Shown here in pieces: positions 1-55,414 of a stretch of DNA of 55,414 bases. The stretch is from Nitrospirota bacterium. GTDB taxonomy: Bacteria; Nitrospirota; Nitrospiria; Nitrospirales; Nitrospiraceae. Numbering within the stretch: the stretch's first letter is position 1; each line of letters opens with the position of its first letter. The stretch spans positions 1 to 55,414 of the forward strand of contig JAHRHE010000006.1 of assembly GCA_020027965.1 (NCBI GenBank). The letters run 5' to 3'. Made by a program: the position numbers and the translations under genes. The notes beneath the pieces were generated by a model, which saw only the letters and a program-made list of their open reading frames with translations, was not told the origin of the DNA and searched no databases.

Positions 1-677
1 TATCCGACGCCGCGGGCCGCAACCAGGGCCCCGGGAAAACCCGGATGGCTTTCGATCTTCCGCTTCAGCCCCTGAACATACCGGTCTAGTTGTCCTTCAT
101 GGACCGGATTGCACTCGCCCCACAGGAGTGTCATCAACTCTTCCCCTGTGACCATTTCTCCGACCTGTTTGGCCAGTCGCCGGAGAATCCACCACTCGGG
201 CGAAGATAACTGTAGCCGCGAGCCCTTGAATGCCACTACGAAGGCACTGTCCTCCAGAACCAGCTCGGCACCCAGGCGCTCCTCCTTGAGGACGGCCCTC
301 AGCCGAGCCCGCCGTAACACCGCCCTCACGCGCGACACTACCTCTCGCGGACTGAACGGCTTGTCGATGTAGTCGTCTGCGCCCAACTCAAGACCCGCCA
401 CGCGGTGGTCTTCGGAACCCAGAGCTGACACCATGATGATCGGGATGGATTGCGTCCAAGGATCCTTCCTTAGCCGCCGGCACACTTCATGGCCGTCCAG
501 TCCGGGCAGCATGAGGTCAAGGAGCACCAGCGCGGGTTGGAGCCGCCTAGCATCCTCCAGCCCGATCGCCCCATCGTAGGCGACATTAGTTCTGAAGCGA
601 GCCTTGCGGAGGGCCAGGTCCAACAGGAATGCCTGGTCAACATCGTCCTCTATAATCTGAACGATTTCTACGGACAT
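1..677 (-). CDS. OmpR/PhoB-family response regulator (C-terminus cut by window edge)
   Basis: About 225 residues are visible, and only the last few are missing beyond base 1. The N-terminal receiver domain (residues 4-120) has the acidic pair after IIEDD, the phospho-acceptor Asp54 in LLDLMLPG, and the switch Lys in DDYIDKPFSP. The C-terminal winged helix (about 130-225) has the typical recognition-helix segment RYVQGLKRKIE and stops just at the usual RGVGY end. It would act as a cytoplasmic DNA-binding regulator paired with a histidine kinase, which probably lies just outside the window. Its promoter carries the same heptamer repeats as the porin and pstS genes here, which points to a PhoB-type phosphate regulator with autoregulation. 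The start is an ATG with no clear ribosome-binding site, and the predicted transcript leader is very short. The family is certain; the PhoB role is inferred from context. Confidence 0.85.
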   Translation of the reverse strand, partial: MSVEIVQIIEDDVDQAFLLDLALRKARFRTNVAYDGAIGLEDARRLQPALVLLDLMLPGLDGHEVCRRLRKDPWTQSIPIIMVSALGSEDHRVAGLELGADDYIDKPFSPREVVSRVRAVLRRARLRAVLKEERLGAELVLEDSAFVVAFKGSRLQLSSPEWWILRRLAKQVGEMVTGEELMTLLWGECNPVHEGQLDRYVQGLKRKIESHPGFPGALVAARGVG

Positions 678-687
678 GCCACGAAAG

Positions 688-743
688 ACCCTACCTTCCT
701 GACATTTCGAGGCCGTCAATCATCCGTTACAACCTCGTTAACT
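688..743 (-). promoter_or_regulatory. Candidate Pho box and promoter of the response regulator
   Basis: Read on the minus strand, heptamers AGTTAAC, TTGTAAC and GATTGAC start every 11 bases with 4-base spacers. They are followed by a poor fourth unit (TCGAAAT) and, exactly 10 bases later, the hexamer TAGGGT at 688-693. The same order and spacing precede the porin and the second pstS gene. The third heptamer and the -10 are the weakest of the set. The predicted start of transcription is only a few bases from the ATG at 677. Confidence 0.45.
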
Positions 744-780
744 CTTCCTGCTCCCACGACCGTGTCCGCCGCCAAGGTAA

Positions 781-836
781 TTTTAACCAGTCTGTAACAA
801 TCCGGTCATCGGTCTGTGACACTCCGGCTGTACAAG
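781..836 (+). promoter_or_regulatory. Pho box and promoter of the phosphate porin
   Basis: Four heptamers TTTTAAC (781), CTGTAAC (792), CGGTCAT (803) and CTGTGAC (814) recur with an 11-base period and 4-base spacers. The hexamer TACAAG at 831-836 lies exactly 10 bases after the last one. PhoB in other bacteria binds direct repeats of CTGTCAT-like heptamers with this period, replacing the -35 element. The site is about 100 bases upstream of the porin ATG. It is seen directly in sequence; PhoB binding is inferred. Confidence 0.65.
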
Positions 837-932
837 TTCGTCGCGACACACGCCACGAAGGCAGGCCTAGTCTGTCACCAGGGACATGACAAATCCTCAT
901 GCCAATGAGAAGGACAAAGGAGGGATCGAGCG

Positions 933-2399
933 ATGACACGAGCATACTTGGTGGCGTTCGTGACGGGCATCATCCTGACCCTGCCGCCTGCCACGCTGCT
1001 CACGCGGGCCAACGCAGAGCAGGGGCCAGCCCAGACCCAGACTCCGGCCACGCCGGCCGCCGGAGCGCCGCCGGCCCCCGGCGGCATGATCCAGCGCGGA
1101 GAGAAGGGCATCGAGAGCACCTCATTGGAAGACCTGTTGCTCGAGAAGGGCCTCATCACGATGGATGACTGGATCCGGATCAAGGCCGAGGAGGAGCGCC
1201 GGGTCAACGAACGCTCCGTCGTGGCTGAATTTACCGGCAGCCCCCGGTGGTACGAACGGATCGTGATGTACGGGTACGGCATGTTCCGGTACAACCCGAT
1301 TCTTTCGACGACAAACCCCCTGACCGACTACCATGACGCATCCATCGGGAATAACACGGGCTTCTTCTTCCGTCGAATCCGCTGGGTGGTGACCGGCCAG
1401 GTCTCTGACCATGTGGCCTTCTTCATCCAGCCCGACTTGGCGACCAACAGCGGCGGCAATCCCTATGTGCTGTCGATGCGGGATGCCTACGGCGATTGGT
1501 ACTTCGACAAGGAGAAGGAGTATCGCCTCAGAGTCGGCCTGCAGCGCGTGGCCTGTTCCTTTGACAACTGGCAGGCGAGCCGCGTTCGTATGGCCATCGA
1601 CCGTGCGGATGCCACAAATAGCTGTCAGCAAAGCGAGCGCGATACCGGAATCAGCTTCATGTGGACCCCCAAGATCGCCCAGTACCGTTTCAAGCAGATG
1701 CTGGACTACATGTATGGCCCAGGCGACTATGGCGTGCTCTGGATCGGAGTCTATAACGGGCAAGGGGCCAATGCTGGTGAGGCGAACGCAGATAAGCACG
1801 TGGGGATGCGTCTGAGCTGGCCTCTTGAACTTCCCGGTGGGCGGCTGATGGAAGTCGGCGTGAACGCCATGCGCGGGATGTTCAACGTCTCCATGGGGGG
1901 CGCGGGAAGTACAACCACGTTGTTCTCCTTTAATGAAAGTGGGAACACGGCGGCCCGGAATTACCGTGACGAGCGGCTGAACTTTTACGTGTATTACCCG
2001 CCGCAACCCTGGGGGTTCGTCGGTGAGTATGTGCTGGGGCGAGGTCCCGAACGTGGTGCTGACGGTATCGTGAGGGTGAGCTCACTCTACGGTGGCTATG
2101 GCCAGCTTCATTACCAGTGGAAATACTCCGATACCGGACTGGCCAATTTCTACACCAGGTACCAGTACTACAACGGCGGGGTGAAATTCCTGACCGGAGC
2201 GCCGAATGACAAGATGCAGGAGGTCGAGGTCGGAGTCGCCTGGCAGCCGGATCCCCAATGGGAGTTCACCATGGCGTATGCCTACATGCACAGGCCCAAT
2301 ACCTCGCAGACGTTCCTCAGTACGGCGACCATCCCTGGTCGACAATTTACTGCCGATGCCAATCTGCTTCGGTTCCAAGTGATCTGGTTTTGGAACTGA
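933..2399 (+). CDS. Phosphate-selective porin (OprO/OprP family)
   Basis: This 488-residue protein has a signal peptide (residues 1-28, ending near ANA), a short proline-rich stretch, and a coiled-coil-like segment (about 45-75, LEDLLLEKGLI...EEERR). A long region rich in aromatic, glycine and charged residues follows, typical of a 16-18 strand outer-membrane barrel, and the protein ends in Trp-Asn rather than Phe. The layout matches the porin O/P family, whose members form trimeric anion channels for phosphate or polyphosphate. The start is supported by AAGGAGG about 8 bases upstream. The upstream Pho box and the two PstS genes on the facing strand support uptake of phosphate across the outer membrane under starvation. 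Substrate specificity is inferred from family and context; a related arsenate or general anion porin is possible. Confidence 0.85.
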   Translation: MTRAYLVAFVTGIILTLPPATLLTRANAEQGPAQTQTPATPAAGAPPAPGGMIQRGEKGIESTSLEDLLLEKGLITMDDWIRIKAEEERRVNERSVVAEFTGSPRWYERIVMYGYGMFRYNPILSTTNPLTDYHDASIGNNTGFFFRRIRWVVTGQVSDHVAFFIQPDLATNSGGNPYVLSMRDAYGDWYFDKEKEYRLRVGLQRVACSFDNWQASRVRMAIDRADATNSCQQSERDTGISFMWTPKIAQYRFKQMLDYMYGPGDYGVLWIGVYNGQGANAGEANADKHVGMRLSWPLELPGGRLMEVGVNAMRGMFNVSMGGAGSTTTLFSFNESGNTAARNYRDERLNFYVYYPPQPWGFVGEYVLGRGPERGADGIVRVSSLYGGYGQLHYQWKYSDTGLANFYTRYQYYNGGVKFLTGAPNDKMQEVEVGVAWQPDPQWEFTMAYAYMHRPNTSQTFLSTATIPGRQFTADANLLRFQVIWFWN

Positions 2400-2437
2400 A
2401 AAGAAGGCTCGGGGCACTGGGCAAGAAACATTTCGCT

Positions 2438-3154
2438 TCAGCGAGCCGGCGTCGCGGCAGGAGGGTTTAGGCTGGTGGAAGACTTCCCGGCCTCGGCGAG
2501 CTGCTTGAGATCAATCACGAGCAGCTTTGATTCATCGACGTATCGTTCATACTCCTGTTGTCTCCTGAGGTGGGCATTCGGAACCCTCGCGGAATCTGGT
2601 GTAAACCCTACCGTGAACTTGCGTCGCGCAATGGGAAGGAGTGGGTCATCGCGTGGGTCGAATTCGTAGGTGTTTTCATACTGCACGGAACTGGGGGACG
2701 TACGCACATTCGCCAGAATGACGTACAGGTGGCCATTCCGGAGAAAGAGCCCGCCCGAGGTGACCAGCTTGCCTTGTCTGGGATCACCGCTGGTCAGATA
2801 GAACGTGACCATATCTCTGGGAGAGGCTTTCTTGAACGCCTGCGAGAGATAGGGCGCCAGCCGCATTATCTCCGAGGCCAAGAAGGCAGGCGCACCCTCC
2901 TTGTCGCCAAAGAATCCAAACCCCCCGACAATGTCTCGATGGCGTACCCACACCCCGCGAAGGACGAGAGCCATCTGCTCAGGGGTGAGCTGGGCCGGGT
3001 GACTATGACCGGCCCCTGCTTCGGGATCGAACTTGACCCAAATCGAGTCTAGGCGGTCCTCATGAATCACGATAGGGGCTGGCTGCGCAACGCACCCGGT
3101 CACCAGCGCAGCCAGTATGATCCAGCCGACCATCTCTTCCAGCCACCGACTCAT
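2438..3154 (-). CDS. Predicted lipoprotein of unknown function, linked to pstS
   Basis: From the ATG at 3154 the protein has 238 residues and begins with a hydrophobic signal and lipobox (WIILAALVTGC), so it is probably a lipid-anchored periplasmic or outer-membrane protein. A second possible ATG at 3130 also keeps the lipobox. The mature part has one recognisable stretch on sight, a conserved-looking acidic and aromatic block, but I do not recognise the family. It follows the first pstS gene on the same strand with 85 bases between, and converges on the porin, so it is probably co-transcribed with pstS and part of the phosphate locus. Upstream in-frame codons to 3238 lack a signal-like start and are left out. 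Confidence 0.6.
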   Translation of the reverse strand: MSRWLEEMVGWIILAALVTGCVAQPAPIVIHEDRLDSIWVKFDPEAGAGHSHPAQLTPEQMALVLRGVWVRHRDIVGGFGFFGDKEGAPAFLASEIMRLAPYLSQAFKKASPRDMVTFYLTSGDPRQGKLVTSGGLFLRNGHLYVILANVRTSPSSVQYENTYEFDPRDDPLLPIARRKFTVGFTPDSARVPNAHLRRQQEYERYVDESKLLVIDLKQLAEAGKSSTSLNPPAATPAR

Positions 3155-3239
3155 CTCTACGACCGCCGTGGCGACAAAAGACACGCACCGAGTTCGCCCA
3201 CCGAGCGCTCGGTGCGTCTTCTCCCGGAATACCAGCACA

Positions 3240-4361
3240 CTAGTGTGAGGAGGCCTTTATGCCGAGGGGGGGCACCGCAGACCCGGTGAGGGTCTGAAGA
3301 TTCGCAGCGACCTGCGCCGCCGACAGAGCGTAGGCTCCCTCTTTCAGCACCACCTCCTGCCCTTCCCGGCTATTGGCAAACTTGAGAAACTCCAGAGTAA
3401 CAGGCTCCAGCTCGGAGCCCGGGGCTTTTCGAGCGTACAGATAAAGCAAGCGGCTCAGCGGATAGGTTCCGTTCGAAGCCGACTCGGCGCTCGGCCTGAT
3501 GTAAGGCATCCCGGCTTTCTCGGCCAAGGGAACCACTCGGACCGTGGAGGCCTGAAAGCCAATGCCCGCATATCCGATCCCAAAAGCATCACGGCTGAGA
3601 GCCAGAATCTCCAAAGCTACGCCGCTCTCCTCCCGTATGTTTTTCTTCAACTCTCCACCCAGCAGGACTTGATCGATAAAAAAGGTGCGGGTACCGGATT
3701 GCTTGTCCCTGCCATATACGTTGATGGGCTGTTGTGTCCAGTCACCTTCCACTCCCACCTGGCCCCAGGTCGTAATGCTTTCCGGAAACCCACGCTTGCG
3801 ATTGTTCCCGAAGATTGCATCCACCTGCTCCATCGTGAGCCCCTGGACGGGATTGCGACTGTTCACATAAATTCCTATCGCGTCCAGCGCGATAGGAATC
3901 TCGGTCGGCTCGAAGCCATATCGGGACCGAAACTCCTTCCGCTCTTCGTTAGTCAACGGACGAGAGGAAGCCAGCAGAGCAATGCTCCCGGATACTTGGT
4001 GCCCTCTTGGATTTGGATCTGCGTCACCACGTCGGATGAGCGCCTGATCCTGCAAGAAGTTTTTGAGGGCTGCGTCCGAGCCGCCACCCTGCACGGCTAA
4101 CTTGACATTCGGCTGCAATTGCCGAAACACGGAGGCCATCCTGACCATAATCGGATGCATGGTGTCGGACCCCGCGATGACGATCGCACCGGAGACACCG
4201 GCCGGTGCAACATAGGATCCGATCGCAGGATCGACGACGCGCCTGTCCGTCGGCGTGGCGTGTTCGGCCAGGATCTCTGAGGCAACCCCCAGGACCATAA
4301 GCCCCATGAGCGTGCCGCAAAGAATAATAGTTTGCTTTTCCCGTCTCTCAAGTCTTGCCAT
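3240..4361 (-). CDS. pstS: PstS-family phosphate-binding protein (copy A)
   Basis: A 373-residue periplasmic binding protein with a signal peptide (residues 1-31). The start at 4361 has GAGGAGG about 6 bases upstream, so the in-frame extension to 4430 is rejected. Family marks are SGAIVIAGSDTM near the mature N-terminus (the Ser/Thr loop that holds phosphate), GGGSDAAL, the segment GRDKQSGTRTFF, and a C-terminal PLSR.LYLY strand. In the family the protein captures inorganic phosphate for the PstCAB ABC transporter, but no pstC, pstA or pstB is in this window. It is a clear paralogue of the next gene upstream, with the same segments in the same order. It has no Pho box of its own, so it is probably read from the promoter of copy B 1.3 kb upstream. 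Confidence 0.85.
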   Translation of the reverse strand: MARLERREKQTIILCGTLMGLMVLGVASEILAEHATPTDRRVVDPAIGSYVAPAGVSGAIVIAGSDTMHPIMVRMASVFRQLQPNVKLAVQGGGSDAALKNFLQDQALIRRGDADPNPRGHQVSGSIALLASSRPLTNEERKEFRSRYGFEPTEIPIALDAIGIYVNSRNPVQGLTMEQVDAIFGNNRKRGFPESITTWGQVGVEGDWTQQPINVYGRDKQSGTRTFFIDQVLLGGELKKNIREESGVALEILALSRDAFGIGYAGIGFQASTVRVVPLAEKAGMPYIRPSAESASNGTYPLSRLLYLYARKAPGSELEPVTLEFLKFANSREGQEVVLKEGAYALSAAQVAANLQTLTGSAVPPLGIKASSH

Positions 4362-4509
4362 CGGTGTTCCTCCTCTTGCGAGCACGCCTATGGAACCGCG
4401 GCATAGTAGCGACAACCGTTTGGCAGGCAAGTATAGCCGAGGTCTTCAGAGAAAAACAGGGCGCTGGAGCGTGATGCCACCCCAGCGCGCATCCTTCCGC
4501 TCGAATGGT

Positions 4510-5640
4510 TCAGTTGACGGATGTGGATACAGATCCCGCCACTATGCCTGTGCCGGTCAGCACAGCCACGTTCCTGGCGACTTGCCGAGCCGGCAAGGGA
4601 TAGGCGCCGGCTTTGACCACCAAGTCCTGTCCTGCACGGCTGTTCACGAACTTGAAGAACTCCAGAACTTCCGGTTCCAGCCCGGTCTTCGGATCCTTCT
4701 TGGCATAGAGATATAACTGGCGACTCAACGGGTAGGTCCCGTTCGCCACTGATTCGGGCGAGGGTGCGACGAAGGGCGCTCCGACTCGCTCGGCCAGAGG
4801 GATGACTCGGACCGTTGACGCCTGGAAGCCGATGCTGGCGTACCCGATCCCCAGGACGTCCCGGCTAAGGGCCAAGATTTCTGATCCTGGACCGACTTTG
4901 ACTTGGACATCCGGCCGGAGAGTTCCATCCTGCAGGACTTTCTGGATGAAGAGTGCTCTGGTACCGGAGCACTGGTCCTGCCCGTAGCGATGAATCGGCT
5001 GCTGTGCCCATTCGTCCTTCAGGCCAAGCTGTCCCCAGGTGGTGATTTCCCTCTGCAAGCCACGCTTGCGATCCTGGCTAAAGATCGCGTCCAGTTGCTC
5101 CAGCGCAAGCCCTTCGATGGGGTTCTGGCGGTTCACGTACACGGCGATCGCGTCTAGTGCGATAGGAATTTCCGTGACGTCATAGCCATATCGAGACCGG
5201 AAGTCTTGCCGCTCGTTTTCCGTGAGCGGACGCGATGCGGCCAGCAGACCGATCTCCCCGGAGACGTGGTGACCGCCTTTCGGGCTGCCATCGCCACGCC
5301 TGAGTGTGGATTGGTTCTGGAGAAAACCCATGAGGGGGGCGTCGGTCCCACCCCCTTGAACGGCGATCCTGACGTCGGGCTGCCATTCCCGGAACGCAGA
5401 GGCGATCTTGGCAATAATCGGCTGCATGGTGTCCGAACCCGCAATGACAATCGCACCAGAAACCTTTTGTTTGGCCACGTAGAGGCCAATCGCATCATCC
5501 ACGACCGGTTTGCCGTGTATCCCTGCATGGTCCGCGCTGGCACCACCGGCCAGTCCCAGCAGCACCATCAACAATCCGAGCGCCCCGCCCAGTGCTGGCA
5601 TCGGCGTATGGAAACTCGCCCGCCTAATCAACCTCATCAT
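4510..5640 (-). CDS. pstS: PstS-family phosphate-binding protein (copy B)
   Basis: A 376-residue paralogue of copy A. I place the start at the ATG at 5640 because GGGGAGGAACG sits upstream of it; the ATG at 5658 would put that ribosome-binding site inside the gene. The signal peptide runs to about ASA. The phosphate-site segment SGAIVIAGSDTM, the GGGTDAPL loop and GQDQCSGTRALF are present, the last including a Cys where copy A has Lys-Gln. It is the first gene of a likely operon (copy B, copy A, lipoprotein) and has a strong Pho box 60-120 bases upstream. Two binding proteins may differ in affinity or ligand (phosphate, arsenate, organophosphate); the sequence alone does not say which. Confidence 0.85.
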   Translation of the reverse strand: MMRLIRRASFHTPMPALGGALGLLMVLLGLAGGASADHAGIHGKPVVDDAIGLYVAKQKVSGAIVIAGSDTMQPIIAKIASAFREWQPDVRIAVQGGGTDAPLMGFLQNQSTLRRGDGSPKGGHHVSGEIGLLAASRPLTENERQDFRSRYGYDVTEIPIALDAIAVYVNRQNPIEGLALEQLDAIFSQDRKRGLQREITTWGQLGLKDEWAQQPIHRYGQDQCSGTRALFIQKVLQDGTLRPDVQVKVGPGSEILALSRDVLGIGYASIGFQASTVRVIPLAERVGAPFVAPSPESVANGTYPLSRQLYLYAKKDPKTGLEPEVLEFFKFVNSRAGQDLVVKAGAYPLPARQVARNVAVLTGTGIVAGSVSTSVN

Positions 5641-5703
5641 GAACTCGTTCCTCCCCATCTTCTTGTGTGGTTATTCCGGATCACGCTCGCTTTTCTGCAA
5701 ACC

Positions 5704-5759
5704 ATGGTATTCCAAGGACGTTGCGGATCAATAACCGGTGTGTTACAGCCGTGTTAATT
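5704..5759 (-). promoter_or_regulatory. Pho box and promoter of the pstS operon
   Basis: On the minus strand, heptamers AATTAAC, CTGTAAC, CGGTTAT and CCGCAAC repeat every 11 bases with 4-base spacers. The hexamer TACCAT follows exactly 10 bases after the last. This is the same architecture, and nearly the same first three words, as the porin promoter at 781-836. The distance to the pstS start codon is about 64 bases. Confidence 0.65.
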
Positions 5760-5893
5760 CTTGCCGTTCTGAGCCGTTGCGCGGCCGCTCGCTCCGAGTC
5801 TTCGACATGGAATGGCCCGTGTTGAGAATGGCACTGCCTGCGAAAAGAATCGGGGCAGTCGGTGGTTGAACCGCTAGCGATCGGATCCAGGGA

Positions 5894-7144
5894 TCACTTC
5901 GGGGAGGGCTGTCGGATCTCCTCGACCTGTTGCCGCTCCTCGAACTTGTAGCACTGGCGATTGAGCACGGGGTAGACGGTAAAGATGGGAGTATTGTAGG
6001 GCACGACGGCGGTTTCGACTCCCGGGCTCAACTGCAGATGCAGATTGACGAAGTTGAAACTGAGCCCTTCCTGCCACGGCTGCGAGAGCGATTCGGCATA
6101 GGTCTCCACCTTGTCGGAGGCATAGGAGCGCGTCATCAGCCCGGACCCGCCTTGCAATCCGTACTCGTGCAAATCAGGTGCGCCTTGAATCAGCAAGGAC
6201 ACGACGGAGGCATCGAACCAGATCTTGAAGCGGCAACTGATTTGAATAAAGGGACCCAGGCTCCCCGTCTGCTCCAACAGCCCCAGCGGGTACACAAACT
6301 CAGATGGGACGCCCGTTGGAGAGTTCGCTGCGGGCGCTCTGAACTCAGGCTCTTTGACGCCGGATACCGACACAAAGATGAGATGGGGATCATCCAGCGC
6401 CAGATCCAGAACCTGCCCATCATGGTAGCTGCAGAGTTTGCCCATTTCATACCGCAGGGGGAAGGAATACCCCATCTTGGCGTAAAAGATTCTGACGCCG
6501 GCCTCTAGCGGATCATCCGGCTTCCGGCTCAGCTTCAAATCAAATGGCAGCATCACGTGGAAGGCCTGCGTACGGGCATTCATGAACGGTGCGCAGGCCC
6601 CCGGGAATTCCTTCTGGATGCTCGCATTGTCGGGCTCGAATTTGCGCGGGGGGCCCCCGAAGTGTTGGGCGGTCTTGGCTTCCTTTGTGAGGCGATACTT
6701 ATTCTGGTAGTACGCGCCGGCCCGCTTCTGCGCGATGTCCAGAAAGTACTCCGGCGCATCGGTTTCCACGATCAGCCGCTGCCGATCGAACCCCTGTGCC
6801 CGCGGAGCCCGCATCACCTCGTTGTAGATCGCCAGCTCAGCCGTCGTCTTCTGGATATCCTGGTCGAGCTGTTGGGCGAGCTCCGGGTCGAAAAAACGGG
6901 TCTTGGGCAATAATTGCCGCGCCTTCTGGAGCAACTCCAGTTTGATGGTGTACCGCTTCGGCTCCGCAGCGAACGCCTGCGTGGTGGCTATGATCAGCGA
7001 GAACTGTTCCTCTGGTAATAACCCGAGCTGGTCCAGATCCTGCTCCCTGATGAAGGTCATGGCGAGTGGGCCGAAGGCCTCCTCCCGCCGCAGGCTCAGC
7101 GTCAGGAGATAATTGAGATGGGCGCGTGCTTCTTGCAACGTCAA
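5894..7144 (-). CDS. Conserved-looking hypothetical protein, cytoplasmic
   Basis: The 416-residue reading frame has codon use like its neighbours, so it is very likely real, but I do not recognise the family. It has no signal peptide or membrane segment. Residues 1-150 look helical (many Leu/Gln/Glu, including an LAQQLDQDIQKTTAEL stretch). The rest looks beta-rich, with isolated aromatic and proline-rich turns. The longest frame begins with TTG at 7144, preceded by GAGG at very close range; an internal ATG about 28 codons in is the alternative, so the N-terminus is uncertain. It stands alone between the pstS promoter and a small lipoprotein gene on the same strand. Confidence 0.6.
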   Translation of the reverse strand: MTLQEARAHLNYLLTLSLRREEAFGPLAMTFIREQDLDQLGLLPEEQFSLIIATTQAFAAEPKRYTIKLELLQKARQLLPKTRFFDPELAQQLDQDIQKTTAELAIYNEVMRAPRAQGFDRQRLIVETDAPEYFLDIAQKRAGAYYQNKYRLTKEAKTAQHFGGPPRKFEPDNASIQKEFPGACAPFMNARTQAFHVMLPFDLKLSRKPDDPLEAGVRIFYAKMGYSFPLRYEMGKLCSYHDGQVLDLALDDPHLIFVSVSGVKEPEFRAPAANSPTGVPSEFVYPLGLLEQTGSLGPFIQISCRFKIWFDASVVSLLIQGAPDLHEYGLQGGSGLMTRSYASDKVETYAESLSQPWQEGLSFNFVNLHLQLSPGVETAVVPYNTPIFTVYPVLNRQCYKFEERQQVEEIRQPSPK

Positions 7145-7381
7145 GGCAGGCCTCGCATCGGTGGAGGCATTCTAAGGCAACGCGGCAGGCAGGACAAGTG
7201 GCGCACCGCTGCCTGGGCGGGACCACATCATGATGAGCAGCACCGCGGGTATTCCGGCCAATCACAGAAGGTGATCCGGCGTGGCCGGTGGGGATGGAGG
7301 AGGGTTTCCGGTGGAGGCTACCAGACTGAGGAGATCGGTCGACGCTGTGGCCCCTTTCGCGCAAGAGTGCCGGACAGCCAA

Positions 7382-7618
7382 TTATGGTTTCTCCACCATC
7401 ACCCAGCCCTTCTTTGCCATGCACCGTTCAATCGACTGTGCGAGCAGATACCTGTTCCCCCGCTGGAGTTTAGGATCCCGACTGGTATCCGATTCGCATT
7501 GGTTGTAATCCTGGGCGTAATCCACACCGGGATTGCTGGGATTGACCCATTCTACTGAGCTGCACGCGGTCACGAAGAGGAACACAATGAACACCACGGG
7601 AGCAAGACCTTGGCGCAT
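7382..7618 (-). CDS. Small predicted lipoprotein
   Basis: A 78-residue protein with a signal peptide and lipobox (LFVTAC, Cys19), after which the mature chain is only about 60 residues. AGGAGG stands 6 bases upstream of the ATG. The mature part contains two Cys (in NQCESD and IERCMAKKGW), which could form a disulfide. The C-terminal CMAKKGW-like ending is common in small envelope lipoproteins that bind cell-wall or outer-membrane components, but no function can be assigned. Confidence 0.75.
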   Translation of the reverse strand: MRQGLAPVVFIVFLFVTACSSVEWVNPSNPGVDYAQDYNQCESDTSRDPKLQRGNRYLLAQSIERCMAKKGWVMVEKP

Positions 7619-7726
7619 GAGATCCTCCTGACTCTGGATGCATGATTCAGATCTAGGCTGGCGGAGGATAATCCCGCAAGCCGGACCGCGTCAAGTCTGT
7701 GCAGGACAATCGATTAACTCTGCGTC

Positions 7727-8398
7727 TCACGGGGTCTCCGTTGTTGCCGGCTGCTGTTTGGGAGGCCGCCAACTCTCGGCCAGGCACCGAAGGACTTCTT
7801 CATCATCGACCTGGCGAAAATTCAGGTAATGCTGGCCGACCGCGTAGAATGGATCGGGCGTCGCTAACACCACGCAGTCATCCACGCGACGGCTGATCAT
7901 TCCCGCGGTTTCCGGTGGAGCCACCGGCAGAGCTGCGACCAGACGACCCACGCGGCTCGCCCGCAGCGCATGCACCGAGGCCAGATAGGTCGCGCCGGTG
8001 GCCGTTCCGTCGTCCACCAGGATCACGGTGCGACCCTCCAACGGGGGGAGGGCCCGGCCGCCTCGGTACTGCCTACGACGCCGGTCAATCTCACGCTCCT
8101 GCTCGAGACGCTCCTGCTCGGAGAGGCGGGCCAGGGCGGGATACGAGGCAAGAAGTTCCTCGTTGACGTACAAGTACCCAGTTTCAGTCAACGCCCCGAT
8201 GGCTAACTCCGGATTGCCGGGCGCTCCGATCTTTCTGGTGAGCAGCACATCCAGTGGAAGCCTAAGGAGCACGCTCATCTCGCGACCCACGACCACCCCC
8301 CCGCGAGGAATGGCGAGAATCAGCCCGCCCGGACAACCACTATAGCGCTGCAGTGCAGCGGCCAGTCGCCGACCGGCTTCGACACGATCCTCGATCAC
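7727..8398 (-). CDS. Phosphoribosyltransferase-domain protein
   Basis: A 223-residue protein of the type I phosphoribosyltransferase fold. The PRPP-binding loop VILVDDGTATGAT is seen at about residues 120-132, and IPRGGVVVGRE near residue 35 is the N-terminal PPi-loop region. A charged helix (EQERLEQEREIDRRRRQYRG) precedes the active site. Proteins of this subfamily are often called predicted phosphoribosyltransferases and are separate from the purine or pyrimidine enzymes; the acceptor base is unknown. I start it at GTG 8398, because GGGTGGAG lies 8 bases upstream and the fold begins right there. The longer frame to 8488 adds 30 residues that look non-coding. Confidence 0.8.
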   Translation of the reverse strand: MIEDRVEAGRRLAAALQRYSGCPGGLILAIPRGGVVVGREMSVLLRLPLDVLLTRKIGAPGNPELAIGALTETGYLYVNEELLASYPALARLSEQERLEQEREIDRRRRQYRGGRALPPLEGRTVILVDDGTATGATYLASVHALRASRVGRLVAALPVAPPETAGMISRRVDDCVVLATPDPFYAVGQHYLNFRQVDDEEVLRCLAESWRPPKQQPATTETP

Positions 8399-8612
8399 GA
8401 TTTGTCTCCACCCTGAAGCAAGCGGGCCGCCACGGGCCCACAAGGATCCCGACCACGGAGCCGTCGGACCGATGTCCCTAGCCTGCACAGGCTTATACCA
8501 TACACCGAGGTCCCGGCCCAGGACACACTGTCAAGGTCTGGATAATGGGGATCGCAAATCGTGGCGGAGGCTTGCAACAGAGAGCCAGAACGGTGTACCC
8601 TCACCCAATATT

Positions 8613-8688
8613 GCTGGCGTAGCTCAATCGGCAGAGCAGCGGTTTTGTAAACCGCAGGTTGGAGGTTCGATTCCTCTCGCCAGCTCCA
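8613..8688 (+). tRNA. tRNA-Thr (anticodon UGU)
   Basis: The 76-base sequence folds as a cloverleaf. The acceptor stem GCTGGCG pairs with CGCCAGC. The D-arm has AGCTCAATCGGCAGAGC, the anticodon stem GCGGT/ACCGC encloses loop TTTGTAA with anticodon TGT, and the T-arm has GGAGGTTCGATTCCTCT... The CCA end is encoded. It reads ACA threonine codons. Confidence 0.95.
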
Positions 8689-8891
8689 GGATTTCCGTCG
8701 TCCTTTCATGGAGTCTCGTCCCACGTCTTGATTGGGTAGTCTTGAAGCCTCCGGGCCGGGCAGCGAGCCGCGTTATCAGGCTATGACCACCGTTTCAGGC
8801 GTCTCCCTCGCTGAAGCCTGATGCGCGTTGCCGCCTTGTGCTGGTATCAGTGACTCGATCATGATGCTGGCCTCTGGGGAATAACGACACG

Positions 8892-9734
8892 ATGTCCGAC
8901 ACGACTCTCCTGGCAGAACCGATGACAGCAGAGACCCCTCGGGAGCCAGTCTCCCGCGATCAGGCCACCCGATCACAGTTCCTCATCCTTCAAAGTGTCT
9001 TCGCCATCGTCCTGTGCTATCAGTTCCTGTTCAGTCTGAACGAGCTGGAGGCTCCAGCCCAGGCAGCCCTGGTCCTGGGCATGCTCCTCACCATCCCGGC
9101 CTTGATGGCGGCGCCGGTCCGCCTGTGGAATGCCGAATGGTTCACGGCATCCCTCGTGCTGACTGACACGGTGATCACGACTGTCGTCATCTACCTCTCG
9201 GGCGGCGCAGGGTCGGAGATGTACCTCACCTATTTTCTCATTATTCTCCTCGCAGCCTTCACACAGAACCTGCAGCAGCATCTTGTGCTCTCAGTTACCT
9301 TGTGTGCCGGGTACTGGCTGACGCTCTACCTCGGAGCCGACGGTTCAGATCCCGACATACAGGGGAAGCTGCTTCGCATTCCTGTGCTGCTGATTATGGC
9401 CACCTTCTACGGTGCGGCCGCAGAAATGGTGCGGAAAGAACGAAAGCAGAAGGCCGGCCTGCTCGACAGCCTTACGGCGTCACAGCAGGCGAATGAGGAG
9501 CGAAGCAGGCTGATTCGTGAACTTCAGGATGCGCTGGCCAACGTCAAGACGTTGCAAGGCTTGCTCCCCATTTGCTCCTTGTGCAAGAAAGTGCGTGATG
9601 ACCGGGGCTATTGGAGTCAGATCGAGACCTATCTTCGCAAATACTCCAAAGCCGACTTTAGTCATGGGATCTGCCCGGAATGCGTCGGAAAACTCTACCC
9701 GGACACGAATCAGGTTGGCCACCGCAAGGGCTGA
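8892..9734 (+). CDS. Membrane protein with coiled coil and C-terminal double-CxxC sensor-like module
   Basis: A 280-residue protein with an N-terminal membrane domain of about six hydrophobic segments (residues 30-175), then a coiled coil (about 178-215, MVRKERKQKAG...). The C-terminal module has LLPICSLCKKVRDD, WSQIETYL and ADFSHGICPEC. This module, with two CxxC pairs, is commonly found at the end of bacterial signalling proteins (PAS, REC or MASE-linked proteins) and could bind a metal. No kinase, cyclase or DNA-binding domain follows. That makes it a sensor-like protein without a known output; it may act through a partner. The start at 8892 is an ATG with GGGGAATAACGAC before it, a weak site. 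Confidence 0.7.
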   Translation: MSDTTLLAEPMTAETPREPVSRDQATRSQFLILQSVFAIVLCYQFLFSLNELEAPAQAALVLGMLLTIPALMAAPVRLWNAEWFTASLVLTDTVITTVVIYLSGGAGSEMYLTYFLIILLAAFTQNLQQHLVLSVTLCAGYWLTLYLGADGSDPDIQGKLLRIPVLLIMATFYGAAAEMVRKERKQKAGLLDSLTASQQANEERSRLIRELQDALANVKTLQGLLPICSLCKKVRDDRGYWSQIETYLRKYSKADFSHGICPECVGKLYPDTNQVGHRKG

Positions 9735-10005
9735 GGCTGGTAGCCCGAGGTCACAGGAAGGGAGTCAGGTCAAGGCACGTCATTTCACGGTTAGCGACTT
9801 CGCCCGCAGCCACATACGCCCGGCCTCGCTCTCTCCCCCTCGCCTCTGAGTCGGAATGAGCGAGCAAGAGTGCTCAATTCGTTCAAAGCGGTGATGCCCC
9901 TTCTCTGACCGAAAACGAATCGGCAACAGAAACTGCTATGCCCTGTGGGGCCTCGGTGAGCCTGCCGGGTTGTCACGGGCCGTTTGCAAGGAGAGGAGCC
10001 AGTTG

Positions 10006-11490
10006 ATGCCGGGGAGGGTTCCGCGCTCGCTAAAAGATCTTACTCAGACAGGACCTGCCAGGCTGGTGCTTCGCTCGGCATTGATCGGCGCGATCCTGGG
10101 CTGTGCGGTGGCAGTGTGGGTGGCGGTCGGACTCGTGCCGGCGCCTGACCTCGGGCTGTGGGTCAAGTACCAGGTAGCCCGCCTGTTTGCGACTATCCCT
10201 GGGCTCGAACAATCCCAGTTTACCTGGGCAGCGAAGGATGGCCATGGCGAGACCTTTACCACGGCTCAGCAGCTCGCCGAGTCGCCGACCCTGCGACTCT
10301 GGGCAGCCGCGGTGTCTGAATCGGTGACGATGGCGTCGTGGTTCGCCGTCGCGACAGGCTTCTGGACGGCCATCTCTGTCCTGCTGGTGGGGCTCGTCCG
10401 TCCTGTGCCGAAGCGGCCACCTGGGAAGGCCTCGATCGCCAAGCCCGACAAACAGCCGTCTCCCAGGAACATCGTGCTGGACCGGGAGCCGGCAGTTGGC
10501 CGAAGCGACACCGCGGAGGCTGCCGAGGTCGTCACTCAACCGATCATGCCATTCCCCTCATCTCCGTCGTCCCCGTCTTCCCCCTCCCTGGCGACCGAGA
10601 CTCCGGCTCAGGCGGCGTCCGAGCACCAGGAGCCACCCTCGGGGACCCCATTGGAACACCTCACTCAGCTGACTCCGGCCAGGCTTCAGGCGCACTACGC
10701 TGGCTATTGGGGACTGCAGGAACTGCCGTTCGAGAATACTCCAGATCCAAAGTTCTATTTCCCGTCCGCCAAACATGAAGAGGCGCTGCATCGCCTTCTC
10801 TACGGAGTGACAACAAGAAAAGGGGCCATCATGCTCACCGGAGAGATAGGCTGCGGAAAATCCCTTCTGAGCCGCACGCTGATCCAGCACCTCTCGAGCC
10901 AACAGTACGACACGGCGCTGATTGCCAACCCAGCATTTGCGAAAGTCGAGGAGTTATTCCGAGAGGTCGCGTATCAGTTGGGCATCGAGGCAAGTGGAAC
11001 AAAGGCGGACATGCTCCACTGTCTCAACGACCGGCTGCTTGCGAATAACCAGCGAGGATTGGACACGGTCCTCATCATTGACGAAGCGCAGACTATCCGA
11101 GACGACATGATTTTCGAAGAGATCCGGCTGCTGCTCAATTTTCAGCTCAATGAGCGCTTTCTTCTGACGCTGGTCCTGATCGGACAGCCCGACCTCAAAG
11201 ATAGAGTCACTAGAATTTCGCAGCTTGCGCAGCGGATCCCCATTCGTTATCACCTCGCCCCCTTTACGGAGGACGAGATGGAACAGTATATTCTCTTCCG
11301 TCTCAAGACGGCCGGCTGCGATCATGAACTGTTCACCAAGGACGCGCTCCAACTCGCGTTCGACCACACCAGAGGGGTCCCCCGAAGAATCAATTCTCTG
11401 TGCGATCTGTGTCTTCTCATCGGCCGCATGGAGAATTCCAAGGCGATCGACGCATCCACCGTTAAACGAGCCAGCGATGAACTGACGTAA
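10006..11490 (+). CDS. ExeA/GspA-like AAA ATPase with N-terminal membrane domain
   Basis: From ATG 10006 (GGAGAGGAG upstream) the protein has 494 residues. Residues 1-140 hold two membrane segments with a periplasmic-sized loop between. Residues 140-225 are a Pro/Ser-rich linker (PSSPSSPSSPS). The rest is an AAA ATPase like ExeA: GYWGLQELPFENTPDPKFYF, the P-loop LTGEIGCGKS, Walker B TVLIIDEAQ, and a C-terminal sensor-2 region PRRINSLCDLCLL. In type II secretion GspA works with GspB to place the secretin, and ExeA-like ATPases also occur with cell-surface polysaccharide systems. No secretion gene is nearby, so the client is unknown. The N-terminal extension and linker are unusual for the family. 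Confidence 0.8.
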   Translation: MPGRVPRSLKDLTQTGPARLVLRSALIGAILGCAVAVWVAVGLVPAPDLGLWVKYQVARLFATIPGLEQSQFTWAAKDGHGETFTTAQQLAESPTLRLWAAAVSESVTMASWFAVATGFWTAISVLLVGLVRPVPKRPPGKASIAKPDKQPSPRNIVLDREPAVGRSDTAEAAEVVTQPIMPFPSSPSSPSSPSLATETPAQAASEHQEPPSGTPLEHLTQLTPARLQAHYAGYWGLQELPFENTPDPKFYFPSAKHEEALHRLLYGVTTRKGAIMLTGEIGCGKSLLSRTLIQHLSSQQYDTALIANPAFAKVEELFREVAYQLGIEASGTKADMLHCLNDRLLANNQRGLDTVLIIDEAQTIRDDMIFEEIRLLLNFQLNERFLLTLVLIGQPDLKDRVTRISQLAQRIPIRYHLAPFTEDEMEQYILFRLKTAGCDHELFTKDALQLAFDHTRGVPRRINSLCDLCLLIGRMENSKAIDASTVKRASDELT

Positions 11491-11625
11491 CGGTGCGCAC
11501 GTCGCACGTCCTCAGGCCGGATCTCCGGCTGGACCGTCGACCAACCCTTGAGAGAGCGCCGCACCATCACGCCCTATTCCCTCGCGGTCTCACCATGCCG
11601 TGGAACTGCCGCACTCGAATCGGCC

Positions 11626-12450
11626 TCAGGCATCCTCGCCGAAGCGGCCTTGAAACTGCCGCAGGCGTCTAGAGGTCCCGTGCAGTGCCGCGAATAAATG
11701 ACCACGGAAGATCAGCATGGCCACGGCGATCGGCGGGGTCAGGAGGGCCACCAGCCACGAGCCGGCTTCTTGAGACAGTCCGAGAATGTGCAGCCAGGCG
11801 ACGAGCAGCGTGAACGGGAGGGCCAGGATCTGAAAGAAGTTCAGCCCCGCCCCTGGACCGAGTCGACTGGACACCCAAAAGAAAAACGACAGCCCCAGCG
11901 GTGCGACCACGATCGCCAGTGGCAGAAACCATTCGATCCAGTTGTCGATCACGAACTCGTAACTCTGCCGGATTACATCCAGCGGCGACCCATGTCGCAC
12001 TTGGTAGATGACTTCTGGCGCAGGGTTCAGCAGGATGAAGAGCAGCAGAAACACCGCAGCGACCAGGAAGGGGCCATGAGGATTGCCCGCCAGGCCCTTC
12101 TCTAACAGCATGCTCGGTACCCAGAGCACGAAGCCCACTCCGATCACGTCCCAGAAGTAGTGCCCGACGCTGCTCCAGACGTCGCCGAAAACGACCCGCC
12201 GTGACTCCATCACCGCCTGCTCGATCAGGCTCAAGAGGGCACCGATCACAAGCGCATTGACCGCGCCAACGATGAATCCCCCCACCATGCCTAGCTGCGC
12301 GGCGACGGCAGTCGCGGCCACCAGCAGGCCACCAAACCCTACCAACGCGACGGCGATCATCCAACTCCGGGCCAGTGACCGCATCGTGGCGCGAAACGCG
12401 CCATGATACAGGGTTAGAGTGGCTCGCAGTACCTCGGTCATTGTCATCAA
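11626..12450 (-). CDS. Polytopic membrane protein of unknown family
   Basis: This 274-residue protein has about six strongly hydrophobic segments spread along its length (roughly residues 30-55, 60-85, 105-120, 128-145, 175-195, 215-240), and both termini look cytoplasmic and basic. I do not recognise the family; the layout resembles predicted inner-membrane DUF proteins. It follows the short-chain dehydrogenase on the same strand after only 15 bases, so the two are probably one transcript. Start could be any of three close ATG codons at 12450, 12447 and 12441. Confidence 0.65.
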   Translation of the reverse strand: MMTMTEVLRATLTLYHGAFRATMRSLARSWMIAVALVGFGGLLVAATAVAAQLGMVGGFIVGAVNALVIGALLSLIEQAVMESRRVVFGDVWSSVGHYFWDVIGVGFVLWVPSMLLEKGLAGNPHGPFLVAAVFLLLFILLNPAPEVIYQVRHGSPLDVIRQSYEFVIDNWIEWFLPLAIVVAPLGLSFFFWVSSRLGPGAGLNFFQILALPFTLLVAWLHILGLSQEAGSWLVALLTPPIAVAMLIFRGHLFAALHGTSRRLRQFQGRFGEDA

Positions 12451-12465
12451 CCCAGAGCCATTACA

Positions 12466-13263
12466 TCAGGGGTGCGGCCTCGTCCATCGCGCAGCCGCTT
12501 TCGCAAGCAGGGTTCTCGGCAAGCACCGGGCCAGCCATTCCATCAGGGGTCCCTGCCACCCGATCGTGACCAGGAGTGGGCCACTCTCCAGCGCGGCCAA
12601 TGAGGCCCTCACCACCTGGGCCGGTTGGTGAGCCGTGAGAGGGCTCTTGGGACGGAATGCGGCCGTGGCATGGAAATCAGTCGCGGTCGAGCCGGGACAA
12701 CAGACCTGCACCCGCACCCCGAACGCCCGGACTTCCTCGGCTAACGACTCCGAGAATGAGATCAGAAACGCTTTCGTGGCGGCATATTCAGCCAGATAGG
12801 GTACAGGAAAGAGTCCCGCAAGCGAGGCCACGGTAATGATGCCGCCCGAGAGCCGTTCGATCATGCCTGGCAAGAATAACCGGATGCTCTCCACATTCAT
12901 CTGGATGTGGAGATGGAGCATCTCTTGTATGCGCGGGAGCGGCATGGCTGTAAAATCGCCGAACAGTCCGAACCCGGCATTCAAGACGAGCAGATCCAGA
13001 TGCTGGCGCCGTTGACGCGCCGCGACGTACAAACGATGCGCGGCCCCCGGTTCAGCAAGGTTCATCACTTCAAGGTACACCGCGGCATCATGCCGGCTGA
13101 TGAGGTCGGACGCGAGCTGATCCAGCCGGGCCTTGTCCCGGGACACCAGTAGAAGATCGTACCCTCTCGCGGCGAGGGCGCGTGCATAGGCGGCACCGAT
13201 GCCGCGGGATGCGCCTGTCACAATCGCAAAGGGGCGTTCCCCGTGCTGACCCTGCGTTCCCAT
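12466..13263 (-). CDS. Short-chain dehydrogenase/reductase (SDR)
   Basis: A 265-residue classical SDR. The NAD(P)-binding TGASRGIG motif is at residues 16-23, the structural NAG motif at 95-97, and catalytic Ser147, Tyr160 and Lys164 are in SLAG...YAATK. SRDKARL after the second strand (Ser-Arg) favours NADP over NAD. Substrate unknown; the family covers ketoreductases and acyl-chain reductases. It precedes the membrane protein gene with 15 bases between, suggesting a two-gene operon. The start is ATG 13263. Confidence 0.9.
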   Translation of the reverse strand: MGTQGQHGERPFAIVTGASRGIGAAYARALAARGYDLLLVSRDKARLDQLASDLISRHDAAVYLEVMNLAEPGAAHRLYVAARQRRQHLDLLVLNAGFGLFGDFTAMPLPRIQEMLHLHIQMNVESIRLFLPGMIERLSGGIITVASLAGLFPVPYLAEYAATKAFLISFSESLAEEVRAFGVRVQVCCPGSTATDFHATAAFRPKSPLTAHQPAQVVRASLAALESGPLLVTIGWQGPLMEWLARCLPRTLLAKAAARWTRPHP

Positions 13264-13435
13264 TCAACGCTCCAGTCGTGAGACAATAGTCCGGACTATC
13301 CCGCGTGGTCAAGATGGGACTCGGACACGCCTATGGGACTCCGCTCGGTTCGTCCGCTTGACTGGCTTCCATTCCTCCTCTATAACCACCAGAAGCAGTC
13401 CGTGGGAGCATGCAGGAGCCGTCCATAGGGTTCTC

Positions 13436-13669
13436 ATGGGACCGACGCCAGTCTACGCAGGTCACGCGGGGGAATCAGGAATCCCCTTCATGATGCCCCA
13501 CCAGCTGATGGCCGCGATGATCATCCTGGCCTTCGCCCTCATCGTGCTCGTGGTCTTCTCCGCCCTGGCGATCCGGTTCCTCATGAAAATCCACCAGCGT
13601 GTGCGCAGGCTGGAGCAGGAACTCGGCCTCGCGGGGGATCCGCCGGGCAAGTCCCCTACTACACACTGA
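13436..13669 (+). CDS. Small membrane protein with coiled-coil tail
   Basis: From ATG 13436 it is 77 residues; a start at the double ATG at 13490 would give 59. One long hydrophobic helix (MAAMIILAFALIVLVVFSAL) is followed by a basic-amphipathic coiled coil (IHQRVRRLEQELGL) and a Gly/Pro tail. This is the layout of small inner-membrane regulators or assembly proteins. It lies upstream of clpB on the same strand with 157 bases between, so it could be separately transcribed. Function is unknown and the start is uncertain. Confidence 0.5.
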   Translation: MGPTPVYAGHAGESGIPFMMPHQLMAAMIILAFALIVLVVFSALAIRFLMKIHQRVRRLEQELGLAGDPPGKSPTTH

Positions 13670-13826
13670 TCTGGCGGTGCCTACCTTTCCCTCGGTCTCG
13701 AGCTAGGCGCAAAGCGGAGGTCGCGAGAGGCTTTTTCCTCAAGCCCATCTCTTGACTCGAATGACGACATGATTATTCAAAAGTCATAACGCCGGGATTA
13801 TCTCGCCGAGGTAGGAGCGATCCACT

Positions 13827-16433
13827 ATGGATATGAACCGGATGACGATCAAGCTTCAGGAGGCGCTACAAGCGGCCTCCGCGCACGCGATGCGGCGAAG
13901 CCACCAGGGCATCGACGTTGAGCATGCGCTGCTGGCGCTCCTCGAACAAGGCGAGGGCGGCATGGCCGCGCCTCTCTTCGAACAAGCCGGTGTCTCGGCG
14001 GCCGCCGTTCGCAACGCCGCCGAACAGGCGCTTTCCAAGCTGCCCCAGGTGCAGGGCCCTGGGGCCGGCCCAGGCCAGATCCACGTCACCGCCCGCCTCT
14101 CGCAGGTCCTCACCCGCGCCGAACAGGAGATGCAGGCCCTTCGGGACGACTACCTGAGCGTCGAACATATCCTGTTGGCCATGGTGGACGAGGGCGGAAT
14201 CTTCCGTCGACTCGGGCTGACGCGCGACCGGTTGCTGGCGGCTCTGCAGAAAGTCCGCGGCACCCAGCGCGTCACCAGCCAGGATCCGGAGGGGACCTAC
14301 CAGGCGCTCGAAAAATACGGCCGAGACCTCACCAGGCTGGCCGGCCAGGGCAAGCTGGACCCGGTGATCGGGCGGGACGATGAGATTCGACGCGTCATTC
14401 AGATCCTGTCCCGGCGCACCAAGAACAATCCGGTGCTGATCGGCGAGCCCGGTGTGGGAAAGACGGCGATCGTGGAGGGCCTCGCCCAACGGATCGTCAA
14501 AGGCGACGTGCCCGAGGGGCTCAAGCAAAAACGGCTGATCGTGCTGGATATGGGCGCGCTCATCGCGGGAGCCAAGTATCGCGGCGAGTTCGAAGAGCGG
14601 CTGAAGGCAGTGCTCAAAGAAGTCCAGGCAGCCCAAGGCCAGGTCCTGATGTTCATCGACGAACTCCACACTGTGGTGGGGGCCGGGGCCGCAGAGGGTG
14701 CCATGGATGCCGCCAACCTGCTCAAACCGATGCTGGCCCGGGGCGAACTACACATGATCGGCGCCACCACGCTGGACGAATACCGCAAGCACATCGAGAA
14801 GGATGCCGCGCTCGAGCGGAGATTCCAGCCCGTCCTGGTGGATCAGCCCTCCGTGGAAGATACCATTTCGATCCTTCGCGGCCTCAAAGAGCGGTACGAA
14901 GTCCACCACGGAGTCCGGATCAAGGACGCCGCGCTCGTCGCTGCCGCCCGGCTTTCGCACCGGTACATCGGCGACCGATTCCTGCCGGACAAAGCCATTG
15001 ACCTCGTCGACGAAGCGGCGGCCCGTCTGCGCACCGAGATCGACAGCCTCCCGGCTGAGCTCGACGAGGTTTCCCGCAAGGTGCTGCAGCTCGAGATCGA
15101 ACGCGAAGCGCTCCGCAAGGAGACCGATCCCGGCAGCCGCGCAAGACTCGCGACTCTGGAAGAGGAGCTCGCCGAGAAGCAAAGGGAACTCAATGCCCTG
15201 AAGGCTCGCTGGGAAGCAGAGAAGGCGTCCGTGGGTCGCTTACGTGCACTCCGACAGAAGATCGAGGGAGTAAAGCAGGAGATGGAGCGGGCGGAGCGCG
15301 CCTATGATCTCAATCGAGTCGCCGAGCTCCGGTATGGTGAATTACCCCGCCTGGAGCGTGAACTGGCCGCCGAGGAGCAGCATCTGGGCCAAGAGCAAGG
15401 TGAGAGCCGGTTGTTGAAGGAAGAGGTTGACGAGGAGGACATCGCGCTAGTCGTCAGCCGGTGGACGGGTATCCCCGTGAGCCGCCTGATGGAAGGCGAA
15501 ATGGACAAGCTCCTGCGGCTTCCCGATCTCCTGCACAAGCGCGTCGTGGGACAAGACGAGGCCGTTCGGGCAGTGGCGGACGCCGTGTTGCGGGCTCGCT
15601 CGGGCATCAAGGATCCGAACCGCCCGATCGGGTCATTTCTCTTCCTCGGTCCCACCGGCGTCGGCAAGACCGAGCTGGCGCGCGCGCTGGCCGCCACGCT
15701 GTTCGACGACGAAGGCAGCATGGTCAGGATCGACATGTCGGAATACATGGAAAAGCACACCGTTGCCAGGCTGATCGGGGCGCCCCCCGGCTACGTGGGC
15801 TACGAGGAAGGCGGACAACTCACAGAGGCGGTCCGCCGCAAACCCTTCTCAGTCATCCTGTTCGACGAGATCGAGAAGGCACACCACGATGTGTTCAACG
15901 TCCTGCTCCAGGTCCTCGATGACGGGCGCCTGACGGACTCACAAGGGCGTACGGTGGACTTCAAAAATACGGTGCTGATCATGACCTCGAACCTCGGCAG
16001 CCAGGACATCCTGGAAGCGCAGCAGCGGGGCGCATCTTACGAGGAAATGCGGGCTCTCGTGATGGCCGAGCTGAGCCACCACTTCCGCCCCGAATTCCTC
16101 AACCGAGTGGACGAGACCGTGGTCTTCCATCCGCTCACCGAGGTACACCTGGCGAAGATCGTGGACATTCAACTAGCCAAGTTGCGAGAACGGCTCGCTG
16201 AACGACGGATTCCCTTGGTCCTTACCCCGGCGGCCACGGCTGACCTTGCAAAGCGGGGATATGACCCAGTCTATGGCGCGCGGCCGCTCAAACGCTTGAT
16301 CCAACAGGACATCGAAACGCCGATCGCACACCTCCTGGTCAAAGGAGAGCTGCGCGACGGCGACACAGCGACGGTGGACGTCAAGAACGGCCAGATCTCA
16401 GTAATACCTACGGTTCAGGCACAGACCCACTAA
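13827..16433 (+). CDS. clpB: ClpB protein disaggregase
   Basis: An 868-residue hexameric AAA+ chaperone of normal length. The Clp N domain (residues 4-145) has two repeats of the [13 protein letters not shown] type. NBD1 has Walker A GEPGVGKT near residue 205, the coiled-coil middle domain spans about 400-530 ([12 protein letters not shown]...), and NBD2 has Walker A GPTGVGKT near 607 and the Walker B site ILFDEIEK. The tail ([29 protein letters not shown]) is the D2 small domain. It lacks the IGF/L loop of ClpA and ClpX, so it does not dock with ClpP, and with DnaK it refolds aggregates. GAGGTAGGAG lies upstream of the ATG. I see no clear heat-shock promoter or CIRCE element. Confidence 0.97.
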
Positions 16434-16468
16434 GCGTCCAGGCCGACAGCAGATCCCCTTGTCACCGA

Positions 16469-16576
16469 CTAGTGCCGTTCCAACTTATTGGCCTACCATC
16501 GGGCCAAAGATATGGTTAGCCGGTGCTTCAGGTACTACGGTGCCTACTATGGCTAAAACAGTTGGAACGGCACTAG
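16469..16576. mobile_element. 108-base MITE-like element with perfect inverted ends
   Basis: Sixteen-base perfect terminal inverted repeats, CTAGTGCCGTTCCAAC at 16469-16484 and its complement at 16561-16576, enclose 76 bases whose inner edges also pair imperfectly. The tetranucleotide CCGA stands immediately outside both ends (16465-16468 and 16577-16580), as expected for a target-site duplication. It encodes no protein, so it would be a non-autonomous element moved by a transposase elsewhere. It lies between clpB and the end of the next gene, and could also act as a hairpin terminator for both converging genes. Confidence 0.65.
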
Positions 16577-16998
16577 CCGATCACCACGGGTTTTCCTTGG
16601 AGATCGGTTTCCCCCTCAGTCATCCGAGTTCGTTCGAGACGCCACTCGGTCGGCAACACTTCCAAGCGATGCCCCTTTAACGTGAGGAAATCCCCCTTCC
16701 GCACCGCCACGCGTCCGTTGTCCATGAGCTCCACGTGGAGGACCACCTGTCTGGATTCGGGGTGCGTGATCGTGACGCTGGTCGGCGTTTTGGCCAGCTC
16801 ATACGCCCGACGCTCATTGAAGGCGAATGTACTGTCCACGACCTTGAGGATGATTTTGCCGGCCTCATCGAACAACACGAAGTTGAGCAGGACCGGTCCC
16901 CCCGGCCTCGGAAGTGAGAAGGTGATTTGAGGGACACCCTCGATTTCCACGGTTCCGTCCGTGTTGCGGTACAGATGCGAACCGATCTCAACGTCCAT
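16573..16998 (-). CDS. Hypothetical soluble protein, C-terminus ended by a MITE
   Basis: This 141-residue protein lacks signal and membrane segments. It looks mostly beta-stranded, with regularly spaced hydrophobic pairs (VEIEGVPQITFSL, VLLNFVLFD, VVLHVELMD) and an acidic character, and I do not recognise it. Its TAG stop is inside the right inverted repeat of the element at 16469-16576, so the insertion probably replaced the original C-terminus. Without the element and one CCGA copy, the frame would run on into the 3' end of clpB with no stop for about 19 codons, so the native end cannot be rebuilt with confidence. Confidence 0.6.
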   Translation of the reverse strand: MDVEIGSHLYRNTDGTVEIEGVPQITFSLPRPGGPVLLNFVLFDEAGKIILKVVDSTFAFNERRAYELAKTPTSVTITHPESRQVVLHVELMDNGRVAVRKGDFLTLKGHRLEVLPTEWRLERTRMTEGETDLQGKPVVIG

Positions 16999-17044
16999 GG
17001 CGACCTCTTAGCGTCTCCCCGAGCCTCGCGCCCCGTGCCTTCCT

Positions 17045-17257
17045 CTACGGTTTCTTAATCCGATCCAAGATCAGCGCGACGCATCCACCTAGGAGCCCTC
17101 CGCCCACAATGGCAGTGAGGAGCTCCACCAGCTTCACTTCCCAAAGTGAACCCTGGGCTTGCATCACCTCCCGGATCCCTCCCTGGAGCATGATGACCGA
17201 GATGGCCATCGTGGCACCGATTACGAACCACCATAGGAATATTTTGAGTGAAGGCAT
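17045..17257 (-). CDS. Small two-helix membrane protein
   Basis: A 70-residue protein with two hydrophobic helices (residues 5-26 and 42-63), a short loop carrying QAQGSLWEVK, and a basic tail DRIKKP. The size and layout match the many small hydrophobic inner-membrane proteins with regulatory or assembly roles. It follows the hypothetical gene above by about 46 bases on the same strand, so the two may be co-transcribed. Function unknown. Confidence 0.55.
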   Translation of the reverse strand: MPSLKIFLWWFVIGATMAISVIMLQGGIREVMQAQGSLWEVKLVELLTAIVGGGLLGGCVALILDRIKKP

Positions 17258-17283
17258 CGATCACCGACCACAAGCTGCAGGCC

Positions 17284-17361
17284 AAGGTTAAGGCTGAGGT
17301 TAAGGGAATTTCTGGTCTTGAGCCTGAGTTCCTCCTCAGCCTAAACCTCAACCTGAACCTT
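17284..17361. repeat. Intergenic inverted repeat, AAGGTTNAGG family (copy 1)
   Basis: AAGGTTAAGGCTGAGGTTAAG (17284-17304, 21 bases given as two overlapping halves AAGGTTAAGG and GCTGAGGTTAAG) faces a degenerate complement rich in CCTCAACCTGAACCTT at 17334-17361. The spacer is about 30 bases. It lies in the gap between the small membrane protein gene and comM. The same motif occurs at the other end of comM (18919-18998) and beside tRNA-Leu (43130-43280). Confidence 0.6.
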
Positions 17362-17368
17362 CGGTTTG

Positions 17369-18895
17369 TTATATATCTCCACGCCGATCAAAGCTTCGAT
17401 ACTGGATCGCTTCTGCAAGATGGGCCGGCTGAATCTGATCCGTCCCAGCCAGATCCGCAATCGTCCGCGCCACGCGCAGGATTCGCCCGTAGGCCCTGGC
17501 GGACAATCCCAGGCGCGTCATGGCCTGCTCAATGAGCTCACGCCCATCCGTTCCGATCGCACAGTGCTTCTTCACATGCCGGGGTTTCAAGTGCGCGTTA
17601 CTGTACACGCCGTCTCCCTGATACCGAGCCGTTTGACGAGCCCGTGCGGTAGCCACGCGATCCCGGATGGCCGCCGATGATTCCTGTTGTCCATCTCCGC
17701 CCAACTCTCGCACTGGCACCGGCGGAACTTCGATGTGAATGTCGAGCCGGTCCAACAGGGGTCCAGACACGCGAGCGCGATACCGGCGAATCTGGTGTGG
17801 GGTGCACAGACACTCCCGCGATCGATCTCCATAGTACCCGCAAGGGCAGGGATTCATCGCCGCGACCAGCATCACGCGGGCCGGATACTTCAGGGAGGCG
17901 CTGACACGGGTCAGCGCAACCGTTCCGTCCTCGATCGGTTGCCTCAGACCATCCAGTACATGCCGTTTGAACTCGGCAATCTCATCCAGGAACAAGACCC
18001 CATGATGAGCGAGAGACACCTCTCCCGGACGCGGAAAGGTCCCGCCGCCGATCAGTCCCGCATCGGAGATGCTGTGATGAGGTGCCCGGAAGGGCCGAGT
18101 CGTGATGAGTGGACGCCCTTCGCTCAAGAGCCCTGCCACGCTGTGAACCCGGGTGGTTTCGATGGCCTCTTCCGGCACTAAGGGCGGCAGGATGCCGGGC
18201 AGGCGACGCGCCAGCATGGTCTTCCCAGAACCCGGCGGGCCGATCATCAAGATATTGTGCCCGCCCGCCGCCGCGACCTCCATCGCCCGCTTGGCATGCT
18301 CCTGCCCCCGGACATCGGCAAAATCATCCTCCTCCACGGTCCGTGAGCCGAGGAGAGCCGAACGGTCCACCGTCGCCGGCGGAATCGGGTGGGTTCCGCG
18401 CAGGAACTCCACCGCTTCGGTGAGCGTGTGCACGGGATAGGCGGTCAAGCTCTCGACCACGGCTGCTTCCGTGGCATTCTCGGCGGGCAACACCAACGCA
18501 TGCATTTTCGAGCAAGCTATGCCGATCGAGAGCGCACCCACCACCGGCTTCACCCGACCGTCGAGCGACAGCTCACCGACCAGCACGCGACCCTCCACTG
18601 CCTGCGCCGGAAGGACTTCCTGGGCCACCAAGATGCCCACGGCGATGGCCAGGTCCAGTCCGGACCCCTCCTTTTTCAAATCCGCCGGCGCGAGATTGAC
18701 CGTGATCTTTTTGACCGGGAATGAGAAACCGTTGTTCTTCAGCGCCGCCCGAACTCGGTCACGACTCTCCCGGACGGTGGCATCCGGCAGGCCGACGACG
18801 GAGAACTGGGGCAGCCCGCCTCCGATGTCCACCTCGACTTCAACCAGATGGGCATCCAATCCAAGCAGCGTGGCACTCAACAGCCTGGCCAGCAC
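17369..18895 (-). CDS. comM: ComM/YifB-family magnesium-chelatase-like ATPase
   Basis: A 508-residue protein of normal length for ComM. The N-terminal Lon-like S5 fold (residues 1-175) starts with LLSATLLGLDAHLVEVEVDI. The ATPase has Walker A GPPGSGKT near residue 218, Walker B VLFLDEIAEF, and Arg-finger region RVSASLKYPAR. The C-terminal Mg_chelatase_C helices carry SARAYGRILRVARTIADL. In naturally competent bacteria ComM is a helicase that promotes branch migration and integration of donor DNA. The start is a GTG with GGGGAGGAATCG upstream. Members also occur outside competent species, so competence here is only a possibility. Confidence 0.95.
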   Translation of the reverse strand: MLARLLSATLLGLDAHLVEVEVDIGGGLPQFSVVGLPDATVRESRDRVRAALKNNGFSFPVKKITVNLAPADLKKEGSGLDLAIAVGILVAQEVLPAQAVEGRVLVGELSLDGRVKPVVGALSIGIACSKMHALVLPAENATEAAVVESLTAYPVHTLTEAVEFLRGTHPIPPATVDRSALLGSRTVEEDDFADVRGQEHAKRAMEVAAAGGHNILMIGPPGSGKTMLARRLPGILPPLVPEEAIETTRVHSVAGLLSEGRPLITTRPFRAPHHSISDAGLIGGGTFPRPGEVSLAHHGVLFLDEIAEFKRHVLDGLRQPIEDGTVALTRVSASLKYPARVMLVAAMNPCPCGYYGDRSRECLCTPHQIRRYRARVSGPLLDRLDIHIEVPPVPVRELGGDGQQESSAAIRDRVATARARQTARYQGDGVYSNAHLKPRHVKKHCAIGTDGRELIEQAMTRLGLSARAYGRILRVARTIADLAGTDQIQPAHLAEAIQYRSFDRRGDI

Positions 18896-18918
18896 CGATT
18901 CCTCCCCAGGATCGCCTG

Positions 18919-18998
18919 CGGTTAAGGTTCAGGGTGACACGGTAGAAACGCGTGGAAGCCGATTTTTTCCCTAGCCTTAACCTGAGCCTCAACCTTCT
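18919..18998. repeat. Intergenic inverted repeat, AAGGTTNAGG family (copy 2)
   Basis: GGTTAAGGTTCAGGG starts at about 18919 and faces CCTTAACCTGAGCCTCAACC near 18975-18997. It is in the gap just upstream of comM, so the two copies bracket this gene. Motif shared with 17284-17361 and 43130-43280; no coding capacity. Confidence 0.6.
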
Positions 18999-19067
18999 CT
19001 CCGCGTAGACGTTCCGGGATTATAGGCATGCCCTTGCGGGTTTTCAACACAGTCCTGTGGAGTTGTG

Positions 19068-19073
19068 TATAAT
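19068..19073 (+). promoter_or_regulatory. Candidate -10 element, leaderless Kelch transcript
   Basis: A perfect TATAAT lies 7 bases before the ATG at 19081, and no purine-rich ribosome-binding site lies between. If used, transcription would begin at or beside the start codon, giving a leaderless mRNA. The -35 region is poor (TTTTCAACAC nearby), so an activator or chance match is possible. Confidence 0.4.
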
Positions 19074-19080
19074 ACGCCCC

Positions 19081-20658
19081 ATGCGTTCTGGCCTGGCACG
19101 CATTCACCCTCCCCTCCCCTCATGCTCGTTCGTTGCATCCTGCCGTTGGACCACCTGGCTGGCGCTGGTTGCGCCCTCCGCGGTCGCAGTCGCCACTGCC
19201 GTCACTCCGTTGCTGGAGCAGCCCACGTTCGGACAAGGCCTGCCGCCAGAGGCGGGAAGTTGGACAACCCTGGCGCCTGCACCGTCTAAGCGCACCGAGG
19301 TGGCGGCAGCGGCCCTCGGTGGCAAGATCTATGTCGTCGGCGGATTCAACGAGCCCAGTCTCGGCAATCTGACGAGACTAGCGGTGAGCAACGCTCTGGA
19401 AGAATATGACCCGGCGACGAACCGATGGGCGACCAGAGCCCCACTTCCCAAGGGCCTGCATCACACCGCTGCCACAACGGTGGGAAGCCGGCTGTACGTG
19501 ATCGGCGGCTTCACCGTCTCGCTGTTTTCCCTCTGGCAGCCCGTCGCAAGCGTTTATCTGTACCAACCTGAAACCGATGCCTGGATTGAACGGGCCCCGA
19601 TGCCTACTCCGCGCGGAGCGCTGGCCGTGACCGAATATGAGGGTAAGCTCTTCGCGATCGGCGGTTACGATCAGGGCGGGAATTCGGCGGCTGTGGAAGT
19701 CTACGATCCCGGCAGCAACTCCTGGAGTGCGAAAAGTCCTCTCCCCACCCCCCGCGACCACCTCGCGGCTGCTGCAGTCGGCCAGCGGATGTATGCCATT
19801 GGCGGTCGGCTTAACAGGGACTACAGCCGGAACCTGGCCGTCACGGAAGCCTATGACCCGGCTGCGGATCGATGGACGCGAGTTGCCGACCTCCCGACTC
19901 CACGAAGCGGGATTACCGCCGGGGTCATCCGGGGCAAGATCTACGTGCTTGGGGGGGAAGCCCCTGAAGGGACGTTCCGGACAAACGAAGCCTACTCGCC
20001 TGACTCCGATCGATGGGAGACGAAGACGCCCATGCCGACCGGCCGCCATGGGTTGGGGTCCGCTGTCGTCAACGATCGCCTCTATGTGATCAGCGGAGGG
20101 CCAACTCCCGGCGGATCGTTTAGCAATGTCAATGAACTGTACAGTCCCGCGAGTGGGCCGGCCGCCGAACCGGCAGGCAGGCGTGCCTCTGCCACACACG
20201 TGGGGGCTGTCATGTCTATGCTCGCGGTCTTTCAAGACGCCCAGGTCCTCCCTCGCGAGAACAGCCAGGAGGCCAACCAACTCATTAAGGCCCTCATTCA
20301 GCTCCAGGCCGCGTTTATCAAGAGCACTCAGCCAGGCGTGAGGCGCTGGTTCACAGAGGCTCTGACAGCGGGATTGGGAGATCGGGCCCCGGCGGCCCTC
20401 GAGGCATTTCCCATCGAAGGCTGGACCTCACAGTCGTTGGAGGCGATTGTGGACTATGCAGCGGCCCATCCGATCTGGGGCCAGCCCGGTATGGCGGAGA
20501 CCTTTCGCGCTTACAACCTGGAGCAGAGCGACTTCGATCTGGTCGCCCGCACCTTTCGGACTGCGCGCAGTCGGCTGGCGGAGCGCGGAGGGGACCTTCA
20601 CGCAGTGTATGCATTGCGCCGGAACGAGATGCCCGGCGCCAAGGTGCGTGATGAGTGA
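19081..20658 (+). CDS. Exported Kelch-repeat protein with helical C-terminus
   Basis: From ATG 19081 the protein has 525 residues and a signal-like N-terminus (hydrophobic stretch LALVAPSAVAVATAV). Residues about 60-370 hold six Kelch repeats of about 50 residues (GGKIYVVGGF, GSRLYVIGGF, EGKLFAIGGY, GQRMYAIGG, RGKIYVLGGE, NDRLYVISGG), so they close a six-bladed beta-propeller. The last 150 residues are different and mostly helical (KALIQLQAAFIKST..., DLVARTFRTARSRLAERG). Bacterial Kelch proteins bind sugars, bind protein partners or act as sialate mutarotases; the presence of the helical tail fits none clearly. The ATG lies just beyond a perfect TATAAT and has no ribosome-binding site. Confidence 0.8.
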   Translation: MRSGLARIHPPLPSCSFVASCRWTTWLALVAPSAVAVATAVTPLLEQPTFGQGLPPEAGSWTTLAPAPSKRTEVAAAALGGKIYVVGGFNEPSLGNLTRLAVSNALEEYDPATNRWATRAPLPKGLHHTAATTVGSRLYVIGGFTVSLFSLWQPVASVYLYQPETDAWIERAPMPTPRGALAVTEYEGKLFAIGGYDQGGNSAAVEVYDPGSNSWSAKSPLPTPRDHLAAAAVGQRMYAIGGRLNRDYSRNLAVTEAYDPAADRWTRVADLPTPRSGITAGVIRGKIYVLGGEAPEGTFRTNEAYSPDSDRWETKTPMPTGRHGLGSAVVNDRLYVISGGPTPGGSFSNVNELYSPASGPAAEPAGRRASATHVGAVMSMLAVFQDAQVLPRENSQEANQLIKALIQLQAAFIKSTQPGVRRWFTEALTAGLGDRAPAALEAFPIEGWTSQSLEAIVDYAAAHPIWGQPGMAETFRAYNLEQSDFDLVARTFRTARSRLAERGGDLHAVYALRRNEMPGAKVRDE

Positions 20659-20860
20659 TCGGTAATGAGTGATGGTTGGAAGTCGTAAGGCGTGAGGAGT
20701 GAGGGGTTAGGCGGGGAACATATGGTTAGTGGACAGGGGTTGGTGGTCAGTGGGCGGTAAGGACTGAGTTCTGTAAACTGTCAATTGAGAGCTGAAAGCT
20801 GATCGCTGAAAGCCGAATTATGACGCGTCCCTCATCACGCATGACTCATCACCATCCAAG
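20650..20860. repeat. Intergenic repeat cluster with GATGAGTGAT words
   Basis: The spacer between the Kelch gene and the RAM-domain gene has GTGATGAGTGAT and AATGAGTGATGG on the left (20650-20675) and the inverse CATCACGCATGACTCATCACC on the right (20834-20854), 21 bases if joined, around a G- and T-rich middle (GAGGAGTGAGGGGTTAG, GGTTGGTGGTCAGTGGG). The low-complexity composition is unlike coding DNA. No gene is visible in it. Such clusters are common between genes in this kind of genome, but their function is unknown. Confidence 0.5.
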
Positions 20861-20869
20861 GAGGGGATC

Positions 20870-21106
20870 ATGGCCACCAAAGCCTACATTCTCATCAAGG
20901 TCAAGGCGGGCAAGACGAAGGACGTGCTGAAGGCGCTCAGGAAAATCACCGGCGTTGAGCAGGCTCATCCTTGCTTCGGCCAGCCGGATATCTTCAGCTT
21001 CGTGAATGTCGCGGATGAGAAGGCTCTCTCTGACGTAGTGATCACCAAGATCCACACGATCGACGGCGTGGAGGAGACGGACACCCATATCGTGGCAGAA
21101 ACCTGA
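20870..21106 (+). CDS. Stand-alone RAM domain protein (Lrp/AsnC ligand-binding type)
   Basis: A 78-residue protein formed only by the RAM (ACT-like) domain that follows the DNA-binding helix in Lrp/AsnC regulators: beta strand KAYILIKVKAGK, helix TKDVLKALRKI, strand FSFVNV, then helix and the strand THIVAE. It begins with AAGGAGGGGATC upstream of ATG. Stand-alone RAM proteins form oligomeric rings and bind amino acids or nucleotides, but the partner or ligand of this one is unknown. It stands alone between a repeat cluster and a convergent oxidoreductase gene. Confidence 0.85.
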   Translation: MATKAYILIKVKAGKTKDVLKALRKITGVEQAHPCFGQPDIFSFVNVADEKALSDVVITKIHTIDGVEETDTHIVAET

Positions 21107-21286
21107 GCACTTCGGTTGCGGCGAGGATTGTTTCATCGAACTGATCAGGCTAGCATTCGCCCGCCGGACTTGGATGGTTGACCGGCAGCCACTCACGTCA
21201 TATCGCGCTACTGGGAAAGCGGATGGTCGAAACCAGGGAGGAGGCCTGCGTGCGTGAACGGACCTCTCCCGCGCAGGATCAGGAGC

Positions 21287-22258
21287 TTACTCCTTCGCCA
21301 AGGCGACGGGGCCTCCCCCCTGCTCCGCCGATCGGTAGCAGGCATCCGCGACCTCGACGGCACGCTGCCCGTCCAATCCGGTCACTGGCATGGGATCGCC
21401 ACGCTCGAGCGCAGTGACAAATCCCTCAAGCACGGCGACGATCGTCGGGCGATCCGTTACCGACCATTCCTTCACTGCCTGAGAGGTGAGGTGGCTGAGG
21501 CGGTGTCCGATCCAGTCCGCGCTCACCTGCCCGTGGTCGCCAACCCATTCTAGCCGTCCGGTCCGTCCAGCCGAGACTCGCGAGACTTCGAGGACGCACG
21601 CCAACCCGCTCGTGGTGCGAAGACTCACCAAGGCCAGGTTCTCCGGCTTCCCAGGCCCGGGACCGCTGAGCTCACAGCGCACCTGCGCCACCTCCTCGCC
21701 GGTCATGAAACGGACCAGATCCAGGAGATGCACACCGATTTCCAGAAGGACTCCACGGCCGGCATAATCCGGCGGTTCTCGCAAGATATCGGGCCGCGGC
21801 ACGGCGCGCATGGTCAAGACCAGATAGCGTGGGGTCCCGACAGACCCCCGCTCGGCCTGCAAGGCCTGGATCGCCCCATCGAACCGAAGGGTCTGCGCGG
21901 TCATCAGCGGGACCCTCGAGGACTCCGCGGCACGGACCATCTCGTCCGCCTCGGGACCGCTGGTGGCCAGAGGCTTCTCGATCAGGATGGGCTTTCTCGC
22001 GCGCACCGCTTCGAGACAGATAGGCCGGGTCAGTGACGGCGGCGTCACCACCACGATGGCCTGGACTGCGGGGTCCGCAACGAGGTCTTGATAGTGCTGA
22101 TAGAACCGGAGGGCGTGGTGTTTGGCAAATGACGTCCCCGCGGCGATGTCGCGGCGGCAGACCGCCACCAGTCGGGCTTTTGGAAGTGGTTCCAAGAGAT
22201 GCCGGGCATACCTCATCCCGTGCCGGCCCAATCCGATCAGCCCGATACCCAGGGGCAT
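21287..22258 (-). CDS. Gfo/Idh/MocA-family NAD(P)-dependent oxidoreductase
   Basis: A 323-residue oxidoreductase. The ATG at 22258 is chosen because AAGGAG lies upstream; the longer frame to 22285 adds 9 residues containing that site. The N-terminal Rossmann fold has IGLIGLGRHGMRY and the family signature EKPLA, in which the Lys is a catalytic residue, and the C-terminal alpha/beta domain has YLVLTMRAVPRPD. Members act on sugars, inositols or related alcohols. Substrate unknown, and no sugar gene is adjacent. It is separated from the RNA-binding protein gene upstream by a terminator hairpin. Confidence 0.88.
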   Translation of the reverse strand: MPLGIGLIGLGRHGMRYARHLLEPLPKARLVAVCRRDIAAGTSFAKHHALRFYQHYQDLVADPAVQAIVVVTPPSLTRPICLEAVRARKPILIEKPLATSGPEADEMVRAAESSRVPLMTAQTLRFDGAIQALQAERGSVGTPRYLVLTMRAVPRPDILREPPDYAGRGVLLEIGVHLLDLVRFMTGEEVAQVRCELSGPGPGKPENLALVSLRTTSGLACVLEVSRVSAGRTGRLEWVGDHGQVSADWIGHRLSHLTSQAVKEWSVTDRPTIVAVLEGFVTALERGDPMPVTGLDGQRAVEVADACYRSAEQGGGPVALAKE

Positions 22259-22302
22259 CGCCACAGGCTCCTTCCCTACTTTCACCCGTCAGCCAGAGAC
22301 AA

Positions 22303-22330
22303 GAGGGCCGTGTCCACGGACACGGCCCTC
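22303..22330 (-). terminator. Rho-independent terminator of the RRM gene
   Basis: GAGGGCCGTGTC pairs perfectly with GACACGGCCCTC around a CACG loop; on the minus strand it is followed by TTGTCTC, a moderate U-tract. It separates the RNA-binding protein gene from the oxidoreductase gene that follows on the same strand. Confidence 0.75.
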
Positions 22331-22364
22331 CGTACAGCTCATCCCGTCGAGGCGGAGTCTGAGC

Positions 22365-22670
22365 CTAAGACCCCTGCCCGGCTGGGCTCCCTCCTCCGCC
22401 TCCCCAGGAACGGTCCCGCTTCTCCAGTGGCTTGGCCTCATTCACCACGAGCGCCCGACCTTGACAGTCCGTACCGTTCAGAGCAGCAATGGCCTTCTGG
22501 GCCTCTTCAGGCGTGGACATCTCCACGAATCCGAACCCGCGCGATCGGCCGGTGAAGCGATCCGCGATCACTTTCGCGGACGTCACGGTGCCATGCTGGG
22601 CGAACAGATCTTGCAGCTGCTGATCGGTGAATGAGTACGGCAAACTGCCGACATAGAGCCGACTACCCAC
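22365..22670 (-). CDS. Small RNA-recognition-motif protein
   Basis: A 101-residue single-RRM protein. RNP2 is LYVGSLPYSF (residues 5-14) and RNP1 is RGFGFVEM (44-51), both with the aromatic residues that stack on RNA. A glycine-rich tail (WGGGGGSPAGQGS) follows. Such proteins occur in cyanobacteria, Nitrospirota and others, and are linked with cold adaptation and RNA chaperone action. AGGAGG precedes the ATG, and a strong hairpin terminator follows. Cold regulation is not shown by the sequence. Confidence 0.92.
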   Translation of the reverse strand: MGSRLYVGSLPYSFTDQQLQDLFAQHGTVTSAKVIADRFTGRSRGFGFVEMSTPEEAQKAIAALNGTDCQGRALVVNEAKPLEKRDRSWGGGGGSPAGQGS

Positions 22671-22866
22671 GGAGACCTCCTCTTCTGGTTCGAAGACCAG
22701 GCCGTGCGGTGCAAGACCGCAAGGCCATCACGTCCTAATTTTATTCTATGCCGCCTCCCTGAGCACGTCAATGAAGGCCATCCGATTGACAACCCTCAAA
22801 AGCCCTCGTTATAGTACAGCTCCGCTCAGCGGTCCTCAGCCAATCCGGTGATCCACGAACAGAGGC

Positions 22867-23670
22867 ATGATGTCTGAACGGGTTCCACCTTTTCTCCTCG
22901 CCCAGATCGGTACCAACGCGGTCAGGTTCCCGAGCGGCGCGCCGATGCCCAGCATATCGGACGCTTCTGTTGATCCCTATGCAAAGTCCCGCCTCCCCAA
23001 GGAAGTCCAGGTCGAAGGGTTGCTGTTCTGGCCACAGGAGAAAGGAACCTATCCCGGCCTCATCGTCCTGCACGATTGGTGGGGACTAAATGTTCAAATC
23101 AAGGACCTGGCCGACCGGCTGGCCTGCGAGGGCTATACCGTTCTCGTTCCGAACCTGTACGGGCGACAGGGAGGGATGGTGACCGCCAATGCAGAAGTCG
23201 CCGAGGCGCTGATGGCCCGAGTCAAAGAAACTGACCTACTCCAGGACCTCGTGTCTTGTTGCGATTACTTGAACACGCGCGATCACGTGAAGCGGAACAT
23301 TCACGGAGTCGTTGGGTTCGGAATGGGTGCCTCGCTTGCGATCCGATTTGCCTGCCACCGAAAGCTGTTACGCAGCGCGGTCGCGTTTTACGGCAAGATC
23401 ATCACGCCGTTGAGCCTCCTCAAGGATCTCCATTGTCCCCTGCTCTATCACCATGCCGGTGCCGACGAGTCGATCGGTGCGGAGCAGGTCGGGCAACTGC
23501 AGCAGGCGGGCAAGGAGTACAACAAACGGGTCGAAATCAAGACCTACGAGGGAGTCCCGCACGCGTTTTGCAACGATATGCTCCCGGACGTCTACCACCC
23601 CCAGGCCGCCGCGGCGGCCTGGGACGGCACGGTTGAATTTCTCCAGGACTGTTTCAAAGCCTGTCGCTGA
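22867..23670 (+). CDS. Dienelactone-hydrolase-like protein lacking the catalytic Cys
   Basis: A 267-residue alpha/beta hydrolase with the DLH fold (VLHDWWGLN, EGYTVLVPNLY). In the family the nucleophile is Cys in a GxCxGG elbow; here the elbow is GFGMGAS, with Gly152 at the nucleophile position. The other two triad members remain: Asp200 (GADESIG) and His232 (PHAFCND). The protein may therefore be catalytically dead, use a different chemistry, or have a binding role. Start ATG 22867 follows AGAGGC; the next codon is also ATG. It lies immediately upstream of an exported unknown on the same strand, 62 bases apart. Confidence 0.85.
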   Translation: MMSERVPPFLLAQIGTNAVRFPSGAPMPSISDASVDPYAKSRLPKEVQVEGLLFWPQEKGTYPGLIVLHDWWGLNVQIKDLADRLACEGYTVLVPNLYGRQGGMVTANAEVAEALMARVKETDLLQDLVSCCDYLNTRDHVKRNIHGVVGFGMGASLAIRFACHRKLLRSAVAFYGKIITPLSLLKDLHCPLLYHHAGADESIGAEQVGQLQQAGKEYNKRVEIKTYEGVPHAFCNDMLPDVYHPQAAAAAWDGTVEFLQDCFKACR

Positions 23671-23732
23671 AGGTCCCAACCACAATCGCCGTCCGTCGGA
23701 TTGTCGCGTTGGATGCCGCAGAACTGCTCCTG

Positions 23733-24947
23733 ATGCGATTCAGCAGTCACCGACCATTGAATCTGACAACCCATGCACTCCGCCTCGTATGTCGTGCACT
23801 GGCGGTGGGGACCCTGCTGGGAGGGTCTCCCGATCCTCTGGTTTGGGCCACATTCACTGAGGCCCCTAATTTTGATCAGATCCTACGCACCTACAATGTC
23901 GCCCTGGCCTCAGTCGCCTCCGATACAGAGGCGTTGGCGCTGTTCTCATCCCGCGTTGGGCCAAGCCTGGGTCTGAATGCTCCAGCCCTTGCTGCCGGCC
24001 GGTCCGGGAATGCGCCGACGAGCAAGCTAGCCGACGAACCAGCAGGGGCCGAGCTGAGCGTGGCCTCGGTCGAGCTCATTGCCGAGCTTGCAGCATGGCG
24101 TCTCGCTTCCGCGCTCCAAGAGGCCGCTGAATCTGCCGACCCCGCCAGCCTTTCCACTGTGATTGAGCAGGCCGCGGCGCAAGAAGGCTGGCTGGTCCAA
24201 GGAACGTCTCGGCCGGACCTCCGTCACGCATTGACCTTGGGCGCGGTGCTGAAGGCCGGCCCGACCTCCGGATCCTCACACTCAGCTGGCTCCCGACATG
24301 ACCCCCAATATGAGGCGTACCTGGATCGAGCCTATCCGCGTCTCGCCGGGCCGGATACCTCATGGATTGCGGTGGCAGAACGTGAGGGCCTGGCCGGGAT
24401 CCGCCGGCGTTTGATGGAGTTTTGGGACAAGCCCGGAAATCCCGACCCGGACCAACAAGTTGCAACCGCTGCCCCGAAGGACCGAGAGGACCTCGCTGCA
24501 GACTATTTCCAGACCCGCCTTCGCCCACTGCTGACGGCGCAACTGGTAGCCCGCGCCATCCGGCAGGAAAGCCAGGCCGAGCAGCAGGCTCGCTCGGCCT
24601 GGTATCGTCTCCAGAACTGGCGTGAGAGGCTGAGTGAGAAAAAAGGGCTGGCCCGCCTCTGCGGTACCTGGCAGTGGACCGTGCATAACCATCAGAATCA
24701 CCAGGAGCACAAGATGATCGTCACCTTCTCACCACCGGACAGCCCACTCGCTTCCGAGCCGCGACCGGCGAAACTCGTTGTCCTGGCGGATGGGGTGTAC
24801 TTGCGATGGGAATTTCAGGGAGGCTACCAGGAAGATAGCTTGCTGTTCACCGGGGAGGGGCAACGACTCGAAGGGAGTTTCGTGAACTCGGCCGGCGCCT
24901 GGGGGTCCATTACCGGAAAGCGCATGACCCGCTGTACGAGTGAGTGA
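23733..24947 (+). CDS. Exported protein of unknown function
   Basis: From ATG 23733 the protein has 404 residues and a hydrophobic N-terminal segment after basic residues (RLVCRALAVGTLLGG), so it is probably exported. The middle is Ala-rich and helical (residues about 90-230). The C-terminal third looks beta-rich, with CGTWQWTVHNHQNHQEHKMIVTF and a repeated G-x-W/F/S turn pattern ending LRWEFQGGYQEDSLLF. I do not recognise the family. The upstream frame to TTG 23709 is left out. It may be co-transcribed with the DLH-like gene. Confidence 0.65.
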   Translation: MRFSSHRPLNLTTHALRLVCRALAVGTLLGGSPDPLVWATFTEAPNFDQILRTYNVALASVASDTEALALFSSRVGPSLGLNAPALAAGRSGNAPTSKLADEPAGAELSVASVELIAELAAWRLASALQEAAESADPASLSTVIEQAAAQEGWLVQGTSRPDLRHALTLGAVLKAGPTSGSSHSAGSRHDPQYEAYLDRAYPRLAGPDTSWIAVAEREGLAGIRRRLMEFWDKPGNPDPDQQVATAAPKDREDLAADYFQTRLRPLLTAQLVARAIRQESQAEQQARSAWYRLQNWRERLSEKKGLARLCGTWQWTVHNHQNHQEHKMIVTFSPPDSPLASEPRPAKLVVLADGVYLRWEFQGGYQEDSLLFTGEGQRLEGSFVNSAGAWGSITGKRMTRCTSE

Positions 24948-25372
24948 TGAGGCAGGGTCCTCATACTCATCCGGACTGGGCATCGGGATCAATTGATCTC
25001 CGTCCGACATCAAAGAACCAGTCTTCATCCTGCCGTTCCGTATCCGACATTCATCATGCGGTCTAAATCATCCATGATGCCGCGCTCATGCCAGTGCGAT
25101 ACCAACCCGTGTGCCAACCGGAGGAAACCTTGAGCCCGCGCATAAAGGCACGGAGCGAGGGGGGTATGCCCCACGCAGACACGCTACGCGTCAATGGCTC
25201 GCTCCCCACCCGCGGTCATCTTTCACACAACGCAGGAAGGAACAATTTTTGGCCCGCCGCCCCACCCAATGAGCCTCAAGTCCTCGAACAATGTACCCCC
25301 TCCTCCCTCAAGACGGCGCGGGGACCAGCCGATAGATGTACAGTCACGTCCTTATCCATGAGGAGAACGTTG
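24948..25372. other. Gap without recognised gene
   Basis: These 425 bases separate two plus-strand genes. Reading frames across the gap are short or begin with poor starts, and codon use is unlike the neighbours. I see no tRNA, riboswitch core or repeat. The in-frame extension of the HD-GYP gene back to 25088 has no ribosome-binding site. It may hold the promoter of that gene, for which I see no clear -35/-10 pair. Confidence 0.4.
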
Positions 25373-27076
25373 ATGGAGGTCATTCAGGACATGGGCGATC
25401 AGGGAATGGCCACGCGGGATCCCTTGTCCGGGCTTCTGACACAGGCAGCATTCGAGCAGCACTGCCAGACCTGCAAGAACGGTTTGCCGCATGGCCAGCG
25501 GGACCGTGTCCTCGCCCTGCTCTCGGTCGAACAGTTTCACTCGATTCGCGATACCTTTGGAGATGTCGTCTGGAACCAGACGGTCGACCTCATGGGGCAC
25601 ATGATTCGGTCGGCAATCGACCCTGGGGACCTCGCCGCCCGGTACGGCGAATCCGGCTTCATCATTCTCCTCGCCGAAGGCACCCGAGCGAGCGCCGAAG
25701 CGGTGGTGATGCGCGTCCGGGCGGCCATCGAGAAGGCCAATGATGCCGGTGCCCTGCCGACCTTACTGAGCGTCAGCGTGAGCCTGGCCTCAGGCCGAGA
25801 TCTGTCCTGCGCGGACCTTATCGCCCTGGCTCAGAGGCGAATGGATGTCGAGAAACTGCGGGAGGGCGTCACGACGGCAGCGCGCTCGTCCGCGATCTTC
25901 GACCCCACGACCGGGGCTGTCATGGAGGCGATCACCCAGGCCGTAATCCTGGTCGTCGATGACGAGCCGGCCATCCTGACCTTTGTCCGAGACACCCTCT
26001 GCGAGTCCGGCGGCGAGATCCTGAGCGCAACCGGCGCGGACGAAGCAATCGCCCACCTCCGCGAACGCAAGGTGGACATCGTGATCATGGATATTCATCT
26101 CCCCGGCACCAGCGGGCTAGAGATGCTCAAGCGGATCCGGCTGATCGACCCGACGGTGGTGGTCATCATGATCACGGGCTCCCACGACCTGCATCTTGCC
26201 GTCCGCGCGATTCGGTGTGGGGCCGACGACTACCTTCTCAAACCCTGCCAGCCACAGGAACTGCGCAACAGCGTCTGCCACGGGTTTATGAAGCGACAGC
26301 TCATCCTGGGCGGGAAGGCTTACCAAGCTCTGTTGGAAACGCAAGTCCGGCAGCGGACGCACGAGCTCCAGCAAGTGATCCGGCACCTCGAGAGCACCTA
26401 CCGGGCTACGCTCAAAGCGCTGGGAGCCGCACTGGACACGCGTGATGTCGAGACCCATTCGCATTCCGAACGGGCCGCGCAATACGCGTTGACGCTGGGC
26501 CGGCTCCTGAACATGAGCGACTCGGATCAGGTCACGCTGGAGCGCGGTGTCTACCTGCACGATATCGGCAAGATCGGCCTCCCGGACCGCGTGTTGCTGA
26601 AGCAGGCCGGGCTGACGAAGGAGGAGTGGAAGATCATGCGGCAGCACTCTCTCCTGGGCTACCGGTTGGCGTCGCGGGTGGATTTTCTGAAAGGGGCCTC
26701 GAAAATCATCCTGGCTCACCACGAGCGGTATGACGGGCTCGGCTATCCCTTCGGCCTGAAAGGTGATGGCATCCCCCTCGGGGCCCGGGTCTTCAGCGTG
26801 GTCGATGCCCTGGATGCGATGACGTCCCACCGGCCATATCGGAAGGCAAAGTCATTTGACCACGCACGGGAAGAAATCCGCAGGTATAGTGGGAGCCAAT
26901 TCGATCCCACCGTGGTGGAGGCGTTCCTCTCGGTACCGCCACGCACCTGGAGCGACATGCGGGAAGCCATCAACCACCAGGCTTCCGATCCCTCCGTGGT
27001 CGAAGATGGTGAACTTCTCCGGCATACCCTGTTCTCGACCGCCACTACCAATGCGCAGCTTGAAACCGACGGGTGA
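25373..27076 (+). CDS. Degenerate GGDEF - receiver - HD-GYP signalling protein
   Basis: Starting at ATG 25373 (GAGGAG 8 bases upstream) the protein has 567 residues. Residues 15-140 resemble a GGDEF domain (RDPLSGLLTQAAFE), but the signature is YGESG, so it is not expected to make c-di-GMP. Residues 189-300 are a receiver domain (ILVVDDEPAIL, phospho-Asp in IVIMDIHLPG, switch Lys in YLLKP). Residues 356-510 are an HD-GYP phosphodiesterase with HDIGK near 395 and HHERYDGLGYP. The likely role is hydrolysis of c-di-GMP under control of a partner kinase. No kinase is adjacent. It faces the FliA-like gene, which is read toward it. Confidence 0.9.
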   Translation: MEVIQDMGDQGMATRDPLSGLLTQAAFEQHCQTCKNGLPHGQRDRVLALLSVEQFHSIRDTFGDVVWNQTVDLMGHMIRSAIDPGDLAARYGESGFIILLAEGTRASAEAVVMRVRAAIEKANDAGALPTLLSVSVSLASGRDLSCADLIALAQRRMDVEKLREGVTTAARSSAIFDPTTGAVMEAITQAVILVVDDEPAILTFVRDTLCESGGEILSATGADEAIAHLRERKVDIVIMDIHLPGTSGLEMLKRIRLIDPTVVVIMITGSHDLHLAVRAIRCGADDYLLKPCQPQELRNSVCHGFMKRQLILGGKAYQALLETQVRQRTHELQQVIRHLESTYRATLKALGAALDTRDVETHSHSERAAQYALTLGRLLNMSDSDQVTLERGVYLHDIGKIGLPDRVLLKQAGLTKEEWKIMRQHSLLGYRLASRVDFLKGASKIILAHHERYDGLGYPFGLKGDGIPLGARVFSVVDALDAMTSHRPYRKAKSFDHAREEIRRYSGSQFDPTVVEAFLSVPPRTWSDMREAINHQASDPSVVEDGELLRHTLFSTATTNAQLETDG

Positions 27077-27178
27077 GCAAGTTGAGACAAAGGCACGAAC
27101 CGACTACCTCGCCGCAATCTCGCCGGCTCGCTTGACCCTCAACTTCCCTGTCAGTCGGTTCCCCCGCTCCTGAGGCTA

Positions 27179-27949
27179 TCAGCTGAATTCAGGCTGCAAC
27201 ACCGACTGGAGCTTGGCCTTCAGTCGGATAATCGCCTTCGTGTGAATTTGACAGACCCTCGACTCGGTCACATGCAGGACCTGCCCGATTTCCTTCATCG
27301 TGAGTTCATCGAGATAGTAAAGGGTGAGGACGAGCCGCTCCTTTTCGGGCAACTGCTGGATGGCCTCTCCGATCATCTCCCTCACATTGCTGGTGACCAC
27401 CGTGGAGAGAGGATCCGGATATTTTGTGTCCGCCACCATCCGCATGTACCCGCGACCTTCCACATCCTGGGCCTCGAGATCCTGCAGGCTGAGCATCACC
27501 GCTCCACGCGACCGAAGGAGAAAGTCATCGAGTTCAGAGACAGACATGTTCAGCGCGGCAGCGACCTCTCCGTCCGTCGGCGGCCGCCCCAGCCTCGCCA
27601 GAAGGTCCACGTGGGTCTTTTGCAACAACCGGATCCGTTCCTGGACCGAGCGCGGGATCCAGTTCATCGAACGGATCTCGTCCAGCATCGCTCCACGAAT
27701 CCGGAATCCCGCGTAGGTCTTAAACTTGGCCTCGCGCAGAGGATTATACTTGCCCATCGCATCCATGAGCCCGATCACGCCGGCAGAGACCAGATCCTCC
27801 GCATCCAAGTGAGCCGGAAGTCGGAAGGCCAAGCGATGCGCCATCATCTTGATCACGGGGGCGAACTCCTGGATCACGCGTTCTCGCTCTGCCTCCTGTA
27901 ATGCCAGAAGCCGGCCGGCTCTTTCATCGGTGACTTGACTCATGGTCAT
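27179..27949 (-). CDS. fliA: FliA/WhiG-family RNA polymerase sigma factor
   Basis: A 256-residue sigma factor with region 2 (EDLVSAGVIGLMDAMGKYNP...FKTYAGFRIRGAMLDEIR), region 3 (RPPTDGEVAAALNMS) and region 4 (LPEKERLVLTLYYLDELTMKEIGQVLHVTESRVCQIH). FliA-type features are the lack of region 1 and the IRGAMLDEIRSMNWIPRSV block. It would direct transcription of late flagellar, chemotaxis or related genes; the anti-sigma FlgM is not in the window. The ATG at 27949 has GGGGGAG upstream, so the longer frame is rejected. Gene name by family only; a WhiG-like role cannot be ruled out. Confidence 0.9.
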   Translation of the reverse strand: MTMSQVTDERAGRLLALQEAERERVIQEFAPVIKMMAHRLAFRLPAHLDAEDLVSAGVIGLMDAMGKYNPLREAKFKTYAGFRIRGAMLDEIRSMNWIPRSVQERIRLLQKTHVDLLARLGRPPTDGEVAAALNMSVSELDDFLLRSRGAVMLSLQDLEAQDVEGRGYMRMVADTKYPDPLSTVVTSNVREMIGEAIQQLPEKERLVLTLYYLDELTMKEIGQVLHVTESRVCQIHTKAIIRLKAKLQSVLQPEFS

Positions 27950-28006
27950 GGTGTTTTCTCCCCCGTGTTTCGGCATCGCCGGCACTCCCCATCGCGCGAT
28001 CCGCAT

Positions 28007-28349
28007 AAAAAACAGATAAGCGCGCGCATACGTCGTGTGTGGAATGGCACAAAGCTGCCAAGAGTCAGCAAATTCCGTACCGCGCGAACATAGTCTCGGT
28101 GCTGCTGGAGAATGGCAGATTTACGCTGGCTTTACGCTTCGGCAGGTATGCAAAATCACGGCAGAGTCAACGATGCGGAGGCACGACCGCGCCCGGCGGT
28201 CAAATGATTGACGGAACTGCGGAGAACCACCTTAGTGAGCCCGCACGATACGGGCGAAGGCACTGGGCGCAATTTGACGCAGTGCGGGGCACCCATTGCC
28301 GTTCAGGGTGCATGGGAGGGGCTCGACGAACCCTCACGAATGATGCGGG
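28007..28349. other. Gap between the sigma factor and NtrC-type genes
   Basis: These 343 bases lie between the NtrC-type gene and fliA, both read on the minus strand. I see no confident promoter, tRNA or repeat. The sequence TGGCACAAAGCTGCC near 28046 resembles a sigma-54 site, but its spacing is one base short. Small reading frames here do not look like real genes. Confidence 0.4.
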
Positions 28350-29759
28350 CTAGGCGTACATTTCGCCCTGAAGCTTGGCATCCAATCCCTTGCGCTTCAA
28401 CTTCTCTACTAAGGTCGTTCGATTCAGACGCAGAAGCTGCGCCGCCTTGCTGGTCACGCCGTTCGCTTGGCGCAACGCTTCTACGATCAAACGGTTCTCG
28501 TATCGTTCAAGCTCCTTCACCAAGTTGATCCCAGCCTGACTGAACATGATGGGCTGCTCCTCGACGCTCCCTTGGGCCGGTGCGGCCTCTCGAATTTTCA
28601 CCGGGAGGTCAGCCAGCGTGATGCTCCCGCTCTTCTTGAGGATCACGAGGCGTTCGATGAGGTTTTCCAGCTCGCGGATGTTGCCCGGCCACGAATACTG
28701 CACCAGGCGGGCCATGGTTTCAGGCTCCACACCGCGCAATGCGCTGTTCTTCTTCTTGTTGAACAGATCGAGAAAATGGTCGAACAGAATAGGAATGTCG
28801 CTCTGCCGTTCCCGGAGCGGCGGCATCGTGACCGGAATCACATTCAAGCGGTAGTAGAGGTCCTTTCTGAATCGACGCTCCTGAACCGCCTCTTCGAGGT
28901 CCTGGTTGGTAGCCGCAATGACGCGTACATCGACATGGATGGTCTTGGTCCCGCCGACCCGCTCGAAACAGCGTTCCTGGAGCACGCGTAGCAACTTGAC
29001 CTGGAGTGGCAGGGTCAACTCGGCAATCTCGTCCAGAAAGATTGTCCCGCCGTGCGCCATCTCAAATCGACCCATCCGTGCATTCAAGGCACCCGTAAAG
29101 GCGCCCTTTTCGTGTCCGAACAGTTCTGACTCCAACAGGTTCTCCGGGATCGCGCCGCAGTTGACCGCCACCAGCGGCCGGTCGCGGCGCATGCTGTTGA
29201 AATGCAACATGCGGGCGACCAACTCCTTCCCGGTCCCGCTCTCGCCCAGGATCAGCACGGTGCTGTCGCTGTCGGCCACCTTTTCGATGAAATCGTGCGC
29301 CGTTCGCATGGCATCGCTGGTTCCGATCAGGTGCTCCAGGCGGAATTTGTCCCGGACGGATTTCCGGAGCAGCATATTCTCCTGCCTGAGACGCTTGAAC
29401 TCCAGCGCTTTCTTCATCACGATGGACACGGCTTCGAGGTCCAAGGGCTTCGTCACGAAATCGTAGGCCCCCGCCTTCATGGCTTGCACCGCGCTCTCAA
29501 TCGTGCCGTAGCCGGTCATCACAATGCACGCCATCTCGGCATCCAGGTGCAGGACCTGTTCGACTACCTCCAGGCCGTCCATGACCGGTAACCTCAGATC
29601 CGTGATCACCAGGTGTACCGGTGAATCCTTCACCGCCTGGATTGCAGCCGGACCGTCAGCAACGGCCGTAACCTGGTAGCCTTGATCCTCCAGGAATCCC
29701 TGCAGGACGCGGCGGACCCCTTCCTCGTCGTCAACGACTAGGATATGCGCCTGATTCAT
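28350..29759 (-). CDS. NtrC-family sigma-54-dependent response regulator
   Basis: A 469-residue activator in three parts. The receiver domain (residues 5-118) has phospho-acceptor Asp54 and switch Lys104. The AAA+ domain has Walker A GESGTGKE at 172-179, GAFTGA at 219-224, which contacts sigma-54, and Walker B near GGTIFLDEI. The C-terminal Fis-type helix-turn-helix includes NGVTSKAAQLLRLNRTTLVEKLKRKGL. The last segment, with NRTTLVEKLK, is typical of flagellar regulators of the FlrC/FleQ group. Next to a FliA-like sigma factor this suggests control of motility or surface genes. The cognate histidine kinase and targets are not visible here. The start follows GGAGGCAT at close range. Confidence 0.93.
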   Translation of the reverse strand: MNQAHILVVDDEEGVRRVLQGFLEDQGYQVTAVADGPAAIQAVKDSPVHLVITDLRLPVMDGLEVVEQVLHLDAEMACIVMTGYGTIESAVQAMKAGAYDFVTKPLDLEAVSIVMKKALEFKRLRQENMLLRKSVRDKFRLEHLIGTSDAMRTAHDFIEKVADSDSTVLILGESGTGKELVARMLHFNSMRRDRPLVAVNCGAIPENLLESELFGHEKGAFTGALNARMGRFEMAHGGTIFLDEIAELTLPLQVKLLRVLQERCFERVGGTKTIHVDVRVIAATNQDLEEAVQERRFRKDLYYRLNVIPVTMPPLRERQSDIPILFDHFLDLFNKKKNSALRGVEPETMARLVQYSWPGNIRELENLIERLVILKKSGSITLADLPVKIREAAPAQGSVEEQPIMFSQAGINLVKELERYENRLIVEALRQANGVTSKAAQLLRLNRTTLVEKLKRKGLDAKLQGEMYA

Positions 29760-30465
29760 ATGCCTCCAGCAGACGAATCGGTGACTCTGACAGCCCCAGA
29801 CATCCGGAACTCTTCAGACCCCTTAGGAACACTCCCCCTGAGGGTCGGACTCGGCTTGCCACGATGAGGCTGGCCCGCGAGCCGGAATGCGCGAGGTCTG
29901 GGGTACTTTCGACCGGGCCGGAAGGAAGTCGTGTGCGGACGCCTTCTCGATCGGCGCCCTTCAGGAGTCCGTGAACGTCCGTGTTGGAAGACATCGTTGC
30001 GCTAACCACTCGACCGTCATGAGATGAGCCTAATTTGCAAGGTCGAGTTTATCACATAAAAATAAAATTCGGGCAATCTTTTTGTGAATAGGCTGTGCAC
30101 AATTTTGTTCATAGCGGTGCCATCAAGGTTGACAAACACTCAGAGAATCGTCGAAGGGCACGATTCCGCTGGCCTGAAGGGTGATAATCGCCCGGTGCCC
30201 AACCTCGGGCGGACCTCCCTGTGGATCGATGAGGATCAATCCGGTCTCGCGTTTGTATGACCGAAGGTTGGCACGAGTTTTGGTTTGGGCTTACATTTTT
30301 ACCAACCCAGCTGATCTCCGGCACCAGTCGGTCGTACATGCATTTCACTCGGCCAAGGTGCGCTGCAGCCGCTTCCGTCCTGGAAGATGGAGTGTGCTAG
30401 GATGTGCGTTACGGTGCGGCACTCCTGATCAACCACTCAACAGAGCACGTCGCACGTCCGGAGGC
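29760..30465. other. Gap of 706 bases without recognised gene
   Basis: The gap lies between the divergent NtrC-type gene and the protease gene. It contains a short AT-rich stretch near 30045-30110 (CATAAAAATAAAATTC), the likely promoter zone, and otherwise GC-rich sequence. Short frames on both strands have poor codon use and no homology I can see. The in-frame extension of the protease gene from 30181 belongs to this gap. Confidence 0.4.
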
Positions 30466-31326
30466 ATGAGGCAGTCGATGAACGTGAAGGGGATCATTCT
30501 TTGGCTATGCGCCGCCGTGTGGTTGCCGATCGCCGGCGACGGCTGCGCGACCAACCCTTACACGGAGCGAGGGCAGCTTTTGCTCGTGTCCTCCGACTAC
30601 GAGATGCAACTCGGAGCCCAAGCTTATCAGCAGGTGCTCAACGACCCCAAGCTCCGCATTTCCCAGGATCCGAAAGAAGTGGACCCGGTGAAGCGGGTCG
30701 CCGATCGCATCATCGCGGCGGCCAAACGATCGAAGTATGCAGAGACCGCCCAGCGCTTTGATTGGCAAGTCTCGGTCATCAAGGACGATAAGACGCAGAA
30801 CGCCTTTGCCCTACCCGGAGGCAAGATTGCGGTGTACACGGGCATTTTCCCGGTCGCCAAGAACGAAGCCGGCCTGGCCGCCATCATGGGCCATGAGGTC
30901 ACCCATGCGCTGGCCCGCCACGGGGCGGAACGCATGAGCCAAGGCATCCTTGCCCAGGTCGGCATCATCGGCACCGCCATCGCCTTGGAGACACAGCGAG
31001 CCAGTTCCGAGACCTCCCGGGCGGCGATGGCAGCGGTGGGGCTTGGTGCACAGGTCGGCGTTCTGCTTCCCTTCAGCCGGAAGCACGAATCGGAGGCGGA
31101 CTATATCGGCTTGCTGCTCGCGGCCCAGGCCGGCTATGACCCACAAGAAGCCGTCCGGGTCTGGGAACGGATGGAGCGGGCTGGTGGAGGCCAACCGCCC
31201 GAGTTTCTCTCCACCCATCCGAGTCACGGGACACGGATCGAGCAGCTGCAAGGATGGATGCCCGAGGCCCTGAAATTCTACGCGCAGGCGGCCAAAGCTC
31301 CGTCGGCACCGGACCTCCCGCGATAA
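30466..31326 (+). CDS. M48-family metalloprotease, lipoprotein-like
   Basis: The mature part is a zinc metallopeptidase of the M48 family (HtpX/BepA/LoiP-like). The zinc motif HEVTH is at about residue 143, and the third zinc ligand is in the ESEADYIG motif near 208. A hydrophobic N-terminus (GIILWLCAAVWLPIAGDGC) ends in Cys, so lipid anchoring is likely, though the Asp at -2 is an unusual lipobox residue. A conserved N-terminal helix (SSDYEMQLGAQAYQQVL) is typical of the family, whose members degrade or refold outer-membrane proteins. ATG 30466 or 30478 are both possible; GGAGGCATGAG precedes them. It ends 57 bases from the next gene, which is read toward it. Confidence 0.85.
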   Translation: MRQSMNVKGIILWLCAAVWLPIAGDGCATNPYTERGQLLLVSSDYEMQLGAQAYQQVLNDPKLRISQDPKEVDPVKRVADRIIAAAKRSKYAETAQRFDWQVSVIKDDKTQNAFALPGGKIAVYTGIFPVAKNEAGLAAIMGHEVTHALARHGAERMSQGILAQVGIIGTAIALETQRASSETSRAAMAAVGLGAQVGVLLPFSRKHESEADYIGLLLAAQAGYDPQEAVRVWERMERAGGGQPPEFLSTHPSHGTRIEQLQGWMPEALKFYAQAAKAPSAPDLPR

Positions 31327-31382
31327 ATCCGGCATCAGGTTGAGATCGACGTCGAGGCAACGGCGTCAGCCTTCGGGTGGGC

Positions 31383-32867
31383 TCACAGGACATCCTGGAA
31401 CATGGCTCGGTAGTGGCGGTACCAGTCACTCTGGAAGCGCTCCTCGGGATCATACTTCCGCTTCAACCTGAGAAAGTCGGCGAACTGGGGATAGCAGGTC
31501 TCCACCTGCGTGCGGGTCGCCCACCGGTGATAGGTCAGATAGTAGCTCCCGCCATAGGGGATGGCCCTCTCGATCAGGCCTCGGAAGGCGCGGGCGGCGC
31601 TCTCGAGGCCCTGCGGGTTGTGCACGACGTGCAGGTTGAAAATGACGCAGACATAGGCTTCTCTGGCCCACACCAAGAAACTCTCCTTGTCCTTCTCGAT
31701 CAGCCGGATGGTCCCGTAGATGAGATTCGCCTTGTTCTCGAGAAAATCCGTTCGAACATCTGCCAGGAAACGACCCAGCGCCGACCTTGGCACATAAATT
31801 TCGGTGATCATCTCGCTTCCTTTCTCTACCGAGCCCAGTCGCCGATCCAGGGACTCATGGTAATTGTCCAGGTACAGGCTGATCTGGTGCGTGTCTGACC
31901 AGTAGAGTTGGCCTGACGTCGAAAGGTAGTAACGGGAGTACTCATCAAAAGCCCGCTTCTTCTCGACATGAGAGAGATAGAACAGCCGGTTCCACTCCGC
32001 CTCCGAGAGCTCCTTTTGACGTTCGGGCACCGGTCGGCTTGCCTCCACTGGCCTGTAGCACGAGAAGACGCCCTGACGGAGAAAGTCGCCCGAGGAGGGG
32101 TCCGTGGCATACTGATAGTCGCCGAACAGGAAGCCGTCCGCCACGCGTTGCCCGAACGCGGACATCAGATTTTCCACCGGGATGACCTCCACCACCCGTT
32201 CCAGTTTTCGCCGCGGCTCAAGCCGCAGGGTGACGGAGGCGATGACTCCGAATAACCCATAGCCGCCGATGGCCAGCCGGAACAGTTCGGCATTCTCCCC
32301 GCGGCTGCACGTCCGGAGCGTGCCGCCTGCATCCACCAGCTCGAAGGACTCGACGTCGGCGATGAAAGGCTTGAGGTGCAGGCCCCTTCCGTGGACGTTG
32401 GCCGAGAGCGCGCCGCCGAGGCTCAGACGGTCTGCGCCGGTCTGCTTCTGGATGATCCCCCACTGGTGAGACTGTCCGGCTTGCCGCCGCAGCAGGTCGC
32501 CGATCAGCTCCGGCCACTGGATTCCGGCTTCCACCCTGACCTGCCCCTTGGCGGGGTCGAACCCCAGTACCCGGCTCATGCCGGACATGTCAGTCAGGAT
32601 GGTGCCGCTCCCGAATTGCTGGCCTCCCATCGCGTGCCTTCCCCCGGCGATACTGATGGCTTTCCCATCCGTTCGGGCCGCCCGGACGATCCTCTGGAGA
32701 CTCTCGACCGAATCAGGCCTGACCACCTGAGCAACGTGCGTGAGATTCAACTGTGAGTGAATGTCGTTCACCGGTGTGCCGTCTGGCTCGACCAATCGCC
32801 TGACACAGCCGGTCGGCCAGCAGGCGAACATCGCACTCCCGATCAGGAACTGCCGACGAGTCAGCAT
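31383..32867 (-). CDS. Tat-exported FAD-binding oxidoreductase, possible lipoprotein
   Basis: A 494-residue flavoprotein of the VAO/FAD_binding_4 family. The N-terminus has a Tat-like motif TRRQFLIG followed by a hydrophobic stretch and a Cys after PTG, so it may be folded before export and then lipid-anchored. The FAD domain has SIAGGRHAMGGQQ (a His where VAO enzymes bind FAD covalently) and the later LGGALSANVHGRG. The C-terminal domain resembles D-arabinono-lactone or L-gulonolactone oxidases (YGGSYYLTYHRW). I cannot tell the substrate. Start ATG 32867; the frame runs back to GTG 32891 and would overlap the upstream gene. Confidence 0.85.
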   Translation of the reverse strand: MLTRRQFLIGSAMFACWPTGCVRRLVEPDGTPVNDIHSQLNLTHVAQVVRPDSVESLQRIVRAARTDGKAISIAGGRHAMGGQQFGSGTILTDMSGMSRVLGFDPAKGQVRVEAGIQWPELIGDLLRRQAGQSHQWGIIQKQTGADRLSLGGALSANVHGRGLHLKPFIADVESFELVDAGGTLRTCSRGENAELFRLAIGGYGLFGVIASVTLRLEPRRKLERVVEVIPVENLMSAFGQRVADGFLFGDYQYATDPSSGDFLRQGVFSCYRPVEASRPVPERQKELSEAEWNRLFYLSHVEKKRAFDEYSRYYLSTSGQLYWSDTHQISLYLDNYHESLDRRLGSVEKGSEMITEIYVPRSALGRFLADVRTDFLENKANLIYGTIRLIEKDKESFLVWAREAYVCVIFNLHVVHNPQGLESAARAFRGLIERAIPYGGSYYLTYHRWATRTQVETCYPQFADFLRLKRKYDPEERFQSDWYRHYRAMFQDVL

Positions 32868-32874
32868 GGCCGTT

Positions 32875-33522
32875 TCACGCCTCCCTAACACGCGGGGCCG
32901 CCAGGAACCACCTGGCGCCGCAGAAGATCAGATACAGGGCCACCGCCTGCAACAGATGATACAGCGCGTTGTGGTTGAAATAGATGGGATGAAACCCGAC
33001 CCGACCCTGCTGGAGGCCCGAAGCCACGAGAGTCAACAGCAGACCCATGAGGGCGAGACACACCGGGCGCGCTCGAGTACGCTGATACGCAAGCGAAAAG
33101 ACGATCATGAGGAAGAAGACGCCCAGCAAGTAATGGCCGATTGCGAGGGAAAAGGACCGCGTCACGAATAGCACCAGGGCGCAATAGACGGCAAATACGA
33201 GTGTCGCGCACAGCGTGATGAGTCGGACGACGCGTAGGGAGAACTGAATGTGCGCGCCGATGGCCCAGGTCGACAGCGCGGCGCTGCCCAGGGCGATCAT
33301 CGTGGCGGGCCACAGGATCGCACGGCCAGTCGTCCGAACGTCCAGAAAAAACCCGTGGACGGTTCCGCCGGCGAGTGCGGCTACGCCAATCGACAAGAAA
33401 AACAGCGCGAACCACCTCCGAAGCCGTGGCTGGGCGGTCGCCTTTCGAAAGAGCAAGACGGCGAACGCCGCGCATTCAAGGGCCAGGCCGTAGTCCGTGA
33501 GCGTGACGTCCGGTTCGGTCAT
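32875..33522 (-). CDS. Membrane protein with conserved His, ceramidase-like layout
   Basis: From ATG 33522 (215 residues) the protein has about six or seven hydrophobic segments. His and Asp residues sit in TVHGFFLD and HNALYHLLQAVAL, an arrangement like the alkaline ceramidase/PAQR superfamily, which binds zinc through such residues. It belongs to a family resembling DUF6962. It lies directly upstream of the FAD oxidoreductase gene, 7 bases away, so the two are one operon. Start uncertain; upstream codons to 33603 are less likely because they add a non-hydrophobic leader. Confidence 0.65.
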   Translation of the reverse strand: MTEPDVTLTDYGLALECAAFAVLLFRKATAQPRLRRWFALFFLSIGVAALAGGTVHGFFLDVRTTGRAILWPATMIALGSAALSTWAIGAHIQFSLRVVRLITLCATLVFAVYCALVLFVTRSFSLAIGHYLLGVFFLMIVFSLAYQRTRARPVCLALMGLLLTLVASGLQQGRVGFHPIYFNHNALYHLLQAVALYLIFCGARWFLAAPRVREA

Positions 33523-33573
33523 TCGGGCACACCCCTGAGCTGACAAGGAGACAAACTGACTTGGAAAGTTCTC

Positions 33574-33619
33574 AGTTCTCAGTGTTGAGCTCTTAGTGTT
33601 CAACTCAACACTAAGAACT
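33574..33619. repeat. Intergenic hairpin repeat AGTTCTCAGTGTTGAG
   Basis: Left arm AGTTCTCAGTGTTGAG (33574-33589) pairs with CTCAACACTAAGAACT (33604-33619) with one mismatch, and an inner copy TCTTAGTGTT / AACACTAAGA (33591-33600 and 33607-33616) pairs perfectly. Possible terminator or extragenic repeat of unknown function, just upstream of the membrane-protein gene on the minus strand. Confidence 0.6.
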
Positions 33620-33659
33620 CACACCGCAAAACCTGAATCAGCCCGGCAGCTTGTCAGCT

Positions 33660-34058
33660 CAGCCCTCCTGTGATAGTACTCCAGCACGAACAAGTATCCG
33701 GCCAGGACCCAGTGAAAGACAATGGGGATCGTTCCCCCGAACCGCCGCCGACACTGCCCCATGGCAAGACTCAGAGAGTGTGGGCAAGATCTTGATCAGT
33801 GCTCCAGTGACTGGGTCAATAGCAAACGCGGTCACACTGTTGGAACTGGCGTTGGTTACGAGCACGAACTGGCCGACTGGGTCGACGGTCACTGAGCTGG
33901 CTCCCCCCTGGTGCATATAGGGAGCCAGCAACCTGTGCTAATATCCCAGAATCCTCGTTGCGCGTAAACGCCCTAATAGTGGACGCGCTAGAATTGGCGA
34001 CATAAATAAACCTCCCGGATGGGTCGATAGCTACGGAAGAGGGAACACTGCAGAGACG
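33660..34058 (-). pseudogene. Remnant of a YVTN-type beta-propeller protein
   Basis: Read on the minus strand, 34056-33910 gives VPSSVAIDPSGRFIYVANS...IRAFTRNEDSGILAQVAGSLYAPGG. A one-base shift at a C6 run (33903-33908) then gives ASSVTVDPVGQFVLVTNASSNSVTAFAIDPVTGALI. These are two blades of the lactonase/YVTN family. After that the frame loses the pattern, and no start codon or further blades remain. The first blade begins right at the start of the glucan synthase gene, so the upstream blades are missing or displaced. A sequencing error at the C run could explain the shift, but not the lost ends. Confidence 0.7.
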
Positions 34059-37000
34059 ATGCATACGGTCCGACCACCCAATAGCATCTTTTCCGACCTG
34101 GAAGAGCCCATCCGTGCCGAGCTGTTCGGCGTCGAGCGCCTCGAGCAACACGCTGAAAGTCTTGCGGCTGCGCAGATAGTTTTCGCCGAATCGAGGCAGG
34201 GTCGGCTGCTCACTCCGCGCGTCCTGGAGAACGGGCGCGTGTTGCTGGAGTCCTACCGGGCCATTGCCCGTGCGATTCAGGAGGAGCATGCGATTACCTC
34301 CGCAGCCGAGTGGCTGGTCGATAACTTCCACATCGTCGATGAACAGCTTCGCGAGATCCGCGATGACCTGTCCCCCGGCTTTTATCGCCAATTGCCCAAA
34401 CTGGCCGCCGGTCACTTGCAGGACTATCCGCGCGTGTTCGGTGTGGCGTGGGCGTTCGTGGCGCACACGGACAGTCGATTCGACCCGGAACTGCTGCGCC
34501 GCTTTGTGACGGCCTACCAGCGCGTGCAACCGCTCACCATCGGTGAGCTGTGGGCCGTGGCCATCACGCTGCGCGTGGTGCTGGTGGAAAATCTGCGCAG
34601 GCTGGCGGAGCGAATCGTTTGCAGCCGCGCCGCGCGCCAGGAAGCCGACAGGCTGGCCGACAGCCTGCTCGGTACAGGCGGCCAGTCTCCGGTGTCCCCA
34701 TCGACAGCCCTGCGCCGCTTTGAGAATCGGCCTCTGGCGACGGCGTTTGCCGTGCAGCTCGTTCAGCGCTTGCGTGACCTGGATCCCAAGGTGCGCCCCA
34801 TCCTGCTGTGGCTCGACGAGCGCCTGGCCGCGCAGGGCACCACCGCCGACGACATGGTCCACGCCGAGCACCAGCAGCAGGCGGCCATGAGCGTCACCGT
34901 GCGCAACATTATCACCAGCATGCGCTTGACGTCTGCCTTTGTCTGGCCGGACTTTTTTGAGAGCGTCAGCCTGGTGGACGAGATTCTTCGTCGCAGCACC
35001 CACTTCGCCGAGATGGATTTTGCCACCCGAGACAAATACCGCCATGCCATCGAGGATCTCTCACGGGGCTCGGGCTACTCGGAAATTGAAGTGGCTGAAC
35101 GTGTCGTGCAGCGCGCTAACCAGGCGCGCGTTGAGCCGCGCGACGGCGCACAGCCACCCCAGGACCGGCACACGGAGCCTGGCTATTACCTCATCTCGCA
35201 AGGACGTCTGGCCTTTGAGCGCGAACTCGGGTTTCGGGTCTCCTGGAAGCGCTGGCTGCTGCGTGTGTATGTCCGAGCCGCGGTGCCCGGCTACCTGGGA
35301 ACCATTGCTGTCGTGACCGCTGTGATTCTGGCGCTGCCGTTGCTGCATGCCAGTGAGGCGGGCGGCACCGCGAAGATCCTTGTGCTGCTTGGTCTTCTCG
35401 CCGCAGTACCGGCGTCGGACCTGGCCATTGCACTCATCAATCGCGTGGTGATGGCTCTGCTCGGACCGCGAGCGCTGCCCCGGATGGAGTTATGCAATGG
35501 CGTACCGGAAGACTTGCGAACGATCGTGGTCGTACCGACGCTGCTCACCACGCAGCATGCAATCGAAGAGCAGGTCGAGCGACTGGCGGTCCACTATCTG
35601 GCCAATGCCGATGGGGACCTGCGTTTCGCGCTGCTCTCTGACTGGGTGGACGCACCGAGTGAAAGTCTCGCAGGTGATGACGAGCTGCTGGCCGCCGCGG
35701 TGGACGGCGTCGTGCGTCTGAACAAGCGCTATGGCCCCGCGTCCAGCGGTGGCGCTCGCTTCTTGCTCTTCCATCGCAGGCGTGTCTGGAACGAGTGCGA
35801 GCGCACATGGATGGGATGGGAACGCAAGCGAGGGAAGCTGCATGAGCTGAACCAGCTTCTGCGCGGCTCGCGGAACACCACGTTCATCGCCGTCGGGGGG
35901 CGGCCCCCGGAAGCACCGCCGGCGGTTCGCTACGTCATCACGCTCGATGCCGACACGCGCCTGCCGCGTGGCGCTGCGTGCCGCTTGGTCGGCACCATGG
36001 CGCATCCTCTCAACCGGCCGAGATTCGACGCTCGCGCCGGGCGCGTCGTCGAAGGCTACGCGATGGTGCAACCCCGTATCGCACCTTCGCTCCCTGCCGA
36101 TCGGGAGGGCTCGCTCTTCCAAAGGGCCTTTTCCGGCCCGAGCGGTATCGATCCTTATGCCTCGGCCATTTCGGATGTCTACCAGGACTTGTTCCTGGAA
36201 GGGTCCTACACCGGCAAAGGCATTTACGATATCGATGCGTTTGAGGCCGCCCTGGCGGGCAAGGTGCCGGACAATGCGCTGCTAAGCCACGATCTCTTTG
36301 AAGGCATCTTCGCTCGGGCGGCACTGGCCACGGACATTGAGCTGTTTGAAGCATTTCCATCGCACTATGAAGCCGCGGCCGCCCGGCAGAACCGGTGGGC
36401 GCGCGGCGACTGGCAACTTCTGCCCTGGATTCTCGGGCACAACAGAGCATCGGCAGAGGAACGCCACCCTGTCGTCATTCCCGCGATTGGCCGTTGGAAG
36501 ATGCTCGACAACCTCCGTCGCACCCTGTCGGCGCCCGCCGCGTTCCTGACGTTGATTGTTGGGTGGTTGCAGCCGGCGGCGTCTCCCTGGGTGTGGACGG
36601 GCTTTATCCTGGCCACGATTGCGATTCCGGCGCTGCTGTCCTTCATGATCGGGCTACGCCCGCGACGGCGCGGCATATCCATGCGCAGCCATTTTCTCGG
36701 TGTGCTCACCGACCTTGCGCTGGGCGCATCCCAGATCGGCTTGACGGTGACGTTTCTGGCGTACCAGACATGGCTGATGTCTGACGCGATTCTGCGCACC
36801 CTCGGCCGTCTCGTGATCACGCGGAAACATCTGCTGGAGTGGGTGACCGCAGCACAGGCCAAGGATGCGTTCGCGTACAAAATGTTCGGTATGTATACGC
36901 GCATGGCTGGCGGCATGGTCCTCGCCGCTACGGCTGCTGTGGTTCTGGCTTATGGACAGCCTCGCGCCTGGCCCGTAGCGGCCCCGTTCCTCCTTCTCTG

Positions 37001-40000
37001 GGCCGCCGCTCCCGCCATCGCGCGGTGGGTCAGCCTGCCTCCGCGGCTTCCCGGGGTAGAGCCCCTGTCGTCGGCCGATGGGCGGGCTCTTCGATTGATT
37101 GCACGCCGGACGTGGCGCTTCTTCGAGGCGTTTGTTGGTCCCGCGGATCACGCGCTTCCTCCCGATAATTTTCAGGAAGAGCCCAAACCCATCGTGGCCC
37201 GCCGCACGTCGCCTACCAATATGGGGCTGTATCTTCTCTCCACGGTTGCCGCGCGTGACTTAGGGTGGCTGGGCACCGTGGAGGCCGTTGAGCGGCTGGA
37301 AACCACGCTGGCGACTATGAGCCGCCTGGAACTGTTTCACGGCCACTTTTACAACTGGTACGACACGCGCGAACTCCATCCGCTCGAGCCCAAGTATGTG
37401 TCCTCGGTGGACAGCGGCAATCTCGCCGGGCATCTGCTGGCCCTGGGCAACGCGTGCCGCGAGTTAATGCAGAAGTCGTCCGTCGGACCGAATCTGCTCG
37501 CCGGAGTGGACGATGCCATCCGGTTGTTGCGCGAAGCGCTCGCCGACATCCCGGACACGCGTCGCACGCACACCGTCACGCGGAAGCAGCTCAGCAATGC
37601 CGTCGACGCGCTGGCCTCCGCGCTTGACTCGCTGCCCGTCGATGCCGCCGACTGGGCGGCGCGTTTCGTCGACCTGAGGGCGCGTGCCCACACCGTCGCG
37701 GACATGACGCAAGCCTTGGCGCAAGAGCGCGGGGACGCTCCCGATTCCGAGTTGCGCGCCTGGGCCGATGCCACCAGAGCGTGCCTCGAAAGCCACGTCC
37801 GAGACGTGGAAATGTTGATTCCGTGGGCACGCCTGAGCTCGAAAGAGATTGCGGCCATGGCCGAACGTCCTCCAGACCAAGCGCCCGAGTGGGTGGCGAT
37901 TGCGCCGTTCTTCCATTCCGTTCCCACGCTGGCGGACGCTCCGGAACGGTGTGACGCCGCTCTCAGTGAGCTTGTTGCGCTGCGCGCACGCCTGCTCAAC
38001 AATTCTCCGGCGAACAGTGACACACTGGCGCGGATCGATGCGTTGGCCCAAGCCATGAGGCATTCGGCCGCGGATGCCGCCGCGCTCATTCGCCGCCTTT
38101 CGGCGGTCACACAGACTGCGGAGCTCATGTTTCGCGCGATGGATTTCAACTTTCTGTTTGACGATACGCGCAAGCTGTTTTCCATCGGCTACCGCGTCAC
38201 AGACGGCAGCCTGGATCCCAGCTGTTACGACCTTCTCGCTTCGGAGGCGCGGCTCACGAGCTTCATCGCCATCGCCAAGGGCGACGTTCCGCCGTCGCAC
38301 TGGTTTCGCCTGAACCGCGCGCTTACGCCGGTGGGTCGCGGTTCCGCGCTCATCTCGTGGTCGGGCTCGATGTTCGAATACCTGATGCCGGAGCTGGTGA
38401 TGCGTTCTCCGGTGGGCAGCCTGCTGAACCAGACGTGCGAACTGGTCGTGCGCCGGCACATCGCCTACGGAACGGAGCACGGCTTGCCCTGGGGAGTGTC
38501 GGAGTCGGCATACAATGCGCGCGACCTCGACCTCACGTACCAATATTCCAGCTTTGGTGTGCCTGGGCTGGGGCTCAAGCGCGGCCTCAGCGAAGATGTC
38601 GTCGTCGCGCCGTATGCCACCGCGCTCGCGGCCATGATCGATCCTGCCGCGGCCACGCACAACTTTGCGCGACTTGCCGAAGCCGGCGGCAGGGGAGCGT
38701 ATGGTTTCTACGAAGCGCTCGATTACACCAGCACCCGGTTGCCCGAAGGCAAAGACGTCGCCGTCGTGCGTGCCTACATGGCGCACCACCAGGGCATGTT
38801 ATTGGTCGCGTTCGCCAACGTGCTAAACGATGGCGCGATGCGGACCCGCTTCCACGCCGAGCCCACTGTGCAGGCCACCGAGCTGTTGCTGCAGGAACGC
38901 ACGCCGCGCGACGTGCTGGTCGCACGGCCTCGCGCCGAAGAAGTCTCCGCTGCGGCGCAGGTCCGCGAACTCATTCCGCCGGTGCTGCGCCGGTTTACCA
39001 CGCCGCACGATGTGATCCCGCGGACGCATCTCCTTTCCAACGGACGGTACACGGTGATGCTGACTGTGGCGGGCTCAGGGTACAGCCGCTGGCGGGATAT
39101 TGCGGTCACGCGCTGGCGCGAGGATGCCACGCGGGACTGCTGGGGCACGTACATCTTTCTTCGCGATGCGCAGACCGGCGAGGTCTGGTCGGCAGGCTAT
39201 CAGCCCAGCGGCGTCGAACCCGATGCGTATGAGGCCTCCTTCTGCGAAGACCATGGCGAGATTATCCGGCGCGATGGCGCACTGACCACCACGCTCGAAG
39301 TCGTTGTGTCGTCCGAGGACGATGCTGAAGTGCGGCGCGTCTCCCTCACCAATCTGGGGGCACGCACGCGCGACATTCAGGTCACGTCGTATGCCGAGCT
39401 GTCCCTGGCTTCGCAGGCCGCCGATATGGCACACCCGGCGTTTTCCAACTTGTTTGTGCAGACGGAATTCGTACCCGATGTCGGCGCGCTGCTGGCGACG
39501 CGCCGCAGGCAATCCGATAAGGACACGGCGGTGTGGGCCGCACACGTGGTCGTTCTGGAAGGCGCAACCGTTGGCGACCTGCAATTCGAGACGGACCGCG
39601 CGCGGTTCCTCGGACGCGGGCACCACGCCCGCAATCCCGTCTCGATGATCGACGGCCGGCCACTCTCGAATACCGTCGGTTCCGTCCTCGACCCGGTGAT
39701 GAGCCTGCGGCGCACGGTGAGCATCCCGCCAGGCACCACCGCGCGCATTGTGTTTGCCACGATCGTCGCTCCCACCCGCGAGCAGGTCCTGGATCTGACA
39801 GACAAGTACCGTGACCCGAGAGTGTTTGAGCGCACCCTGCCGCTGGCCTGGACGCAGGCGCAAGTCCAACTTCACCATCTGGGTATCGGTCATGACGAAG
39901 CGCAGGTGTTCCAGAGACTGGCCAATGCCGTGCTGTACTCAGACGCGTCGCTACGGCCGTCCTCGGATGTGCTCAGCCGGAGCACGCTGGACCGTTCCGC

Positions 40001-42860
40001 ACTGTGGGCCCACGGCATCTCCGGCGATCTGCCCATTGTGCTGGCGCGCATCGACGACGCGCAGGATGTCGAGATCGTCCGGCAATTGCTCCGCGCGCAT
40101 GAATACTGGCGTATGAAGCAGTTGTCCGCCGACGTGGTCATTATGAATGAAAAGCCGTCGTCGTATCGACAGGAGCTGCAGGGCTCCCTGGAAGCGCTTG
40201 TGCGCGGCAGCCAGCTGCGGCTTTCCCCGGACACCAGCGGCGTAAGCGGCAAGATTGTCCTCCTGCGGGCAGACCTGATCTCTGTGCAGGACCGTACGCT
40301 GCTGCAAACTGTCGCGCGGGTGGTGCTGCTCAGCCGGCGGGGCACATTGTCCGAGCAGGTCACTAGGTCGCAGCGCACGGACGCTGCGGCACCTCCGGCG
40401 CCGCGATCGCTGCGCCAGGGCAAACGTCTGGATGTTACGCCGTCTGTGCCGGACCTCGAATTCTTTAACGGCCTTGGCGGCTTCGCGGAGAATGGCCGGG
40501 AATATGTCACCCTCCTTGGCGAAGGCCTGCGCACGCCCCGGCCGTGGATCAACGTCATCGCGAATCCATCGTTTGGCTTCCTCGTGTCGGAATCGGGTTC
40601 AGGCTTCACCTGGTCGCTCAACAGCCACGACAACCAGCTGACGCCATGGTCAAACGATCCCGTGTCCGACCCGCCCGGAGAAGCCATCTACATCCGCGAT
40701 GAAAGCACGGGTGAGGTGTGGAGTCCCACGGCGCTGCCGATTCGCGATGAAACGGCTCCGTATGTGGCGCGCCACGGTCAGGGCTACAGCCGCTTCCAGC
40801 ATGGCTCGCACGGCATCCTGACTGAGCTGTTGCAATTCGTTCCGTCTGAAGACCCGATGAAGATTTCGCAGCTCATCCTGCAGAATGCGTCCGGCCGCTC
40901 CCGTCGCCTCTCCGTGACCGCGTATGCCGAGTGGGTACTGGGCAGCTCGCGCAGCGCCTCGGCCCCGTACATCATCACGGAGATCGATTCGCAGACGGGA
41001 GCGCTCCTCGCGCGGAGCGCGTGGCGCGGCGAGTTTGGCGGGCGCGTAGCCTTCGCAGATCTGGCCGGTCGGCAGACGTCCTGGACGGGCGACCGCACAG
41101 AGTTTTTGGGTCGCAATGGCACGCCCGAACGTCCCGCGGCGCTTGAGCGAGCCGATCACCTGTCTGGAAAGGTGGGCGCGGGTCTCGATCCGTGCGCCGC
41201 GCTGCAAACTACGCTTGAGTTGCCTCCCGGCGCGCGCGCAGAACTTGTGTGGTTCCTGGGTCAGACGGACAGTAGGGAACACGTGCGCGAGTTGCTCGGC
41301 CGCTATCGCGCCGCAGACCTCAGCGGAATCTTGCACAACGTCACCGGCCAATGGGACGACGTGCTCGGCACCGTACAGATCACCACCCCCGACCGGGCCA
41401 TGGATGTGCTGCTGAATCGTTGGCTGCTCTACCAGACGCTGGCTTGCCGTGTCTGGGCGCGCGCGGCGTTCTATCAGGTGAGTGGCGCGTATGGCTTCCG
41501 CGACCAGCTCCAGGATGTGATGGCCCTCAGCGTTGCTCAACGCGACGTGACGCGCGAGCATTTGCTGCGCGCGGCCGGACGCCAGTTCACCGAGGGTGAC
41601 GTCCAGCACTGGTGGCATCCGCCCTCGGGACGCGGCGTGCGCACGCGCATCTCCGACGACCTTCTCTGGCTACCATACGCCGTCATCCACTTCATCGAAG
41701 CCACCGGCGACATGACTGTACTCGACGAAGTCGTACCCTTTTTGGAAGGCGATGTGCTGGCCGAGGGACAACACAAATCGTACTTTCAGCCGCGCGTGTC
41801 TGAGACTCGCGCAACACTCTTTGAACATTGCGCGCGAGCGCTGGACCACAGCCTCGCCGTCGGCGACCACAGCCTCCCGCTGATGGGCACGGGCGACTGG
41901 AATGACGGCATGAACCGAGTCGGCCAGCAGGGCAAGGGAGAAAGCGTCTGGCTCGGCTGGTTCCTGCATACGCTTCTCTGGGAGTTTGCCAAAGTTGCGG
42001 CTGCGCGCGGCGAGCACAATCGCGCGGAGACGTGGCGGCTCCACGTCAGTGCACTCAAAGCGGCGCTCGAGCGAGAAGCGTGGGACGGCGAATGGTACCG
42101 GCGCGCGTACTTTGATGACGGCACACCGCTAGGCTCCGCCACAAACCCGGAGTGCCGCATCGACTCCATCGCTCAATCCTGGGGAGTCATCAGCGGCGCT
42201 GCAGAACCGGGCCGCGGAGCGCGGGCCATGGCCGCCGTGGAGCAGCATCTGGTGCGCCGGCCGGAGGGGCTGATTGTGCTCTTCACACCGCCCTTTGACC
42301 GCACGCCGCGTGACCCCGGCTACATCAAAGGGTACGTGCCCGGCATCCGTGAAAACGGCGGCCAATACACGCATGCTGCCGTGTGGGCGGTTCTGGCTTT
42401 CGCAGCACTCGGCGACGGCGATAAGGCCGGCGAGCTGTTCCGGATGCTGAATCCAATCAACCGGACCACCTCTCGTGCGAACGTGCAGCGTTACAAAGTC
42501 GAGCCTTACGTGGTTGCGGGCGACGTGTATGCCGAGCCTCCACACGTCGGGCGGGGTGGCTGGACCTGGTACACGGGTGCGGCGGGCTGGCTCTATCGCG
42601 CCGGCATGGAATGGATGCTCGGATTCCGCGTGCGCGGCACGACGCTCTGCATCGATCCTTGCATCCCGCGCCACTGGCCCGGTTACTCCATCCGCTTTCG
42701 GTATCACTCGGCTATCTATGACATCGCGGTGGACAATCCACGCGGCGTCACCCGCAGCGTGGCTCTGACTGAACTGGATGGCAAGCCGCTTGCCGGCAGT
42801 GCATCTATTCCACTCGTAGACGACGGCGCCGTGCATCAGATCCGCATCGTGCTGGGCTAA
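34059..42860 (+). CDS. Cyclic beta-1,2-glucan synthase (GT84-GH94)
   Basis: A 2933-residue membrane enzyme of normal length for the NdvB/Cgs family. Order: N-terminal helical domain (1-395); first membrane segments (about 400-470); GT84 glycosyltransferase (about 485-800) with TLDADTRLP near 624-632 and QNRWARGDWQL near 776; more membrane segments (820-990); a glycoamylase-like domain (about 1010-1610, MAHHQGMLLVAFANVL); and two GH94-like regions, the last (about 2125-2933) with TGDWNDGMN near 2610. The family polymerises UDP-glucose into beta-1,2-glucan and cyclises it with the GH94 part controlling length. The product is periplasmic or secreted and acts in osmotic adaptation and host contact. 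No export gene (ndvA type) is in the window. The start lies at the end of the broken beta-propeller gene and has no ribosome-binding site that I can see. Confidence 0.93.
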   Translation: MHTVRPPNSIFSDLEEPIRAELFGVERLEQHAESLAAAQIVFAESRQGRLLTPRVLENGRVLLESYRAIARAIQEEHAITSAAEWLVDNFHIVDEQLREIRDDLSPGFYRQLPKLAAGHLQDYPRVFGVAWAFVAHTDSRFDPELLRRFVTAYQRVQPLTIGELWAVAITLRVVLVENLRRLAERIVCSRAARQEADRLADSLLGTGGQSPVSPSTALRRFENRPLATAFAVQLVQRLRDLDPKVRPILLWLDERLAAQGTTADDMVHAEHQQQAAMSVTVRNIITSMRLTSAFVWPDFFESVSLVDEILRRSTHFAEMDFATRDKYRHAIEDLSRGSGYSEIEVAERVVQRANQARVEPRDGAQPPQDRHTEPGYYLISQGRLAFERELGFRVSWKRWLLRVYVRAAVPGYLGTIAVVTAVILALPLLHASEAGGTAKILVLLGLLAAVPASDLAIALINRVVMALLGPRALPRMELCNGVPEDLRTIVVVPTLLTTQHAIEEQVERLAVHYLANADGDLRFALLSDWVDAPSESLAGDDELLAAAVDGVVRLNKRYGPASSGGARFLLFHRRRVWNECERTWMGWERKRGKLHELNQLLRGSRNTTFIAVGGRPPEAPPAVRYVITLDADTRLPRGAACRLVGTMAHPLNRPRFDARAGRVVEGYAMVQPRIAPSLPADREGSLFQRAFSGPSGIDPYASAISDVYQDLFLEGSYTGKGIYDIDAFEAALAGKVPDNALLSHDLFEGIFARAALATDIELFEAFPSHYEAAAARQNRWARGDWQLLPWILGHNRASAEERHPVVIPAIGRWKMLDNLRRTLSAPAAFLTLIVGWLQPAASPWVWTGFILATIAIPALLSFMIGLRPRRRGISMRSHFLGVLTDLALGASQIGLTVTFLAYQTWLMSDAILRTLGRLVITRKHLLEWVTAAQAKDAFAYKMFGMYTRMAGGMVLAATAAVVLAYGQPRAWPVAAPFLLLWAAAPAIARWVSLPPRLPGVEPLSSADGRALRLIARRTWRFFEAFVGPADHALPPDNFQEEPKPIVARRTSPTNMGLYLLSTVAARDLGWLGTVEAVERLETTLATMSRLELFHGHFYNWYDTRELHPLEPKYVSSVDSGNLAGHLLALGNACRELMQKSSVGPNLLAGVDDAIRLLREALADIPDTRRTHTVTRKQLSNAVDALASALDSLPVDAADWAARFVDLRARAHTVADMTQALAQERGDAPDSELRAWADATRACLESHVRDVEMLIPWARLSSKEIAAMAERPPDQAPEWVAIAPFFHSVPTLADAPERCDAALSELVALRARLLNNSPANSDTLARIDALAQAMRHSAADAAALIRRLSAVTQTAELMFRAMDFNFLFDDTRKLFSIGYRVTDGSLDPSCYDLLASEARLTSFIAIAKGDVPPSHWFRLNRALTPVGRGSALISWSGSMFEYLMPELVMRSPVGSLLNQTCELVVRRHIAYGTEHGLPWGVSESAYNARDLDLTYQYSSFGVPGLGLKRGLSEDVVVAPYATALAAMIDPAAATHNFARLAEAGGRGAYGFYEALDYTSTRLPEGKDVAVVRAYMAHHQGMLLVAFANVLNDGAMRTRFHAEPTVQATELLLQERTPRDVLVARPRAEEVSAAAQVRELIPPVLRRFTTPHDVIPRTHLLSNGRYTVMLTVAGSGYSRWRDIAVTRWREDATRDCWGTYIFLRDAQTGEVWSAGYQPSGVEPDAYEASFCEDHGEIIRRDGALTTTLEVVVSSEDDAEVRRVSLTNLGARTRDIQVTSYAELSLASQAADMAHPAFSNLFVQTEFVPDVGALLATRRRQSDKDTAVWAAHVVVLEGATVGDLQFETDRARFLGRGHHARNPVSMIDGRPLSNTVGSVLDPVMSLRRTVSIPPGTTARIVFATIVAPTREQVLDLTDKYRDPRVFERTLPLAWTQAQVQLHHLGIGHDEAQVFQRLANAVLYSDASLRPSSDVLSRSTLDRSALWAHGISGDLPIVLARIDDAQDVEIVRQLLRAHEYWRMKQLSADVVIMNEKPSSYRQELQGSLEALVRGSQLRLSPDTSGVSGKIVLLRADLISVQDRTLLQTVARVVLLSRRGTLSEQVTRSQRTDAAAPPAPRSLRQGKRLDVTPSVPDLEFFNGLGGFAENGREYVTLLGEGLRTPRPWINVIANPSFGFLVSESGSGFTWSLNSHDNQLTPWSNDPVSDPPGEAIYIRDESTGEVWSPTALPIRDETAPYVARHGQGYSRFQHGSHGILTELLQFVPSEDPMKISQLILQNASGRSRRLSVTAYAEWVLGSSRSASAPYIITEIDSQTGALLARSAWRGEFGGRVAFADLAGRQTSWTGDRTEFLGRNGTPERPAALERADHLSGKVGAGLDPCAALQTTLELPPGARAELVWFLGQTDSREHVRELLGRYRAADLSGILHNVTGQWDDVLGTVQITTPDRAMDVLLNRWLLYQTLACRVWARAAFYQVSGAYGFRDQLQDVMALSVAQRDVTREHLLRAAGRQFTEGDVQHWWHPPSGRGVRTRISDDLLWLPYAVIHFIEATGDMTVLDEVVPFLEGDVLAEGQHKSYFQPRVSETRATLFEHCARALDHSLAVGDHSLPLMGTGDWNDGMNRVGQQGKGESVWLGWFLHTLLWEFAKVAAARGEHNRAETWRLHVSALKAALEREAWDGEWYRRAYFDDGTPLGSATNPECRIDSIAQSWGVISGAAEPGRGARAMAAVEQHLVRRPEGLIVLFTPPFDRTPRDPGYIKGYVPGIRENGGQYTHAAVWAVLAFAALGDGDKAGELFRMLNPINRTTSRANVQRYKVEPYVVAGDVYAEPPHVGRGGWTWYTGAAGWLYRAGMEWMLGFRVRGTTLCIDPCIPRHWPGYSIRFRYHSAIYDIAVDNPRGVTRSVALTELDGKPLAGSASIPLVDDGAVHQIRIVLG

Positions 42861-43038
42861 GCATTGCCCGCCTCATCAATTGTGACGTGAAGGCGATTCG
42901 TGAGACAGACTTGCTTGGGAAAAAGAGTGACAGCCTCAAAAGGGCTGCTCAGACAGTGGAGACGCAAAGCACGGGCAAAGCGGGAGCAGGTATCGTGAAG
43001 TTGCTCAAAACGTCAGATCCTCCAGCCTCGCGAAACGT
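42861..43038. other. Gap after glucan synthase, downstream of tRNA-Leu
   Basis: 178 bases without a gene. The string GACGCAAAGCACGGGC (42961-42976) resembles the core of class I c-di-GMP riboswitches. However, the rest of that fold (the GAAA loop and the closing stem) is not visible, and no gene is read from it. Rated as a chance match. Confidence 0.3.
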
Positions 43039-43127
43039 TGGTGCCGGAGCCCGGGGTCGAACCGGGACGGGCCTTACGGCCCAAGGGATTTTAAGTCCCT
43101 TGCGTCTGCCTGTTCCGCCACTCCGGC
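43039..43127 (-). tRNA. tRNA-Leu (anticodon UAA)
   Basis: An 89-base class II tRNA on the minus strand. The acceptor stem GCCGGAG pairs with CTCCGGC, and the anticodon stem AGGGA/TCCCT frames the loop CTTAAAA with anticodon TAA. A long variable arm (GGGCCGTAAGGCCC) and the T-loop GGTTCGACCCC follow, and CCA is encoded. It reads UUA leucine codons. tRNA genes are frequent integration sites, and the large glucan synthase gene lies beside this one. Confidence 0.93.
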
Positions 43128-43129
43128 TG

Positions 43130-43280
43130 TCACGAGAGGCTCAAGGTGGGGTTAACGCTGAGGCAAGAGGGGTTCGCAGTTCTATGTTCGAGGTGTAAGA
43201 GGCCTGATTCTTGGTGGGTCCTCTCCGGTACTTCGAACATCGAACATCGAACTTCCTGAACCTTAGCCTCAACCTTGGCC
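43130..43280. repeat. Intergenic repeat cluster (AAGGTTNAGG family, copy 3)
   Basis: Between tRNA-Leu and the YtxH-like gene are GAGGCTCAAGGTGGGG (from about 43136) and CCTTAGCCTCAACCTTGG (about 43261-43278) in inverse orientation, the same motif that brackets comM. In the middle are GTTCTATGTTCGAGG and the tandem TCGAACATCGAACATCGAAC (about 43236-43255). No gene is visible. Confidence 0.55.
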
Positions 43281-43424
43281 TGCTGCTTAGGCGGCGTGAC
43301 TCTAGCACCCGTGTCCGGAGGGGTCAAGGTTGGGGAGGCTCGAAGCACAACGGCCCGAGCCGGTGCCGGCTACAGGCCGTTGTCTGCGTGTGGCGGGAGG
43401 ATCGAGTTGAAGAGCGGCGTGGGG

Positions 43425-43685
43425 TCAGGCGGCCTCGACGACCGGCCGCTGCTCCTTTTTGGGCATGAGCGAACGTCCGCTCTCGATGGCCCGATCCACT
43501 CCGGCCTTCACGTTGCGGCTCAGGCGAGTCGCCTGGACCTGCACTCGCCTGGCGTAGTGACGGATCTGTCGCCGGGTTTCAGTCCCGGGCTGAGGCGCAA
43601 AGAGCAACCCCAGGCCCGCTCCGATGACTGCCCCACCGGCGACCAATGCCGCAACCGTTCCTACCTTTTGAACTGTCGTAGACAT
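43425..43685 (-). CDS. YtxH-like small membrane-linked protein
   Basis: An 86-residue protein. A glycine-rich hydrophobic helix (VAALVAGGAVIGAGLGLLFAP, residues 8-28) is followed by the conserved P-G-T-E-T-R motif and a basic amphipathic helix (RHYARRVQVQATRLSRNV). This is the layout of YtxH/gas-vesicle-type proteins, found in stress responses. AAGGAGG precedes the ATG. The gap upstream (43686-43934) is markedly AT-rich (TATAATATAAAATAATATTTTCC in pieces), a likely promoter region. Confidence 0.85.
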   Translation of the reverse strand: MSTTVQKVGTVAALVAGGAVIGAGLGLLFAPQPGTETRRQIRHYARRVQVQATRLSRNVKAGVDRAIESGRSLMPKKEQRPVVEAA

Positions 43686-43934
43686 ACCTAGCCTCCTTTG
43701 CGTGTGATCTCGTCCTCGTCAAAGTTTTCTATCGGACCGTTTCGAGCGCTCGCCAGACGTATAAGCATTATCCATGCCAATGACGAACATATAATATAAA
43801 ATAATATTTTCCAGTACTTAGTTGCATAGATTGATCAAGGTCTGGGAACTGGAGGCTGTGCTTTTTCCACAACAGTCGGCTGGAACCGTTCCAGAAAGAA
43901 GACAGAATAAAGAGCAAGAATCGGAAGACAGCTT

Positions 43935-44996
43935 TCAGCGCGGTTGAAGGAGGAAGATGGCTTTCTTTTGAGTTTCCTGCGCGTCCTCCTGCGCGCCTTG
44001 TGCCTCGTACGCGGCTGCCAGGTTGATCAGGCTGGCCGCTTCTCGCATCGAATCCCTCAGCGCACGGTAAAGACTCAAGGCCCTCACATGCTGTTCGGCC
44101 GCCAGGGTGGGGTTCCCGTGATCCTGGTAGAGACTTCCCAGCAGCGACAGCGTGTCGGCCTCACGAGACCGGTCCCGTAAGGACTGATATAACGCCAGGG
44201 CCCGCTGGGCCATCGCAATGCCGTCGGCGGGCCGCCCGGCGACGAAGTGGAGTTTCGCCAGTCTGATCCTCGTGTCGGCCTCAGCACGTAGGTCGCGCTG
44301 CGCCTCAGCCAGCCTCAGGGCTTCCTCATACCGGGCGCGCGCTGAATCGGCCTCGCCCTGACGCACATGCACATCCCCGATGAGGACCACGGCTTGATAC
44401 TGCTGCCCACGGTCATCCCGATCTTTGGCGTCCATGACGGCGGTCTGGAGAAGGGTCATGGCGTCCTCCGGCCTAGCCTCGGCAAGCGTGAGCCCCGCAA
44501 GCCGGATCAGAGCCTCGGTGTATCCCTGTCGATCGCGGAGTCGCTGAAACAGTGTGGCAGCTTCCTCGTAGTTCTCCCGCGCCTCCGCGGCTCGCCCGAG
44601 CGCGCCCGAGACGAGCCCCATGGAAATCAGCGCACGGGCGCGAAGAGCGTCATCTCCCCCCGCTGACGAGATGGACACGGCCTCACGCAACGCCGCCGCT
44701 GCTTCTGGGTATTGTCCCTGGCGCTCGCGAAGCGTTCCGATTCGCACGAGGGCCATCACCTCTCCACGACGATTCTTTTTGACGCGGAAGGCGCTGAGGG
44801 CACGCTGGTAATACGGCAGGGCTTCCTGCAAATGATTCTGCACCTCGTGAAGATCGCCGATCCGCAACAGTTCCTCCCCGTCAAGCGTCCGCTGGGATGC
44901 ATGAAGAAGGCGGACGGAAGGATCGGGGGTGCCTATTGTCCAGGCAGCCTCTAGACTAGCCACAAGCAGGACCAGAGGAAGGAGCGACGCCTTCAC
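43935..44996 (-). CDS. Exported TPR-repeat protein
   Basis: A 353-residue protein with an N-terminal signal-like stretch (SLLPLVLLVASLEAAWT) and at least seven TPR repeats of about 34-40 residues (EALPYYQRALSAF, EAAAALREAVSIS, EARENYEEAATLF, ARARYEEALRLAE, GIAMAQRALALYQ, LAAEQHVRALSLYR). TPR arrays bind peptides or proteins and serve as scaffolds. The start is GTG 44996 with a weak site, and the next gene, lgt, is divergent with its ATG 109 bases away. No partner is apparent. Confidence 0.85.
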   Translation of the reverse strand: MKASLLPLVLLVASLEAAWTIGTPDPSVRLLHASQRTLDGEELLRIGDLHEVQNHLQEALPYYQRALSAFRVKKNRRGEVMALVRIGTLRERQGQYPEAAAALREAVSISSAGGDDALRARALISMGLVSGALGRAAEARENYEEAATLFQRLRDRQGYTEALIRLAGLTLAEARPEDAMTLLQTAVMDAKDRDDRGQQYQAVVLIGDVHVRQGEADSARARYEEALRLAEAQRDLRAEADTRIRLAKLHFVAGRPADGIAMAQRALALYQSLRDRSREADTLSLLGSLYQDHGNPTLAAEQHVRALSLYRALRDSMREAASLINLAAAYEAQGAQEDAQETQKKAIFLLQPR

Positions 44997-45104
44997 AGGT
45001 TCATGTTACAACCATCGGCTAGACGCTTGCAAAAGCGATCCCTCCACCGTAGTATGGCCGTCGATTTTGACACGACGACTGCACACGAGCGAGGCATCCA
45101 TCCC

Positions 45105-45911
45105 ATGACGTTCCACTCGATTTCGTACCCAAACATCAATCCGGTCTTTCTCAAGCTCGGCCCCCTACAGTTCCGTTGGTATGGACTGATGTATCTGCTG
45201 GCGCTGACGGTGGCCTATTTCGTGATTCAAGCGCGCGCGGCCGCCCAACAGGTGGCCCTCTCGAAGGATCAACTGTACGACCTGATCGTGTATGCGGCGG
45301 TAGGAGTCTTCGTCGGCGGCCGGCTCGGGTACACCCTGTTCTATCACCTGCCCTACTACATCGAACACCCTGCCAAGATCGTTGCGGTGTGGGAAGGCGG
45401 GATGTCGTTTCACGGCGGGTTGCTGGGGACGATCCTGGCGATCTGGCTTTTCTGCCGACGCCGGGGCTTTTCGTTCTATACGATCTGCGACCTGGCCGCC
45501 ATCACCGTCCCGATCGGCCTGGGACTGGGACGCATCGGCAACTTCATCAACGGGGAACTCTACGGCCGTCCCACGAACGTGCCCTGGTGCATGGTCTTCC
45601 CGGGTGGCGGCCCGGAATGCCGCCACCCGTCCCAGTTGTATGAAGCGGGGCTGGAGGGCGGGCTGCTCTTCGTCGTGCTCTGGTTGATCGGTCGCATGCC
45701 GACGCCGCCTGGGACAGCCTCCTGGACTTTTGTGACCGGCTACGGCCTCTGCCGGATAGTAGTGGAATTCTTCCGCGAGCCCGACATGCATCTGGGGTAC
45801 ATCCTGGGACCCTTCACCATGGGCCAGGTGCTGACCGCCCCGATGGTCCTGCTCGGCGCCTTCATGCTGGCGTGGGGATACCGATCAAATACCGTGACGC
45901 GTGACGCGTGA
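45105..45911 (+). CDS. lgt: Prolipoprotein diacylglyceryl transferase
   Basis: From ATG 45105 it is 268 residues, the usual size; the 34 upstream residues in frame are left out because they are charged and no other family members have them. It has seven or so membrane segments, the signature GRIGNFINGELYGRPT, and HGGLLG with the His seen in the family. It transfers diacylglycerol to the Cys of lipoproteins such as the several in this window. The last bases are followed by tandem GACGCGT repeats. Confidence 0.96.
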   Translation: MTFHSISYPNINPVFLKLGPLQFRWYGLMYLLALTVAYFVIQARAAAQQVALSKDQLYDLIVYAAVGVFVGGRLGYTLFYHLPYYIEHPAKIVAVWEGGMSFHGGLLGTILAIWLFCRRRGFSFYTICDLAAITVPIGLGLGRIGNFINGELYGRPTNVPWCMVFPGGGPECRHPSQLYEAGLEGGLLFVVLWLIGRMPTPPGTASWTFVTGYGLCRIVVEFFREPDMHLGYILGPFTMGQVLTAPMVLLGAFMLAWGYRSNTVTRDA

Positions 45912-46065
45912 CGCGTTCCCCGCCTTGTTCGCGCGTCGCGTATCTCTTAGTGTTCCTCGTCATTGCTGCCTGCGCCTGAAGCGCCCGGGCGCGCAAGTGA
46001 GAAGCATATCTCGGCAGATTCTTTACGAGATACGAGCGCCGTCGCCCGCGATACGCTTCCCTCCT
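45895..46065. repeat. Tandem and inverted GACGCGT/GCGATACGC repeats
   Basis: GACGCGT is repeated in tandem at 45896-45915 (three units, the last 8 to 10 bases inside or beside the lgt stop). Then TCGCGTATCTC (about 45943) and CGAGATACGAG / GCGATACGC (about 46027-46050) form inverted arms. No protein is encoded here. It precedes the RHS gene promoter. Confidence 0.5.
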
Positions 46066-46177
46066 CCGCCCCCTTTCCCCTCCGCTTCCGCGGCAAGAGG
46101 CAGGGAGATTCGACAGAAATGGTTGTCAATCTTTATGCCCTGTGCCAAAGGAGGGGATCCTCAGCCGAACTTCGGGC

Positions 46178-46206
46178 TTGACAGGGACTTTCCGTAAGAG
46201 TACAAG
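46178..46206 (+). promoter_or_regulatory. Promoter of the RHS gene
   Basis: TTGACA (46178-46183), 17 bases, then TACAAG (46201-46206). The -35 is perfect and the -10 matches 4 of 6 bases. It is 59 bases upstream of the GTG start of the large RHS gene. Confidence 0.55.
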
Positions 46207-46265
46207 CGAGGCTCCGTCTGAGCCCAGGCGGACGCTCCGCTCACCCAGAACCAGGTAGGCTGACG

Positions 46266-49200
46266 GTGGGCTTCTCGTCGACCAGAACCAACCGTTGGCC
46301 GATCGTCATCGCAGCTCTCGCGCTGCTCCTGTTGGCCCTGCCTGCCTCACTGGTCTGGGCGGCCCCACAGAATCGGAATCTCTTCGGTCAAGAGCAATTC
46401 ACCCGCACGAGCGGCGCCACGAATATCTTTCAGCGCACCTTCACCATCCCCGCCTACGTCTCCGGCCCCTACCAGTTGCACATCATTAATGGGGACCCCT
46501 CGTCGGGCAGCGATCGGGTCGGCATTGAAGATGCCGTGTCCGCCGGGCGGGTGCTCGTCGATGGTATCGAAGTGGTCGTCCCCAACGAGTTCTCCCACGC
46601 CGTCGCCACCCTTGACAAGCCCCTGGCCCTCGCTGCGGGCTCGCACACATTGGAGATCCAGCTCGCCAGTGCGCCCGAGAGTTTCATTCGCCTGACAATC
46701 TCAGGCGTGATCGCCTTAGGCGATCTCACGCAAGCCCGCGCGGGCCATGCGGGAACCCTGTTGCCTGACGGGACCGTCCTGGTGACCGGGGGCACGGGCG
46801 TGAGCGGAGTCCTGTCCAGCGCAGAGCGGTACGATCCGGTGACGCTGCACGCGACCGCGCTCACCAGCCCGCTTTCGACGCCCCGCTCCGAGCACAGTGG
46901 GACCCTGCTTCCCCAGACTGACAGTCTGCTGATCGCCGGTCATGACAATCTGGGTGTGCTCTTTAGCATCGAGCTCTTCCGGCTCAGCGATCAAACCTTC
47001 CAGGCGCTGACGCCGCCGGTGCAGGTGTTGCGGTCTGGCCATGCGGCGACGGGCCTGCTGGAGGGAAGAATCTTAATCACTGGGGGCCAGTCCTCGGGCG
47101 CCCTCAGCTCTGCCGAAGAGTTCAATGCCCAGACCGTGATTCTCTTCAAGCCCGCCTTCGATCCGGAAACCGGCACCTTCACGGTGCTCGCCAACGGCCT
47201 GCACACTGCGCGCTGGGATCACACAGCCACGCTCTTGCCCGATGGGCGTGTGCTGCTCACCGGGGGCCGGAACGAGACCGGGTTCCTCAATTCGGCCGAG
47301 CTCTTCGATCCCGTGACCGAAACGTTTACGCTGCTGACAGCCACGCTCACCACGCCGCGTGCCGGGCATGCGGCCACCTTGCTGCCAGATGGTCGGGTGC
47401 TGCTCCTGGGCGGGGAGCATGCCTCCGGGGTGCTGGCCACCGCCGAGGTATGGACCCCGGCCACCGGCACTTTTACGGCTCTCACCCAGAGCCTGCTGAC
47501 GCCGCGGGCCAACCACACCGCGACTCTCCTGCCCTATGGCGAGGTCTTGATCACGGGCGGGCAGACCACCGGCGGCACCATCCTGGCGACCACCGAGTTC
47601 TACGGCCCGCCGGCGGTGGATGCCCTTGCGCCGATCGTGCACGACGTGTCGCCCCCGACCGGCGCCCTCGGCGTGGATCTCACCCAGATCGTCGGCGTGC
47701 GCTTCTCCGAGCCGGTGGATGTGCGGACGCTTACGGCCACGAGCATGACGCTCAGCGGCGGCGCCAGCGCAGTCCCGGCGACGATCAGCCCGGGCGAGTC
47801 AGGGCTGATGGTCTTCCTCGTGCCAACCGCCCCGCTTGCCGCCGGGACGACCTATACGCTCTCGCTGACGGCGGCAATCAAAGACACGGCCGGCAACGCG
47901 CTGGCCGCCTTCACCAGTTCGTTTACCACCGTCGCGGCCCCCACCATCACCAACTTTACGCCCACCAGTGGCACGCCGGGCACCGTGGTCACGATCAGCG
48001 GCACGAACTTCGATCCCGTCGTCTCGAAGAACGAGGTAAGGTTCAATGGAGTCCTCGCCTTGGTGACGGCCGCGTCGGCCACGAGCCTCATGACCACGGT
48101 ACCCTCGGGCGCCACCACCGGCCCCATCACCGTCACCACGCGGGGCGGCACGGCCACGAGCGGGAGCAATTTCACCGTCATCACCGCCCTGCCGCCCACT
48201 ATCAGTGGGTTCAGCCCGGCGGCCGGCCATCTGGGCTCCCTCGTCACGGTCATCGGGACGAACTTTGATCCCGCGCCGAGCGGGAACCAGGTCCGCCTCG
48301 GCGGCGTCCTGGTCACGGTGCAGTCGGCAACGTCCACCCAACTGGTCGTCTCGGTGCCGACAGGGGTTGCGTCGGGCCTCGTCGCGGTGACGACCGCCGG
48401 AGGCTCAGCGCAGAGTGCGAGCGCCTTCACGGTGATCGCCATGACCGCGCTGTCAGTCACGCCGGGCCAAGCCACGCTGCCGGTGGGCAGTGGCCACGCG
48501 TTCCGGGGGACCGCCACCTTCACGGATCAGACCAGCAGCGACGTGACGAGCCTGATGAGTTGGGTGAGCTCCACTCCTGCCAGCGCGACCGTCACCGCCG
48601 CCGGGGTCGCGCAGGGTGTCGCGGTCGGCACCGCGACGATCACGGGCTCGTTGGGCACCTTCAGCGCCACCGGGGCCGTCCAGGTCATCGCGGCCACGCC
48701 CGGGGGGCCGCCGCTGCCGCCGGATCCCAGCAGCGTCGCGCCCACGCTGGATCGAACCGTCGCCACCACGCTGGGCGCGGCCACCGCGTTTCTCTACACC
48801 AGTGCGAATCCGATTCAGACCGGGGTGGCGGCGGGCACGATTCAGCCGCTCCGCGCGGCTGTGATCCGGGGCATCGTCCGCACCCGCGACGGCTTTCCGC
48901 TCCCCGGTGTCACCATCACAGTGCTCGGCCATCCGGAATTCGGGCAGACGGTCACGCGCCCGGACGGGAGGTTCGACTTCGCGGTCAACGGCGGCGGGCC
49001 GCTCACGCTGACGTACAGCAAAGCCACCTTCTTGCCCGCCCAGCGGCAGGTCTCGGTGCCCTGGCAGGATTACGCGGTGGCGCCGGACGTGGTGCTGATT
49101 GCCTACGATCCGCAGGTCACGACGATTGACCTGACCCTCCCCACGCTGCAGGTCGCGCGCGGGAGCGTCATGACGGACGCGGACGGCACGCGCCAGGCCA

Positions 49201-52200
49201 CCCTGCTGTTCCCGCCCGGCACCACAGCCACCATGACCCTGCCCAGTGGCGGCACCCAGCCCCTGACCATGCTCCAGGTGCGCGCGACGGAGGCCACCGT
49301 CGGCCCGACCGGGCCCCAGGCCATGCCCGCGGAACTCCCGGCGACCAGCGGCTACACGTACGCGGTGGCCTACACGGTGGACGAGGCCGTCGCCGCCGGG
49401 GCCACGACCGTGCACTTCTCCCAGCCGGTCATCTCCTATGTCGACAACTGGTTGACCTTCCCGGTCGGCACCGTCGTCCCGTCCGGCTTCTACGACCCTG
49501 CGCGTGGGGTCTGGGTGCCCTCGCTGAACGGGCAGGTCGTCAAGATGCTGAGCGTGAGCGGCGGGCTCGCCGCGTTGGATACGGATGGCGATGGCACGGC
49601 CGATGGGGCGGCAGCCCTGGCGGCGCTGGGGATCACGGACGCCGAGCGCCTGCAGCTCGCCTCGCTCTATCAACCCGGGCAGAGCTTCTGGCGCGTCCCC
49701 GTGGCACATTTTAGTAGCTGGGACAGTAACTGGGGCTTTGGCCCGCCCCCGGAGGCGGTGACGGCCCGCGTCCGGAAGCGGCCGCCGCTACGCGGGCAGC
49801 CAGACTGCCAACCCTCCTCGATCATCCGCTGCCAGACGCAGGCCCTAGCCGAATCCGTGGCCCTCGCCGGCACGCCCTATCGCCTGCAGTACCAGAGTGA
49901 CCGGGTGCGGGGGTATGGCGCCGGCTATCAGGCGACGCTCCCGCTCAGCGGAGCGAGTCTGCCCGCGAGCCTGAAGCGGATTGACGTGGAGGTGCTGGTG
50001 GCGGGGCAGCGCTTCTTCCAGTCCTTTCCGGCGACGCCCAATCAGTCGACCACCGTGACGTGGGATGGCCAGGACGCCTATGGGCGCCCCGTGCAGGGCC
50101 GACAGCTCGTCACCGCGCGCATTGGCTATGTCTATGATGGGGTGTACCAGCAGACCGCACGCTTCGGCTACACCGGCAATGGCACGGCCATCACCGGCGA
50201 TCCGACGCGTCGGCAGGTGACGCTGTGGGAGGAGCTCCATGAGACCATCGGGGCCTGGGACGCGACCGCGCAGCGCCTGGGAGGCTGGCAGCTCACCGTG
50301 CACCATGCCTACGATCCCCTGGATCGCACCCTCTATCTAGGCGATGGCACGACGCGCAGCGCGAGCGCCATGAGCCCGGTCATTCTCACGGTCGCGGGGA
50401 ATGGCGGGGGCGGCTCGACGGGGAATGGCGGTCCGGCGATCCAGGCGGAGCTGGGAGACCCCAGTGGGGTCGCCCTGGCGGCGGACGGGAGCCTCTACAT
50501 CGCGCATCTCTGTCAAGTCCGCAAGGTCGAGGTGAGCGGGAGCATCGCCCTGGTTGCGGGGGGAACCGCCTGCGGGTTCAGTGGTGACGGAGGGCCGGCC
50601 ACCGCGGCGCAACTCAATGGGGCGGTCGCGCTCGCCCTGGCCTCGGACGGCAGCCTGTACATCGCTGACCGGGGTAACCAGCGCATCCGTCGGGTCGATG
50701 CCGCGGGGATCATCACGACCGTCGCGGGGGATGGGACCTTGGGCTCCGGTGGGGACGGGGGGCCAGCCACGGCGGCCCAATTGTTTGTGCCCACCGGGGT
50801 CGCGGTGGCCCCGGATGGGAGCGTCTACCTCGCCGACGGCTTTGACGTCGGCCGCCTCCGGCGGGTCGGGACGGACGGCACGATCACGACGGTGGTCTCC
50901 GGCTTGGGGTCGCTTCGGGGCATCGCGGCCGGGCCGGAGGGCAGCCTCTATGTGCTCGAGGCGTCGAATCGGCTCCGCCGCGTGGGCCCCGACGGGACGC
51001 TCACCACCGTGGCCGGCACGGGGAACCCCGCGGGGGGATTTAGCGGCGACGGAGAGCCCGCCACGGCGGCCCTGCTCAACGCGCCCACGGGGGTCGCGGT
51101 GGGACCGGATGGGAGCCTCTTCATCGCCGACGCCGTCAACAAGCGCGTTCGGCAGGTGGGACTGGACGGGATCATCCGCACGGCGGTCGGCACCGGGACC
51201 TCCGGCTTCGGCGGCGACGGAGGGCCGGCGCTGGCGGCGCTGGTGAGCCTGTCGTTCGGCGGAGATCCCACGGGCCTGGCCGTGGCGCCCGACTTCAGCT
51301 TCTACCTCTGCGACCGGTTCAACCACCGGGTCCGCCGGGTGGCGCCGCCGTTCCAGGGGGTGTCGCTGGGGGAGATCGCCATCCCCGCCGAAGATGGGAG
51401 CGAAGTCTACGTCTTCACCCAAGCGGGCCGTCACCTGCGGACGCTGGACGCGCTGACGGGGGCCCTGCGCACGCAGTTCACCTACACCGGCAGCGGGCTC
51501 CTGACTGCCGTGACCGACGCCGACGGCCAGGTCACGACCATCGAGCGGGACGGGGGAGGGAATCCCACCGCCGTCGTCGCCCCCGGCGGCCAGCGCACGA
51601 CGCTCACCATCTACGGGGACGGCTCCCTGGCCTCGATCACGAATCCGGCGAATGAGACCACGGCCCTGACCTACGCCACCGATGGACTCCTGGCCACCCT
51701 GCAAGATCCCCGGGTGAATACGCATCGCTACACGTACGATGCGCTGGGACGGCTCAGTCGGGATGAAGACGCGGCCACGGGCTTCAAGGCGCTCGCACGA
51801 ACGGAGCAAGCGACGGGGTGGACCGTCGCCGTGAGCACGGCGCTGAATCGGACGACGACCTATCAAGTCGAGAATCTCGCCATTGGGGATCAGCGGCGCA
51901 CGGTCACGGAGCCGACTGGCTTGCTGACCACCACCCTGAGTCAGGCCAACGGCACCACCACGCTCACCGCGCCCGAGGGGACGCTCACCACGACCGTGGA
52001 AGGCGCCGATCCGCGCTGGGGGATGCAGGCGCCGCTGCTCAAGACCTTGACCGTGCAGACCCCCGGCGGGCTGACCTCCACCCTCAGCACGACCCGGGGG
52101 GTGAGCCTGTCGAACCTCGCCGACCCCTTCAGTCTGACGAGCCAGACCGACACGCTCGTTATCAACGGACGGACGTATACGAGCACCTATACGCAAGCCA

Positions 52201-54419
52201 CGCGGCTGCTGACCACGACCACCCCGGCCAGCCGCACGAGCAACGTCACGCTTGATGCCAAAGGCCGAGTCACTCAAGAACAAGTCACGGGCTTGGAACC
52301 CGTCGCCTACACGTATGATTCGCTCGGAAGGCTCTCCACCATCACCCAGGGCACGGGCGTGGATGCGCGGACGTCCTCGCTCGCCTACAACAGCAAGAAT
52401 GAACTCGTGAGCCTCACCGACCCACTCAATCGTACGGTGGGCTTTGCGTACGATCTGGCGGGCCGCATCACGACTCAGACCTTGCCGGATACGCGACAGA
52501 TCAGCTACAGTTACGACGCCAATGGGAATGTCACCGCCATCACCCCGCCAGGGAAGCCCGCGCATACGTTTGCGTACACGCCGGTCGATCTGGAATCACA
52601 ATACAGTCCTCCCTCGCCCCTTGCGGGAGAGGGCGGGGGTGAGGGGTTCCGTACCCTCTACACGTATAACCTGGATCGGCAACTGACGCTGGTCACCCGC
52701 CCCGACAGCCAGACTCTCCAACTCGGCTATGAGCCGACCGGCGGGCGGTTGAGCACCCTCACGCTGCCTGGTAGCCAGGTGTTGACATATGCCTACCATC
52801 CGACGACCGGGAATCTCTCGACCATCACCGCACCTGGCGACAGCACGCTGAGCTATTCCTATGACGGATCGTTACTCACCAATACCGCCTGGTCGGGAAC
52901 CGTCGCGGGGAGTGTGGGGCGGACCTACGACAACAATTTCCGGATCACGTCTCAAAGTGTGAATGGCGGCAACACCATCGGTTTCGGCTATGACACCGAC
53001 AGCTTGCTCACTTCGGCGGGTAGTCTGAGCATTGCGCGGTCAGCTCAGCACGGCTTGATCACCGGCACGACGCTCGCTTCGGTGACGGATAGCCGCAGCT
53101 ATAATCCCTTCGGCGAACTCAGCACGTACACGGCGAACGTGAGCGGGAGCCCGGTGTTCTCGGTGCAGTACACGCGGGACAAGCTCGGCCGGATCACGCA
53201 GAAGGTGGAAACCCTCGGCGGGGTCACCGACACGTTTGACTATACGTACGATCTCGCGGGCCGGCTGAAAGAAGTGCAAAAGAACGGGACGGTGACGGCG
53301 ACCTATCTCTATGACTCAAACGGGAACCGCCTCAGTCGGACGACGCCCAGCGGGACCATCCTCGGGTTCTACGACGCGCAGGATCGGCTGACGCAGTACG
53401 GGACGACCACCTCTGCCTACACGGCGAACGGCGAATTGCAGAGCTCAACGGTCGGTGGGCAAACGACGACGTACCAGTACGATGTGTTGGGGAATTTGAA
53501 GTCGGTGGTGGGGCCGACCGGTACGACGATTGAGTACGTGGTGGATGGCCAGAATCGGCGCATCGGCAAGAAGGTCAATGGAGTGCTCGTTCAGGGCTGG
53601 CTGTATCAGAATCAGCTCAACGCGGTGGCGGAGTTGGATGGTGCCGGCAACGTGGTGTCCCGCTTCGTGTACGGGACCAAGGCGAACGTGCCTGACTACC
53701 TGGTGAAGAGCGGCATCACCTACCGCATTGTCAGCGACCATCTCGGCAGTCCCCGCCTCGTGATCAACACGACCGACGGCACCATTGTGCAGCGGATGGA
53801 CTATGACGAGTTCGGCAACATTGCAACCGATACGAATCCTGGTTTTCAGCCGTTTGGCTTCGCCAGCGGGCTCTCTGATCAACACACCGGCCTCGTGCGC
53901 TTCGGCGCGCGAGATTACGACGCCGTCACCGGCCGCTGGACGGCAAAGGATCCGATTCTCTTCTATGGTCAAGACACAAACCTTTTTGCATATCTCGATA
54001 GCGACCCCATAAATGGGACTGATCCTCTGGGCCTCCAGCCAATTGGTCCACCTCCAGTACCAGTGCCAGGTGGAAAGCCAATCGCTAAATGGAAGTGGAA
54101 TCCTGACCCGCAAAATCGCAGAGGAGGAACGTGGGGTCCACAAGAGCCGATACCGGGGCAAAGCCAGCCGTCAGCTAGTCGTGATCCTGCTGGTCATTGG
54201 GATGTTGATGATGGCAAGGGTAATCGCCAGCGCTATAGTGACCAAGGGAAACCAATATCAGCGGAGGAAGCACATGGGAGATCCCCACGGACACTCCCAG
54301 GGACACCAGCTCCCATCCCGCCTCTCGGCGGAGGGTTAGTCTGCCCAGTTCCCCTCATATTGCCGCCTCTTCTAGAAGATGCCATAAGAGAAGCCATCAG
54401 TGGTGGGGGAATAAGTTAG
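46266..54419 (+). CDS. Giant secreted RHS protein with Kelch, Ig/TIG, NHL domains and variable tail
   Basis: 2717 residues, GTG start, signal peptide to about residue 33. Parts: Kelch/galactose-oxidase-type propeller (155-441, LLPDGRVLLTGG repeats); SbsA-like Ig domain (455-556); two IPT/TIG domains (557-723); BIG2 domain (725-808); carboxypeptidase-regulatory-like domain (861-948); NHL propeller (1368-1693, five or six repeats of the GDGGPATAA type); RHS/YD shell (1721-2556); and the core end (2546-2588, DYDAVTGRWTAKDPILF...DPLGL). After DPLGL a unique 128-residue tail begins, with KWKWNPDP and GHWDVDDGKGNRQRY and a hydrophobic end. RHS shells encapsulate a C-terminal toxin, which is released by cleavage. 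The tail fits this position and its DNA is AT-richer. Toxin activity is unknown. The next gene is a likely immunity gene. Confidence 0.9.
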   Translation: MGFSSTRTNRWPIVIAALALLLLALPASLVWAAPQNRNLFGQEQFTRTSGATNIFQRTFTIPAYVSGPYQLHIINGDPSSGSDRVGIEDAVSAGRVLVDGIEVVVPNEFSHAVATLDKPLALAAGSHTLEIQLASAPESFIRLTISGVIALGDLTQARAGHAGTLLPDGTVLVTGGTGVSGVLSSAERYDPVTLHATALTSPLSTPRSEHSGTLLPQTDSLLIAGHDNLGVLFSIELFRLSDQTFQALTPPVQVLRSGHAATGLLEGRILITGGQSSGALSSAEEFNAQTVILFKPAFDPETGTFTVLANGLHTARWDHTATLLPDGRVLLTGGRNETGFLNSAELFDPVTETFTLLTATLTTPRAGHAATLLPDGRVLLLGGEHASGVLATAEVWTPATGTFTALTQSLLTPRANHTATLLPYGEVLITGGQTTGGTILATTEFYGPPAVDALAPIVHDVSPPTGALGVDLTQIVGVRFSEPVDVRTLTATSMTLSGGASAVPATISPGESGLMVFLVPTAPLAAGTTYTLSLTAAIKDTAGNALAAFTSSFTTVAAPTITNFTPTSGTPGTVVTISGTNFDPVVSKNEVRFNGVLALVTAASATSLMTTVPSGATTGPITVTTRGGTATSGSNFTVITALPPTISGFSPAAGHLGSLVTVIGTNFDPAPSGNQVRLGGVLVTVQSATSTQLVVSVPTGVASGLVAVTTAGGSAQSASAFTVIAMTALSVTPGQATLPVGSGHAFRGTATFTDQTSSDVTSLMSWVSSTPASATVTAAGVAQGVAVGTATITGSLGTFSATGAVQVIAATPGGPPLPPDPSSVAPTLDRTVATTLGAATAFLYTSANPIQTGVAAGTIQPLRAAVIRGIVRTRDGFPLPGVTITVLGHPEFGQTVTRPDGRFDFAVNGGGPLTLTYSKATFLPAQRQVSVPWQDYAVAPDVVLIAYDPQVTTIDLTLPTLQVARGSVMTDADGTRQATLLFPPGTTATMTLPSGGTQPLTMLQVRATEATVGPTGPQAMPAELPATSGYTYAVAYTVDEAVAAGATTVHFSQPVISYVDNWLTFPVGTVVPSGFYDPARGVWVPSLNGQVVKMLSVSGGLAALDTDGDGTADGAAALAALGITDAERLQLASLYQPGQSFWRVPVAHFSSWDSNWGFGPPPEAVTARVRKRPPLRGQPDCQPSSIIRCQTQALAESVALAGTPYRLQYQSDRVRGYGAGYQATLPLSGASLPASLKRIDVEVLVAGQRFFQSFPATPNQSTTVTWDGQDAYGRPVQGRQLVTARIGYVYDGVYQQTARFGYTGNGTAITGDPTRRQVTLWEELHETIGAWDATAQRLGGWQLTVHHAYDPLDRTLYLGDGTTRSASAMSPVILTVAGNGGGGSTGNGGPAIQAELGDPSGVALAADGSLYIAHLCQVRKVEVSGSIALVAGGTACGFSGDGGPATAAQLNGAVALALASDGSLYIADRGNQRIRRVDAAGIITTVAGDGTLGSGGDGGPATAAQLFVPTGVAVAPDGSVYLADGFDVGRLRRVGTDGTITTVVSGLGSLRGIAAGPEGSLYVLEASNRLRRVGPDGTLTTVAGTGNPAGGFSGDGEPATAALLNAPTGVAVGPDGSLFIADAVNKRVRQVGLDGIIRTAVGTGTSGFGGDGGPALAALVSLSFGGDPTGLAVAPDFSFYLCDRFNHRVRRVAPPFQGVSLGEIAIPAEDGSEVYVFTQAGRHLRTLDALTGALRTQFTYTGSGLLTAVTDADGQVTTIERDGGGNPTAVVAPGGQRTTLTIYGDGSLASITNPANETTALTYATDGLLATLQDPRVNTHRYTYDALGRLSRDEDAATGFKALARTEQATGWTVAVSTALNRTTTYQVENLAIGDQRRTVTEPTGLLTTTLSQANGTTTLTAPEGTLTTTVEGADPRWGMQAPLLKTLTVQTPGGLTSTLSTTRGVSLSNLADPFSLTSQTDTLVINGRTYTSTYTQATRLLTTTTPASRTSNVTLDAKGRVTQEQVTGLEPVAYTYDSLGRLSTITQGTGVDARTSSLAYNSKNELVSLTDPLNRTVGFAYDLAGRITTQTLPDTRQISYSYDANGNVTAITPPGKPAHTFAYTPVDLESQYSPPSPLAGEGGGEGFRTLYTYNLDRQLTLVTRPDSQTLQLGYEPTGGRLSTLTLPGSQVLTYAYHPTTGNLSTITAPGDSTLSYSYDGSLLTNTAWSGTVAGSVGRTYDNNFRITSQSVNGGNTIGFGYDTDSLLTSAGSLSIARSAQHGLITGTTLASVTDSRSYNPFGELSTYTANVSGSPVFSVQYTRDKLGRITQKVETLGGVTDTFDYTYDLAGRLKEVQKNGTVTATYLYDSNGNRLSRTTPSGTILGFYDAQDRLTQYGTTTSAYTANGELQSSTVGGQTTTYQYDVLGNLKSVVGPTGTTIEYVVDGQNRRIGKKVNGVLVQGWLYQNQLNAVAELDGAGNVVSRFVYGTKANVPDYLVKSGITYRIVSDHLGSPRLVINTTDGTIVQRMDYDEFGNIATDTNPGFQPFGFASGLSDQHTGLVRFGARDYDAVTGRWTAKDPILFYGQDTNLFAYLDSDPINGTDPLGLQPIGPPPVPVPGGKPIAKWKWNPDPQNRRGGTWGPQEPIPGQSQPSASRDPAGHWDVDDGKGNRQRYSDQGKPISAEEAHGRSPRTLPGTPAPIPPLGGGLVCPVPLILPPLLEDAIREAISGGGIS
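52606..52650. repeat. Palindromic repeat inserted in frame in the RHS shell
   Basis: CCTCGCCCCTTGCGGGAGAG and GGGCGGGGGTGAGG (together about 35 bases) encode SPLAGEGGGEG within the shell. The encoded peptide is a well-known product of intergenic palindromes in many bacteria. It breaks the YD pattern between HTFAYTPVDLE and LYTYNLDRQLTLV. The rhs fragment at the end of the window has no such insertion up to its last base. Confidence 0.6.
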
Positions 54420-54474
54420 TGCTTCAGGAACAAATAAGTCTATTACTCTGACCTTCAAAAAAGGGCGATCCACG

Positions 54475-54996
54475 TTGCGAATAATTGACGAGCGAGAGAC
54501 GCTGCGCTGGTTATCTGCAAGAGAGCTATTGGACTCCAGTGGCCAGCCTTCGTTTTCCGGGTTTCATCAGGCCATATGTTCTCCAATCCCTGTCGATTCA
54601 GGACATAAAACTGCTCTGAGCAGAGCCATCGTCTCGTTTTTCGATGCCGACGAAGAAGCGTTGCTATGGATCGATGAGTTTAAGATCTGGCCGTCTGCGG
54701 AAGATTGGTATCTTTTTAATGGGTTCCGCCAGTTCCTTGGTGAGCCTGGTTCTTTGTCTGAAAAGCCGGGACATATTTTTTCGAAGAATGATCTTGATGC
54801 TGTGGGTTCTTTAGTGGCGATGGTTCTTTATTTCTGTTCGGGAGCAATTTTGTTTTCACCCGCCAAGGGTCTAGCAATAAGGATCTCCCACGACGAGTTC
54901 ATTGATATATATGTGAGAGACCAAAAGGATGCTCCGATTATAACTGAGAAGCTGAAACCCTTCCTTGAGAGTGGAGAAAAGCATCAAAAGCAATAA
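54475..54996 (+). CDS. Candidate immunity protein for the RHS toxin tail
   Basis: A 173-residue protein starting at TTG 54475, 55 bases after the RHS stop. It is acidic, aromatic and low in Ala and Gly compared with neighbours, and its DNA is AT-richer than the window. Motifs LLWIDEFKIWPS, WYLFNGFRQFLGEPG, KPGHIF and ISHDEFIDIY recall a family often placed after toxins in polymorphic loci (from memory; unverified). It would be a cytoplasmic protein that binds and neutralises the tail of the upstream protein in the producing cell. AAAAAGGGCGATCC precedes the start. Confidence 0.6.
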   Translation: MRIIDERETLRWLSARELLDSSGQPSFSGFHQAICSPIPVDSGHKTALSRAIVSFFDADEEALLWIDEFKIWPSAEDWYLFNGFRQFLGEPGSLSEKPGHIFSKNDLDAVGSLVAMVLYFCSGAILFSPAKGLAIRISHDEFIDIYVRDQKDAPIITEKLKPFLESGEKHQKQ

Positions 54997-55102
54997 GAGT
55001 AATAAGTGGGGGCAGAGTCCACTTTCTCAGGTTTTGCACCACGCGAGACGCAGTACACGTACGAAGCAGAAAAAGGGACATTGTCCCGTCAGCTGCTCGG
55101 AT

Positions 55103-55195
55103 GTGTCCACATTTCAACGGAATGGGGTGTCCACCCTACGGACAGTGGTTGAGACCGACCGGGCTAGTTCCAACCGCCTCCGTGTCCACATTTCA
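55103..55195. repeat. Direct repeat GTGTCCACATTTCA (two copies)
   Basis: The 14-base word is at 55103-55116 and 55182-55195, 79 bases apart, in the gap between the immunity gene and the rhs fragment. No coding sequence lies between. It may be part of a mobile-element end. The palindrome GGGACATTGTCCC is at 55075-55087. Confidence 0.55.
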
Positions 55196-55304
55196 GTATC
55201 GCCTGTAACAGGCCTTGCGGCACTCCGATGCCCTCCGCTCCTCGCCGCAGGCACGCGACGACCGCCTCTGGGCCACCCCTCGACGCCCGTCCGGATCGCA
55301 GTCG

Positions 55305-55414
55305 GCTTACCATACGACGCCAATGGCAATGTGACGAGTATCACGCCGCCCGGCAAGCCGGCGCACACGTTTGCCTATACGCCGGTGGACCTGGAGCAGG
55401 ATTATGTTCCTCCA
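55305..55414 (+). pseudogene. Displaced RHS core fragment (continues outside the window)
   Basis: The reading frame 55308-55414 gives YDANGNVTSITPPGKPAHTF followed by AYTPVDLEQDYVPP, matching the shell at residues about 2081-2113 of the gene above (52511-52612) almost word for word. The match begins abruptly at about 55307, and nothing similar precedes it. It is an orphan piece of an rhs gene, probably left by recombination when the C-terminal module was exchanged. Confidence 0.75.

Follow-up and report, generated by a model that had tools for sequence, protein, structure and literature searches.

Sequence comparison confirms three sites in the window (the whole 55,414-nucleotide stretch analysed here, making up all of C162, one of the 263 contigs of a 3.6 Mb genome whose closest named relatives are Nitrospirota and Nitrospira genomes from metagenomes) as what appear to be real and strongly conserved Pho-box promoters, built like the pstS promoter of Escherichia coli. 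Since the E. coli layout is known, as are the published binding and sigma-70 contact, the architecture and mechanism of these promoters are textbook and they represent no new kind of switch. What looks particular to the lineage is a well-supported dialect of the box, in which the order of the units is fixed. The identity of the regulator encoded beside one of the sites is also corrected. A literature search found no study on the Pho box of Nitrospira-like bacteria.

Anatomy of the three promoters

The layout common to the three sites consists of four 7-base units separated by 4-base spacers and followed, after 10 bases, by a −10-like hexamer. Site A (688–743, minus strand) reads AGTTAAC gagg TTGTAAC ggat GATTGAC ggcc TCGAAAT gtcaggaagg TAGGGT, with units 1 to 4 at 743–737, 732–726, 721–715 and 710–704 and the hexamer at 693–688, and it precedes an OmpR-type response-regulator gene (1–677, minus strand) which is cut by the contig end and in which the receiver residues are present. 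Site B (781–836, plus strand) reads TTTTAAC cagt CTGTAAC aatc CGGTCAT cggt CTGTGAC actccggctg TACAAG, with units at 781–787, 792–798, 803–809 and 814–820 and the hexamer at 831–836; behind it lies a Porin_O_P outer-membrane porin of the phosphate-selective porin family (933–2399, plus strand; PF07396, 4.6e-24). Site C (5704–5759, minus strand) reads AATTAAC acgg CTGTAAC acac CGGTTAT tgat CCGCAAC gtccttggaa TACCAT, with units at 5759–5753, 5748–5742, 5737–5731 and 5726–5720 and the hexamer at 5709–5704. The 11-base period, the 10-base gap and the positions given for all three sites in the initial annotation are exact. Its claim of a TANNNT hexamer at every site stands for TAGGGT (A) and TACCAT (C) and fails for TACAAG (B), and its assignment of the units to a set of word types does not extend to unit 4 of site A (TCGAAAT) or of site C (CCGCAAC), which match none of them.

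The first gene after site C encodes a PstS-like substrate-binding protein (4510–5658, minus strand; PF12849), which scores 175.9 bits against TIGR02136, under the cut-off of 206.6. It is followed by a gene for a second PstS-like substrate-binding protein (3240–4361, minus strand), 60% identical to the first, and then by an ORF that matches no family; pstCAB genes were not seen in this stretch. The second PstS-like gene was found to have no Pho site of its own upstream (best matrix score −24.1), so it is either cotranscribed from site C or controlled separately. Elsewhere in the window, a tRNA-Thr with anticodon TGT occupies 8613–8688 (plus strand).

Sites A and B are oriented divergently, 37 bases apart, so that one double operator serves both the regulator and the porin; the same arrangement is present in L003, L004, L009 and L012. 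The hexamer of site A ends only 10 bases upstream of the regulator ATG (675–693, minus strand), and the corresponding distance in close relatives is about 7–16 bases; since the hexamer lies so near the start codon, the regulator mRNA is predicted to be leaderless or nearly so, with no room for a ribosome-binding site.

Specificity and conservation

The individual words are short and degenerate, which is what gives some initial plausibility to the idea that the sites are A+T-rich chance repeats in a G+C-rich genome. This idea has already been refuted by controls, and its probability is negligible. Under a matrix whose training sites came from other genomes, the three sites receive 57.6, 47.5 and 31.6, and the next best score in the 55 kb is −2.2; the maximum reached by 300 column-permuted matrices is 16.4, and the scores fall when just one spacer is made a base longer or shorter. 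With a leave-one-out matrix, sites A, B and C score 33.6, 43.3 and 52.5, and shuffled promoters score at most 9.6. The permuted-matrix, reversed-matrix and spacing controls thus rule out chance repeats, and genome-wide specificity and conservation are likewise contrary to them.

Genome-wide specificity was evaluated using profile R1, a sequence-only profile built from the sites of relatives with the own genome left out of the building. Over the whole 3.6 Mb genome, at E≤10, R1 gives only four matches: sites A (E = 0.019), B (6.9e-8) and C (3.3e-9), and a site at position 2989 of contig C60, which sits upstream of another, classical PstS gene. Site A is the weakest of the three window sites, having a poor −10 and a poor unit 4. 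Contig C60 (L145; 3.4 kb, with a histidine kinase end) carries three Pho-like sites in all, at 1732–1769, about 2590–2645 and 2989–3044, which lie upstream of an mgsA-like ORF, a small ORF and the classical pstS respectively, and only the last of them passes R1.

The sites are also conserved. The leave-one-out matrix recovers them upstream of all 9 porin relatives, of 27 of the 29 pstS-like relatives and of 5 of the 10 regulator relatives, and orthologues of site A occur in L049, L050 and L051. Across 246 Nitrospirota genomes, R1 has matches at E≤0.01 in 114, and these are densest in the own family and one other family of the same order. All 23 of the automatically selected, previously unseen loci of this phylum scan lie upstream of pstS-like, porin or regulator genes, as do 26 of 27 scored loci in nearer relatives. 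Several loci from relatives had themselves served in training, which does not apply to the matches in the own genome or in genomes that contributed no training site. Weaker matches, picked by hand, extend the list to pstC, a CBS-domain protein, a lipoprotein and a copy of phoB. The box is therefore found specifically upstream of phosphate-uptake genes; the enrichment before pst and porin genes that the initial annotation had proposed looking for in relatives is strong, and its reading of the sites as Pho promoters is supported by the genome-wide specificity and by the pstS, porin, pstC and regulator promoters of relatives. In three genomes (L180, L182 and L183) a Pho-like four-unit site lies about 50 bases before a gene for a two-CBS-domain protein, which is no obvious phosphate gene.

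A lineage dialect with a fixed unit order

The information carried by each unit, and the offset of the hexamer, were measured on 41 sites anchored on the units alone, all of which keep the same position. TANNNT occurs at offset 10 in 23 of the 41 and, over the range 0 to 30, no more than once at each of the other offsets. Units 1 to 4 carry 12.6, 10.7, 5.3 and 6.2 bits; an A stands at unit position 6 in 41, 41, 40 and 41 of the sites, unit 1 is TTAAC in 34 and unit 2 is GTAAC in 29. No fifth upstream unit is present in these sites, where the upstream information is limited to an A two bases before unit 1.

Whether the order of the units is itself informative can be evaluated by training a unit-specific matrix on pstS promoters only and applying it to the 29 porin, regulator and C60 sites. 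The true order ranks first of the 24 permutations in 18 of these sites, compared with an expected 1.2, and units 1 and 2 are correctly placed in 28; a left-out site receives 33.8 bits under unit-specific scoring versus 25.0 under a pooled unit. These figures are subject to an ascertainment effect, in that the matrix used to find the later sites already took unit order into account and the sequences are related, an effect which the near-complete recovery by the leave-one-out matrix limits and does not remove. The proposal that the first two words have a constant order is thus supported, since the order is recovered across non-homologous promoters. The dialect is well supported: unit 1 is TTAAC(A), unit 2 is GTAAC(A), units 3 and 4 are weaker, and the order carries over between promoters that are not homologous.

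In Bacillus subtilis the PhoP words are of the TTAACA type. Pho operators are described as consisting of 11-base units with species-specific words and as involving head-to-tail binding and sigma-70 contact (PMC4415409). The direct-repeat operators of B. subtilis PhoP and Streptomyces PhoP (PMC4415409) resemble the window sites in their repeats of 11-base units, along which an OmpR-family phosphate regulator binds in tandem; the fixed −10 distance and the unit-specific words, in contrast, belong to sites of the window type. The cyanobacterial SphR box, which has at least three tandem copies of the word CTTAACCT with a 3-base linker (PMC1906773), shares the 11-base period and the TTAAC core seen here in unit 1, but it uses one word in all of its units, whereas here TTAAC is confined to unit 1 and the rest are of a G-T type.

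The closest parallel is the E. coli pstS promoter, which consists of two tandem Pho boxes for PhoB and which in K-12 is read here as CTGTCAT-4-CTGTCAT-4-CTTACAT-4-CTGTCAC-10-TATTTT; phoA is read as CTGTCAT-4-TTGTCAC-10-TATAGT. The pstS promoter and the window sites have in common the four 7-base units, the 4-base spacers, the −10 after 10 bases and the driving of pstS. The layout is the same and the word is different: E. coli uses CTGTCAT-type words where the window sites use TTAAC and GTAAC types, its true order ranks only 12 of 24 under the Nitrospirales matrix, and R1 finds no match in the E. coli pho loci. The literal word does not decide whether a site is a Pho box, because the consensus varies between species (PMC4415409). 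The window sites have at least two direct repeats of 7 conserved and 4 less conserved bases, and, as in E. coli, where the repeats end 10 bp upstream of a −10 of the form TAN3T/A (PMC1906773), their repeats end 10 bases before the −10 without a separate −35, with two of the three fitting TANNNT.

These comparisons bear on the claim of the initial annotation that this lineage has extended the known PhoB box by placing an NNTTAAC unit in front of it. The preference for TTAAC in unit 1 and GTAAC in unit 2, and the transferability of the unit order between non-homologous promoters, would be compatible with such an addition. However, the same four unit places already exist in E. coli pstS, and a TTAAC-type word has been published (PMC1906773), so the front unit is no extension. 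In addition, of four pstC promoters from distant Nitrospirota, three are built from near-uniform units, a pattern easier to reconcile with a unit 1 that diverged than with one that was added. An added unit is a decidedly improbable origin. The three (L188, L189 and L191) each have four almost identical CTGTAAC units, a form which is possibly the ancestral form of the operator. Bounded by E. coli on one side and the distant Nitrospirota on the other, the lineage-specific part looks to be the dialect and its polarity only.

The regulator and the proposed mechanism

In most relatives the NCBI PhoB model picks out a good PhoB-like candidate, which in the own genome lies at C89:26081-26749. This protein lies below the cut-off of the model (241 versus 296 bits), but of the positions which we take, from the PhoB–DNA structure, to be those contacting DNA (193, 194, 197, 198, 200, 201 and 203) it keeps E. 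coli R193, T194, V197, H198, R200 and R201, with K at 203; the genome thus contains a PhoB with a matching recognition helix. Its gene adjoins a histidine kinase, a DUF47/PhoU-like gene and a Pit-type transporter, named by reading the sequence rather than by family search. Autoregulation of the PhoB-like regulator was considered and rejected: among 30 loci no Pho site was found upstream of it, except at a second copy in G001, and the C89 phoB has no box of its own.

The window regulator is an OmpR-type response regulator with an intact receiver, including the phosphorylation residues, and a winged-helix domain. At the same seven positions it has G, Q, R, Y, Q, G and K where PhoB has R, T, V, H, R, R and R, with EGQLDRYVQGLKRK in the recognition helix where PhoB has DRTVDVHIRRLRKA, and it scores 153.5 bits against TIGR02154, over a truncated protein, versus a cut-off of 296.2. 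The missing PhoB recognition helix rules it out as PhoB. It could be supposed that the operator nevertheless belongs to this protein, which would control itself, the porin and pstS with PhoB uninvolved, and the gene does adjoin the porin, is linked to pst genes in relatives and is itself preceded by a conserved site. Against this, genomes such as G001, G005, G012 and G022 have the same pstS site and no close relative of the regulator (best matches of about 36–41% identity, a generic level), the recognition-helix residues that are replaced here are kept in the C89 regulator, which has a counterpart in most genomes, and the window regulator and its orthologues form a separate clade with support 1.0; such control is accordingly unlikely. 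Because of its altered recognition helix, its separate clade and its absence from many genomes that carry the same box before pstS, the window regulator is, on sequence grounds, most likely a target of PhoB and not PhoB itself, and probably a Pho-controlled secondary regulator. The initial annotation was right, then, that a Pho promoter lies upstream of the response-regulator gene, but that gene does not encode the PhoB expected to bind the box. In some Nitrospira genomes (L158, L168, L199 and L201) the porin-linked regulator driven by a Pho box is another OmpR-type protein, with a reduced, degenerate-looking receiver and a different recognition helix, EEHALDVHIHALRQK.

It is highly probable that A, B and C act as class-II PhoB promoters controlled by phosphate. 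This proposal builds on their anatomy, conservation, genome-wide specificity and regulon content and on the presence of a PhoB that keeps the recognition helix of the E. coli protein; binding, phosphate response, start sites and loading order are predicted from it. At low phosphate, phosphorylated PhoB (most likely the C89:26081-26749 product, with the adjacent histidine kinase) would bind the four 11-base units head-to-tail. Counted back from the −10, units 1 and 2 would fall at about −62 to −45 and units 3 and 4 at about −40 to −23, so that the downstream pair would replace the −35 element and present sigma-70 region 4 to RNA polymerase. The nearly invariant units 1 and 2 would load first, and the weaker units 3 and 4 would be filled through cooperativity and sigma contact, switching on the porin, the PstS-like binding protein or proteins and the secondary response regulator. 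A tentative elaboration, which is possible and on balance rather doubtful, is that the polar, position-specific code (TTAACA in unit 1, GTAACA in unit 2, a weaker remainder) sets the loading order of four PhoB molecules, and that PhoB also activates a further layer of diverged PhoB-like regulators, encoded beside porin and pst genes and altered in their recognition helices, in a two-step cascade.

Nitrospira-like bacteria include major nitrite oxidisers, and the sites are useful for mapping their phosphate control. The matrix predicts the Pho regulon, apparent false positives being very few, and flags the secondary regulators beside the phosphate porin as targets. The fixed order of the units lends itself to a clean natural test of whether PhoB loads hierarchically.

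Follow-up and report, generated by a model that had tools for sequence, protein, structure and literature searches.

A non-coding element at a stop codon in Nitrospirota as a probable member of a cross-phylum family of GIY-YIG mini-transposons

The element found at positions 16469-16576 of a 55,414-nt stretch of Nitrospirota DNA (the window, by which the whole analysed stretch is meant) is best explained as a non-autonomous copy of a cross-phylum family of mini-transposons that encodes a GIY-YIG nuclease in its long form and is seated in stop codons. We put the probability of this explanation at roughly two in three. The element is repeated in its genome, its junctions show TA within CTAG, its position coincides exactly with the stop codon of a neighbouring gene, and its ends are linked to GIY-YIG genes. 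The GIY-YIG protein is the putative mobilising enzyme, as suggested by this linkage, by the selection acting on its gene and by the absence of an alternative enzyme.

The whole element comprises 108 bases, with CTAG at each end and no gene inside. Its inverted ends, CTAG included, lie at 16469-16485 (plus strand) and 16560-16576 (minus strand) and are perfect over 17 bases, i.e. over the 16 bases noted in a sequence-only reading of the window and one further base; the end pattern matches twice in the window, against 0.31 matches expected. The mobile unit is best read as a non-coding, non-autonomous core of 102 bp at 16472-16573 (GTGCCGTTCCAAC...GTTGGAACGGCAC), flanked by TA inside CTAG. From the ends of homologues and the junctions of the family, the TA at 16470-16471 would be one copy of the target duplication, the other copy being the TA at 16574-16575, which forms the first two bases of the TAG stop of the minus-strand gene. 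It had been proposed earlier that the duplication was CCGA. This 4-mer indeed flanks both ends (16465-16468 and 16577-16580, plus strand), but the 4-mers on the two sides are identical in only 1 of 141 elements, namely the window copy itself, so that the CCGA match is attributed to chance; outside CTAG, the flanking 4-mers share on average 1.15 of 4 bases over the 141 elements.

The junctions of the other elements agree with this delimitation. TA borders the core at 88-100% per position, the next base completes CTAG in 92-97%, and TA is present at both ends in 120 of the 141 elements, which fits a duplication of TA or of CTAG alike. Where elements abut, one CTAG is common to both (5 of 5 tandem junctions), which implies that CTAG is the target and no private part of each copy. 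In a comparison with two congeneric genomes (G400 and G401) one element was found to be absent from both, with an empty-site junction that is non-alignable.

The gene at whose end the window copy lies (16576-16998, minus strand) encodes a conserved protein of 141 amino acids and unknown function, which has no Pfam match and occurs in 94 of 98 family genomes. Its convergent neighbour clpB (13827-16433, plus strand) ends 38 bases ahead of the element core. In the TAG stop (16573-16575, minus strand) the TA stems from the target and the G is the last base of the element, and the earlier proposal that the element supplies the stop codon thus holds in an altered sense only, as the TA is that of the target's own stop. 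The same reading held that an insertion inside the gene had cut off and replaced the C-terminus. The position of the TAG inside the element's end and the CCGA on both sides gave reason for that view, which can nevertheless hardly be correct and was rejected on the basis of the homologues. Out of 29 that were read, one (L078) was left out since it is cut by a contig end; all 28 others are free of the element and 141 residues long, with IG or LG as the last two residues before the stop. Hence the C-terminus is intact, the empty site must have been GGC-TAG, and entry into the TA rebuilt the TAG. Against replacement also speaks, besides the single case of CCGA-type identity among 141 elements, that random insertion inside genes would give about one in-frame stop for every two out-of-frame events, whereas the observed ratio is 53 to 6.

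The description of the element as MITE-like is borne out by its copy number. Allowing up to 2 mismatches, we counted 41 occurrences of the end pattern in the source genome (3.6 Mb in 263 contigs), as compared to 10 of the reversed pattern, and the search for further paired ends yielded 13 copies that pass a strict pair filter. The window element thus has the anatomy of a MITE: it is short, non-coding and multi-copy and has perfect inverted ends. Searching with the whole element gave relatives with 72-78% identity across most of its length. Ends with no more than 1 mismatch are present in 21 of the 98 family genomes, with many copies in the source genome (G000) and in G031. Beyond the family, the 17-base end was found in at least 119 stretches from 85,000 species genomes. 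Since we estimate that chance alone would give about 30 single matches in 257 Gb, only paired ends were counted. Among the matches listed, such pairs have a TA-to-TA spacing close to 106 bp or, in the case of the long form, a spacing of around 317-324 bp, and they occur in records titled Gemmatimonadetes, Methylomirabilota, Acidobacteria, Tectomicrobia and Nitrospirae, as well as Beta-, Gamma- and Deltaproteobacteria, Omnitrophota and Armatimonadetes. At three Methylomirabilota loci (L218, L244 and L205), copies are nested and arranged in tandem.

The stop-codon position of the window copy recurs in the family. Insertion sites were classified after in silico removal of the elements, with genes called by our simple codon model; of 141 elements, 92 were classifiable after omission of 21 without TA at both ends, 12 at non-CTAG sites and 16 too near the end of a locus. 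These insertions lie in the stop codon of a gene (53), in intergenic DNA (33) or inside genes (6), as compared to 47, 104 and 193, respectively, for 344 ordinary CTAGs of the same loci. Insertions inside genes are depleted (P 1e-19), which is ascribed to purifying selection, and the best reading is that the family survives mainly in stop codons. Two genes of the source genome, which from their protein sequences we take to be apt and pilC, carry the same kind of insertion. The PilC homologues stop at the same residue in 24 of 26 other cases and one residue later in 2, and those of Apt at the same residue in 2 of 28 other cases and one residue earlier in 26.

The excess of stop over intergenic sites may reflect targeting. 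That the family actively seeks stop codons or the 3' ends of genes is a possibility that we hold to be rather doubtful, and it is compatible with the explanation preferred here. It is suggested by the ratio of stop to intergenic sites when only these are compared (53:33 against 47:104 for control CTAGs, P 6e-6), although intergenic CTAGs in the control may contain uncalled genes or sites under selection. With the sets restricted to the source genome and its family, the ratio is 13 to 7 (P 0.005), and two non-CTAG targets in the source genome, GTAG and TTAG, can also be read as stops of open reading frames, of 470 and 187 codons. We infer that selection, beyond targeting alone, causes the stop-codon excess.

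A role of the element in transcription termination, and more specifically the earlier idea that it could terminate both clpB and the 141-residue gene, is not supported. The broader view that such hairpins are kept by selection at gene ends as terminators or stabilisers of 3' mRNA ends, with mobility being secondary, agrees with the location of more than half of the classifiable copies at gene ends and with the ability of the element ends to pair strongly in RNA (z -7.5 and -6.4). We consider it improbable, as no intrinsic terminator (a GC-rich stem followed by a T run) is present at the window copy on either strand (0 sites), the interiors are without conserved structure (mean z -0.13, n 92) and no match to Rfam was obtained.

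An indication of how these elements may move comes from the longer members of the family. All 8 elements of at least 300 bp, a count that leaves out forms cut by a contig edge, encode a GIY-YIG nuclease of 93 amino acids, and 3 elements of 168-203 bp encode no GIY-YIG protein. The full-length form measures 307-375 bp and has this single gene, the reading frame of which crosses the right inverted end as ...KLERH, with the TAG or TAA of the junction as stop codon in most copies. All three of the proteins scanned scored above the Pfam cut-off for PF01541 (E 5e-9 to 6e-11), and a predicted structural model (mean pLDDT 82) resembles UPF0213, Slx1 and I-TevI according to Foldseek (best E 0.0056). 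A search with the protein in 45 genomes that bear the inverted ends gave 26 places, of which 14 are full length with both ends, 6 of these having been found first by this protein search. The other places comprise a 241-bp deletion form that retains both ends, three cut or truncated forms with one end visible, and eight more distant GIY-YIG genes that lack the ends; a GIY-YIG gene at L313 that scores 102 bits is likewise without them. No match was found in 27 of the 45 genomes, mostly MAGs, nor in plasmids or phages. The source genome contains no intact copy (0 at E 1e-12) and has a remnant of 49 residues adjoining a right end (L177). The gene is under purifying selection, with dN/dS values of 0.12-0.37 for pairs with unsaturated dS, and in one genome two copies with 92% alike coding sequences are located at unrelated sites.

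The connection between short and long forms is partly visible in the interiors. Matches to GIY-YIG elements occur in 12 of 128 short interiors, against 3 of 640 shuffled ones, and include four elements of the source genome (L175, L181, L003 and L004). The window copy resembles these four relatives and shows no direct match to the GIY-YIG gene; 116 of the 128 short interiors are without a trace of it. As many as 87 of the 128 short copies measure 101-103 bp, which makes a sharp length peak, although their interiors are mostly unrelated and unstructured.

A more conventional explanation would be that the element is an IS630/Tc1-mariner MITE moved in trans by a DDE transposase, with the GIY-YIG gene as a passenger. 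TA duplication and a preference for CTAG are properties of IS630, and DDE_3 domains occur in 50 of the 98 family genomes, both of which speak for the idea; still, we find it unlikely. The source genome itself gave no DDE_3 match, none of 30 examined DDE_3 loci is flanked by a pair of these ends, all 8 long forms are GIY-YIG elements, and the right end belongs to the GIY-YIG reading frame. Furthermore, a partner within 420 bp was found for 277 of the 311 good ends, and for no end did one lie at a distance of 420-3600 bp, which means that no classical transposase element with these ends was seen. An IS630 parent was thus sought via DDE_3 in the source and family genomes and via the ends, and none was found. 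The proposal that a transposase with matching ends might exist has therefore had a mixed outcome: no DDE transposase emerged, and a GIY-YIG gene with the same ends did.

On the preferred explanation, the family would insert at CTAG and leave TA on both sides, with the GIY-YIG protein cutting CTAG and the element ends and thereby driving movement. The cuts perhaps leave TA overhangs, as those of I-TevI do. If the CTAG contains the TAG stop of a gene, the terminal G of the element would rebuild the stop upon entry, and as a consequence the host protein would remain unchanged. Insertions of this kind would persist and those inside genes would be lost. The window copy probably entered the GGC-TAG end of the conserved 141-residue gene, and the short forms would be the non-autonomous members of the mini-transposon family.

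Transposon classes are defined by the catalytic domain, namely DDE, HUH, tyrosine, serine or Cas1, and to our knowledge no transposon with inverted ends relies on GIY-YIG catalysis. Nor was a description of a GIY-YIG transposon with inverted ends, or of the present elements, found in the open-access journal literature searched. A further proposal, which is tentative and to which we give somewhat less than even odds, is that there is a class of bacterial DNA transposons that rely on one enzyme only, a GIY-YIG nuclease with a single domain and about 93 residues; this nuclease would cut CTAG, move ends that carry CTAG, and target stop codons, where an insertion leaves the host protein unaltered. 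The solo GIY-YIG genes at L307 and L325, which are enclosed by unrelated inverted repeats, would then represent sister families. At L307 (1445-1823; contig C127 of the source genome), 28-base inverted repeats (TGTCATCCTGAG...GGATCTC, 89%) enclose a second, distant solo GIY-YIG gene, and a further partial copy exists. At L325 (1482-1828), a GIY-YIG gene lies inside perfect 17-base inverted repeats (TATACCCCACACCTTTT) with a span of 347 bp, and 0 of 114 flank control windows were this good. The locus L313 has a cluster of ACCCCGTTAGA repeats (36-444) and a solo GIY-YIG gene on the same contig, and by eye the solo Nitrospirota genes at L315, L321 and L323 appear to adjoin tRNA-like sequence. If the proposal is true, GIY-YIG elements, with their length of about 310 bp, would form an added transposon class and rank among the smallest autonomous transposons, and a probable function could be assigned to the many solo GIY-YIG genes seen in environmental genomes. 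Seating in stop codons would be a simple strategy by which a parasite remains harmless in gene-dense genomes, and it provides a testable rule for where elements are located.

Among known systems, REPIN/RAYT likewise combines a small nuclease gene with many short, non-autonomous palindromic copies, but RAYT is a HUH Y1 enzyme, whereas the ends found here are inverted repeats at CTAG. Like the present elements, IS630/Tc1-mariner MITEs are some 100-170 bp long, have inverted ends with a TA on either side, and possess a short form that encodes no protein; the long form of the present family, in contrast, encodes a GIY-YIG and no DDE protein. The same set of features applies to the enterobacterial RU/ERIC repeats, for which in-frame fusions that extend proteins are described (PMC2759123), while in the present family the stop codon is rebuilt exactly. 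Finally, the nuclease domain of the long form is also that of the single-domain proteins UPF0213 and Slx1 and of GIY-YIG homing endonucleases such as I-TevI. Homing is the copying of a mobile sequence into the cognate allele (PMC1564403). Instead of being copied into one cognate site, the long form has its gene between inverted repeats, occupies many unrelated sites and is accompanied by non-coding derivatives.

What the first reader, a model, noticed from the sequence alone, without database searches (positions are those of the whole stretch)
46266..54996. RHS toxin locus with an unusual multi-propeller N-terminus and a candidate new toxin-immunity pair
The N-terminus joins a Kelch propeller, four Ig-like domains, a carboxypeptidase-regulatory domain and an NHL propeller before the RHS shell. 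This is a large cell-surface adhesion or recognition arm. The tail after DPLGL has GHWDVDDGKGNRQRY and no catalytic motif I recognise. The AT-rich gene behind it has the layout of an immunity gene.
Basis: partly seen in the sequence, partly recalled or inferred. Interest (0 to 1): 0.65.

Follow-up and report, generated by a model that had tools for sequence, protein, structure and literature searches.

The report
Bacterial teneurin carrying new toxin-immunity pair
This is a bacterial relative of teneurins, the animal nerve-cell adhesion proteins: a shell built to carry a toxin, followed by the likely antidote gene; the toxin and antidote match no named family but recur together in two other bacteria, one of them from a different phylum.

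Summary
Window 46266-54419 encodes a 2717-aa protein with a Kelch propeller, four Ig-like domains (Big_5, TIG, TIG, Big_2), a TTR/carboxypeptidase-regulatory-like domain, an FN-plug, an NHL propeller and a YD/RHS shell. A 55-base gap separates it from a 173-aa gene whose G+C (46%) is lower than that of any same-sized stretch sampled in the rest of the window. The closest solved structures are the bacterial teneurin-like protein (TLP) of Bacillus inaquosorum, described in 2026 as a shell-encased toxin with a downstream immunity gene. The arm is therefore not a new architecture, but Nitrospirota is not among the six phyla in that survey, and this genome holds three TLP genes. The toxin-immunity reading gains support: the same tail with a homologous gene 23-55 bases behind it occurs in another Nitrospirota genome, on a non-teneurin RHS chassis, and in a Chloroflexi genome, on a core fragment. 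Neither part matches Pfam, NCBIfam, PADLOC or PDB. Distant homologues of the 173-aa protein also occur without RHS neighbours, which fits orphan immunity genes. Toxicity and biochemical activity remain unshown.

The parts
46266..54419 (+). Teneurin-like protein (TLP), 2717 aa
   Evidence: Pfam TTR_TEN1-4, FN-plug_TEN1-4, TEN_NHL, TEN_YD-shell above cut-off; PDB 9ifo/9pt5 teneurin-like protein, 1592 bits
46266..46361 (+). Sec signal peptide, probably type I, residues 1-32 (WPIVIAALALLLLALPASLVWA); no lipobox seen
   Evidence: read from the sequence by eye; no predictor run
46725..47615 (+). Kelch / galactose-oxidase-type propeller, residues 154-450
   Evidence: Kelch_4 1.1e-35, 5 stretches; PDB Kelch matches
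47622..48659 (+). four Ig-like domains: Big_5, TIG, TIG, Big_2
   Evidence: Big_2 just below its curated cut-off
48849..49097 (+). TTR-like domain (teneurin type)
   Evidence: TTR_TEN1-4 9.4e-26
49800..50141 (+). FN-plug, with C1181 and S1185 matching BiTLP C719 and S724 (internal cleavage site)
50382..51335 (+). NHL propeller (limits approximate)
   Evidence: TEN_NHL 2e-32; PDB alignment
51363..54032 (+). YD/RHS shell ending at DPLG; catalytic R2549, D2562, D2586
   Evidence: TEN_YD-shell 1.8e-41, Rhs_assc_core 4.7e-16; residue spacing as in BiTLP R2103/D2116/D2140
54033..54419 (+). candidate toxin, residues 2590-2717 (128 aa), with one Cys (C2693)
   Evidence: conserved with L002 and L004 tails; no family match; low-confidence all-beta model for residues 20-80
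54475..54996 (+). candidate immunity protein, 173 aa
   Evidence: homologues directly behind the same tail in L002 and L004; alpha/beta model, pLDDT 85, pTM 0.81
55313..55414 (+). start of a second, detached RHS core fragment, cut by the contig end
   Evidence: 82% identical to 52512-52594 and 81-84% to two cassettes on contig C143

Best explanation
The locus encodes a bacterial teneurin-like polymorphic toxin and its immunity protein. The protein is exported by a Sec signal and displays a Kelch/Ig arm at the cell surface. The RHS/YD shell cuts itself at the DPLG motif (R2549, D2562, D2586) and holds the freed 128-aa tail inside. On contact with a neighbouring cell the tail is released or delivered and acts in the target. 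The 173-aa protein stays in the producer's cytoplasm and neutralises the tail. The tail is most likely a small, mainly beta-stranded enzyme acting in the cytoplasm; a metal-independent nuclease is my best guess, at about 40%. Tail and immunity gene travel as one cassette between RHS chassis, teneurin-type or not. Shown here: architecture, conserved cleavage residues, recurrence of the pair, chassis change, nearby detached cassettes. Inferred from the B. inaquosorum and M. fibrata work: display, self-cleavage, encapsulation, killing, immunity. Guessed: the enzymatic activity.
For: All four teneurin-specific domains are present, and the best PDB matches are bacterial TLP 9ifo/9pt5 at 1592 bits against about 349 for animal teneurins. 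R-13-D-24-D spacing is identical to BiTLP R2103/D2116/D2140. The FN-plug Cys and Ser are conserved, and the tail has a Cys as in BiTLP. The paper reports a gene directly downstream of almost all TLP genes and shows toxicity and neutralisation for M. fibrata. In 3 of 3 tail loci found, a homologous gene follows on the same strand after 23-55 bases. The G110 carrier is a PKD-Big_2-TIG-RHS protein without teneurin domains, so the pair moves independently of the chassis. The related TLP in G337 has a different tail and a different downstream gene. Contig C143 of the same genome has detached core-plus-tail cassettes with other tails, as in rhs C-terminal displacement (PMC2935791). The immunity protein has no evident signal peptide or membrane span (read from sequence and model), which points to a cytoplasmic target.
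Against: No toxicity is shown. The tail has no recognised catalytic motif, a low-confidence model and no fold match. Homologues of the 173-aa protein occur without RHS genes, so it may have another role there. No delivery machinery is known for TLPs. Only three examples of the pair were found.
Confidence: 0.82

Rival explanations
1. Same TLP toxin-immunity system, but the tail is membrane-active: the hydrophobic, Pro-rich end (LVCPVPLILPPLLEDAIREAI) inserts into membranes, as proposed for the B. inaquosorum TLP tail.
For: The BiTLP tail is hydrophobic and permeabilises E. coli when exported. The window, L002 and L004 tails each end in a hydrophobic segment (19-residue Kyte-Doolittle mean 1.5-1.6).
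Against: The hydrophobic end is the least conserved part of the tail; the conserved part is the W/HWD beta region. The immunity protein looks cytoplasmic and soluble.
Confidence: 0.22
2. The tail is a non-toxic structural or adhesive cap, and the second gene is an unrelated or regulatory gene.
For: No catalytic motif; Pro- and Trp-rich composition; distant homologues of the second gene stand alone in Acidobacteriota, Planctomycetota and Verrucomicrobiota.
Against: The pair is conserved across chassis types and two phyla, while the TLP in G337 has a different tail and a different second gene. The RHS autocleavage residues are intact.
Confidence: 0.1
3. The tail is a degenerate member of the colicin E3-type ribonuclease fold (Tox-ColE3).
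For: Loose resemblance of HWDVDDGKGNRQRY to the active-site segment of colicin E3 (from memory); a five-strand all-beta model.
Against: The defining residues (R, Dxx[HK], E, H; PMC3482391) are not met: D57 is followed at +3 by D60, at +7 by N64 and at +17 by P74, with no His until H81. No Pfam or PDB match.
Confidence: 0.06

Closest known systems
Bacterial teneurin-like proteins, e.g. Bacillus inaquosorum BiTLP (PDB 9ifo, 9pt5; PMC13018210)
   Same: Ig-like domain(s), TTR, TIP region, FN-plug, NHL, YD-shell, DPxG autocleavage residues at identical spacing, short C-terminal tail with a Cys, gene directly downstream
   Different: Phylum not in the published list of six; Kelch propeller at the N-terminus ('Kelch' does not occur in the paper's main text); tail matches no PDB chain, the BiTLP tail included
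Methylosarcina fibrata TLP and its immunity protein (PMC13018210)
   Same: Layout of TLP followed directly by an immunity gene; shown there to be toxic and neutralised
   Different: That tail is an ADP-ribosyltransferase; this one has no such assignment
Metazoan teneurins 1-4
   Same: TTR, FN-plug, NHL, YD-shell homology (Pfam TEN models, 349 bits to teneurin-3)
   Different: No ABD/Tox-GHH tail recognised; retains the DPxG cleavage motif that mammalian teneurins lack
Rhs loci with displaced C-terminal tips (Jackson 2009, PMC2935791)
   Same: Low-G+C tip and downstream gene, then detached core fragments with other tips
   Different: Chassis is a teneurin-like protein in Nitrospirota; the fragment is 82% identical in DNA to the attached core rather than near-identical

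Membership tests
Bacterial teneurin-like protein | FN-plug, NHL and YD-shell adjacent, in order, in one reading frame | tested here: met
   Pfam FN-plug_TEN1-4, TEN_NHL, TEN_YD-shell above cut-off in order; TLP match over the whole stretch
Bacterial teneurin-like protein | TTR domain followed by a TIP domain | tested here: met
   TTR_TEN1-4 9.4e-26; one continuous alignment 724-1525 to BiTLP 273-1081 spans the TIP region; no separate TIP model was available
Bacterial teneurin-like protein | Autocleavage residues Arg, Asp, Asp of the DPxG motif | tested here: met
   R2549, D2562, D2586, identical spacing; cleavage itself not testable
Bacterial teneurin-like protein | Conserved Ser and nearby Cys at the FN-plug cleavage site | tested here: met
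   PDCQPSSII aligned with DDCNKEGSII
Bacterial teneurin-like protein | Toxin encased in the shell | not testable with these tools
   needs structure or protease protection
Polymorphic toxin-immunity pair | Tail differs between otherwise homologous carriers | tested here: met
   G337 TLP and C143 cassettes have other tails
Polymorphic toxin-immunity pair | Tail and downstream gene co-occur in independent loci | tested here: met
   window, L002, L004
Polymorphic toxin-immunity pair | Tail toxic, neutralised by the downstream protein | not testable with these tools
   experiment needed
Tox-ColE3 (colicin E3-type RNase) | R, Dxx[HK], E, H residues and E3 fold | tested here: not met
   positions +3, +7 and +17 after D57 are D, N and P (and sequence); no PDB match
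Known Imm families (Pfam, NCBIfam) | HMM match of the 173-aa protein above cut-off | tested here: not met
   no match above cut-off for the protein; no Pfam match at all for two homologues

The most novel reading that the evidence does not exclude
The tail and the 173-aa protein found a new toxin family and a new immunity fold, with a new enzymatic chemistry around invariant H55, D57, D60, R65, Y68 and H81 of the tail. It rides on teneurin-like proteins in an environmental phylum not previously listed as carrying them, whose genomes keep stocks of exchangeable tails.
Probability: 0.3. Interest if true: 0.65.

Novelty: new member of a known kind. Interest (0 to 1): 0.45.

Why it matters
Bacterial teneurins are thought to be the source of the receptors that wire animal nervous systems, and few have been described. 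This locus extends them to Nitrospirota, with three genes in one genome. It links teneurin-type and ordinary RHS chassis through one shared toxin cassette, so it speaks directly to how tails are exchanged. It also offers a small, testable toxin-immunity pair that none of the family libraries searched covers.

Tried and rejected
Colicin E3-type RNase: motif residues not met (and sequence). Known families for either part: Pfam, NCBIfam, PADLOC and PHROGs gave nothing above cut-off (the one PHROGs match is to the RHS core part of the L002 protein); PDB by sequence and by fold gave nothing. Plasmids and viral contigs hold no relative. The tail is rare: 2 of 396 Nitrospirota genomes, 0 of 297 genomes of the phylum of Granulicella, 1 of 301 of the phylum of the Chloroflexi MAG, the one being the genome already known. 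A first genome-contig scan with the single sequence found nothing. The idea that the palindromic insert in the shell is a resident REP repeat was rejected: its core sequence occurs once in the genome. Joining the window's end to contig C143 could not be proven.

Full report
Observation. The 2717-aa ORF 46266-54419 and the 173-aa ORF 54475-54996 are present as described. Pfam finds, in order, Kelch repeats, Big_5, two TIG, Big_2 (just under its cut-off), a TTR-like/carboxypeptidase-regulatory-like domain, NHL and RHS/YD repeats. The second gene has 46.0% G+C; none of 1070 windows of the same size in the rest of the window is as low.

What it is. The best Pfam models are those built for teneurins: TTR_TEN1-4, FN-plug_TEN1-4, TEN_NHL and TEN_YD-shell. 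Among solved structures the bacterial teneurin-like protein (9ifo, 9pt5) is far ahead with 1592 bits; animal teneurins follow with about 349. A 2026 paper (PMC13018210) describes this class: a shell-encased toxic tail, self-cleavage at a DPxG motif and a gene directly downstream of almost all TLP genes, shown for M. fibrata to be an immunity gene. The catalytic Arg, Asp and Asp of B. inaquosorum TLP (R2103, D2116, D2140) correspond to R2549, D2562 and D2586 at identical spacing. [quoted passage not shown] The tail has a single Cys, C2693; in BiTLP a tail Cys bonds to the FN-plug Cys. The N-terminus has a signal peptide, read by eye, without a lipobox.

Host. The locus MHDY01000005 (a Nitrospirae MAG) carries the same homologue, on a contig of the same length, as genome G084, which the tool lists as 'same phylum' as the window, so the window is from that phylum. 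The paper lists six TLP phyla, and Nitrospirota is not among them. The same genome holds two more TLP genes on contigs C244 and C65, both with Kelch, Ig-like and teneurin domains but cut or broken within the shell. Relatives G337 and G711 each have one match to the TTR-to-NHL region.

The pair. A search of 296 genomes of the phylum with the 173-aa protein found two homologues besides itself. One, in G110, lies 53 bases behind an RHS protein whose tail is plainly the same as the window's (WKWSPDDGNRRGG...KHWDVNDGKGNPRQRY). A profile scan of the 84,980-species collection found a third pair in a Chloroflexi MAG (L004, 46% identity in the best segment, gap 23 bases), where the carrier is a core fragment. 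The tail profile matches 2 of 396 genomes of the phylum, and both carry the gene. The G110 carrier has PKD, Big_2, TIG and RHS repeats and no teneurin domain, so the pair is portable between chassis. The TLP of G337 has a different tail and a different downstream gene. Invariant polar residues of the tail in all three are R30, H55, D57, D60, R65, Y68 and H81, tail numbering.

Detached cassettes. The last 100 bases of the window are the start of another RHS core fragment, 82% identical to 52512-52594, and the contig ends there. Contig C143 of the same genome carries the end of one and two further core-fragment-plus-tail cassettes, each followed by a small gene, with other tails, including one with a HEAGHLLGLE zinc-protease motif. 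Behind the G337 TLP and its downstream gene there is also a detached core fragment. This is the layout that Jackson et al. explain by C-terminal displacement (PMC2935791). 'Orphan' and 'cassette' do not occur in the main text of the TLP paper.

Homologues of the 173-aa protein without RHS. Relatives at about 24-33% identity stand alone in Acidobacteriota, Planctomycetota, Verrucomicrobiota and one Nitrospirota genome, and the six of these genomes searched have no such tail. In a small tree the RHS-linked members do not form one clade: the window and L004 group together and L002 falls beside the Acidobacteriota set. Orphan immunity genes would look like this, but another function of the solitary copies is not excluded.

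Mechanism. The immunity protein has a confident alpha/beta model (pLDDT 85, pTM 0.81) with no relative in the PDB. The tail model is weak (pLDDT 63; residues 20-80 near 80, five strands) and has no fold match, which for a model of this quality is not strong evidence. A cytoplasmic soluble immunity protein and conserved polar residues favour an enzyme acting in the cytoplasm; nucleases are a common class of such toxins (general knowledge of polymorphic toxins), hence my guess. A membrane-active tail is the main rival. The colicin E3 motif is not met.

Judgement. The architecture is a known kind, newly placed in this phylum. The toxin-immunity pair is a good candidate for a new family, with recurrence as its main support and no functional test.

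Noticed in passing
window 52606-52640 (residues about 2190-2205): A G+C-rich palindromic insert (CCCCTTGCGGGAGAGGG) codes for SPPSPLAGEGGGEGF inside the YD shell, in place of a short loop in the paralogues on C65 and C244. Its core occurs once in the genome.
   Followed up: partly
L030 (G000:C143) 1-6229: Array of RHS core fragments with different tails, each followed by a small gene; one tail has a HEAGHLLGLE zinc-protease motif, and a TPR gene follows the first tail.
   Followed up: partly
L030 2825-3175: Another Trp-rich tail (KWEWRYPEGERR...PEGHWDYN) weakly resembling the window tail (30% over 43 aa, E 0.08), with an unrelated downstream gene; possibly a wider class of 'GHWD' tails.
   Followed up: partly
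L020 (G000:C65) about 785: The TLP reading frame is broken in the shell and continues in another frame to the contig end; pseudogene or assembly error.
   Followed up: no
L022 (G337:C42) 11853-13233: Detached YD-shell fragment behind the TLP downstream gene, followed by a gene that looks like a REP-associated (RAYT-type) transposase; judged by eye.
   Followed up: no
L004 1-891: A second RHS core fragment with a different tail lies just upstream of the Chloroflexi pair.
   Followed up: no
window 34059-42860: 2933-aa glycoside hydrolase 94 protein of the cyclic beta-glucan synthase type.
   Followed up: no
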